Shown: piece after piece, positions 1-33,805 of the stretch
How the letters are laid out: the number at the start of each line of letters is the position of its first letter
Position numbering within the stretch: the first letter of the stretch is position 1
IMG/VR virus record: IMGVR_UViG_3300035701_001649
Span: 1 to 33,805 of that record
Origin: a virus
Reading direction: 5' to 3' (one strand)
DNA length: 33,805 nt
The notes under the pieces: model-generated
Databases searched by the model: none
What the model was told of the DNA's origin: nothing
Seen by the model: only the letters and a program-made list of their open reading frames with translations
Translations under genes and position numbers: made by a program

Positions 1-143
1 AAAACATAATCCGCCTCATCCAAGTTACACGTACCTTGTATATTTTCCCATATACCATCATTATTTGGTGTTTGGTGTCTATAATCTTCAAAAATTGTCC
101 GAGTATCAGCCCAATATGTTGGAGCAAAATAAATTTTCTTCAT
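1..143 (-). CDS. Glycosyltransferase, GT10 (fucosyltransferase)-like, N-terminal fragment
   Basis: The gene starts at ATG 143 and runs off the left edge, so only about 47 codons are visible. The translation begins MKKIYFAPTYW and contains a TP...W-x-NI block followed by ADYV, the arrangement I associate with the N-terminal part of GT10 alpha-1,3-fucosyltransferase-like proteins. The donor-binding C-terminal half is outside the window. It lies 48 nt downstream of the flavoprotein gene on the same strand and is the last visible member of the glycan operon. The family call is an inference from a short stretch; another glycosyltransferase family is possible. Confidence 0.5.
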   Translation of the reverse strand, partial: MKKIYFAPTYWADTRTIFEDYRHQTPNNDGIWENIQGTCNLDEADYV

Positions 144-191
144 TAAGAAGAAACATAAATAAAATAAATGTAAAAACAAACAATATCGGGA

Positions 192-1430
192 TTAAATTTT
201 GGATGAAAGTTCCATTGCCTGAATAATATTATCCTCAATTGAACAATATGTCCAAGAACCGAAACGACCAATAGAGTGTGCCCCCATTGGGTTATGTGAT
301 AAACACCAGTCTGAATATATTTTATTACTTTCCTCGGTAATGTGAGCATATGCTGGATCCATCACAATACATTCGTGATCAATTAATCTGTGATCTTCAA
401 TTATACCACATTTTTTTAAATCCTGTAAAACCACATCAAGTAATTTCTGAGGAATCGACTCACCACGACCCATACCAATTTCAACATAAAGACTCATTTT
501 TTCATGATTTAAAATGTTATTATAAAATCCGATTCTATAAAATATCTCATCGTTTGTAAAATATGTCCAGTGTGACTTTAATTTGGTCCCTTTATCAAAC
601 CCCAAATTGAAAACCACCACTTTATTTGATGTTAATTTAATGGTTTCAACTCTGTTATGTTTATCAAGAAGAGAAAACCGATTAAATGGTATGGTATTAA
701 CAATGGTATTGTATTCTATTTTACCTTTATTTGTTATCGCTATCTTATTTTCAAAATCAATCTCAACTAATGGAGTTCTTAAATGTATTTTACTATTATC
801 TACTCTTTTAAGTATAGATTTGATAAATTCAAACGCGCCAAATTCAGGGTATATCAGGGTATCATTATATGAACCGATTTTTTCTTTTTTCATTAACTTA
901 TCAAGTAATGTGGGGAAGGAAACCTCTTTTGGAAAAAATCTACCCATTGCATTGACATCTAATTTATCAAGATCACAAGCGTATAGTTTTTCATTATATG
1001 GAATGATAAATTTATCACAAATTGCGTCCCCCAAGGTTGATCTGACGTGTTCTTTGAAGGAATGTGTCTCCTTACCGGGGATAGTGTGATAAAGGTCATG
1101 TAAACACTCTATAAACTCATTCTGAGGAAGTTGATCAATGTTCCATTGAAAGGGGAAGTCAATATATTGTCCTTTATAATAGATGTTGGAGTTCCTATTT
1201 ATGTTCAGAACTTCACATTCCATATTTTCCAGTAGATATTTCTTAATGTCCTCATTTTTAAAATGGAAAAAATGTCCAGAGTAGTCCCAAACAAATCCAT
1301 TTCTTCTTGTTGTCTTACAATACCCACCAACCTGATCATCTTGTTCAATAATAAGGTAATCTTTTTTTAGAAATGAGGCTAATGAAAGACCCGTAACACC
1401 CCCACCAATAATTAATACGTCAGTTTTCAT
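192..1430 (-). CDS. FAD-dependent UDP-galactopyranose mutase-like / amine-oxidase-fold protein
   Basis: This 412-residue protein opens with a dinucleotide-binding Rossmann motif, VLIIGGGVTGLSLASFL (about residues 5-21), then an acidic residue (IIEQ) and VGGYCKT, the usual FAD-binding layout of the UDP-galactopyranose mutase and protoporphyrinogen-oxidase group. A PYNEKLYACDLDKLD stretch near the middle is typical of mutase-like flavoproteins in polysaccharide clusters. A mutase would convert UDP-galactopyranose to the furanose sugar donor; the exact substrate cannot be read here. It overlaps the nucleotidyltransferase-HAD gene by 11 nt, so translation is probably coupled. The FAD fold is a strong call; mutase activity is an inference. 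Confidence 0.75.
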   Translation of the reverse strand: MKTDVLIIGGGVTGLSLASFLKKDYLIIEQDDQVGGYCKTTRRNGFVWDYSGHFFHFKNEDIKKYLLENMECEVLNINRNSNIYYKGQYIDFPFQWNIDQLPQNEFIECLHDLYHTIPGKETHSFKEHVRSTLGDAICDKFIIPYNEKLYACDLDKLDVNAMGRFFPKEVSFPTLLDKLMKKEKIGSYNDTLIYPEFGAFEFIKSILKRVDNSKIHLRTPLVEIDFENKIAITNKGKIEYNTIVNTIPFNRFSLLDKHNRVETIKLTSNKVVVFNLGFDKGTKLKSHWTYFTNDEIFYRIGFYNNILNHEKMSLYVEIGMGRGESIPQKLLDVVLQDLKKCGIIEDHRLIDHECIVMDPAYAHITEESNKIYSDWCLSHNPMGAHSIGRFGSWTYCSIEDNIIQAMELSSKI

Positions 1431-2442
1431 GTTTAAAATATATTCCTGTCATTTTATTAAGGTCATCATAAGATGAAATCCCTTTATCATCAATGTAATA
1501 GTCCGCGTATGGTTTCCCAACATATAATTCATGATACTTCACACCACACACATTTAGTGCGTTCTCAATCTTTGGCCGAATCACGTTGTTTATATGTTCA
1601 ATATCACCATTTGTTGATAACATACCCCTAGCCGTTAATAATATAATTTTTACACCGTTGTCGTAAAGATAATTACAAAAATTGATATTTTCAGTTATCG
1701 GTTCAATATTCAACATTACATCCCGGATGAGAGTTTTATCCACATCAAAACAAATGATCTTACCTTTTAATGATTGTTTTTTACAGTAATCCTCCAGTTG
1801 TTTTGGTGTACCAACACAATCAAATTCACCAGATATATCAATATGTTTGAAAGATTGACCATCCTTTATCGCCATTGACACAGCGTAGGAAAGATAGTTT
1901 TCCCGATCCTCCATTGATTGAATACAATATTTTTTTGTTTCTTCTACCGAATTGAAAAGATAAACACCTGAATTGGCTATATTACTAACAGTGTTTTTCT
2001 CTGAAATGTTTTTAATTATTTCGTTTTCAACCGTTAAGTAACTATAAATCCCCGTTAAGTCGTTATCAATGAAGGATAGGATAACATTTCCCTCTTCAGG
2101 GATCTTATCAATTGCGTTAGTGCCAATAATCGTGTCACAATCAACACATAAAAGAGAAGAATCTTCATCTAAGTAATTACACGCTTGTTGAACAGTATCG
2201 GCTGCCCCTGTACTATGTTGTAACACAATTGGGACAACAACATTTGGAGAAAATATTTTATTTAGACTGTATGCACTTTGTTTTGAACACGCCACATACA
2301 CCCTCCCATATTTGTTTACTAATGGTTTTATTACCCTTTCAATTATTAATTTACCATTCGCGTTGATAAACGGTTTATAGTTGTCATATGCGTTATCCCC
2401 AAACCTTTTACCAAGACCCATCATTGGTATTAATACTGTCAT
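1420..2442 (-). CDS. Sugar-phosphate nucleotidyltransferase fused to HAD-family phosphatase
   Basis: This is a two-domain protein of 340 residues. The N-terminal part (about 1-215) begins LIPMMGLGKRFGD...YKPFI, a variant of the G-x-G-x-R...KP signature of NTP:sugar-phosphate transferases, and has a CVDCDT metal-binding segment. The C-terminal part (from about 229) has the HAD nucleophile motif FDVDKTL (D233, D235), LLTARG as motif II and GKPYADYYIDDKG with the acidic motif IV. Such fusions occur in capsule and LPS loci, where one enzyme could dephosphorylate a sugar and activate it, or make two intermediates of one pathway. The stop lies within the start region of the flavoprotein gene (11-nt overlap). 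Confidence 0.8.
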   Translation of the reverse strand: MTVLIPMMGLGKRFGDNAYDNYKPFINANGKLIIERVIKPLVNKYGRVYVACSKQSAYSLNKIFSPNVVVPIVLQHSTGAADTVQQACNYLDEDSSLLCVDCDTIIGTNAIDKIPEEGNVILSFIDNDLTGIYSYLTVENEIIKNISEKNTVSNIANSGVYLFNSVEETKKYCIQSMEDRENYLSYAVSMAIKDGQSFKHIDISGEFDCVGTPKQLEDYCKKQSLKGKIICFDVDKTLIRDVMLNIEPITENINFCNYLYDNGVKIILLTARGMLSTNGDIEHINNVIRPKIENALNVCGVKYHELYVGKPYADYYIDDKGISSYDDLNKMTGIYFKHEN

Positions 2443-2450
2443 TATGATGT

Positions 2451-3227
2451 TTAGATTTTAGTTGTGGTTCTTATATCCACATTTGGTCGACCCCAAGGAT
2501 TATTTCTTAAACCAAACCTACGCAACAACCCCCATGTTTCATATTCCAACCCAAAAGCATAGATTTTATCCGTTAACCCAATTTCATTTACTCTATACCT
2601 CCAAAGAGCGTGTCCAGATGGAAGAGACTCCATCCCAAGCCCATAAGCTTTCAAATAATTTACATAATCACTATTTTCAATATTAAAATACTTATCCAAA
2701 TTATCATATAGGTCACAATATTTTTTCATGTTCTCGTTCCCAGATATAAACCACCCATCATTGAATCCCCACCCTTCATGATTCAAATTCCAATGGGTTA
2801 CGTAGAAATTTTTAGGATCCAACATTGTAAAGTCAATTGGTTCATAATAAACAGTATCAAATCTTGAGATCATAATCAGATCATACGTTTCATCCACTAA
2901 ACTTACTGATTGTTTTAATGAATAAAATCTAGAATAGTTGTTATCAATATGTCTCTTCGTGTCCCAAGCCCCTGATGGGATAAAATTAAGATGATTATAT
3001 GGGTGGTTAAACACAATTTGTTTTTCAACAATATATTTTTTCGGTTTCACCAGATCAATCAGTTTTTTAGTATCGTCTTCATTATCATCCCAACCATGAA
3101 GAAAAATATCAGCATTTTCAGATAATATATTTTCTTTTAGAGATTTAAATGGGGTTTCAAATCCTTGAATGTCTCCGCGATTGTTTACACCGGTAAACTT
3201 ACCATAAAAACATATTGCTATTTTCAT
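2451..3227 (-). CDS. Putative glycosyltransferase-like protein, family unresolved
   Basis: This 258-residue protein begins MKIAICFYGKF and has ADIFLHGWDD at about residues 39-48, followed by a central YDLIMISRFDTVYYEP segment in which R-x-D resembles the metal/nucleotide-sugar site of GT-A-like enzymes. Proteins starting with a strand plus 'DIF-H-W' recur in viral and bacterial glycan loci as unclassified glycosyltransferases. I see no signal peptide or membrane segment. It overlaps the TylF-like methyltransferase by 4 nt (ATGA type) and precedes the nucleotidyltransferase gene by 8 nt. Function is inferred mainly from context and the R-x-D segment. Confidence 0.5.
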   Translation of the reverse strand: MKIAICFYGKFTGVNNRGDIQGFETPFKSLKENILSENADIFLHGWDDNEDDTKKLIDLVKPKKYIVEKQIVFNHPYNHLNFIPSGAWDTKRHIDNNYSRFYSLKQSVSLVDETYDLIMISRFDTVYYEPIDFTMLDPKNFYVTHWNLNHEGWGFNDGWFISGNENMKKYCDLYDNLDKYFNIENSDYVNYLKAYGLGMESLPSGHALWRYRVNEIGLTDKIYAFGLEYETWGLLRRFGLRNNPWGRPNVDIRTTTKI

Positions 3228-3838
3228 TTTTGATTAATTTTAGTTATTTTACAACAGGCTTGATGTGAATTTTCTACATATGCCACCCACTCATATTCAA
3301 CACCACATTCTTCAACGAATTCAATAAATGCTTTATATTCATGGTTCTTCCATTCAGGATAATTAAATAATTCATCAAAAAGAATAATTGTTCCCGGAAC
3401 TATCTTATTCTTACAGTTATCAAATATTGTTTTAGTGGAAGAATAGATATCACAATCAATTATCAGAACTGCGATGTTTTTATCAGTATTGGTAATAAAA
3501 TTTGGTAAAGTGTCATTGAACAAACCGATAACCATTTCAGCTCCTTTTATTTCTGGTACAACACCATTTGTACTAAATGCCCCAACCTGATGAAATATTA
3601 ATGCGTCCCAAGTTTCGGGTAACCCCATAAACGAATCAAATCCATATAATGGTCTATCAATTTCTGGCATCATCTGAACAAACTTTTTAGTTGTAGCTCC
3701 AGTCGCAACACCAAATTCTAACCACAATCCATTTATTTTTGATTGTTCAATACAATATCTACCATATGTGTCATGTCTATGGTTAAATTCCCATGATGTA
3801 AAAGATTTACCTTCCCCAAAATTTAATTCATTATTCAT
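3224..3838 (-). CDS. TylF-like SAM-dependent O-methyltransferase
   Basis: This 204-residue protein has the layout of the TylF / macrocin O-methyltransferase family: a SAM-binding strand and loop WLEFGVATGATTKKF (about residues 37-51), YGFDSFMGLPETW, and the acidic catalytic/metal segment VLIIDCDIYSSTKT followed by GTIILFDE. In this family the acidic residues bind a divalent metal and orient a sugar hydroxyl. In phage and bacterial glycan clusters the enzyme usually methylates a sugar, possibly capping a chain. It is about 40 residues shorter than many TylF proteins but keeps the core motifs. It sits between two glycosyltransferase-like genes. Confidence 0.8.
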   Translation of the reverse strand: MNNELNFGEGKSFTSWEFNHRHDTYGRYCIEQSKINGLWLEFGVATGATTKKFVQMMPEIDRPLYGFDSFMGLPETWDALIFHQVGAFSTNGVVPEIKGAEMVIGLFNDTLPNFITNTDKNIAVLIIDCDIYSSTKTIFDNCKNKIVPGTIILFDELFNYPEWKNHEYKAFIEFVEECGVEYEWVAYVENSHQACCKITKINQK

Positions 3839-3848
3839 TGTATTCTAT

Positions 3849-4664
3849 TTATTCACCAAAAATTATTTGTACCCAATCTTTACCACAACGGTCATAGTAC
3901 CCCCAACGTTCATCCATAATGTTTACGAATTGTGTTACTCTGTCACTTGTATTTTTCAATTTTTCCATTTCATTGATATCCACCTCACGTAACCCCCTTG
4001 TATTTATTAATCCCGGCCAACCAGCATTACTTATTAGTTCAAATTTTCGTATTACCCATTTATCAACAGATCCAATCACATTATATCCATCGTTTTCAGC
4101 CAATTTACTACCGGTAATCTCCCAATCCCACGGAGACCAATCTCTTCTGATATTTTTCAAAAACCATTTTCTATTCCATATTGAAAACGCACCAGCATTT
4201 TGATAAAGGCAATGACCGTGTCCAGATTGATCCATAACAATAAAATCAACACCATCTATGGTAACATATGGATTTAAAAATTGTGGGTCTCTCGAATATT
4301 GAAGAGGTTGAAGATCAATTCTTCCTATTTTCTCATTTAGAAGTTTTTTACATGTATGATATAACCCTTCATCTACAGGTCTAGCAACCATAAAGTCATC
4401 AATACCAAAAATGAAAAACTCATCATCAATAGTGTTGAAATAGTCTATCAGGTAATTTGACCAACCTTTTGCACCGTTAACCTGTTCTGTACCTAACGAT
4501 ATAAATTCAATGTTTTCATCAAACTCAAAATCCGGAGGATTAAACCCCAAGATTTTAACCTTCATGTGTTTACCCCAATACTTGTTGAAGAAATATTGAA
4601 AATATTTCAAGATAAACATATTAGAGTCACATGTTGTAATATAAACTGTAAGTTCTTTATTCAT
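3849..4664 (-). CDS. Putative glycosyltransferase (GT-A-like), family unresolved
   Basis: This 271-residue protein begins ELTVYITTCDSNMFILKYF, like the first strand of a GT-A fold, and contains DDEFFIFGIDDFMVARP at about residues 80-96, where the IDD triad is in the place of the DxD metal motif. Downstream, GHGHCLYQNAGAFSIWNRKWF and DWSPWDWE resemble acceptor-site segments of sugar transferases. No membrane segment is visible. It is spaced 10 nt from the methyltransferase and 6 nt from the next upstream gene, within the same operon. Donor and acceptor cannot be assigned. Confidence 0.55.
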   Translation of the reverse strand: MNKELTVYITTCDSNMFILKYFQYFFNKYWGKHMKVKILGFNPPDFEFDENIEFISLGTEQVNGAKGWSNYLIDYFNTIDDEFFIFGIDDFMVARPVDEGLYHTCKKLLNEKIGRIDLQPLQYSRDPQFLNPYVTIDGVDFIVMDQSGHGHCLYQNAGAFSIWNRKWFLKNIRRDWSPWDWEITGSKLAENDGYNVIGSVDKWVIRKFELISNAGWPGLINTRGLREVDINEMEKLKNTSDRVTQFVNIMDERWGYYDRCGKDWVQIIFGE

Positions 4665-4670
4665 TATTTT

Positions 4671-5933
4671 TTATAACACACTTTTTATCAATTCCAAATC
4701 TTTTAAATCCTTTTCTTCCCCTCTCTTTTCTTTTAATTCTTTAACAACATTTAGAGACGCAAACTTAACCCCCCTTGAATAAAAATGATAATTCGGATTT
4801 AATATAATTTCATCATAGTTAAGTTCATATAAGTTTTTACCATATTCATTGTGACTATGAATTAAATTTAGGTCATCTTTAATTTCTGTTGGGTTAAGAT
4901 GTAGATAATCTAAATCATTACCCTCTCTTAATCCATAGATAGATAACGTTGAACTTGAGGTTACACAATAATCGTCAATATCTAATCCGTTCTTATCAAT
5001 ATATTTTTTAAAATTTTCAATACAGGTATTAAATTTTTCATACTTAACCGGTATAGAGTTATTTAAGTGGTGTATACTATTATCGTTAAAAAATATTTTA
5101 GAAAGCCGGACAGTCTGTTCATGTGTGTCGTTAATGTGAACCGAATGATTACCAAGATTAAAAATGTCTCTAATTTCTTTTTTTGCTTTTATAGTATTTT
5201 CGTGTGAGTCGAAATCAACTAAAAAAACATATGTGAGATTGTTTGTGGTATAACATCGGTTCATTTTATCACTAAAACCACCATAATTAGTGTCATGATC
5301 GCCAGCCCAAGGCTCACCAACATATAATTCTCTCATTAGATTAAGTGGACCATATTTTTTCAATTCAATGGGTTTATAATAGAAAACACCCCCATACTTA
5401 GAGAGTATTTCAAGTACAGGTCGATAATTACCATTCGTTGAAGGAAAAAGAGTAACAACATATGTTGACTTTTTTAATTTAGCATATTCAATTGCTGTGA
5501 TGTCTGAATATACTGTTGGTAAACCAAGATTTTTAAAAAGACCCCCCCAACTACAATCTTTTTGTCCATCAATAACATTGGTGCCATAACAACACATAAC
5601 TGGTTTATTACACACTAAACACGATGCAACCCTATGTGACCCATTTAAAATATATTTGTTATTTTCAATTGGAACCAATGAAATAGTGGGGTCAAAACCA
5701 TTTTTATCTATTGATTCGATCATCCTCTTAAAATCCTCATCAAATGCCTCAAACGTACATTTATGTGGATTATTATATTCTTTAAATCCGTTCCATAGTC
5801 GTAAGTGTTCTTTATATGCGTCTTTAAAAAATGAAGTGTTATAATTTTTTATAATTGACTTACCATATAGATATTTTATAATGAGATCAAATCTATACCA
5901 CGTAATTAATTCATTTGGTTGTTTAATATTCAT
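4671..5933 (-). CDS. Two-part protein: ParB-like N-terminus and nucleotidyltransferase-like C-terminus
   Basis: The 420-residue product appears composite. Residues about 75-135 contain SLVPIENNKYILNGSHRVAS, which looks like the ParB/sulfiredoxin-type 'NG-x-HR' nucleotide-binding turn. The C-terminal third has SSSTLSIYGLREGNDLDYL, a G-x-R-x-G-x-D-x-D pattern suggesting a nucleotidyltransferase fold with two metal-binding Asp residues, followed by NPNYHFYSRGVKFASL and an EKRGEEKDLKDLELI tail seen in related viral proteins. Position among sugar genes suggests a role in nucleotide-sugar or alditol-phosphate chemistry, but I do not recognise a characterised homologue. It overlaps the upstream GT2 gene by 11 nt. 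Confidence 0.6.
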   Translation of the reverse strand: MNIKQPNELITWYRFDLIIKYLYGKSIIKNYNTSFFKDAYKEHLRLWNGFKEYNNPHKCTFEAFDEDFKRMIESIDKNGFDPTISLVPIENNKYILNGSHRVASCLVCNKPVMCCYGTNVIDGQKDCSWGGLFKNLGLPTVYSDITAIEYAKLKKSTYVVTLFPSTNGNYRPVLEILSKYGGVFYYKPIELKKYGPLNLMRELYVGEPWAGDHDTNYGGFSDKMNRCYTTNNLTYVFLVDFDSHENTIKAKKEIRDIFNLGNHSVHINDTHEQTVRLSKIFFNDNSIHHLNNSIPVKYEKFNTCIENFKKYIDKNGLDIDDYCVTSSSTLSIYGLREGNDLDYLHLNPTEIKDDLNLIHSHNEYGKNLYELNYDEIILNPNYHFYSRGVKFASLNVVKELKEKRGEEKDLKDLELIKSVL

Positions 5934-6645
5934 TTACCAGTTTTTCGTATTTTGGTTTACTTCTTATTTTATTAACAGTAGAAATAACTCTACCCATGTC
6001 AACTTTATGGTCATTAATGGGGTTAGATTCATTATATACATAGTTAATTGTTGATAAAAATTTGAAGTGTTCCATACCAGACATTTCAAACATTGGGAAC
6101 ATAAACGCGAGATCTCCTGCGACTCCCCAGTAATCACCATTATCCTCTTTTAAATCGTCTTCCTTTATTTTTTTCCATAACCACGATTTCCATGTTCTAA
6201 GGTGTGATAAAGTGAAGTTTTGTTTCCTTATATCACCATTACTCGTTGGTGGACTAGCAAATCCCTGTCTTCCATCGTGATACATAAATGATCCGCTAGT
6301 CATCCAAACATTGGGATCTTTATAAATTTCATTTAGAGTGGAAAAAACACCAGAATTGGGTAACCAATCATCTCCATCAACTTCAACACATATTTCATCA
6401 TCAGGGATATTCAATCCACGAATAACTTGATCATAATTTCCGGGTTGAAACATTTTCTTTTCATTCTTAATGAGAATGAATCTTTCATCCCCAGCTATTG
6501 TGTTTTTTATTGTTTCCACGGTATTATCTGTAGACATATCGTCAGTAACATAACATGTAAACTCTTTAAAATTCTGATTCATTATAGTATATAAGGACTG
6601 ACCCACATATTTTTCACAGTTATATGTTGTTGTTAATATTGTCAT
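5923..6645 (-). CDS. GT2-family glycosyltransferase
   Basis: This 240-residue protein has a clear GT2 N-terminus: MTILTTTYNCEKYVGQSL, then TDDMSTDNTVETI (the UDP-binding Asp and S/TxDxT block), and EVDGDDWLPN at about residues 89-98, which supplies the D-x-D metal motif. It is a short single-domain enzyme with no membrane anchor. GT2 enzymes transfer sugars from nucleotide-diphosphate donors with inversion. Its start overlaps the stop of the GT4 gene by 4 nt. The donor sugar is not predictable from sequence alone. Confidence 0.88.
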   Translation of the reverse strand: MTILTTTYNCEKYVGQSLYTIMNQNFKEFTCYVTDDMSTDNTVETIKNTIAGDERFILIKNEKKMFQPGNYDQVIRGLNIPDDEICVEVDGDDWLPNSGVFSTLNEIYKDPNVWMTSGSFMYHDGRQGFASPPTSNGDIRKQNFTLSHLRTWKSWLWKKIKEDDLKEDNGDYWGVAGDLAFMFPMFEMSGMEHFKFLSTINYVYNESNPINDHKVDMGRVISTVNKIRSKPKYEKLVNEY

Positions 6646-7523
6646 GATATTATTTTTATATATTCATCCATTATTTGTTTTGCCACATTTGGAGCAAAGA
6701 ATTTTTCAATATCTGTTGGTACCTCAAAGAAGTCCTTGGAAATTATATTACCACTCATATCGATTTCATATATCCATCCGGGTTTTCCACACATCCAACC
6801 TTCAATAGTTGTTCTACCCAATAAAATACCCGCAGTTTCTTTACACCTATGTATATATTGCTCCACATTTGTGGTTGGATTAAAATATTTTACATGTGGG
6901 TTTGACGCTAATTGTTGAAGATAATCCGAGTGATTTTTTCCGATCACCCATAACTCCATTCCCTTTTCTTTTGTATATTCAACCATGTCAAATATTGATG
7001 CCCTTCTTAGATAGTCAACTGTTCCAACAAATAGTGCAACGTTTTCACTATCAACCTCTAAAGGGAAAAATTTTTCATTATCGATTGGATTATATATTAA
7101 TGAAATCTTTTCTCTTGGTATTTGAAATTTATCAACCAACATCTCAACAATTTTGGGTCTAATAGCGATATACTTAACAATCGATGGGTGAATGATTGGA
7201 TATTCAGCATCAAGAACCTCAGAATGTATTGTTGATATTTTTTTTGTTCCCGGAAACCTTCTTATCAATTCCAACGTAATGGGTTGGTGTTGAGTGTGAA
7301 TAATATCAAATTTACTGTGTTGAGGTAAACTTTCAAAGGTGTTTACCTTTATCCCGAAACTTCGTGCCACTTGAGGTAATTGACCATCTGTATGTGGTGA
7401 TACAATTGTAACATCACAACCAAGTTTTACTAAATGTCTTGCCAATTCAAGTACATACATTTCAGATCCAGTCCTACTAAAAAAATAGAGACAACCTATT
7501 AATACTTTTATTTTTTTTTCCAT
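6642..7523 (-). CDS. GT4-like (GT-B fold) glycosyltransferase
   Basis: This 293-residue protein shows the two Rossmann-like halves of a GT-B enzyme. The N-terminal half has KVLIGCLYFFSRTGSEMYVLELARHL, with a G-S-E turn where the usual G-G-x-E is found, followed by FDIIHTQHQP. A linker, ISLIYNPIDNEKFFP, is typical of GT4. The C-terminal half has VALFVGTVDYLRRAS, LWVIGKN and the E-containing loop GRTTIEGWMCGKPGWIYE in the donor-binding position. It is some 70-80 residues shorter than common GT4 enzymes. It lies 2 nt downstream of the tandem GT2 gene and overlaps the next GT2 gene. Confidence 0.85.
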   Translation of the reverse strand: MEKKIKVLIGCLYFFSRTGSEMYVLELARHLVKLGCDVTIVSPHTDGQLPQVARSFGIKVNTFESLPQHSKFDIIHTQHQPITLELIRRFPGTKKISTIHSEVLDAEYPIIHPSIVKYIAIRPKIVEMLVDKFQIPREKISLIYNPIDNEKFFPLEVDSENVALFVGTVDYLRRASIFDMVEYTKEKGMELWVIGKNHSDYLQQLASNPHVKYFNPTTNVEQYIHRCKETAGILLGRTTIEGWMCGKPGWIYEIDMSGNIISKDFFEVPTDIEKFFAPNVAKQIMDEYIKIIS

Positions 7524-7525
7524 AA

Positions 7526-9046
7526 TTAAGCTCCTACAATATATTTTCTAAGTTTATTAAAATTAGAGTCGATAAATGGTTTTAAATGATGTTCATAATC
7601 ATATGTTGCCATTTCTAACATTTTTGGGTCACCGTTTCTTGTTCTACTCTCCAAATGATATGCTACGGATCTTCCATCACAATAATTTTCAAGATTATTT
7701 AAAATACATTTATAACTCAATTCAACGTCTTCAAAACATGATAAGTAATTTTCATTGAAATAACCACATTTTTCAAATACGTTTTTTCTTATCATCATCA
7801 GTGCCCCCGTGTTACCACCAACAACATTTAAATTGGAGACATAACGATAATAACTTCCTGACCCTAAATGTGAAGGTTCAACTTGTTTTGTTTCTTTTTG
7901 AAAGGTACTAACGATACCATTATGTTGTATTGTATTATCTTCATAGTGTAACCTACATCCAACCGTTCCCGCATTGGCGTTCGATTTAAAAACATTTAAC
8001 ATTCCACCAATAACATCATTTAATATGATAATATCGTTGTTACAGAATAAAAGAAATTTAAAATTTGATCCAACGTGATTTTTAACAACATCATTGTTTA
8101 TTTGGGCGAAGTTATAATAATCATATTCAATTAGATGAATTGGAACTTTTTCTTTATTATTTTCAATGTATATACGGATCAGTTCCTTCTCTTCATTAAT
8201 TGATCCCGTATCAGCAATAAAAATTTCAAATATCTCAATATTACAATGTTCAATAAATGAATTAACACAATCAATAAGAAGATTAACATTACCTTTTGTT
8301 GGTATGATTATTGCAATTCTACCAAAGTTTCTAAATGCCCCATAGTTAATATGTTCAACATATACTTCTTCTGGTTTAATATCTAGTGGTAACACCTTAC
8401 CATATTTTTCCACAAACTTGTCTTTTGTTTTAAAGAATTCTTCATTTGGCATACCAACAGATTGGTGAGTAATATCAAAAGAGGTTGTAACCCCTATTTT
8501 AACTCCATCAAGAAAGTTTGGTACACAAAACAGATGATCATAAAAGTGAAACTTACCAATAGATTCATCAAAAGTGTGTTTTATTTTGGTTTTATCAAAT
8601 GAGATGAAAAGACCATCTATTGTTACCACCGGAATTAGATATGGTAATTTAGTGGAATATCTACTTAGGAATTTTGGGTGCCCATCTGGGTGGTGATAAA
8701 CCTGTCCAACCATCGTTTCATTTATTCTTTCCCAATAAATGCCAGATTCGGGAAAATAACAAGAACCAGCCTTACCAATAATTCCATAATCAGGATTATC
8801 GGTGAAGTTTTTAAGTAGTTTCCTACCCCAACCAGTTTCTAATTTAATATCATTGTGACAACACACAACAATGTCATATATTGAGTCCACAATACCTTTA
8901 TTATAGATGTGAGATAAGGAGAACTCATTGTTGTTTTGATACTCAAGAATTTGATATTCTTTAATTCCAATACTTTTTTCTAAATGGTCTTTGAATTTTT
9001 TATTGTAGTCTTGATCTTTATGTGTTGAATAAATTACTGTTATCAT
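7526..9046 (-). CDS. Tandem-domain glycosyltransferase (two GT2-like modules)
   Basis: I start this gene at ATG 9046 (506 residues, MITVIYSTH...) because that ATG forms an ATGA overlap with the stop of the fucosyltransferase gene; an upstream ATG at 9070 would add eight residues. The N-terminal module (about 1-235) has a VIYSTH strand and DIVVCCHNDIKLE, an N-D metal-type motif. The second module (from about 245) begins IAIIIPTKGNVNLLIDC, continues with IFIADTGS and LLFCNNDIII, and ends with the GGNTGALMMIRKNVF and CFEDVELSYKC segments of GT2 enzymes. Such two-headed enzymes can add alternating sugars. Confidence 0.85.
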   Translation of the reverse strand: MITVIYSTHKDQDYNKKFKDHLEKSIGIKEYQILEYQNNNEFSLSHIYNKGIVDSIYDIVVCCHNDIKLETGWGRKLLKNFTDNPDYGIIGKAGSCYFPESGIYWERINETMVGQVYHHPDGHPKFLSRYSTKLPYLIPVVTIDGLFISFDKTKIKHTFDESIGKFHFYDHLFCVPNFLDGVKIGVTTSFDITHQSVGMPNEEFFKTKDKFVEKYGKVLPLDIKPEEVYVEHINYGAFRNFGRIAIIIPTKGNVNLLIDCVNSFIEHCNIEIFEIFIADTGSINEEKELIRIYIENNKEKVPIHLIEYDYYNFAQINNDVVKNHVGSNFKFLLFCNNDIIILNDVIGGMLNVFKSNANAGTVGCRLHYEDNTIQHNGIVSTFQKETKQVEPSHLGSGSYYRYVSNLNVVGGNTGALMMIRKNVFEKCGYFNENYLSCFEDVELSYKCILNNLENYCDGRSVAYHLESRTRNGDPKMLEMATYDYEHHLKPFIDSNFNKLRKYIVGA

Positions 9047-9897
9047 ATATTTGGTTTTATTAATGTCCATGTTTCAGGATAATAATCGGGATTATAAAAT
9101 TTTTCTAAACATTCTGATCTCAAGTTCTCACCACAATGTATTACTTTACCGTTATTGAAATTTTTTACATACCACATCTGCCACCAAGTGAATGTAGAAC
9201 TACCCCCTATAAAATTATCACATAAAATTCCTAAAATAAACTGTTCCATTGGATTATTTCTATAATACTTAAAATTATCCGTATGAAGATGTGTGTTATT
9301 TGGTTCAACAAATAAAAACCCATTTTCTTTATAATAATTCTTACACCATTCAATGTCATCTGAAAATATTATAACATTGTAATCAATATAATTTGGAAAC
9401 TCAAGTTTTAGTGCCTTTACATACCAATCTTCTGGTATCTGATAAAAACAACCATGATCAACAAAATCCCCCCTTCTTATTCCAATACCAATTGTTGGTT
9501 TAGTAAAAAATTCTTTATATTTGGATTTAACCTTTTCAATTTCCTCATCTTTTATTTCTAAATGACTTTTAATGAAATCAATATTTTCAATAAACCATTT
9601 TTCTGATTGTAATGATGGGGATAGATTAATATTAACTATCTTTTCTTTGTTTTCATTAAAGAAATTCTTCAGAAAAGTTTTTTCTTCATGTGTATAGTTT
9701 AACTGCCTGAAATGGAAGATTTCATCCTCGGTTGTTTCGTTATTAATTGTTGGTGGAATTTTTAGATAATCCCATAAAAAATAATCTGGAACCACAATAT
9801 TATTTCCACTATCTTTTAATATGGAAATGATACCAGTGTATTGAAACAACCAATTACCTAATCTCAAATGTTTTCCCCAATCTTTATAAGTTATCAT
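9043..9897 (-). CDS. GT11-family alpha-1,2-fucosyltransferase-like protein
   Basis: This 284-residue protein has the GT11 order: an N-terminal RLGNWLFQYTGIISIL segment (the 'GLGNQLFQY' motif of the family), a central IGIGIRRGDFVDHG (HxRRGDY-type donor-binding motif), VIIFSDDIEWCKNYY, and FIGGSSTFTWWQMWY near the C-terminus. Characterised members move fucose from GDP-fucose in alpha-1,2 linkage, and length and motif spacing agree with them. No GDP-fucose synthesis genes are visible here, so the donor would come from the host or from outside the window. Start and stop are coupled to both neighbours by 4-nt overlaps. Confidence 0.88.
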   Translation of the reverse strand: MITYKDWGKHLRLGNWLFQYTGIISILKDSGNNIVVPDYFLWDYLKIPPTINNETTEDEIFHFRQLNYTHEEKTFLKNFFNENKEKIVNINLSPSLQSEKWFIENIDFIKSHLEIKDEEIEKVKSKYKEFFTKPTIGIGIRRGDFVDHGCFYQIPEDWYVKALKLEFPNYIDYNVIIFSDDIEWCKNYYKENGFLFVEPNNTHLHTDNFKYYRNNPMEQFILGILCDNFIGGSSTFTWWQMWYVKNFNNGKVIHCGENLRSECLEKFYNPDYYPETWTLIKPNI

Positions 9898-10622
9898 CTG
9901 ATTTTTATTCTTACGTCATATAATGTAGTAAACCATTTAATGTGATCACTATCTGGTAGTTCATAATGATAATCCCAACCTTTACTTATTGAATCCTCAC
10001 TTCTTCCTTTTTCTTTTATCATATTCTGTCTTTTTAATCCATATTCAAAATTCATCCATTTTGTATGATATAAACTTACTGATTTTTGACAAAATATAAT
10101 AGGAACTCCGTTTTTTGATTTAGAATCACATGAATGACTACCCGGACTATAATTCATTTCTTCTATTTGGTCTCTACGAAACAGAGCCACTTTGTCATAT
10201 CCACCACCATGAACCCCATAGAAGGCATCTTTGAAATGTTTATCATAACCATATAACTCATACCCAATACACTTACAAACATTCCATGTATTGTTTTCAT
10301 AACATTCTTCAAGATCTTTTTGATTTACGTCAACCAATTCATCACTATCACACATAACAACAAACTTTGCATCACTATTCTTCCATGAATTGTTTCTTAG
10401 ATTTATTAATGTTTGTTCATCCATTTTACCTCCGGTGTCAAACTGACTGAAGTTAACGTTGTTTTCTTTACATATTTTTTCAGTATCATCGGTTGACATA
10501 TTATCCAAAACGTTGATAATACAATCTGGAACCCTTTCTCTGTAAAAATTAATGAGCTCCATAATTGTGTCCGATTCCTGATAACTAATTGTGAAGACCT
10601 CTAAAAGTTTTTTGTTTGTCAT
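9894..10622 (-). CDS. GT2-like glycosyltransferase
   Basis: This 242-residue protein begins LLEVFTISYQESDTIMELINFY, followed by NVLDNMSTDDTEKIC, which carries the GT2 nucleotide-binding D-N-x-S-T-D-D-T block, and VVMCDSDELVDV with a D-S-D metal motif at about residues 91-93. Later histidines and a SLYHTKWMNFEYG segment resemble the C-termini of 'glycosyltransferase family 2 / DUF' proteins that act on sugar or lipid acceptors. It lies directly after the capsid-like gene (4-nt overlap) and is the first sugar gene of the operon. Confidence 0.82.
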   Translation of the reverse strand: MTNKKLLEVFTISYQESDTIMELINFYRERVPDCIINVLDNMSTDDTEKICKENNVNFSQFDTGGKMDEQTLINLRNNSWKNSDAKFVVMCDSDELVDVNQKDLEECYENNTWNVCKCIGYELYGYDKHFKDAFYGVHGGGYDKVALFRRDQIEEMNYSPGSHSCDSKSKNGVPIIFCQKSVSLYHTKWMNFEYGLKRQNMIKEKGRSEDSISKGWDYHYELPDSDHIKWFTTLYDVRIKIR

Positions 10623-10999
10623 ATAATTCCTCTAAAATATCTGAACCTATCAATTATGTTTTTACTGTATTGGTAATCCATATAGAATAATATTCCAGAA
10701 GGAAGACCCATTGGTTGAACAGAAACCAAGTCCATACCCATTGTTTGGGCGGCAACCCTACGAGCCATTGGAAGAAGACTACCCATTATCCTATCATCAA
10801 TTTCATTTGCCAACTGTTGTGATAACATTGTAGTTAATTCATCCTCAACATTAATACCATGAAAAGCCTCAATCTCCTCTACCATTTCTGGTGTCCATCG
10901 AGCACGTAATCTTCTCGTTCTTCCCTCAACTTGAACGGTTCTAATATTCATCTCAATAACGTTGGTGAATCCCCGGAAATATTTAAAGTTTAAATCCAT
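10619..10999 (-). CDS. Short protein with T4 gp23 (major capsid) motifs in permuted order
   Basis: The product has 126 residues. Residues about 22-70 (VEGRTRRLRARWTPEM, then EAFHGINVEDELTTMLS and EIDDRI) strongly resemble the gp23 segment that in T4 lies in the second half of the capsid protein (KLKA-x-YSIELAQDL...HG...AEL). Residues about 75-110 (LPMARRVAAQ, then DLVSVQPMGLPSGILFYMDY) resemble the gp23 segment that in T4 lies near the N-terminus (VRRAIPNLI...VQPM-x-x-PTG). The two therefore appear in reverse order on a protein a quarter of the normal length. It cannot be a working capsid subunit by itself. It sits between the RHH gene (TAATG overlap) and the first glycosyltransferase. Confidence 0.6.
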   Translation of the reverse strand: MDLNFKYFRGFTNVIEMNIRTVQVEGRTRRLRARWTPEMVEEIEAFHGINVEDELTTMLSQQLANEIDDRIMGSLLPMARRVAAQTMGMDLVSVQPMGLPSGILFYMDYQYSKNIIDRFRYFRGII

Positions 11000-11196
11000 T
11001 AGAATTTTGAGTTCGTTGCAGATAACCCATCATGAGTATTTATTTTTTCTCTGAAAGCGAGATCCTTATTATATAAGTCCAATGCCCTATTAACCAATTT
11101 TTGTAGGTTAATATCTTCCTCAATTGAAACCTTCTTAAAATTTTTGTAAACCTCAGTTAAAATGTTAACGCTGGTTAATTTGCTTTTGTTGTCCAT
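10999..11196 (-). CDS. Ribbon-helix-helix-type DNA-binding protein
   Basis: I place the start at ATG 11196 (65 residues, MDNKSKLTS...). A GTG at 11241 would extend the frame through a promoter and a terminator, so it is unlikely. The sequence KLTSVNILTEVYKNFKK, then EEDINLQKLVNRALDLYN, fits one beta strand and two helices, the fold of Arc/MetJ-type repressors that act as dimers. It is the first gene of the long minus-strand glycan operon, with the promoter -7 box only 5 nt upstream of the ATG. An autoregulatory role on this operon is plausible but inferred. Its stop overlaps the next start as TAATG. Confidence 0.65.
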   Translation of the reverse strand: MDNKSKLTSVNILTEVYKNFKKVSIEEDINLQKLVNRALDLYNKDLAFREKINTHDGLSATNSKF

Positions 11197-11201
11197 ATTC
11201 G

Positions 11202-11232
11202 TAAATATATCTTTATATATAATATACCCAAA
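11202..11232 (-). promoter_or_regulatory. Bacteroidota-type promoter for the minus-strand glycan operon
   Basis: Read on the minus strand, TTTG (11232-11229) is followed by 19 nt and TATATTTA (11209-11202), seven of eight positions of the TAnnTTTG -7 consensus. The RHH start codon at 11196 lies only 5 nt beyond the -7 box, so the transcript would be nearly or fully leaderless. The next upstream gene is closed by a terminator, so this is the likely start of the roughly 11-kb operon. Confidence 0.65.
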
Positions 11233-11257
11233 AAAAACCACAACATCAAGTTGTGAT
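11230..11257 (-). terminator. Rho-independent terminator after the Cys-rich small gene
   Basis: On the minus strand an 8-bp stem (ATCACAAC / GTTGTGGT, one G-T wobble) with a 5-nt loop TTGAT is followed by a run of eight T. It begins 8 nt after the stop of the 56-residue gene at 11265-11435. The T run overlaps the -33 element of the following promoter, so the two transcription units meet here. Confidence 0.75.
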
Positions 11258-11264
11258 CTCTTTT

Positions 11265-11435
11265 TTATTGTTGGTTTATTTGGTTTATTTTTTCAACAAT
11301 CTCATTAACCTGTTTTTGTTGCTCAGGAGTTAAATCGGTTACCGTTTGATTTGGTTGAGTTAAATTAGGTTTACTTTCCGTTACAACAATGTTTTGTTGT
11401 GGAGGGTTATTTTTTTTCTTACAATTACATCCCAT
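11265..11435 (-). CDS. Small Cys/Lys-headed protein (MGCNCKKK...), unknown function
   Basis: This gene encodes 56 residues. It begins MGCNCKKKNN, continues through a Pro/Gln/Asn/Thr-rich low-complexity middle, and ends in a predicted helix, LTPEQQKQVNEIVEKINQI. The C-x-C-K-K-K head could bind a metal or be lipid-modified, but there is no signal peptide, so cytoplasmic metal binding is the simpler guess. I recall similar MGCNCKKK peptides in Bacteroidota phages without a known role. It forms its own transcription unit, closed by the terminator at 11230-11257 and divergent from the methyltransferase gene. Confidence 0.65.
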   Translation of the reverse strand: MGCNCKKKNNPPQQNIVVTESKPNLTQPNQTVTDLTPEQQKQVNEIVEKINQINQQ

Positions 11436-11458
11436 AAATAAGTTTTTTTTATAAATAT

Positions 11459-11489
11459 TTTGGTTTATGAATTTAAATTCTTATTTTAT
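11459..11489 (+). promoter_or_regulatory. Candidate promoter for the DNA methyltransferase gene
   Basis: TTTG at 11459-11462, 19 nt, then TATTTTAT at 11482-11489 (a weaker match to TAnnTTTG). The gene start is 27 nt further on, giving an A-rich leader without a Shine-Dalgarno sequence. The elements lie in the 81-nt divergent region between the Cys-rich small gene and the methyltransferase. Confidence 0.4.
11469..11480. promoter_or_regulatory. 12-bp perfect palindrome, possible operator
   Basis: GAATTTAAATTC is its own reverse complement and lies between the -33 and -7 elements of the plus-strand promoter. A separate inverted pair, TTTTGGTT (11458-11465) and AACCAAAA (11510-11517), flanks the region but is not centred on it. 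Position and symmetry suggest a repressor site for one or both divergent genes; in AT-rich DNA a chance palindrome is also possible. Confidence 0.35.
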
Positions 11490-11516
11490 AATTAATTCTA
11501 ACAAAAAAGAACCAAA

Positions 11517-12188
11517 ATGTCAATGGATAAGGATTTTAAACCAATAAAAAGCGTGTGTGACACGAATTATGAGGCAATAAAAAACATAATGGAACTTTAT
11601 GAGATAGAACAATTTGATCTTGATTGCACATACTCAAAAGGAACGTTTTGGAAAAATTTACCGCATCCAAAACACAAAACAGATCTGACTCCCGTAAACA
11701 GTACTGTTACGTGTGCTAATTCGGAAAATCTACCATTTGAAGATGAATCAATGTCAAGTATTATGTATGATCCTCCATTCGTTATTTCGGGTAAAATGTA
11801 CCGTGAGAATAAAGAGGGAAGTTCAATAATTGCTAAAAGGTTTGAGGGATACACCAGTTATTCTAAATTGATTAAGAACTATTACAACACGTTAAAGGAA
11901 CTCAGTAGGATATGTTCAAAGAATGGATATATTGTCTTTAAATGTCAGGATACGGTCTCTGGTGGGAAGAATCACTTCACTCACTCCATGATCATGAATA
12001 TGGCTCTTGAAATTGGGTTATATCCGAAGGATTTATTCATTTTGGTGTCAAAACACCGTGTTAATAGTTTTGGAGGAAAATGGAACAAACAACAACATGC
12101 CAGAAAATATCACAGCTATTTCATCATTTTTCAGAAAACCAAACCAAAAGTTACTTATGATTTTTCAAAAGTTGAACCATTTAATTAA
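11517..12188 (+). CDS. DNA N6-adenine/N4-cytosine methyltransferase (DPPF motif)
   Basis: This 223-residue protein has DPPF at residues 85-88 in a hydrophobic strand (SSIMYDPPFVIS), the motif IV of amino-methyltransferases acting on N6-adenine or N4-cytosine. It is preceded by VTCANSENLPFEDESM, as in SAM-dependent enzymes where a nucleotide-pocket loop follows motif III. The later segment GYIVFKCQDTVSGGKNHFTHS matches strands 5-6 of small phage methyltransferases. A clear FxGxG motif I is not evident and may be degenerate. No restriction endonuclease is adjacent, consistent with a solitary phage enzyme that protects DNA. An in-frame ATG two codons downstream could also be the start. Confidence 0.78.
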   Translation: MSMDKDFKPIKSVCDTNYEAIKNIMELYEIEQFDLDCTYSKGTFWKNLPHPKHKTDLTPVNSTVTCANSENLPFEDESMSSIMYDPPFVISGKMYRENKEGSSIIAKRFEGYTSYSKLIKNYYNTLKELSRICSKNGYIVFKCQDTVSGGKNHFTHSMIMNMALEIGLYPKDLFILVSKHRVNSFGGKWNKQQHARKYHSYFIIFQKTKPKVTYDFSKVEPFN

Positions 12189-12237
12189 GATATTTAAAAT
12201 AAATGATACTTTTTAATAAAATAACATATTTATTATT

Positions 12238-12399
12238 ATGGGAAGAAAAAAAATAAACCATAAAGATAAAAAAGTTAGAATGTCAATTACTGTTAACCCT
12301 ATTATTGAAAAAATAATAAAGGAAGAACACATTAATTTATCATCTTTAACTAATGATTTATTAATAAAATATTTTAATGGTAAAGAAAAGAAGGTATAA
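12238..12399 (+). CDS. Small ribbon-helix-helix-like protein preceding the GIY-YIG gene
   Basis: The 53-residue product (MGRKKINHKDKK...) has a basic head followed by VRMSITVNPIIEKIIKEEHI and LSSLTNDLLIKYF, a strand plus two helices as in RHH DNA-binding proteins or antitoxins. It overlaps the GIY-YIG endonuclease gene by 23 nt in another frame, so the two are probably co-translated. Both are clearly more AT-rich than neighbouring genes, suggesting they arrived together. It may repress its own expression or that of the endonuclease; this is inference from arrangement. TATTTATT lies 3 nt before the ATG. Confidence 0.6.
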   Translation: MGRKKINHKDKKVRMSITVNPIIEKIIKEEHINLSSLTNDLLIKYFNGKEKKV

Positions 12400-13054
12400 A
12401 AATCCAATATCTTGTGTATATAAAATAACATTTAAAAAATATATCTATATTGGAAGCACCACCATATTCTCAAAAAGAAAATATGAACATTTATGGGCAC
12501 TAAAGAAAAATATTCATACAAATCCAATTCTCCAAAATATATATAATAAACATAGTAAGAATGAAATTCAGTTTTCAATTATTGAAATTGTTTCAATTGA
12601 CAAGTTAATAGAAACAGAACAAAAATATATTAATATATATAAAGAAGATAAAACTTTAAAAATAATTAATATTTTATTAATTGCTGGTTCAAGTTTAGGT
12701 CACAAACAAACGGAAGAAACGTGTGAGAAAAAAAGAAAGTCTATGGTAGGTAAACATAAAGGAACAAAAAGAAGTCCTGAATATTGTGCTCAACAATCAA
12801 TAAATCAAAAAGGGAGAATAATAAGCGACGAATGGAGAAAAAAAATATCCAATTCTTTAAAGGGTAGAAAAAGTCCAAATAAACCTAAAAAATTTATCAA
12901 ATATAATGGTAAGATCTTTACGTTTAAGGATTTTTCAATTTTTGTTAATTGTGATTTAAGCACACTATATGTAACAAAAAGAGAATACACCGAAAGAAAA
13001 TATAACTGTAAAATTATTGAACAGGGTTTATTGGAGACCCCAAGTACATCATAA
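12377..13054 (+). CDS. GIY-YIG homing endonuclease with NUMOD3-type DNA-binding motifs
   Basis: In this 225-residue protein the N-terminal catalytic module reads CVYKITFKKYIYIGSTT (about residues 13-29), corresponding to GIY and YIG with substituted residues, then KRKYEHL with the conserved Arg and LIETEQKYI with the conserved Glu. The middle carries repeated NUMOD3-like segments (GHKQTEETCEKKRKSM, GTKRSPEYC, GRIISDEWRKKISNSLKGRK-SPN), which are minor-groove-binding elements of homing enzymes. The last 41 nt overlap the 3' end of the convergent DUF192 gene. No intron structure is visible, so it is free-standing. AT-rich codon use differs from neighbours. Confidence 0.85.
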   Translation: MVKKRRYKNPISCVYKITFKKYIYIGSTTIFSKRKYEHLWALKKNIHTNPILQNIYNKHSKNEIQFSIIEIVSIDKLIETEQKYINIYKEDKTLKIINILLIAGSSLGHKQTEETCEKKRKSMVGKHKGTKRSPEYCAQQSINQKGRIISDEWRKKISNSLKGRKSPNKPKKFIKYNGKIFTFKDFSIFVNCDLSTLYVTKREYTERKYNCKIIEQGLLETPSTS

Positions 13055-13379
13055 CAGAATCCCCTTCTTTGAAATTACCTGCCGATCCACCGGGGAACTC
13101 AATAATGTGATCACCGGGACCAGTGTATGTTTTAGTACAATCACCATCCCCACATGGTTCACAATTGTGGTGGATTTTACTTATCCTGTCATTTAATATG
13201 AAAACAATGTCCAGAGGTATCTTGCAACCTTTCATCCAAAAATGGTGATATCCCTTTTTATCCATTTTGAAAACCATACACCCATTTAAAGAGTCCCGAC
13301 CCATCATCCCTGTTGAGATCTCCTCCGGAGTGGTCATATACTCCGCCCTGAATCGTTTTCCGTTAATGCTTACTGACAT
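13014..13379 (-). CDS. DUF192-family protein
   Basis: This 121-residue protein has the DUF192 pattern: EEISTGMMGRDSLNGCMVFKMDKKG, then HHFWMKGCKIPLDIVFILNDRI, an acidic/Cys insertion (EPCGDGDC) and HIIEFPGGSAGNFKEGDSV. The family forms a small beta barrel of unknown function, common in bacteria, archaea and phages. There is no signal peptide, unlike many bacterial members. It is isolated on the minus strand amid plus-strand genes, divergent from 13429 and overlapping the GIY-YIG gene tail to tail. The four-Cys insertion may bind a metal. Confidence 0.85.
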   Translation of the reverse strand: MSVSINGKRFRAEYMTTPEEISTGMMGRDSLNGCMVFKMDKKGYHHFWMKGCKIPLDIVFILNDRISKIHHNCEPCGDGDCTKTYTGPGDHIIEFPGGSAGNFKEGDSVMMYLGSPINPVQ

Positions 13380-13391
13380 ATCTTATAATTA

Positions 13392-13423
13392 TTTGGTTTT
13401 TTCAATTAATTTTACTATATTTT
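13392..13423 (+). promoter_or_regulatory. Promoter, leaderless type, for the small-protein genes from 13429
   Basis: TTTG at 13392-13395, 20 nt, then TATATTTT at 13416-13423 (seven of eight positions of TAnnTTTG). The ATG at 13429 follows after 5 nt (AGACT). The same spacing is seen at the promoters before 11196, 22742, 31181 and 32399. Confidence 0.6.
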
Positions 13424-13428
13424 AGACT

Positions 13429-13614
13429 ATGAACTCTTTAATACGAATAAATAAACAAATTGACGTACTTGAAGACGCGGTTTTGGTTTATAGACATTTT
13501 ATAGGTGGTGTTCAAGTTATTGAGGGGGAAAAAATAAAACAAACATTGGTATATTTGAAAACCAAAAGAGATATCTTAAGAGGTCAAATCATTGATAAAT
13601 TTAAATATCTATAA
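13429..13614 (+). CDS. Small helical protein, unknown
   Basis: The 61-residue product starts directly behind a promoter-like -7 box. The sequence is almost entirely helix-forming: NKQIDVLEDAVLVYRHFIG at the front and GEKIKQTLVYLKTKRDILRGQI at the back, with a G-G-V-Q turn between, so a two-helix hairpin or short coiled coil is likely. There is no signal peptide or membrane span. It is followed after 2 nt by the next gene. I recognise no family. Confidence 0.6.
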   Translation: MNSLIRINKQIDVLEDAVLVYRHFIGGVQVIEGEKIKQTLVYLKTKRDILRGQIIDKFKYL

Positions 13615-13616
13615 TA

Positions 13617-13868
13617 ATGGGAGAAATGTTATTTAATGGGTTAATTGAATTTAAAGACAAGGTAGATGTGGAAATGTATTTTAACACCCTTTCTGAAGGT
13701 GGGGCGTTAAATGTTATTGAATTGGCGTTAGAATATGGATGTAAGAGTGGGATGTATTCAATGGAAGAGGCATACTTCATATATGGTTGTTTATCAAAAT
13801 TAAAATCACAACAGGATGAGATTGATCGTCAACATAATAACAATAATAGTAGGGGTTCTAATTCTTAA
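13617..13868 (+). CDS. Small protein, unknown
   Basis: This 83-residue protein has a strand-like front (FNGLIEFKDKVDVEMYFNTL) and two helices (GGALNVIELALEYGCKSG, SMEEAYFIYGCLSKLKSQQ), then an Asn/Ser-rich tail (HNNNNSRGSN). The tail coincides with the 53-nt overlap with the next gene, so it may be unstructured sequence imposed by that frame. No family is recognised. The tight spacing (2 nt from the previous gene) puts it in the operon from 13392. Confidence 0.6.
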   Translation: MGEMLFNGLIEFKDKVDVEMYFNTLSEGGALNVIELALEYGCKSGMYSMEEAYFIYGCLSKLKSQQDEIDRQHNNNNSRGSNS

Positions 13869-14010
13869 ATTCGGAATTAAATCCAATGGGAGCGCTGAAC
13901 ACATTTTTGGAATTGCTATGGTAAGTTTTGGTGGAATGAATATATTTCATTCAATATTGAGAATTAGAAAAAGAAAAAAAAACCAAAAAGAGGGATTTTC
14001 TCACGAGTAA
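13816..14010 (+). CDS. Small two-helix membrane protein
   Basis: The 64-residue product has a hydrophobic N-terminal helix (residues about 2-18, LIVNIITIIVGVLILKF), a short polar loop, a second hydrophobic helix (about 30-47, with G-x-x-x-G-like spacing) and a very basic tail, RIRKRKKNQKEG. Both ends would be cytoplasmic by the positive-inside rule. Holins can look like this, but nothing specific supports that role. It overlaps the preceding gene by 53 nt and ends 17 nt before the Dam gene. Confidence 0.55.
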   Translation: MRLIVNIITIIVGVLILKFGIKSNGSAEHIFGIAMVSFGGMNIFHSILRIRKRKKNQKEGFSHE

Positions 14011-14027
14011 ATTGAAAAATATATAAG

Positions 14028-14840
14028 ATGAATTCACCAATAAAATATTTCGGAGGAAAAGGAACAATGTTTAATAATATTATAGAGCATTTTCCAAAAA
14101 GAGATGAGTATGATATTTATATAGAACCATTCGGTGGTTCGTTTTCTGTCGGATTAAAAAATGATCCTGTTAACATTGAAATTTATAATGATTTAGAACA
14201 GAACGTTTATTCATTATATAAAGTTTTATCAAACCCAGAAGATTTTAAACTCTTTAAAATGAAATGTGATCTTGTGTTGTATTGTGATGACATTAGAAAA
14301 GAATTTAAAGAAAAATTGAAAGGAGATGACCTAACGATACTTGAGAGAGCGTTTTATTTTTTTTATGTAAATAGAACATCACATAACGGTGTTGGCGGAT
14401 TTTCAAAAAACACATACATAAGAAGATCAATGAGTAAATCGATTTCAGATTTTCTTTCTTGTATTGATAGATTACCTGAACTACATGATAGATTATCCAA
14501 AGTAATTGTATCAAATACTGATGGTGTTGCATTGATTAAAAAACACAATAATCCAAGGACATTAATTTATTGTGACCCCCCATATGAACAATCAACAAGA
14601 ACATCCACCAGATATAAAGTGGATATGAACAGGGAAGGACACATAGAATTTTTAAATGCAGTTATTGAAAGTAAGAGTAAGATATTAATAAGTGGGTATG
14701 ATTGTGAATTATATGATGTTTTATCTGATAATGGATTCACTAAAATTCATTTCGATGTAAAAACGATTAGTGGAAATTTTAAACCAAAAACTAAAACCGA
14801 GTATTTATATTATAATTATAATAATGAGACCAAGAAATAA
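14028..14840 (+). CDS. dam: Dam-type DNA N6-adenine methyltransferase (D12 class)
   Basis: This 270-residue protein is in the D12-class order: SPIKYFGGKGTM at the N-terminus, the SAM-binding motif I as IEPFGGSFSVGL (residues about 32-43), VNRTSHNGVGGFSK around 114-127, and motif IV as YCDPPYEQS (D183-P-P-Y186). The length is normal for T4 Dam and bacterial Dam. The enzyme would methylate adenine, classically in GATC, although target specificity cannot be read. No cognate restriction gene is nearby. The last six residues (NNETKK) lie in the overlap with the LAGLIDADG gene and may be an addition resulting from its insertion. Confidence 0.9.
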   Translation: MNSPIKYFGGKGTMFNNIIEHFPKRDEYDIYIEPFGGSFSVGLKNDPVNIEIYNDLEQNVYSLYKVLSNPEDFKLFKMKCDLVLYCDDIRKEFKEKLKGDDLTILERAFYFFYVNRTSHNGVGGFSKNTYIRRSMSKSISDFLSCIDRLPELHDRLSKVIVSNTDGVALIKKHNNPRTLIYCDPPYEQSTRTSTRYKVDMNREGHIEFLNAVIESKSKILISGYDCELYDVLSDNGFTKIHFDVKTISGNFKPKTKTEYLYYNYNNETKK

Positions 14841-15651
14841 ATGTAAAATAAATCATAATTTTTTTAATGAGATTAATACCGAATCAAATGCGTATTGGTT
14901 AGGTTTTTTAATGGCTGATGGTCACATTAACGATAAAATAAAAAGTGGTGCCCTACAGTTACATATACATTTGTCTAAAAGGGATAAAGAACATTTAAAA
15001 AATTTTCATACAGATATTTGCTCTACAAATAAAATTTTGATTGGAAATGATAATGACATTATTAGTAATCATTCGTCTGATATATTGTGCGGTGATTTAA
15101 TAAAATTGGGGTGTACTCCAAGGAAGTCATTAATTTTAAAATTTCCAAATAAAGTACCTAAACATTTAGTAAACCATTTTATTAGAGGATATTTTGATGG
15201 AGATGGATCAACCTGTTTACATAAAGGTAGGTTATTTATTGATTTTTTAGGTACTAAAACTTTCTTAACTAAATTAAATAAATTTTTACCCATTCAAAAA
15301 AATGTAAGAATTAAAAAAGAAAATTTATATGTTCTAAACTTTAGTGACATAAAAGGATGTAAAGAAATTTATAAATTTATGTATCATAATTCAACGATAC
15401 ATTTAGTGAGAAAAAAAGAAGTTTTTGAAAAATGGTTAAAGATAGAAAAAAAGGGTTCAGGTAAATACATACATAAAAAAATAATGAAAGAAGTTGTTCA
15501 AAAAGATTTAAATGGTAATAAAATAAAAGAGTGGCCGTCTTTATTATCAATAAATAAAGAATTGGGATATTCTATCGGGTCAATTTCATTAGTATGTCAA
15601 AAGAAACGAAAAACATCAAAGGGATTTATTTGGGATTATAAAAATTATTAA
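14824..15651 (+). CDS. LAGLIDADG homing endonuclease with NUMOD1/IENR1 C-terminus
   Basis: I choose ATG 14824 (275 residues, MRPRNKCKIN...), which overlaps the Dam stop by 17 nt; the earlier in-frame start would lie deep in Dam. Two LAGLIDADG helices are visible: WLGFLMADGHI (residues about 22-32) and FIRGYFDGDGST (about 119-130), each with its catalytic acidic residue, so the protein is a single-chain enzyme. The C-terminus (DLNGNKIKEWPSLLSINKEL, then SLVCQKKRKTSKGFIWDY) is an IENR1/NUMOD1 DNA-binding module. Base composition is more AT-rich than Dam. It is free-standing, with the next gene 1 nt away. Confidence 0.9.
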   Translation: MRPRNKCKINHNFFNEINTESNAYWLGFLMADGHINDKIKSGALQLHIHLSKRDKEHLKNFHTDICSTNKILIGNDNDIISNHSSDILCGDLIKLGCTPRKSLILKFPNKVPKHLVNHFIRGYFDGDGSTCLHKGRLFIDFLGTKTFLTKLNKFLPIQKNVRIKKENLYVLNFSDIKGCKEIYKFMYHNSTIHLVRKKEVFEKWLKIEKKGSGKYIHKKIMKEVVQKDLNGNKIKEWPSLLSINKELGYSIGSISLVCQKKRKTSKGFIWDYKNY

Positions 15652-15652
15652 T

Positions 15653-16267
15653 ATGAATAGGGAATCAACTTCACATAATGAAACTTGGGACTTCTATGGA
15701 CATAGAGGAGTTGGGACAACAAGTAATTTTTATTCTCAACGAGATTGGAATCAAACGTTGATAACTAAAATTAATATGGTTGCCAGTAGAATACATCATA
15801 GCTCACTTAGAGGAGGGGGAGATACAATAGAACTTCATCCAAAAATGTTATTCATATTGGAATCATTAGAATTTTATAACATAGTTGAAAAAAAATTAGC
15901 GGGTAGGTTTGATGTAATTGTAAATAACACAATTGAAGAAAACGTAATTTTTGTTTATTATAAACATGGTTTGGATGAAATTGAAAACGCAAGAATTGGA
16001 CCGAATGGTATTCCGTTCTTTTTAATACCACTTGTTAATGGTCAGGTACGTGGTCCACTTCGTAAATTAAATAAAAAAACGTTTATAAAAAAGAAAAAAG
16101 TTACTCCCCCACCTATAACAAGAACTTTTGAATCTCCCATCCCAACAAATGCCAGTGAAATGTCAACAATTGAACTTACAACTAGTGCAAATCTTTCGGA
16201 AGATCAAATAATGGAGTATAAACGAGGATTGGTAGGTTATATTGAAGTACAAAACTATATATCATGA
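15653..16267 (+). CDS. Unknown phage protein with a segment resembling the gp23 C-terminal domain
   Basis: This 204-residue protein has, at residues about 30-120, DWNQTLITKINMVASRI, then SLRGGGDTIELHPKMLFIL and LAGRFDVIVNNTIEENVIFVYY. This recalls the T4-family capsid C-terminal region, where '..I..vA..I...trRG.gn.ivvsP..a..L' is followed by 'L.GryKVYvDp...dy.lvGYKG'. The N-terminal two thirds of a capsid protein are absent, replaced by a short polar head, and a Pro/Lys/Thr-rich tail follows. It may be a reduced paralogue or a head-associated protein. The similarity is by eye only. It overlaps the NlpC gene by 4 nt. Confidence 0.45.
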   Translation: MNRESTSHNETWDFYGHRGVGTTSNFYSQRDWNQTLITKINMVASRIHHSSLRGGGDTIELHPKMLFILESLEFYNIVEKKLAGRFDVIVNNTIEENVIFVYYKHGLDEIENARIGPNGIPFFLIPLVNGQVRGPLRKLNKKTFIKKKKVTPPPITRTFESPIPTNASEMSTIELTTSANLSEDQIMEYKRGLVGYIEVQNYIS

Positions 16268-16710
16268 AAAAACTATTAATAATATTCTTAACATTTCTAT
16301 CCATTAATTCTTACAGTCAATTTCAGATTGATACTGTTAAAGTAATTGATAATGAATTATATACAATTACCAAAGATTGGATAGGAACAAAATATCGTGT
16401 AGGTGGTACAACTAAGAGTGGAATCGATTGCTCTGGATTTAGTAAAATGGTATATGAAACACGATATAATATTGAATTACCAAGAATAGCTAAAGAACAA
16501 TATAGGGCAACATTAAGAATTGAAAAAGATTCTTTATTACCCGGAGATCTGGTTTTTTTCAGAACAAAAACAAGAAGTGGGTGGCACGTTGGAATATATT
16601 TGGTTGATGGTTTTTTTCTTCACTCAAGTAATAGAAAATATGGGGTAATAATAAGTAACCTATCCGATCCATATTACATTAGAACATATCTAAGTGGAGG
16701 AAGAATATAA
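16264..16710 (+). CDS. Secreted NlpC/P60 cysteine peptidase
   Basis: The 148-residue product has a cleavable signal peptide (MKKLLIIFLTFLSINSYSQ, residues 1-19) of the flavobacterial kind. The mature part is a compact NlpC/P60 domain: GTKYRVGGTTKSGIDCSGFS with catalytic Cys56, LLPGDLVFFR, GWHVGIYL with His108, and FFLHSS with His120 as third polar residue. Such enzymes cut peptidoglycan stem peptides, usually between D-Glu and the diamino acid. Export to the periplasm would allow cell-wall attack or remodelling without a holin. It lacks an SH3 or lipobox segment. Confidence 0.9.
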   Translation: MKKLLIIFLTFLSINSYSQFQIDTVKVIDNELYTITKDWIGTKYRVGGTTKSGIDCSGFSKMVYETRYNIELPRIAKEQYRATLRIEKDSLLPGDLVFFRTKTRSGWHVGIYLVDGFFLHSSNRKYGVIISNLSDPYYIRTYLSGGRI

Positions 16711-16721
16711 ACTTTTATTTT

Positions 16722-17108
16722 ATGGCATACTTAACAGAAAGAGAGGTGGAAAAACTTGAAACCGAGATTCTGGATGGATCTTGGGATAAACCATTTTTTA
16801 AAGACATTCCAGAATGGGAATGTGTTGCTAAGTATTTTGGTTATTCATTAAAATGGGATAAAACACCGGTTGATCAATGGACACCGAGGGGAAGAGAACT
16901 CAGATACTATTGTTATCCAAAATATAAAAAGGGATACGATAGATTTGAATTTTGGGATATTGATGTTGATCAAATATATGATGTATATAAGAAACTACAG
17001 GAAGATGGATTATATGACGAGGACTTACAAAGGGCGTGGACATCATTAAATAAAGAAACAATGTTGAAAGTTCTTTATGTGAAACTTAATTTCATATTAA
17101 ATTCATGA
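16722..17108 (+). CDS. Acidic/aromatic protein of unknown function
   Basis: This 128-residue protein is rich in Trp, Tyr, Asp and Lys (DGSWDKPFFKDIPEWECVAKYFG, ELRYYCYPKYKKGYDRFEFWD). It looks globular and cytoplasmic, with helical ends (TEREVEKLETEIL, KETMLKVLYVKLNFIL) and no recognised motif. It begins 11 nt after the NlpC gene and overlaps the zinc-ribbon gene by 4 nt, so it is expressed in the same unit. I do not recognise a family. Confidence 0.6.
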   Translation: MAYLTEREVEKLETEILDGSWDKPFFKDIPEWECVAKYFGYSLKWDKTPVDQWTPRGRELRYYCYPKYKKGYDRFEFWDIDVDQIYDVYKKLQEDGLYDEDLQRAWTSLNKETMLKVLYVKLNFILNS

Positions 17109-17296
17109 GTTGCCCCTATTGTGATACCGATTTGTCTGACATGGAAAACCATGATAACATGTATCAATGGTCTACGTGTCCAGTTTGCCAAAATCAAGTG
17201 TGGTTAGATTATGACGAACAATGTACTGATGATTTTGATGAATGTTGGGAAATTTGGGAATGGTTAAAGGAAGAAAAAGATTATGGAACTAAATAA
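17105..17296 (+). CDS. Small zinc-ribbon protein
   Basis: The 63-residue product has two C-x-x-C knuckles: CPYC at residues 3-6 and CPVC at about 25-28, the spacing of a single zinc ribbon. The C-terminal half is strongly acidic and Trp-rich (DDFDECWEIWEWLKEEKD), suggesting a protein-binding rather than nucleic-acid-binding surface. Small zinc ribbons are common in large phages, where they may act as transcription co-factors or nuclease inhibitors. It overlaps the terminase-like gene by 14 nt. Confidence 0.65.
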   Translation: MSCPYCDTDLSDMENHDNMYQWSTCPVCQNQVWLDYDEQCTDDFDECWEIWEWLKEEKDYGTK

Positions 17297-17822
17297 CGTA
17301 CAGTTAAACATATTAAATCAGATCTATTCTCACCGATTAACTTATATTATATCGGGAAGACAATTGGGGACATCTAGTGCGGTTATGGCCCTTGCCATGA
17401 GAGAAGCGACTGATTGTCATAAAACAATTGGAGTGATGACACAGAGTGGTTGTTTTTATCGTTGGCACGATTTCATGAAAGAACATGCACCCAATATGTT
17501 TGATCCGGTTAAAACAAAAAAGAAAGAAATTCGGTTTATAAACGGTGGAAAAATTCTTTTACATTCTGTAACAAGATGTGGGGTTTGTAGTAGTAGGTTT
17601 GACATTTTTATTATTGATAACGTTGCTATTTTTAAGATTTCTCGCGATTCTATTCACACAATTATACCATCAATGGCAAATGAATCTAAATTTGTTGTTA
17701 CTTCAACGGGAGACACGGGTGATTTTGAATTTGAAAGGTATGGATTTCACACATATCGTGTGAATGAAGAATCAAAACATTATAAAAGAAAAATTAAACA
17801 TTTAATAAAGAATTTAACATGA
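17283..17822 (+). CDS. Terminase large-subunit ATPase-like protein lacking catalytic residues
   Basis: This 179-residue protein follows the order of the T4 gp17 ATPase domain. The segment IISGRQLGTSSAVMALAM (residues about 22-39) stands where gp17 has SRQLGKTT, so the Walker A Lys is missing. IRFINGGKILLHSVT matches the gp17 'GSIELDNGSSIGAYA' strand pair. IFIIDNVAIF matches the Walker B 'YIEDCAFI' with the acidic pair changed to D-N. FVVTSTGDTG matches the 'IITTTPNG' coupling motif. The nuclease domain (over 200 residues) is absent. It is thus probably a non-hydrolysing paralogue that could bind a packaging partner. It overlaps thyA by 4 nt. Confidence 0.6.
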   Translation: MELNNVQLNILNQIYSHRLTYIISGRQLGTSSAVMALAMREATDCHKTIGVMTQSGCFYRWHDFMKEHAPNMFDPVKTKKKEIRFINGGKILLHSVTRCGVCSSRFDIFIIDNVAIFKISRDSIHTIIPSMANESKFVVTSTGDTGDFEFERYGFHTYRVNEESKHYKRKIKHLIKNLT

Positions 17823-18970
17823 ATAAATTAGATAAACAATATACCGATCTACTCCAAGATATTTTGGATAACGGAATTGAAAAGAAAGACAGAACCGGGA
17901 CAGGAACAAAGAGTGTGTTTGGCCGTCAGATCAGACATAAGATGAGTGAAGGGTTTCCTTTACTTACAACAAAGAAAATGTATTTCAAAGGAATCGCCAC
18001 AGAACTGATTTGGTTCTTGCGTGGAGATACAAACATAAAATATTTGGTGGATAATGATTGTCATATTTGGGACGGAGATGCCTATAAAAATTACACTAAA
18101 AGTTTTTTAGGTCACGAGGATATTCCAAATAAAGATTGGTTTGTTAATGAAATAAAAACCAACAATGAATTCGCCAAAAAATTTGGTGACCTTGGCCCAA
18201 TTTATGGTAAACAATGGAGAGAATGGAGTAGTTATGTAAAAGCCGTACCCAATAATCCATATGATTATGAATATCGTTCTAATTCGGATGGACCAATTGA
18301 CCAAATTACAAACCTAATCAATGACCTTAAGAAGAATCCTGACAGCAGACGTTTAATGGTAAATGCTTGGAATGTTGATGAAATTGATAAAGCGGTACTT
18401 CCACCATGTCATTATGGATTTCAGGTTTGGACGAGAGAATTAAATATGAATGAAAGAACAGAAATATTTAAAGAAAAGGGATATAAAGTTGATTTATATC
18501 CGTTTCATGGTGATTGGCATAGTGAATATGATATCTATAAAATTCCTCGCAGAACAATCTCTTTAATGTGGAATCAAAGATCTGTTGACACATTTCTTGG
18601 TCTTCCATTTAACATTGCATCTTATGGTTTATTATTGGAGATTATTGCAGAAATGGTTAACATGGTACCAGATGAATTGATTGGTAATTTGGGTGATACA
18701 CATATTTATCTTAACCACATTGAACAGGCGAAAGAACAGATTGGTAGAGAACCATATCCTTTGCCAAAAATAGGTTTTAGTGATACATGTGAAACAAATT
18801 TCAAAAAATATAGAGGAGACTTTAAAAATAATCATTTAGGAGTTGACTTGGGTCACGATTATGGTTATTTTAATGATGTGGATGCGATAATTGAAAGTTT
18901 TGTTACATCAGATTTTACACTTGAAAATTATCAATCTCATCCATCAATAAAAGCGTCACTATCAAATTAA
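17819..18970 (+). CDS. thyA: Thymidylate synthase with insertions
   Basis: This protein methylates dUMP to dTMP with methylene-tetrahydrofolate. The N-terminus has LLQDILDNGIEKKDRTGTGTKS; the phosphate-binding R-R pair lies in KNPDSRRLMVNAWN, and the catalytic Cys is C197 in LPPCHYGFQ. The conserved NQRSVDTFLGLPFNIASYG and GDTHIYLNHIEQ blocks follow. At 383 residues it is about 120 longer than E. coli ThyA. Extra sequence is visible at about 90-120, 140-160 and, most clearly, 205-246, directly after the catalytic loop and before the NQRS block. All core residues remain, so it should be active. Its stop overlaps the next ATG by one base. Confidence 0.95.
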   Translation: MNKLDKQYTDLLQDILDNGIEKKDRTGTGTKSVFGRQIRHKMSEGFPLLTTKKMYFKGIATELIWFLRGDTNIKYLVDNDCHIWDGDAYKNYTKSFLGHEDIPNKDWFVNEIKTNNEFAKKFGDLGPIYGKQWREWSSYVKAVPNNPYDYEYRSNSDGPIDQITNLINDLKKNPDSRRLMVNAWNVDEIDKAVLPPCHYGFQVWTRELNMNERTEIFKEKGYKVDLYPFHGDWHSEYDIYKIPRRTISLMWNQRSVDTFLGLPFNIASYGLLLEIIAEMVNMVPDELIGNLGDTHIYLNHIEQAKEQIGREPYPLPKIGFSDTCETNFKKYRGDFKNNHLGVDLGHDYGYFNDVDAIIESFVTSDFTLENYQSHPSIKASLSN

Positions 18971-19467
18971 TGAAAATGAAAATTTTAAAAACAAAAGAAA
19001 TCTTTACTGTTAAAGATGAATTCGGACCGGCCAAATTAATTAGATCACATAAAAAACCACTACTATTTTCCCCATACGTTAATCCACCATCTTCTTTAAC
19101 CGCGTATACGCATATGTGGTGCGGAACAACTCAATCAACGACTAACCAAAACGTAACACCGTTTTGGATGTTGGGAACGAGTGGAATTTCAAGCATTTAC
19201 AGTACTAGTAGATATCAACGGGTTTCAGGGATGAGTGGGATAACAGGAGGATTCGGTACACAAGGATCATCCATGTTTATTCCTCAATCTTCTGTTACAA
19301 CATCACAACCACAGGTAAATGTGGTTCAAATTCCATATGAACCACCGGACTCTCGGAATATTAATTGGAATATTATGGGTGAACCGAAAACATATAAATA
19401 TACAATTCCATTTGAAGAAAAGATACGTGACATCACACATAAATTTAAAAGTGATATATGTTCCTAA
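18970..19467 (+). CDS. Unknown phage protein, Ser/Thr/Gly-rich middle
   Basis: This 165-residue protein has a basic N-terminus (KMKILKTKEIF), an aromatic segment (PLLFSPYVNPPSSLTAYTHMW), then a long low-complexity stretch rich in Ser, Thr, Gly and Gln (about residues 55-110) and a polar C-terminus (KYTIPFEEKIRDITHKFKSD). Low-complexity Ser/Thr/Gly regions of this sort are frequent in phage virion proteins but are not diagnostic. An alternative ATG lies two codons downstream. It overlaps both neighbours (1 and 10 nt). I recognise no family. Confidence 0.55.
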   Translation: MKMKILKTKEIFTVKDEFGPAKLIRSHKKPLLFSPYVNPPSSLTAYTHMWCGTTQSTTNQNVTPFWMLGTSGISSIYSTSRYQRVSGMSGITGGFGTQGSSMFIPQSSVTTSQPQVNVVQIPYEPPDSRNINWNIMGEPKTYKYTIPFEEKIRDITHKFKSDICS

Positions 19468-20057
19468 AAGATCTATTAACCGATATTTTTAAAACAACTG
19501 GTCATTTTAATTATGGTGGTATGCTTGACTACCTACTCATGGGTGATAACCTTGAACTTTTCAAGGACATGTTAATGGGGTGTGATGAATTTATGGATGT
19601 GGAAAGATTTGAGATTATTCGTCAACCAATAATACCTAGAGTTATCGGCCTTCCGATGGAATCAGAAATAATAAAAATTAATAGTGGTACACGATTCACA
19701 GGTAATTTTAAAATATTTTCAATATCATTGACCCCAGAAATGTTTGACCCAAATTTAATGTACAAACCAGTACATGAGGGAGCGTCTATTTCTCCAACAA
19801 TATATGACGAAACAACGTTTACCCCAAAGAAAACTATCACAATGACTTGGTCTCCCGAATTGGCGCAAGACGTGAGAGCATTTCAACCATTGGAAAATAC
19901 CTATAGATATAGACAAGAATTTCACGATTTATTGGATAGAATATTGAATACCCCGGAGCAATATCAAATGAAAGGTTTTAGATCAATAATGGTTAGAGGC
20001 ATCTTTACTTGTGATCAGAGATACCCACCAAATGAGGAATATGTGGTTCGTTTATAA
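19458..20057 (+). CDS. Unknown phage protein with a capsid-like WSPELAQDVRAF motif
   Basis: The 199-residue product begins with helices (FLKDLLTDIFKTTG, NYGGMLDYLLMGDNLELFKDM). It then has beta-like segments (RFEIIRQPIIPRVIGLPM, GNFKIFSISLTPEMFDPN) and, at about residues 123-140, KKTITMTWSPELAQDVRAF. That stretch resembles the gp23 motif 'K.L.A.ys.ELAQDL.a', also present in the 10619-10999 protein as RRLRARWTPEM. Nothing else in it looks like a capsid protein, so the resemblance may be local. It ends the operon running from 13392; a 112-nt non-coding gap follows. Confidence 0.5.
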   Translation: MFLKDLLTDIFKTTGHFNYGGMLDYLLMGDNLELFKDMLMGCDEFMDVERFEIIRQPIIPRVIGLPMESEIIKINSGTRFTGNFKIFSISLTPEMFDPNLMYKPVHEGASISPTIYDETTFTPKKTITMTWSPELAQDVRAFQPLENTYRYRQEFHDLLDRILNTPEQYQMKGFRSIMVRGIFTCDQRYPPNEEYVVRL

Positions 20058-20095
20058 TCCAAAATTAATTATTTATTAAGTTAATCTATTAATGA

Positions 20096-20126
20096 TTTAT
20101 TTATCCAAAAATATGTATTACTTTTA
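20096..20126 (+). promoter_or_regulatory. Weak Bacteroidota-type promoter candidate before the coiled-coil gene
   Basis: TTTA at 20096-20099, 19 nt, then TACTTTTA at 20119-20126, each one base off the TTTG and TAnnTTTG consensus. It lies in the 112-nt gap after 20057. The leader to the ATG at 20170 is A/C-rich (repeated AAC) with no Shine-Dalgarno sequence. I see nothing else in the gap. Confidence 0.35.
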
Positions 20127-20169
20127 CATTATTAAATAACAACAACAACAAAAAAACAAAGTTAAAATT

Positions 20170-20517
20170 ATGTCAAACGAAACAGAAGTACTTGATTCAA
20201 TGAAAGGGACTTTCGTAGAATCACTCAAAAGATCCAATTCCAAAATTAAGGCAGATAGGGCTGTCGCAATCGCCGAAAATTTTGAATTGTTCTTCAAAAG
20301 AAAGGTTGAAGATTTGGAAATTCAACTTAAATCATTAAAAAGAGAAAGGGATCAAATGTATGACCTTTCCCCAACCACAACAGATAGTCTTATTTTGGCC
20401 GCTGAGTTCGACGCGGCAAAATACACAAATAAGGATATTGAAGTGGGTCGACAAATCAGGGATCTTGAAATAACAATCGAGATCGCAAGCGCACGTTATA
20501 ACGAACTATTCACTTAA
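20170..20517 (+). CDS. Coiled-coil protein, unknown function
   Basis: This 115-residue protein is predicted to be nearly all helix. FFKRKVEDLEIQLKSLKRER (about residues 40-59) and KDIEVGRQIRDLEITIEIAS (about 85-105) have heptad-like spacing of hydrophobic residues and would form an antiparallel hairpin. There is no membrane or signal segment. It is the first gene after a promoter-like sequence and stands 13 nt before the VWA gene, suggesting joint expression and perhaps interaction. Higher G+C than the homing-endonuclease genes suggests a resident gene. Confidence 0.6.
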   Translation: MSNETEVLDSMKGTFVESLKRSNSKIKADRAVAIAENFELFFKRKVEDLEIQLKSLKRERDQMYDLSPTTTDSLILAAEFDAAKYTNKDIEVGRQIRDLEITIEIASARYNELFT

Positions 20518-20530
20518 AAAATTAAAACAA

Positions 20531-21409
20531 ATGGGCGGAACATCATATTCATTCTCAGACAGAACGATTCGAGCAGCATCAGCGGGTTATCACACCAAAA
20601 GTGCTGATCAGATTTTCGAGCAGAACGCTAAGAGAATGATTCACGAATCGATGGAACCTAAAAAGGCCATCCTCCGGGAATCTCGGGACTCCGAGGTACA
20701 TCCCAACTCAGTTCCCATTATCCTTGCATTAGATGTAACAGGATCAATGGGAAAAATACCACACTATCTTGTAAAAGATGGTTTACCTAACATGATGGCA
20801 AACATCATCCAAAGAGGGGTATTAGATCCACAAATTCTTTTCTTACCTGTAGGTGATCACGAATGTGATCGTTACCCACTTCAAGTTGGTCAATTTGAAA
20901 GTGGTGACGCTGAATTGGATTTATGGTTAACACGTACCTACATCGAAAGTGGTGGTGGTGGAAACTCGGGTGAAAGTTATCTGTTGGCTTGGTACTTCGG
21001 TGCTAATCATACGGTAACAGATTCTTGGGAGAAAAGAAAACAAAAAGGTTTTATTTTTACTGTTGGTGATGAACCGTGTTTACGGAATTTACCAAACACC
21101 GTGATCAATGAAATCATGGGGGTAAAACCACAAGCATCATTCACAGAAAAAGATCTGTTGGTTAAGGCACAGGAACAATACAATGTTTATCATCTCCATA
21201 TTATGGAAGGAAGTGACGGAGCAAGATCACTCAGTTATTGGAAAGAATTATTGGGTGACCATTGTATCCAAGTAAACCATCACCAAGATGTTGCCAAGGT
21301 TCTTGCTGACATCGTGGTTGAAAATGTAGACAAAAGTATTATCAATACAACATCACCTGTTATCATCACACCGATAACTCCAGACGGTGACGGAAAAATA
21401 CTACTCTAA
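20531..21409 (+). CDS. von Willebrand factor A (VWA) domain protein
   Basis: In this 292-residue protein, after a 60-residue polar N-terminus, PIILALDVTGSMGKIPHYL (from residue 62) gives the MIDAS metal site as D68-x-T70-x-S72, a variant of DxSxS. SGGGGNSGESYLLAWYF supplies the conserved second-site turn and KGFIFTVGDEPC a later Asp-containing strand. VWA proteins mediate metal-dependent protein-protein contacts and often pair with an ATPase; no such partner is adjacent. The stop overlaps the PurA-like start as TAATG. It has no signal peptide, so it acts inside the cell or in the virion. Confidence 0.85.
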   Translation: MGGTSYSFSDRTIRAASAGYHTKSADQIFEQNAKRMIHESMEPKKAILRESRDSEVHPNSVPIILALDVTGSMGKIPHYLVKDGLPNMMANIIQRGVLDPQILFLPVGDHECDRYPLQVGQFESGDAELDLWLTRTYIESGGGGNSGESYLLAWYFGANHTVTDSWEKRKQKGFIFTVGDEPCLRNLPNTVINEIMGVKPQASFTEKDLLVKAQEQYNVYHLHIMEGSDGARSLSYWKELLGDHCIQVNHHQDVAKVLADIVVENVDKSIINTTSPVIITPITPDGDGKILL

Positions 21410-22560
21410 TGAAGGCGAGTATTGTTATTGATTTAATGTTTGGAGATTCAGGTAAAGGTATAACAACCGACTACCTTTGTTCTCAAAATACTTACACGAA
21501 GAAGATCGTTGTACGATTTTCAGGTGGACAGCAATCTGGACACAATGTACGTATCGGTGATGTAAATCACATCCATTCAAACTTCGGGAGTGGGACTCTT
21601 CGCGGAGTCCCTTCCTATTTTTCAGAACATTGCGCCGTTTATCCTTTGACAATGTACAGAGAACAAATGGTTCTTCAATCAAAAGGAGTTATCCCTGAAT
21701 TATATATACATCCACTAGCAAATGTTACTACACCTAGTGACGTTGCATTTAATCGTTTAACTGAACAGAAAAATGGACATGGATCTTGTGGACTTGGAAT
21801 CAGTGCGACAATGAAACGAAATATTTTAACTCCACGAAAATTGTATGCAATTGATTTGGGAAACCCAATATTACTTGAACAGAAATTAAAATCAATTCAT
21901 AGTTATTATTTTAATATTCTATCTAGAAAAGAAAAGATAGAATACCTTAAATTATATACACCAGAAAACGAGGTTTTTATTGAATCATTAAAAGATGTTT
22001 CATTTAATATACAACCATATGACTTCCTCAAAAACTACCCTGAGATCATTTTTGAGGGGTCACAGGGGGTTTTATTGGATATGGATCATGGAATATTCCC
22101 CAACGTAACATACGCCAACACAACGTCTAAAAATGCGTTAGATATATGTCGTAAAATTAATGAAGAGAACATTGAAATATATTACGTCACTCGGTGTTAT
22201 CAAACAAGACATGGTAGTGGATGGATGAGTAACAATGAAAAAATTGATCTCATTCATAATGAAGAAGAAACCAACATATATAATGAATGGCAAAAAGATT
22301 TTAAAATAGGAGAAATTGATTACGATCTTTTAAATTATTCTCTTGAAATTGATGAAATATACGCAGGGAAACTCTACTCAAGAGACATACCAAAGAACTT
22401 AGTTATTACCTGTACCGATCAACGTCCGGGGTTTAATTTTGAAACGGAAAAATTAAAAACGAAGTTTAAACGTGTGATTAAATCACAATCATCCGATTCA
22501 GATGATTTTTTATTAACACATGAAAATCACGAACCATATTATGTTGGGTGTCGAATTTAA
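21409..22560 (+). CDS. purA: Divergent adenylosuccinate synthetase (PurA-like)
   Basis: PurA joins IMP and aspartate using GTP. This 383-residue protein keeps the N-terminal phosphate loop as FGDSGKG, with the catalytic Asp at 13, and FSGGQQSGHN with the catalytic His at 45; FEGSQGVLLDMDHGIFPNVTYANT and VTRCYQTRHGSG match later PurA blocks. It is about 50 residues shorter than bacterial PurA. The aspartate-binding TTGRxRR loop is not recognisable; the region reads WQKDFKIGEIDYDLLNYS. Phage PurZ enzymes, which make 2-aminoadenylate precursors, are relatives; as I recall they lack the Asp kept here. Substrate therefore remains open. Confidence 0.82.
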   Translation: MKASIVIDLMFGDSGKGITTDYLCSQNTYTKKIVVRFSGGQQSGHNVRIGDVNHIHSNFGSGTLRGVPSYFSEHCAVYPLTMYREQMVLQSKGVIPELYIHPLANVTTPSDVAFNRLTEQKNGHGSCGLGISATMKRNILTPRKLYAIDLGNPILLEQKLKSIHSYYFNILSRKEKIEYLKLYTPENEVFIESLKDVSFNIQPYDFLKNYPEIIFEGSQGVLLDMDHGIFPNVTYANTTSKNALDICRKINEENIEIYYVTRCYQTRHGSGWMSNNEKIDLIHNEEETNIYNEWQKDFKIGEIDYDLLNYSLEIDEIYAGKLYSRDIPKNLVITCTDQRPGFNFETEKLKTKFKRVIKSQSSDSDDFLLTHENHEPYYVGCRI

Positions 22561-22688
22561 CGCCCCTGACCTCTATAAACCCTTGATGTTCTGTCATTTT
22601 TGTTAAATGACTTCTTTGCTTTACCACGACTTCTTTTACCGAATGTGATCTTATTTGTTGGTCCACCTGATCCTTTTGTCTTAGCCAT
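22557..22688 (-). CDS. Small highly basic protein on the opposite strand, 43 residues
   Basis: It lies convergent to the PurA-like gene (4-nt tail overlap) and divergent from the first PcfJ-like gene (53 nt apart). The product, MAKTKGSGGPTNKITFGKRS followed by RGKAKKSFNKNDRTSRVYRG and QGR, has about one third Lys plus Arg and is rich in Gly and Ser with few hydrophobic residues. That composition suggests a nucleic-acid-binding or DNA-condensing peptide, or a ribosome-associated one, probably partly disordered. TATTTATA stands 4 nt before its ATG. The open frame and sharp composition support a real gene, but no family is recognised. Confidence 0.6.
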   Translation of the reverse strand: MAKTKGSGGPTNKITFGKRSRGKAKKSFNKNDRTSRVYRGQGR

Positions 22689-22706
22689 ATTTTATAAATA
22701 AATATG

Positions 22707-22737
22707 TTTGTAATATGGAATATTTTTAATATTTTTG
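22707..22737 (+). promoter_or_regulatory. Consensus Bacteroidota promoter, leaderless type, for the PcfJ-like genes
   Basis: TTTG at 22707-22710, 19 nt, then TATTTTTG at 22730-22737: a full match to TTTG-N19-TAnnTTTG. The ATG at 22742 is 4 nt beyond the box, so the start codon would be at or next to the transcription start. The gap also holds the promoter region of the divergent 43-residue gene. Confidence 0.75.
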
Positions 22738-22741
22738 TCAC

Positions 22742-24694
22742 ATGGAAATAAAACAAATTTTACATCAGAGATTTCATTTCGCCGAAATAATCCCATATAA
22801 GGATCATTCAAAATTGATACAGAGACCGAAGAATATAGGAATGAACACATTTGATATTGAAGATGTTATTGAAGAGAGTGATGAAGATTCGATTTTTGGA
22901 CTTACACCTAGTAGTAAAATAACGCGGAAACAGTCATCTAAAAATCAAGTAACCTTACCTCTCTATTCAAAAGAAGATCTACCAAAAAGTAAACAAAACA
23001 CCCGGTATTTTTATACTGATGAAGATTGTGGAATCAGAATTACATTAACACCGTATCTCAAAAAAAGAAAACAATATCTAACAACAAAAGATAGACACAT
23101 TACAAATCATTTCGGCCGCCCATTTAGTTCCATCGCCATTACCACATATGAGAGAACAATATTTTTAAAAGGTGACACATTAACAGTAAAAACAAATCAT
23201 TATTGTAAGAGTCGATATTTTAACTGTAAATATTTTAGAAAGAACTGGTCGACTCAAGGATTTTCAATAAATCTTAAAACGGGGAATTTTGTTACATTTA
23301 GTAAAGATAACATAAATTCAAAATTTCCAAGAGTAAGAAGAAATGTCTTTGCATTCCTCATAGACACCCTATCCACCTATCTTATGGATTTCAATACCAA
23401 AATTAATTACCTTACGGATAGTGGGGGTGATAATCAAATGAATGATCTCATAGAATTTAGAAAAAAATTTAAGGAAAATTTTAATGACATTGAATTTATT
23501 CAAACATTATATTCTTTTTTTTCAAAAATTCCCGGATTTAAACTCAAAGATCTTCCACACTCATCATTCATTCCAAAAAATACCTGTAATTGGTTATTAT
23601 ATGTGATAGTTGATCTGTTTGTTAAAATTAAAGGGATAAAAGTCCCAAATAATTTTTACGCCTTACTTGTTGCTTGGTATCCAACACAGAAGTTCTTAAA
23701 AAAGAACGATAATAAACTCGTGGCCTCTATTTTGGATAGGTTAGGAATAAAAACAAAACAAACAATACGCATTATTCATGAGAATCCTGAGATGGATATA
23801 ATGAGATTATATTCTCTAGTAAAATACTTTGGTATTGACGACTTTCATCGATATTTGGGTAATTTAGATGTTGCCTATTTTAGAGGTAAAAACCCAATAA
23901 TAATTGGCAGCTCCGAAAAACGGTGGTTTCCAGTTATTCCCGAACGCCCAGATCCGTTTCACTTAAGTAACAATGAAAAATCAAACATTTTAAAATTATT
24001 AAATGAGCTTACTAACCATAATATAAATGTTATAAGTGATGGGAATTTTAAAACGGTAATTGATGATCATTTAAGGTCATTAGACGATCATATTAATATG
24101 ATTAGAAACGTTAAAGAATTTTTTCCTGATGTTTCATTAAATACAAATAATTGGAAATCTTTTCATGAGGAACATCTAATGTTATCGAGATTACAGGGAT
24201 TAATTAGAAAAGGATATGCTACTGAGTATGTTTTTGAAGATGATTTAGTAAATTACATTGAATCCCCTATATTCGGTAATGATCACACATTTTATCCCGT
24301 TCTTCTAAAAAAAGATGTGGAATATACTGAAGAAGGAAGACATATGCACCATTGTGTTGGGAGTTATTCGGATGATGACACCTCAATCATAATTTCATTA
24401 AGAATGGGATCATCTAACGGAGACGAAAGGGTTACCTGTCAATTTAATACTCGCACAAAAAAAGAAGTTCAATCTAGATATTTTTGTAATAAAATTCCTC
24501 CCGATTGTTTTACAGATGCGCTGGTTGTTCTTTACAAAAGAATAGATAAGTATTCATTATCAATAAGGTCAAAAGATAAAATCAGAACACCCATGTTTTC
24601 TAACAAAGAAAATAAACCAATCGAAGAGCTTGTGATGAATCTTCCTGTTGATATTTTCGGGAACGTTCAAGTTGCCCAACTCCCCCAATATTAA
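22742..24694 (+). CDS. PcfJ-like protein, copy 1
   Basis: This 650-residue protein carries a PcfJ-like domain near its C-terminus. The key segment is TEEGRHMHHCVGSYSDDDTS (H534, H536, H537, C538), then IISLRM, ERVTCQFNTRTKKEVQSRYF and NKIPPDCF, matching 'EG..mHHCVg.Y......I.S.R......tve.......QvrG..N..p'. PcfJ was named from the enterococcal plasmid pCF10; its function is not established. The long N-terminal region includes SINLKTGNF and KFLKKNDNKLVASILDRLG, both shared with the gene that follows. The clustered His/Cys residues could form a metal or catalytic site. It starts directly after a consensus promoter. Confidence 0.75.
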   Translation: MEIKQILHQRFHFAEIIPYKDHSKLIQRPKNIGMNTFDIEDVIEESDEDSIFGLTPSSKITRKQSSKNQVTLPLYSKEDLPKSKQNTRYFYTDEDCGIRITLTPYLKKRKQYLTTKDRHITNHFGRPFSSIAITTYERTIFLKGDTLTVKTNHYCKSRYFNCKYFRKNWSTQGFSINLKTGNFVTFSKDNINSKFPRVRRNVFAFLIDTLSTYLMDFNTKINYLTDSGGDNQMNDLIEFRKKFKENFNDIEFIQTLYSFFSKIPGFKLKDLPHSSFIPKNTCNWLLYVIVDLFVKIKGIKVPNNFYALLVAWYPTQKFLKKNDNKLVASILDRLGIKTKQTIRIIHENPEMDIMRLYSLVKYFGIDDFHRYLGNLDVAYFRGKNPIIIGSSEKRWFPVIPERPDPFHLSNNEKSNILKLLNELTNHNINVISDGNFKTVIDDHLRSLDDHINMIRNVKEFFPDVSLNTNNWKSFHEEHLMLSRLQGLIRKGYATEYVFEDDLVNYIESPIFGNDHTFYPVLLKKDVEYTEEGRHMHHCVGSYSDDDTSIIISLRMGSSNGDERVTCQFNTRTKKEVQSRYFCNKIPPDCFTDALVVLYKRIDKYSLSIRSKDKIRTPMFSNKENKPIEELVMNLPVDIFGNVQVAQLPQY

Positions 24695-24719
24695 TGAATT
24701 TTAACTACAAAATCTCAAA

Positions 24720-24748
24720 AAATCCATCTATATTTTATGGATGGATTT
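24720..24748 (+). repeat. Inverted repeat spanning the start codon of PcfJ-like copy 2
   Basis: AAATCCATC (24720-24728) and GATGGATTT (24740-24748) form a perfect 9-bp inverted repeat around an 11-nt AT loop. The right arm contains the start codon at 24741, and the loop contains TATATTTT (24729-24736), like the -7 boxes at 13416 and 32386. As RNA from an upstream start it would hide the start codon; as DNA it could be an operator over a promoter. It lacks a T run, so it is not a standard terminator. Confidence 0.6.
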
Positions 24749-26162
24749 GTTATATTCACACCAACAGGAAAAAAGGGAGAAGAGTACTAATTTATCTTCC
24801 TGCGACTTAAAATTATATCGGAATGATGTTGCGTTGATTTATGCGTCAAACTTTGATTTGGATTATAAGAGTTACGGTAAAAGAAAACATATAAGGTTTG
24901 AACACCAATTAACAATAAACCTGAAAACGGGGAATATTAAAATCATTTATAAAATTGTGAATGATGGGTTGACCAACGACCCCCAATTTAGAAATCATAT
25001 TAAAAATAAAGAAAACAATTTTATACTACTGGAAGAACTCTTATTTTCGGGTTTTTTAAATGGTGAAAGAAAATATAAATATTGGGGAATTAATTATATC
25101 AGAGCCATCAATAAAATATTTGATATTATACATTCCATACTTCATCCTAGGTTAAAAACGGAATACTACATCAATAAGGATTATAGGAAAATTGGGATCG
25201 TAAACCTTTCCCTCTATGACCTAATAGTCGATTTTCATTTAGACATGAAAGGAATAAAAGGGCATAATTCGGTTTATTGTGATATTAAACATGATTACCC
25301 AAAAAAGAAATGGTTATCAAAAAATGACAATAAGTTTCTCCCTGCCGTTCTGGATGACTATGGTATGAAGACAAAATATTTTATTAGTGAAATAAATAAT
25401 CGAAATTTCCCCATAATAATTAAGACATTGAAATATATGTGTACATTATTTGGTAACAACTACATTGATTACATAAAACAAATTCCTTGGATGGCTCATT
25501 GTTTTTGTCCACCACCAAATACGAGAGTTCATGTGTTAAAAACTGAGACAGAGAAAAAGAATATGGTTGAAACATTAAAAAAGTGGTATGATAGTGAGGT
25601 GCCAGAACCATTTGTTGTTATGATAAATAAACTTCTCACCATTCGATCCCAATTAGAACCATTGGGATATGTTTTAAAATATGATATTAAAAATTATCAT
25701 GAATTTGAAAATCTATTGGAAATGTGGGATGGGTATAAAAAACACATCACCCGGGGCTATAAATTAAGATATAACATATCTCCAAAATTTAGGGAGTTTA
25801 TTGAACGGGACATTATAATCTCAGATGGTAGAAAATACATATTTAAGAATGGTGAAATTTTTAAACCAAAATTACTTCTTACTGAGGAGGATTATAGAAT
25901 TGAAGGTCATCATATGAAAAACTGCATGGCAAAACAGTTTTCACACGGAGCGATTTATTTGTTTGTTTCATTACAACATAAAAGAAAAAGAATTAATCTA
26001 CAATATAGAAAGGGATTAATGGTTCAATCATATGGTAAAGCGAATACCGTTACCCCCGAATTGTTTAATGATGCTATAAAGGTCTTAAATGATAGATTCA
26101 TCAAATATCGAAACGTTGAGTGGCAAAGGGTTAAATATGATTTTATTAAGAAACAAAAATAA
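24741..26162 (+). CDS. PcfJ-like protein, copy 2 (paralogue)
   Basis: This 473-residue protein is related to the preceding gene: INLKTGNI, YPKKKWLSKNDNKFLPAVLDDYG and MKTKYFISEI correspond to similar blocks there. Its PcfJ-like core is EGHHMKNCMAKQFSHGAIYLF (E388, H390, H391, C395), then NLQYRKGLMVQSYGKAN. The first copy has HMHHCVGSY, so here one His is replaced by Lys-Asn and the C-V-G-x-Y motif becomes C-M-A-K-Q; the site may have changed function. The N-terminal about 90 residues of copy 1 are missing. The genes are 46 nt apart, so a tandem duplication followed by divergence is likely. Confidence 0.72.
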   Translation: MDLLYSHQQEKREKSTNLSSCDLKLYRNDVALIYASNFDLDYKSYGKRKHIRFEHQLTINLKTGNIKIIYKIVNDGLTNDPQFRNHIKNKENNFILLEELLFSGFLNGERKYKYWGINYIRAINKIFDIIHSILHPRLKTEYYINKDYRKIGIVNLSLYDLIVDFHLDMKGIKGHNSVYCDIKHDYPKKKWLSKNDNKFLPAVLDDYGMKTKYFISEINNRNFPIIIKTLKYMCTLFGNNYIDYIKQIPWMAHCFCPPPNTRVHVLKTETEKKNMVETLKKWYDSEVPEPFVVMINKLLTIRSQLEPLGYVLKYDIKNYHEFENLLEMWDGYKKHITRGYKLRYNISPKFREFIERDIIISDGRKYIFKNGEIFKPKLLLTEEDYRIEGHHMKNCMAKQFSHGAIYLFVSLQHKRKRINLQYRKGLMVQSYGKANTVTPELFNDAIKVLNDRFIKYRNVEWQRVKYDFIKKQK

Positions 26163-26163
26163 A

Positions 26164-26195
26164 TTTTATTATCTCAATTTTACTTAATATATTTG
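26164..26195 (+). promoter_or_regulatory. Promoter candidate before the 103-residue protein
   Basis: TATATTTG at 26188-26195 is a full TAnnTTTG match; 20 nt upstream is TTTT (26164-26167), one base off TTTG. The ATG at 26215 follows after 19 nt. This is the only -7 box in the 52-nt gap after the second PcfJ-like gene. Confidence 0.5.
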
Positions 26196-26214
26196 CTATT
26201 AAATTTTCATTATT

Positions 26215-26526
26215 ATGAGTGACGCTAATGTTACCTCTGACTATAACATAGGGATTGATAATATTAACATTAAATCATCTACCGTTGTTAAATTATATGA
26301 ATATCTTAGTGTTTTTACTGAGGAGGGTCCATTTGATTTAAAAATTGAAATTATAGGTGATTTAGAGCTAATACCTGAAAAATACCACGAAGTTTTCATG
26401 AATGTAATGACATCCAGATATTTGGGTAAAGTGTCGTTTGGAAATAATCCCTTTTCTGAATGTAAACCACTGGTCAAAAGAAAATGGTGGCAGTTTTGGA
26501 AATCAAAATATTTTATCCAATCATAA
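26215..26526 (+). CDS. Small protein with aromatic-basic C-terminus, unknown
   Basis: This 103-residue protein has a polar N-terminus, a central segment of alternating strand and helix (TVVKLYEYLSVFTEEG, PFDLKIEIIGDLELIP) and a conspicuous C-terminus, KRKWWQFWKSKYF, that could lie on a membrane surface or bind nucleic acid. It begins 19 nt after a promoter-like box. No family is recognised. It is separated from its neighbours by about 50 nt on both sides, unlike most genes in the window. Confidence 0.6.
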   Translation: MSDANVTSDYNIGIDNINIKSSTVVKLYEYLSVFTEEGPFDLKIEIIGDLELIPEKYHEVFMNVMTSRYLGKVSFGNNPFSECKPLVKRKWWQFWKSKYFIQS

Positions 26527-26579
26527 TTTTGTTATTTCAATTTTTTTTCCTATTTTATGGATATTAAAATTTGAAATTT

Positions 26580-26813
26580 ATGCCCACATTTGAATTTGAG
26601 AATGGTGACGTTCACATTTCTCCACAAGAATTTTTAGATAGTTGTTCCCCTAAAGAAATAAAAATCATTATTAAACGCATATTTGGTAAGTATAAGATGT
26701 CCGCAGGAGAAGAAATGTTTGAACAACATTTAACGGCTCTTCACAACAATTGGAATCGGTTATCAAATGAAGAAGAAAAAACAATAATTGAGATATCAAA
26801 GAGATTCAAATGA
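26580..26813 (+). CDS. Small protein, unknown (T4-like-phage style)
   Basis: I start at ATG 26580 (77 residues, MPTFEFENGDV...), with TTG 26571 as a three-codon-longer alternative. The sequence has a strand-rich head (FEFENGDVHISPQEFLDS) and a helical body (PKEIKIIIKRIFGKYKM, EMFEQHLTALHNNW, NEEEKTIIEISKRF). It overlaps the metalloprotease-like gene by 4 nt. Similar short helical proteins are common in large myophages. No function can be assigned. Confidence 0.6.
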   Translation: MPTFEFENGDVHISPQEFLDSCSPKEIKIIIKRIFGKYKMSAGEEMFEQHLTALHNNWNRLSNEEEKTIIEISKRFK

Positions 26814-27478
26814 AGATTATTCACCCCCTTTTACGAGGAGAAGTAAAAAAACTCAAACCAAATATATATGGAATTTCTATTGCTGATGATTATGATAGGG
26901 CGATGTTGTTTTGTAGATATCAGGAACACTATGAATCTGCGTATAAAGAGATTAGAGGTAAAAAATTTACTCTCGAATATTTCATGCGTCTTTATTGTAG
27001 GAAAAGAAAAACCCCAACATTTCTCTACCCATCAGATTGGGGAGGATATAACATTCCATCGGATGTGCTGATAAGGGCACATTATCTATTTCAACCAATA
27101 TATAATGAATATGATCCCATAATGGGTCAAATTATCGAATTTTGTAGTTCAACATCGAAAGATAAACCATTCTATTTGATAGGTGTTGATACATTTAGTT
27201 CGACACAAACAATGAAACACGAATTATCTCATGGATTATATTATACTAATTCACATTATAAAGAATCGTGTGATAAATTAATTTCTCAAATTGATAAAAA
27301 AGATTATATCTTTGCAAAACGTGAGTTATTAAAAATAGGTTATGCTGATGATAAGAAAATAATTGATGATGAAATTCAGGCGTTCTTTTCAACAGGACTA
27401 TATGGTGGATTAATTAATGATAGATTAAAACCATATACCAAAAAGTTTACACAAAACTTTAAGAAATATTTTAAATGA
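26810..27478 (+). CDS. Putative zinc metalloprotease-like phage protein (HELSH)
   Basis: This 222-residue protein has MKHELSHGLYYTN, with H137-E138-x-x-H141 forming a zinc-binding HExxH helix, and 46 residues later IIDDEIQAFFSTG with E188 as a candidate third ligand, as in gluzincins. Between them is a Lys/Asp-rich helical linker with GYADDKK. The N-terminal half (residues 1-125) is mixed alpha/beta with no known motif. No signal peptide is visible, so it would act in the cytoplasm or virion. Proteolytic activity is inferred from the motif only. It overlaps both neighbours by 4 nt. Confidence 0.65.
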   Translation: MKIIHPLLRGEVKKLKPNIYGISIADDYDRAMLFCRYQEHYESAYKEIRGKKFTLEYFMRLYCRKRKTPTFLYPSDWGGYNIPSDVLIRAHYLFQPIYNEYDPIMGQIIEFCSSTSKDKPFYLIGVDTFSSTQTMKHELSHGLYYTNSHYKESCDKLISQIDKKDYIFAKRELLKIGYADDKKIIDDEIQAFFSTGLYGGLINDRLKPYTKKFTQNFKKYFK

Positions 27479-28011
27479 AAACGATATTTCTCGATATTGA
27501 TGGAGTAATGGCAACTCATAGAGAATTCATGAGACTTAGAAAAAAATTCCATGATAAATATGACGAAGCGAAACGATTACATATCCCCTACCCCTTTAAC
27601 AAAGGATGTGTTAAAATATTGAACGATATTCTTACCGAAACTGATGCCCAAATCGTATTGAGCTCCGATTGGAAACTTCATTGGAATCTTGAAGAACTAG
27701 ATCTTATTTTCAAATTCAATGAGGTGATAAAATCACCAATTGCGGTGACTGGGAGTCATCCAGTGTCATTTGGTAATCTTGAAAAGAACAGGGTTAATGA
27801 GATCAAAAAATATATGGAAAAACACGATGTTGGATCATATGTTATCATTGATGACTTACACATGGATATTTATGAAATACCCCGGTTCGTTAGAACAAAA
27901 GACGTAGAGGGTTTAAAACAACTTGGAATAAAGAAAAAGATTCTTAATTTTTTGAACGATGAGTCGAAGCAGGCGACAACCAATAATCAAGGACAGACCG
28001 AAAAACGGTAA
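27475..28011 (+). CDS. HAD-superfamily phosphatase-like protein
   Basis: The N-terminus IFLDIDGVMATH gives the HAD nucleophile pair D7-x-D9. IVLSSDWKLHW is motif II (Ser/Thr after the second strand), KKYMEKH supplies a Lys, and YVIIDDLHMDIYE is the acidic motif IV. This is the pattern I associate with the HAD domain found alone in phages and in 'Swiss army knife' RNA-repair proteins, where it removes phosphates from nucleic-acid ends. At 178 residues it has no large cap. The C-terminal tail (ATTNNQGQTEKR) arises in the overlap with the next gene. Confidence 0.8.
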   Translation: MKTIFLDIDGVMATHREFMRLRKKFHDKYDEAKRLHIPYPFNKGCVKILNDILTETDAQIVLSSDWKLHWNLEELDLIFKFNEVIKSPIAVTGSHPVSFGNLEKNRVNEIKKYMEKHDVGSYVIIDDLHMDIYEIPRFVRTKDVEGLKQLGIKKKILNFLNDESKQATTNNQGQTEKR

Positions 28012-28210
28012 AAAGTCGTCAGCGTATTGGAGAATAGTTAGAAGGGTAATTAATCAAAAAGTACGTGATTTTGTTGACGAGATTCCTGAAAACGATACAT
28101 TACCAGATCCTAAAATCATCGTTGACGATTACAATTATTGTGATTACATAATTGATTATAGGGACAAACCCGATGGTCATAAATTCAAAGAGAAAACAAA
28201 AAGAAAATGA
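27959..28210 (+). CDS. Small basic protein, unknown
   Basis: The 83-residue product begins SRSRRQPIIKDRPKNGKKSS and continues with a basic helix (YWRIVRRVINQKVRDFVDE). The second half is acidic and Tyr/Asp-rich (PDPKIIVDDYNYCDYIIDYRDK). The basic half resembles small DNA- or RNA-binding phage proteins. It overlaps the HAD gene by 53 nt and the next gene by 4 nt. It is probably conserved in relatives, since this kind of N-terminus is familiar from phage annotations, but no role is known. Confidence 0.55.
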   Translation: MSRSRRQPIIKDRPKNGKKSSAYWRIVRRVINQKVRDFVDEIPENDTLPDPKIIVDDYNYCDYIIDYRDKPDGHKFKEKTKRK

Positions 28211-28392
28211 GTCCAACATTAGCCATAATCATTGGTGTGGGAATAATTGTTCTGATTGGATATCGATGGGCACGTGGAATAACCAATATGAAAGAAAAAT
28301 ATCCCGAATATGATGGGAAAGAATATCTTAATTGGGACCGAAAGGATGATGATTGGGACAATCCAACCGCCCATACAGAAGGGGATTTCTGA
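28207..28392 (+). CDS. Small single-pass membrane protein
   Basis: This 61-residue protein has one hydrophobic N-terminal helix (residues about 3-19, PTLAIIIGVGIIVLIGY), a short basic segment (RWARGITNMKEKY) and an acidic Trp/Asp-rich tail (LNWDRKDDDWDNP). The topology would place the tail in the cytoplasm. It ends 23 nt before the lysin gene and may be expressed with it; small membrane proteins next to lysins are sometimes holins or spanin-like, but there is no specific signature. Confidence 0.5.
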   Translation: MSPTLAIIIGVGIIVLIGYRWARGITNMKEKYPEYDGKEYLNWDRKDDDWDNPTAHTEGDF

Positions 28393-28402
28393 ATCCATGT
28401 GA

Positions 28403-28410
28403 TATTTATA
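28403..28410 (+). promoter_or_regulatory. TATTTATA box before the lysin gene
   Basis: TATTTATA ends 5 nt before the ATG at 28416. The same octamer stands 12 nt before 32100, and on the minus strand 14 nt before 11435 and 4 nt before 22688. It may be a class of phage promoter separate from the TAnnTTTG type, but AT-rich composition makes chance matches likely. Confidence 0.3.
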
Positions 28411-28415
28411 TACAT

Positions 28416-29885
28416 ATGAAAAGATCCCTTCGAGAAGAATTACAAAAAATTCACTCAATAACATATGGTCCAAAGATGATTATGGAACAGAATTTTGTTG
28501 ATAAAATTCTAAGTACTCTTGGGTTTGACGACGATTCAAAAAAGATAGACGATCCCGGTAAAGCTGATTTAGTTGAACCTGATGTTGCCGATTTTTTCAA
28601 AACCATTCAAGATGCCACCAATTCAGGTGGTTTATCCCAACAAAGACACGGACAAATGAATTATCAAAAGGAGGTTGAATCAATGCAAATTGGTTTAATG
28701 ATTCTTGGGTTTCAACTACCGAAATATGGTGTTGATGGATTATTTGGTCCCGAAACCGCTAGAGCCGTAAATAAATTTAAGGAGGATAATGGAATTATCG
28801 AAAACCCGGGTGGATCGGAACCATTATCTGAGAGTAATATGACTTCCTTGGGTAGTACATCATATTCGAATGTAAAATATGATGTTGATGGTACACAAAA
28901 CGATATGGTCAGTCAGGATCTTCTAAATGATATACAAAAAGCGGCAAGTGAATCTGGCGTGGTGGTTACAATCACAACCGCAAAGAGTGGTCACGCAACA
29001 TATGCTAAGGGAACAACAAATGTTAGTCGACACATGAGTGGCGCCGCTGTTGACATTTCAATAATCAACGGAAAACCAGTTTTAACCAATAGGATTGACA
29101 CAAATAAATTTGTTAGTTCATTAAGTAATTTAGGATATATAATTAATCACGAAAGTGGTAACCCAAAAGCGGTTTTAACATATGGATTTCCCGGACATGA
29201 TAACCATGTTCACGTATCTAATAATACAGGAATATTGGGTTTTGATTCGACTAATTCAACCACCACATCTATGACAATGGCCACTCCGATGATGTTAAAA
29301 CAACTTCTTTCTAAATTACAACAAAAGGGAATAACCGCTAATGAACTTAGACGATATCTTGATCGGGTTGTAGCAACTGGAGAAAGTAAATTTACCAATT
29401 TAGATTTAAGAACGTTAGAAGGGTATAACGCATATAGTAAAATCTCTCAAAAGTTTATTGATCAATACCAACCAAACCCATTAGGGATAACGGGTGAAAT
29501 GATGGCCACAGGAGCAAAGGGAGCGTTTGAAAAATACCAAAAATACGTACCACCAGAACTAGCTCTCTCACAATTACTTTTAGAGGGTGGAATTGGTAAC
29601 AAAGATACAAACAGTAGACCAATCAGAACAAAGAATCCATTTAACGTAGGAAATACCGATGAGGGTAAAAATATTACCCATATAAATGTTCAAGAGGGAA
29701 TAAACACATATTATAATCAAATTGCTAAAAACTATATGGGTAGTGGTAAAACTGCTGCCGATTTGGCTAGAAATTTTGTAAACCACTCAGGTAATAGATA
29801 CGCAGCCGAAAACTATGAGTTACATTTAAACAAAATCATTCCAAAGGTTAACGCCATTTCCAAGACAATTGTTCCAGTAACCTAA
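28416..29885 (+). CDS. Three-domain peptidoglycan hydrolase with a short leader-like N-terminus
   Basis: I choose ATG 28416 (489 residues, MKRSLREELQKIHSITYG...); an upstream in-frame start would overlap the membrane-protein gene. Residues about 85-125 (VESMQIGLMILGFQ, GVDGLFGPETARAVNKFK) are a PG_binding_1 domain. Residues about 165-275 look like an M15-type carboxypeptidase: SRHMSGAAVDISI (H206, D213) and HDNHVHVS (H264, H266). Residues about 365-480 (PPELALSQLLLEGGIGN, NPFNVGN, NHSGNRYA) resemble a glucosaminidase/lytic transglycosylase with candidate Glu390. MIME at 21-24 could be a prohead-protease site. The protein could cut both glycan and peptide bonds during entry or lysis. Confidence 0.85.
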   Translation: MKRSLREELQKIHSITYGPKMIMEQNFVDKILSTLGFDDDSKKIDDPGKADLVEPDVADFFKTIQDATNSGGLSQQRHGQMNYQKEVESMQIGLMILGFQLPKYGVDGLFGPETARAVNKFKEDNGIIENPGGSEPLSESNMTSLGSTSYSNVKYDVDGTQNDMVSQDLLNDIQKAASESGVVVTITTAKSGHATYAKGTTNVSRHMSGAAVDISIINGKPVLTNRIDTNKFVSSLSNLGYIINHESGNPKAVLTYGFPGHDNHVHVSNNTGILGFDSTNSTTTSMTMATPMMLKQLLSKLQQKGITANELRRYLDRVVATGESKFTNLDLRTLEGYNAYSKISQKFIDQYQPNPLGITGEMMATGAKGAFEKYQKYVPPELALSQLLLEGGIGNKDTNSRPIRTKNPFNVGNTDEGKNITHINVQEGINTYYNQIAKNYMGSGKTAADLARNFVNHSGNRYAAENYELHLNKIIPKVNAISKTIVPVT

Positions 29886-29930
29886 TTTTTTTGGGGTTTT
29901 TCACTATTTATGTAATATAAAACGTTTATC

Positions 29931-31109
29931 ATGCAAGAAATATCCAAAAAAGATTTACTATCTCTTATAGTTGAAACAAATCAACAGGTTGATGAATTTG
30001 CTGACTGGAAGAAAATGAGGGGTGAGGTTAAAAAGTTTGAAAAGATTTTGGATGACCAAAATAATTTGGTTGGATGGAACATCAAAGGAACGCCAATCTT
30101 ATTTACCTGTGGAAGTGAGATAGATGAGTTCATGGAAACACATGGAAATTTAATTGAACAATTAAAGGAAAAATTTGGAGATTCGTTGAAATGGGAACAA
30201 GGTAATCTTCCCGGTTGTCAACCAAGAAGAAAAATGAGTGTTAAAAATTTTCCAGATGAGCCCGGTGGTAAAGTAAGATCTAAGAAGATTGTAACAAGTT
30301 GGACAGGTCCCGAAACCAATATGAAAGCCAGAGAGAGGATTTTAAGAAAATTGAACGGATTAATTGTTGAAAAATTGGAAAATCCGGAGGTTACAAAACA
30401 CCTTGAGTTATGTAGTATTCCAACAATTAAGGGTAGAGAAAGAACCCACATCGACAGGTATAGTGAAATAAGTAATGAAAAAATCATATATAAGACTCAC
30501 ACATTTAATTCTTATCAAAGTGCTCAGGATTTCTTGAAAGCGGTTATGGGTAGAATTAGGGGGCAAGTACCTGAGAATATGAAAACATATTATCTGGCAA
30601 GACAATTCAACAAAATATATAAACATTGGGAAGAAACAAAAAAGAATAAAAAAGAATATCAGGGATTAACCGACATTTATCAATTGGAAAAATATGGATT
30701 AACCGAAGATAATTTGGATGTTACCGTTGCCATGTTCTTAGAAATTCAAGGTCAATTGGTTAATAATTCATATAATTGGGTAATTAAATTAAACACACAA
30801 CACGGTAAGAAACTTCATGAAGATAAGGTTTTGGCGAATTTGTCACCCGATAAAGAAATAAGAGTATTGAAAAACGCACAACTTGAACCACGTACAAGAT
30901 TAACAGATCAATATACCGCATTGGATTCTTTATCAATTGTCCAATCTTTAATTGAGGGATTAGATGAGTTAGTAGAAAAGATTATGGCGATTAATCCGAA
31001 AGAAGCGTTGAAATTGGCCAATTTAAAAAGATATGACGTACAAAAACAAGCTAACGAGGGTGAAATAAATAAATTGATTAAAAATGTAATAAAGGAAATT
31101 AAAAAGTAA
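29931..31109 (+). CDS. Putative virion protein with capsid-targeting-like N-terminus, unknown fold
   Basis: This 392-residue protein begins KKDLLSLIVETNQQ, with I-V-E (13-15) matching the I/L-x-E site cut by T4-type prohead proteases. The rest is polar and helix-rich: PGCQPRRKM and KVRSKKIVTSW in the first third, several charged helices in the centre, and a C-terminus EINKLIKNVIKEIKK that echoes the leader pattern. I recognise no enzymatic motif. A strong terminator follows 6 nt after the stop. Together with its neighbours it may be a late structural or internal head protein; this is inference. Confidence 0.5.
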   Translation: MQEISKKDLLSLIVETNQQVDEFADWKKMRGEVKKFEKILDDQNNLVGWNIKGTPILFTCGSEIDEFMETHGNLIEQLKEKFGDSLKWEQGNLPGCQPRRKMSVKNFPDEPGGKVRSKKIVTSWTGPETNMKARERILRKLNGLIVEKLENPEVTKHLELCSIPTIKGRERTHIDRYSEISNEKIIYKTHTFNSYQSAQDFLKAVMGRIRGQVPENMKTYYLARQFNKIYKHWEETKKNKKEYQGLTDIYQLEKYGLTEDNLDVTVAMFLEIQGQLVNNSYNWVIKLNTQHGKKLHEDKVLANLSPDKEIRVLKNAQLEPRTRLTDQYTALDSLSIVQSLIEGLDELVEKIMAINPKEALKLANLKRYDVQKQANEGEINKLIKNVIKEIKK

Positions 31110-31115
31110 AAAGAG

Positions 31116-31141
31116 TCCCCGAAAAATCGGGGATTTTTTTT
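31116..31141 (+). terminator. Rho-independent terminator after the 392-residue protein gene
   Basis: TCCCCGA (31116-31122), loop AAAA, TCGGGGA (31127-31133), then eight T. The perfect GC-rich 7-bp stem and T run make this one of the clearest terminators in the window. It separates the unit ending at 31109 from the promoter just downstream. Confidence 0.92.
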
Positions 31142-31142
31142 A

Positions 31143-31174
31143 TTTGATTGTTTGAAAATAATTACATATCTTTG
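31143..31174 (+). promoter_or_regulatory. Bacteroidota-type promoter, leaderless type, for the phosphoesterase
   Basis: TTTG at 31143-31146, 20 nt, then TATCTTTG at 31167-31174, both full consensus. The ATG at 31181 is 6 nt past the box, so the start codon would lie at or near the first transcribed base. It follows directly after the terminator T run. Confidence 0.8.
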
Positions 31175-31180
31175 TATTAT

Positions 31181-31837
31181 ATGATAAAAATAGAAGACGA
31201 TATTAATGTGTGGATTGGGGCAGATTCTCATTATGGCCACAAGAATATCTGTAGAGGAGTGACTTCGTGGCGGATGCCAGACGGTTCAATACCCGTTTCA
31301 CAGACTAGAGATTTTAGAAGTATTGAAGAAATGAATGAAACCATAATCAGAAACATTAATGATAATGTGGGTCAGGATGATGTGTTTATACACGTTGGAG
31401 ATTGGTCTTTTGGCGGTTATGAGAATATCCGTATATTCTGGGACAGGCTCATCTGTAAAAATATCCATTTAATTTATGGTAATCACGATCACCACATCGA
31501 AAATAACCGGGGCGGATGTCAGGGATTGTTTAAAAGTGTTTCATACTATAATACAGTCCAATACAGGGGTGAAACCATAGAATTGTTGCATTATCCCATC
31601 ACATCGTGGAACGGTCTCAGAAAAGGTCGTATTCACGTACATGGACATTGTCATTTACCCCCCAGTAAGAAGATTTCTGGCGGTCGCAGAATTGATTGTG
31701 GTTTTGATGGGCATCCCGAATTCAGGCCATATGACCTATACCGGGAAATTATTGTTCCAATGAAAAAAATACCCATTAGTTCTGAGTTAGGGGGACATGA
31801 CCATCACATAGATGAAATGGTGGGGGTTATAGGTTAA
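31181..31837 (+). CDS. Calcineurin-like metallophosphoesterase
   Basis: I start at ATG 31181 (218 residues); an upstream TTG would lie inside the promoter. Metal-binding motifs are in order: ADSHYGH (D15, H17), HVGDWSFGG (D74), YGNHDHH (N101, H102) and HVHGHCH near residue 165. The spacing fits small phage and bacterial phosphoesterases that act on nucleotides, nucleic-acid ends or phosphoproteins. The substrate is unknown. The C-terminal extension (SSELGGHDHHIDEM) adds a further His cluster that is not part of the standard fold. It has its own promoter. Confidence 0.88.
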   Translation: MIKIEDDINVWIGADSHYGHKNICRGVTSWRMPDGSIPVSQTRDFRSIEEMNETIIRNINDNVGQDDVFIHVGDWSFGGYENIRIFWDRLICKNIHLIYGNHDHHIENNRGGCQGLFKSVSYYNTVQYRGETIELLHYPITSWNGLRKGRIHVHGHCHLPPSKKISGGRRIDCGFDGHPEFRPYDLYREIIVPMKKIPISSELGGHDHHIDEMVGVIG

Positions 31838-31855
31838 AAACTAAAATTTACACAT

Positions 31856-32062
31856 ATGTCTAATGATTCAAACACAAGTAATGGACTGGGATTAGGTACG
31901 ATACTTTTTCTCATTTTTTTGGTGTTAAAATTAACACACAACATTGATTGGTCTTGGTGGTGGGTGACATCTCCCTTATGGATCGGAGCAGCAATCGGTA
32001 TTGTTTTTATTTTAATTGTTTTTAGGGTAACATTTTCCTCAAAGAAACGAAGAAATCGATAA
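31856..32062 (+). CDS. Small two-pass membrane protein (Fragile-X-F-like phage protein)
   Basis: The 68-residue product matches the small phage/bacterial membrane family often labelled 'transmembrane Fragile-X-F protein': LGTILFLIFLVLKLTHNIDW (first helix), SWWWVTSPLWIGAAIGIVFI (second helix) and a basic tail, KKRRNR. The pattern 'FLVLKL...IDWSWWWV-SPLW' is very characteristic. The protein would sit in the inner membrane with both ends probably cytoplasmic. Its function is unknown; the family name refers to sequence resemblance only. It starts 18 nt after the phosphoesterase stop. Confidence 0.8.
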   Translation: MSNDSNTSNGLGLGTILFLIFLVLKLTHNIDWSWWWVTSPLWIGAAIGIVFILIVFRVTFSSKKRRNR

Positions 32063-32079
32063 CTTCTTCTCTTTTGAGA

Positions 32080-32087
32080 TATTTATA
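32080..32087 (+). promoter_or_regulatory. TATTTATA box before the 72-residue gene
   Basis: TATTTATA lies 12 nt before the ATG at 32100, matching the box before the lysin gene at 28403. The surrounding GATATTTATAT is also shared with that site. It is a candidate phage-specific promoter element. Confidence 0.3.
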
Positions 32088-32099
32088 TGTAAATAAGAT

Positions 32100-32318
32100 A
32101 TGCCAAAGATTATTAAGATAAAAGAATCCGATATAAGGAAAATAGCGAGAAACATAATCAAAGAACAATTTGGTGATTTCGATACCCAAGTTCAACCAGA
32201 GGAATTACCAAATGATCCTGAAATTGAACTAACCTTAGCTCGGGATAAAAATGGTGTATTCTATGTTTTAAAAAACGCTCAGAACGGAACCCCCGAAGTT
32301 GTTGCAAAGGCACGATAA
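32100..32318 (+). CDS. Small protein with capsid-targeting-like N-terminus
   Basis: The 72-residue product begins PKIIKIKESDIRKIARNIIK followed by EQFGDF. This amphipathic basic helix ending in I-K-E (20-22) recalls N-terminal leaders ('ESDL.RIV..VI.E') that I remember from many proteins of large Bacteroidota phages, and ends in a plausible prohead-protease site. The remainder is short and acidic then mixed (EELPNDPEIELTL, GVFYVLKNAQNGTPEVV), forming perhaps one small beta unit. It would be an internal head protein if the leader idea is right. A terminator follows 25 nt after the stop. Confidence 0.55.
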   Translation: MPKIIKIKESDIRKIARNIIKEQFGDFDTQVQPEELPNDPEIELTLARDKNGVFYVLKNAQNGTPEVVAKAR

Positions 32319-32343
32319 TTTACCCATCTATTCACTAATATAT

Positions 32344-32370
32344 TCCCACAGCAATGTGGGATTTTTTTTT
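32344..32370 (+). terminator. Rho-independent terminator with GNRA tetraloop
   Basis: TCCCACA (32344-32350), loop GCAA, TGTGGGA (32355-32361), then nine T (32362-32370). GCAA is a stable GNRA loop. It closes the small-protein unit and its T run leads directly into the next promoter. Confidence 0.9.
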
Positions 32371-32385
32371 GTCAAAAACTTTCAC

Positions 32386-32393
32386 TATATTTT
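32386..32393 (+). promoter_or_regulatory. -7 box (TATATTTT) before the C5-methyltransferase-like gene
   Basis: TATATTTT at 32386-32393 is followed after 5 nt by the ATG at 32399, as at 13416. No TTTG stands at the normal 19-20 nt distance (one lies 14 nt upstream at 32368-32371), so the -33 element is weak or replaced by the T run of the preceding terminator. Confidence 0.5.
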
Positions 32394-32398
32394 ATACA

Positions 32399-33025
32399 AT
32401 GAAAGTATTGATCGCCTGCGAAGAATCACAAACCGTTTGTAAAGAGTTTAGAAACCTCGGTCATCTAGCATATAGTTGTGATATTTTACCCTGTAGTGGT
32501 GGTCATACAGAATGGCATTATCAATGTGATGTTTTTGATGCTATTAACTCCACAAAATGGGATCTCATAATTGCCCACCCCCCATGTACTTACTTAACTG
32601 TTACTGGTAATAAATGGATGAAACCAGAATTCGCGGAAAGATTTCCCGATAGAAAACAACAAAGAATTGACGCAATAAAATTCTTTATGGATATTTCAAA
32701 TGCTGATTGTGATAAAATCGCCATTGAAAATCCCGTTGGTATCATGAGTACCGAATGGAGAAAACCCGATCAATATATTCATCCATATTATTTTGGAGAT
32801 CCTCACAGTAAAAAGACTGGCTTATGGTTAAAAGGATTACCTTTGTTAATACCAACTAAAATGGTTGAACCAGAAATGTATGTTTATAAGAATGGTAGAA
32901 AGGATCCAATGTGGCATGTGTTGACAATAAAACTACCACCCGATGAAAGGGCAAAAGAAAGAAGTAAAACATTCCCCGGATTTGCGGAACAAATGGCTCT
33001 TCAGTGGGGAGGAAAAATAAATTAA
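32399..33025 (+). CDS. C5-cytosine-methyltransferase-like protein, short
   Basis: I start at ATG 32399 (208 residues) because an upstream in-frame ATG lies within the terminator and promoter. KVLIACEESQTVCKEFRNLG and AYSCDILP resemble the SAM-binding start of DNA cytosine methyltransferases. IIAHPPCTYLTVTGN contains the P-P-C catalytic loop with the nucleophilic Cys, and IAIENPVG stands in the place of the E-N-V motif. The large target-recognition domain is absent, as in the short phage proteins annotated this way. It may methylate DNA or nucleotides, or be a deoxynucleotide-modifying relative. Its stop is 1 nt before the exonuclease gene. Confidence 0.75.
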   Translation: MKVLIACEESQTVCKEFRNLGHLAYSCDILPCSGGHTEWHYQCDVFDAINSTKWDLIIAHPPCTYLTVTGNKWMKPEFAERFPDRKQQRIDAIKFFMDISNADCDKIAIENPVGIMSTEWRKPDQYIHPYYFGDPHSKKTGLWLKGLPLLIPTKMVEPEMYVYKNGRKDPMWHVLTIKLPPDERAKERSKTFPGFAEQMALQWGGKIN

Positions 33026-33026
33026 C

Positions 33027-33698
33027 ATGAAGTATTGTAGCATTGACATCGAAACCTCTGGGCTTGATCCCGAAAAAAATTGTGTCCTATCAATTGGGGC
33101 AATAGTTGAGGACACCGAATTAAAATTACCTTATGAGGATTTACCAAAATTCTCTGGAGCGATTCTTCAACGTGAAATTTTGGGTTCACCAAGAGCAATC
33201 ACAATAAATAAAGAACTGATTGGAATAATTGGTGATTACCTTGAGGGTGATGATGATTTGAAAAAAAGACACGAACAATATTCAGGATATAAATTCTATG
33301 AGAAGGATGATATAATTCCGGCTCTTTTTGATTTTCTTTTTTTAAATCAATCTGACCCCAATTATAAAAGGTCTATTAGTGAACCTGTCCGAATAATTGA
33401 TAAGATCTCATACCCCGCATTGAGTTCTAAAACAAGACCACTAATAATTAACGTTGCTGGTAAAAATTTTGGAACATTTGATAAAATATTTTTACAACAA
33501 CTTCCTTGGTGGAAAAAATTAATTATCGCTAGATTGAGACTACTAGATCCTGCCATTCTCTGTTGTAAATTCAATGAAGACGATACATTACCATCTTTAA
33601 ACATATGTAAGGAACGGATGGGTATTAAGGGAGAGGTGACACACAACGCTTTAGAGGATGCTTGGGATGTAATTCAGGTACTCAGAAATTTCTATTAA
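33027..33698 (+). CDS. DEDDh-type 3'-5' exonuclease
   Basis: This 223-residue protein has the four acidic exonuclease motifs: CSIDIETSGLDPE (D7, E9), NVAGKNFGTFDKIFL in the centre (third Asp), and THNALEDAWDVIQVL at the C-terminus (H206, D211), which makes it the DEDDh subclass of oligoribonuclease, RNase T and DnaQ-like proofreading enzymes. Large insertions between motif I and the middle Asp (about residues 60-140) are unlike compact bacterial RNase T. Phages use such enzymes for DNA or RNA trimming or proofreading. It follows the methyltransferase-like gene directly and shares its promoter. Confidence 0.88.
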   Translation: MKYCSIDIETSGLDPEKNCVLSIGAIVEDTELKLPYEDLPKFSGAILQREILGSPRAITINKELIGIIGDYLEGDDDLKKRHEQYSGYKFYEKDDIIPALFDFLFLNQSDPNYKRSISEPVRIIDKISYPALSSKTRPLIINVAGKNFGTFDKIFLQQLPWWKKLIIARLRLLDPAILCCKFNEDDTLPSLNICKERMGIKGEVTHNALEDAWDVIQVLRNFY

Positions 33699-33704
33699 AA
33701 TTTT

Positions 33705-33735
33705 TTTGGCGGTTTAAAAAATCATTGTATCTTTG
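33705..33735 (+). promoter_or_regulatory. Consensus Bacteroidota promoter near the right edge
   Basis: TTTG at 33705-33708, 19 nt, then TATCTTTG at 33728-33735, a full match with the same -7 box as at 31167. The next ATG at 33755 follows after 19 nt, giving a short A-rich leader. Confidence 0.8.
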
Positions 33736-33754
33736 TGTTCTAAAAACGAAAAAG

Positions 33755-33805
33755 ATGATAGTTTATGTTGTTTCCGATAATGAGGGTCACATATATGGTG
33801 TGAGG
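33755..33805 (+). CDS. Start of an unidentified gene, truncated by the window edge
   Basis: Seventeen codons are visible (MIVYVVSDNEGHIYG followed by VR), beginning 19 nt after a consensus promoter and open to the window end. The sequence is too short to assign, although the opening strand and SDNEGH turn could start an alpha/beta enzyme. The promoter and an A-rich leader support a real start. Confidence 0.5.
   Translation, partial: MIVYVVSDNEGHIYGVR

Follow-up and report, generated by a model that had tools for sequence, protein, structure and literature searches.

Probable phage glycan operon with a capsid-like minigene made of two gp23 pieces in reversed order

The window analyzed here is the whole 33,805-nucleotide stretch of IMG/VR virus record IMGVR_UViG_3300035701_001649. 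In its ORF list, positions 192 to 11241 form a single minus-strand unit of 13 tightly packed ORFs, which overlap by 1 to 28 nt or are separated by gaps of 2 to 10 nt (Table 1), in agreement with a preliminary description that had counted twelve to fourteen genes. From this packing, we infer a single transcript. The unit brings together several glycosyltransferases and nucleotide-sugar genes in one predicted transcription unit, which is the makeup of a phage glycan cluster. It stops 191 bases short of the contig end, so the operon may extend past the contig, and membrane-bound steps may lie beyond.

Table 1. Glycan operon genes, the adjoining hairpin, and other structural-gene fragments in the window
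Feature	Position	Strand	Evidence
UGM-like/amine-oxidase-fold FAD enzyme, 412 aa	192..1430	-	PF13450 1e-11, PF01593 1.6e-9
Sugar-phosphate nucleotidyltransferase fused to HAD phosphatase-type domain, 340 aa	1420..2442	-	PF00483 3.2e-8
Protein without family match, 258 aa	2451..3227	-	No match in Pfam, NCBIfam, PDB
TylF-type methyltransferase, 204 aa	3224..3838	-	PF05711 5.5e-11, PF13578 3.6e-10
Protein without family match, 271 aa	3849..4664	-	No match in Pfam, NCBIfam; none credible in PDB
Protein without family match, 420 aa	4671..5933	-	No match in Pfam, NCBIfam
GT2 glycosyltransferase, 240 aa	5923..6645	-	PF00535 2.2e-14
GT4-type glycosyltransferase, 293 aa	6642..7523	-	PF13439 3e-16, 60.3 bits
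Protein with two GT2-type domains, 514 aa	7526..9070	-	PF13712 1.8e-20, PF00535 7.7e-11
GT11 (alpha-1,2-fucosyltransferase-like), 284 aa	9043..9897	-	PF01531 7e-12; phrog_2644 8.8e-32
GT2-like glycosyltransferase, 242 aa	9894..10622	-	PF13704 2.3e-5, below cut-off
Permuted gp23 minigene, 126 aa	10619..10999	-	PF07068 1.7e-23
Putative RHH (Arc-like) protein	10999..11241	-	phrog_3180 1.4e-4
Terminator-like hairpin upstream of operon	11239..11255	.	T runs flank both sides
Second gp23-derived fragment (part after spine), 204 aa	15653..16267	+	tblastn 9e-9 to Flavobacterium phage MCP
Probable TerL ATPase-domain fragment, 179 aa	17283..17822	+	phrog_7579 9.8e-4; T4 gp17 0.035

Pfam matches bear out the several GT2 enzymes, the GT4 enzyme, and the GT11 enzyme of the preliminary description, with the GT2-like product of 9894-10622 staying below the threshold. 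The GT10-like enzyme also listed there is not borne out, no operon protein matching GT10 in Pfam. The GT11 protein scores 45.6 bits against a PF01531 cut-off of 23.9, and its matches come from 98 phage records, mostly of cyanophages; homologues of the protein with two GT2-type domains (61 to 63% identity) adjoin or sit near GT11 in two cases (L003 and L005). The TylF-type methyltransferase (TylF and Methyltransf_24 matches) and the nucleotidyltransferase-HAD fusion are likewise recovered. The fusion protein has an NTP_transferase match, two NCBIfam matches under the cut-off (TIGR03992, 3e-14; TIGR01689, 3e-10), and a HAD domain of the capsule-phosphatase (EcbF-BcbF) type that is also under its cut-off. 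For the enzyme previously likened to UDP-galactopyranose mutase, the amine-oxidase fold and the similarity to mutase chains hold, the closest solved chains being eukaryotic UDP-galactopyranose mutases (1e-19). However, its score falls below every NCBIfam cut-off, including that of the mutase family, and the activity is therefore not established.

From these genes, the operon would prepare activated sugars with the nucleotidyltransferase-HAD protein and the flavoenzyme and would transfer them in sequence by means of the GT2, GT4, and GT11 enzymes, with O-methylation by the TylF-type enzyme. It would work in the cytoplasm, and its acceptor, presumably encoded outside the visible operon, would be either virion proteins or a carrier made by the host and supplying the export machinery of the cell. 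DNA is an unlikely target, since T4-type DNA glucosyltransferase families are unmatched in the operon (Pfam and NCBIfam). The operon families are those of bacterial polysaccharide loci, and phage glycosyltransferases can change the host serotype (as cited in PMC12619734 and PMC10955285), both of which favor remodeling of the host surface, whereby the operon would alter capsule or O-antigen glycans and, for example, exclude competing phages. Against this, no flippase, polymerase, lipid-priming transferase, oligosaccharyltransferase, or ligase was recognized among the family-matched proteins of the visible unit (Pfam and NCBIfam), nor was any membrane protein; remodeling would thus depend on host enzymes, and we consider it doubtful.

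At the operon head, the putative RHH protein has weak matches, to an Arc-like PHROG and, under the cut-off, to NCBIfam PrgO (1.5e-4). Its GTG start (11241) falls within the terminator-like hairpin, and an ATG at 11196, giving a protein of 65 aa, is probably the true start.

The next gene shares 1 nt (TAATG) with the RHH gene and 4 nt (ATGA) with the following glycosyltransferase gene, the arrangement expected for a translationally coupled gene. The preliminary description had called its product a short gp23-like protein; the ORF and its Pfam match stand, but the product is not a shortened capsid protein, as its segments are permuted. A gp23 spine segment (aa 15 to 75) is followed by a gp23 N-arm (aa 76 to 114), which match positions 134 to 194 and then 7 to 48 of the gp23 profile, the reverse of the order in gp23; a local profile recovers the segments with i-E values of 3e-21 and 6e-14, and blastp against four gp23 proteins gives the same reversed order. 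The T4 gp23 equivalents are residues 254 to 308 for the spine and about 90 to 134 for the N-arm, and gp23-invariant residues are kept at 5 of 5 N-arm and 10 of 14 spine positions. The local profile used for these and the other fragment scores, the invariant-residue counts, and the wider scan of GT11 flanks is a clean version, free of a wrong ORF from L069; ORFs of 321, 287, and 194 aa (L088, L089, and L070) that had appeared to be gp23 paralogues were an artefact of the profile containing it.

Most of the capsid fold, and with it a full-length HK97-type fold, is missing from the minigene; the AlphaFold model of the product, with a pLDDT of 57, was set aside. Because the segments are reversed and most of the fold is absent, the product cannot be a capsid subunit; length and reversed order also rule out a capsid paralogue or vertex protein. 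The gene lies outside the head gene cluster, between the RHH and GT2 genes, with no prohead protease or portal gene adjoining. Scans of viral contigs found no close relative of it, nor any relatives of the adjoining GT2 gene or of PurZ. The ORF may contain an assembly chimera, against which stand the coupled overlaps and the intact frame. We picture the minigene as a small translated fragment gene, unrelated to capsid assembly, that joins two segments of the T4-type major capsid protein in reversed order. Such an order could result if gp23 was first duplicated in tandem and a deletion then fused the spine of the first copy to the N-arm of the second.

The synteny check proposed earlier, whether gp23-like and glycan genes stay linked, fails: gp23-like sequence was found near the GT11 homologue at 0 of 50 loci, with flanks of up to 10 kb on each side. 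Where one contig carries both a full gp23 and a GT11 homologue, the genes are separate and well apart, as in G001, with gp23 at 18.3 to 20.0 kb and GT11 at about 44 kb. The operon itself has no full structural gene, so that no virion acceptor gene is linked to the glycan genes. What stands of the original glycan-assembly reading is an operon with fucosyltransferase- and methyltransferase-type genes; the capsid-like neighbor, being a permuted fragment whose linkage is absent in relatives, and no capsid subunit, therefore provides no argument for virion glycosylation. Decoration of the capsid, tail, or fiber proteins of this phage nevertheless has a precedent in capsid and tail-tube glycosylation (Freeman et al. 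2023, as cited in PMC12619734), and the operon proteins, with 0 predicted membrane segments, are compatible with a cytosolic acceptor. With the suggestive gene a permuted fragment and gp23 unlinked to glycan genes in relatives, we regard such decoration as possible, if somewhat doubtful. Our overall reading, which we hold to be likely, takes the 11-kb unit for a glycan operon carried by a phage and its gp23-like gene for a reversed two-piece fragment with no capsid-assembly role. Thus, a scrambled fragment can give a "capsid-like" match within an operon, and a misleading argument for capsid glycosylation is removed.

By its matches, the window holds at least two capsid-derived fragments, at 10619-10999 and 15653-16267. 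The second, with a score of 3e-14 against the local profile, has lost 15 of 20 gp23-invariant residues. In the probable TerL fragment, the alignment covers an ATPase-domain stretch only, in which other residues replace the conserved Lys of Walker A and Glu of Walker B; the fragment thereby lacks the full set that marks a terminase large subunit (Lys in Walker A, Asp-Glu in Walker B, and a nuclease domain). This phage accordingly keeps several structural-gene fragments. ORF 19458-20057 resembled a third permuted gp23 piece ("TPTIYDETTFTPKK" and "WSPELAQDV"); its family, however, is a conserved one whose members in other phages lie downstream of thymidylate synthase, and its similarity to gp23 by the local profile is weak and short.

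The gp23 and TerL fragments could be nonfunctional remnants, left by recombination or by homing endonucleases and still open by chance, a reading we put at nearly even. Immediately upstream of the 15653 fragment is a LAGLIDADG endonuclease gene, a GIY-YIG gene is present at 12377, the losses of invariant and ATPase residues fit decay, and scans of viral contigs found neither relatives of the 15653 and TerL fragments nor conservation of any of the fragments. On the other hand, the 10619 minigene, tightly coupled within its operon, still has conserved residues, and comparable leader-tagged minigenes occur on two other phage contigs. One of these (G013) has more than 20 ORFs with a common "MRKxFY" leader, which in some precedes a gp23, tail-tube, sheath, or terminase body and in most a body without recognized origin; the minigenes of the other (G039) share a different repeated peptide. 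Loss of the Walker-A Lys is not common to the two TerL fragments, as the one in G013 keeps the Lys of the K(S/T/Y)RQ motif of this group, a residue lost only from the fragment in the window.

Alternatively, the fragments might decoy or antagonize host immune sensors of phage structural proteins, or they might inhibit the assembly of competing phages in a dominant-negative manner. Their sources (gp23, TerL, tail tube, and sheath) are of the same classes as the sensed proteins: major capsid proteins are sensed by Lit, CapRel, PifA, and others, terminase and portal by Avs, and tail proteins by DSR2 and others (PMC11364771, PMC9712102). The EF-Tu-binding Gol region lies in the first quarter of gp23 (PMC3014915). 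The N-arm piece of the minigene falls within that same quarter. Yet a capsid fragment could trigger such sensors instead of blocking them, and the leader-tagged ORFs of G013 mostly have bodies without recognized origin, so we judge this role unlikely. Literature searches of partial coverage found no description of phage structural-fragment decoys. The general form of the idea seems to us more improbable still: that large T4-like phages keep small proteins combining capsid, terminase, tube, or sheath pieces with short phage-specific peptides, the minigene included, and that these blunt sensors or hinder rivals. Should the minigenes found here and in G013 and G039 be functional, they would represent a class of phage accessory proteins not described before, derived from structural proteins that bacterial immunity senses.

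Compared with T4-type gp23 (PF07068), two minigene segments of 40 to 60 residues match strongly, whereas gp23 has 480 to 650 aa and the minigene, at 126 aa, has the order reversed and the fold mostly missing. As in the exclusion of T4 through the Gol peptide and Lit, an N-terminal part of gp23 that would contain the conserved Gol region is matched by the minigene N-arm; Gol, however, sits in full gp23 and activates Lit. Virion glycosylation in mycobacteriophages also relies on phage-encoded transferases, but the gene set in the window is much larger. The closest parallels are the similar glycan clusters of two cultured T4-like cyanophages, Synechococcus phages S-T4 and Bellamy, in which head-to-tail genes encode GT11/fucosyltransferase, other transferases, nucleotide-sugar enzymes, and also a methyltransferase or phosphatase. 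They differ from the window in host group, gene order, and composition, the GT11 proteins are about 28 to 32% identical, and neither cluster has an annotated capsid gene, RHH gene, or gp23 fragment. Large aquatic phages associated with Bacteroidota have glycosyltransferases among their core genes (PMC12619734), and, judged by predicted gene content, glycan operons of this type are already known from related phages.

The viral record, 33,805 bases long and classed as linear, makes up the entire window, in which no tRNA genes were found. Its first 11.2 kb hold the glycan operon, a single unit of 13 minus-strand ORFs with overlaps of 1 to 28 nt or gaps of 2 to 10 nt, in line with the tight packing given in the preliminary description. 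The operon begins with an RHH-like gene; the GTG annotated as its start falls within a terminator-like hairpin, and translation more likely begins at ATG 11196. The GT2, GT4, GT11, TylF-type methyltransferase, and nucleotidyltransferase assignments all pass curated Pfam cut-offs and are retained, while no GT10 match was found in the operon, and the proposed GT10-like gene is not confirmed. The gene nearest the contig end encodes an amine-oxidase-fold flavoenzyme that reaches no curated family cut-off; its description as UDP-galactopyranose-mutase-like holds insofar as the nearest solved relatives are eukaryotic mutases. A simple Kyte-Doolittle scan detected no membrane-type hydrophobic segments in any operon protein. 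Because no membrane steps are recognised in the operon, its glycan may be attached to virion proteins or may depend on host export.

The second operon gene, earlier taken for a capsid-like gene favoring virion glycosylation, consists of two pieces of the T4-type major capsid protein gp23 in reversed order. It matches PF07068 (1.7e-23) as two separate segments, residues 15 to 75 aligning to profile positions 134 to 194 and residues ~76 to 115 to positions 7 to 48 (~254 to 308, then ~90 to 134 in T4 gp23 numbering). The same pattern comes from pairwise alignments with gp23 of a Flavobacterium phage, Rhodothermus phage RM378, a Microcystis phage, and an uncultured phage, and from a clean local profile of 12 gp23 proteins (i-E 3e-21 and 6e-14). 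With its segments in reversed order and the remainder of the fold missing, the predicted product cannot form a capsid subunit. Tandem duplication followed by deletion would produce this order. Despite the permutation, this is a tidy gene: its start overlaps the RHH stop by 1 base, its end overlaps the next transferase start by 4, and the N-terminal-arm segment keeps 5/5 and the spine segment 10/14 gp23-invariant residues. The minigene product has the motif F-K-Y-F-R-G close to its start, repeated as F-R-Y-F-R-G at the end; the motif was found nowhere else in the window, and no close relatives of the minigene were found.

The proposed linkage of gp23-like and glycan genes was not seen in relatives: neither the gp23 profile, run against 12,034 ORFs of at least 30 codons, nor tblastn with the minigene yielded a match in 50 fetched loci with a GT11 homologue. 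Full gp23 is present elsewhere in many of these contigs. Some of the loci share the double-GT2, GT2, GT4, or nucleotidyltransferase genes, one has the TylF gene, and none of the 50 has the flavoenzyme or any of the three family-less genes; the composition of the operon is thus modular.

Further fragments of structural genes lie on the plus strand, among other features of the window.

Features of the window outside the recognised glycan enzymes
Feature	Position	Strand	Observations
Operon genes	2451-3227, 3849-4664, 4671-5933	-	No family match
Permuted gp23 minigene	10619-10999	-	126 aa
ORF MGCNCKKK...	11265-11435	-	56 aa; upstream of operon; terminator-like hairpin comes after
LAGLIDADG endonuclease gene	14770-15651		Directly upstream of gp23-derived fragment
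gp23-derived fragment	15653-16267	+	tblastn 9e-9; gp23 profile 3e-14; begins about where the central "spine" of gp23 ends (alignment)
Probable terminase large subunit ATPase-half fragment	17283-17822	+	9.8e-4; T4 gp17 0.035 (weak match by itself); conserved Walker-A Lys and Walker-B Glu both lost
Conserved gene family	19458-20057	+	Follows thymidylate synthase in other phage contigs (loci L057, L058, L060); contains two short motifs resembling gp23, their order permuted; 199 aa vs 258-341 aa in homologues
PurZ-like 2-aminoadenylosuccinate synthetase	21409-22560	+	phrog_1211, 1.8e-56; possible sign of 2-aminoadenine DNA
Adjoining proteins with short motifs in common	22742-24694, 24741-26162	+	First matches PcfJ (1.2e-10)

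Comparable genes are found in two other phage contigs. G013 (388,594 bases) carries a complete gp23 together with 21 exact matches to the DNA pattern encoding the leader M-R-K-x-F-Y; the reversed pattern gave no match, nor did the pattern itself in twelve other records. These leaders vary at synonymous positions and are for that reason conserved as peptides. The bodies that follow include several gp23 pieces, a tail-tube piece (5e-8), a terminase piece (1.6e-10), and what is probably the N-terminus of a sheath protein (9e-4 against the same phage's own sheath); the origin of most others, including a cluster at 223 to 229 kb, was not recognised. In locus L119 (G013:C1:219000-233000), ~18 small ORFs that carry the MRKxFY leader on unrelated bodies form a cluster. 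G039 (87,981 bases) encodes a gp23-spine minigene (2.5e-6) that opens with the peptide K-x-L-L-I-E-K-Y and repeats it mid-spine; its neighbor, with a weak sheath match (0.013), has the same peptide. These minigenes lie at 8275-8962 of locus L144 from this contig, one copy of the peptide being inserted inside a gp23 spine segment. The repeated peptides of G013, G039, and the window minigene may be comparable. Such structural fragments may be relics, may interfere with assembly, or may act as immune decoys. Bacterial sensors of capsid, terminase, portal, and tail proteins exist (PMC11364771; PMC9712102), and in T4 the Gol region, located within the first quarter of gp23, binds EF-Tu (PMC3014915), which makes a decoy role a testable possibility.

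A GT11 homologue is present in 98 cultured-phage records, mostly of T4-like cyanophages. Two that were inspected, Synechococcus phages S-T4 and Bellamy, have glycan clusters like that of the operon but without an annotated capsid gene nearby. Glycosyltransferases are also among the core genes of large T4-related phages from aquatic environments whose assigned hosts are Bacteroidota (PMC12619734). Given these GT11-bearing clusters and core glycosyltransferases, the operon is a further example of an already known kind of phage glycan cluster.
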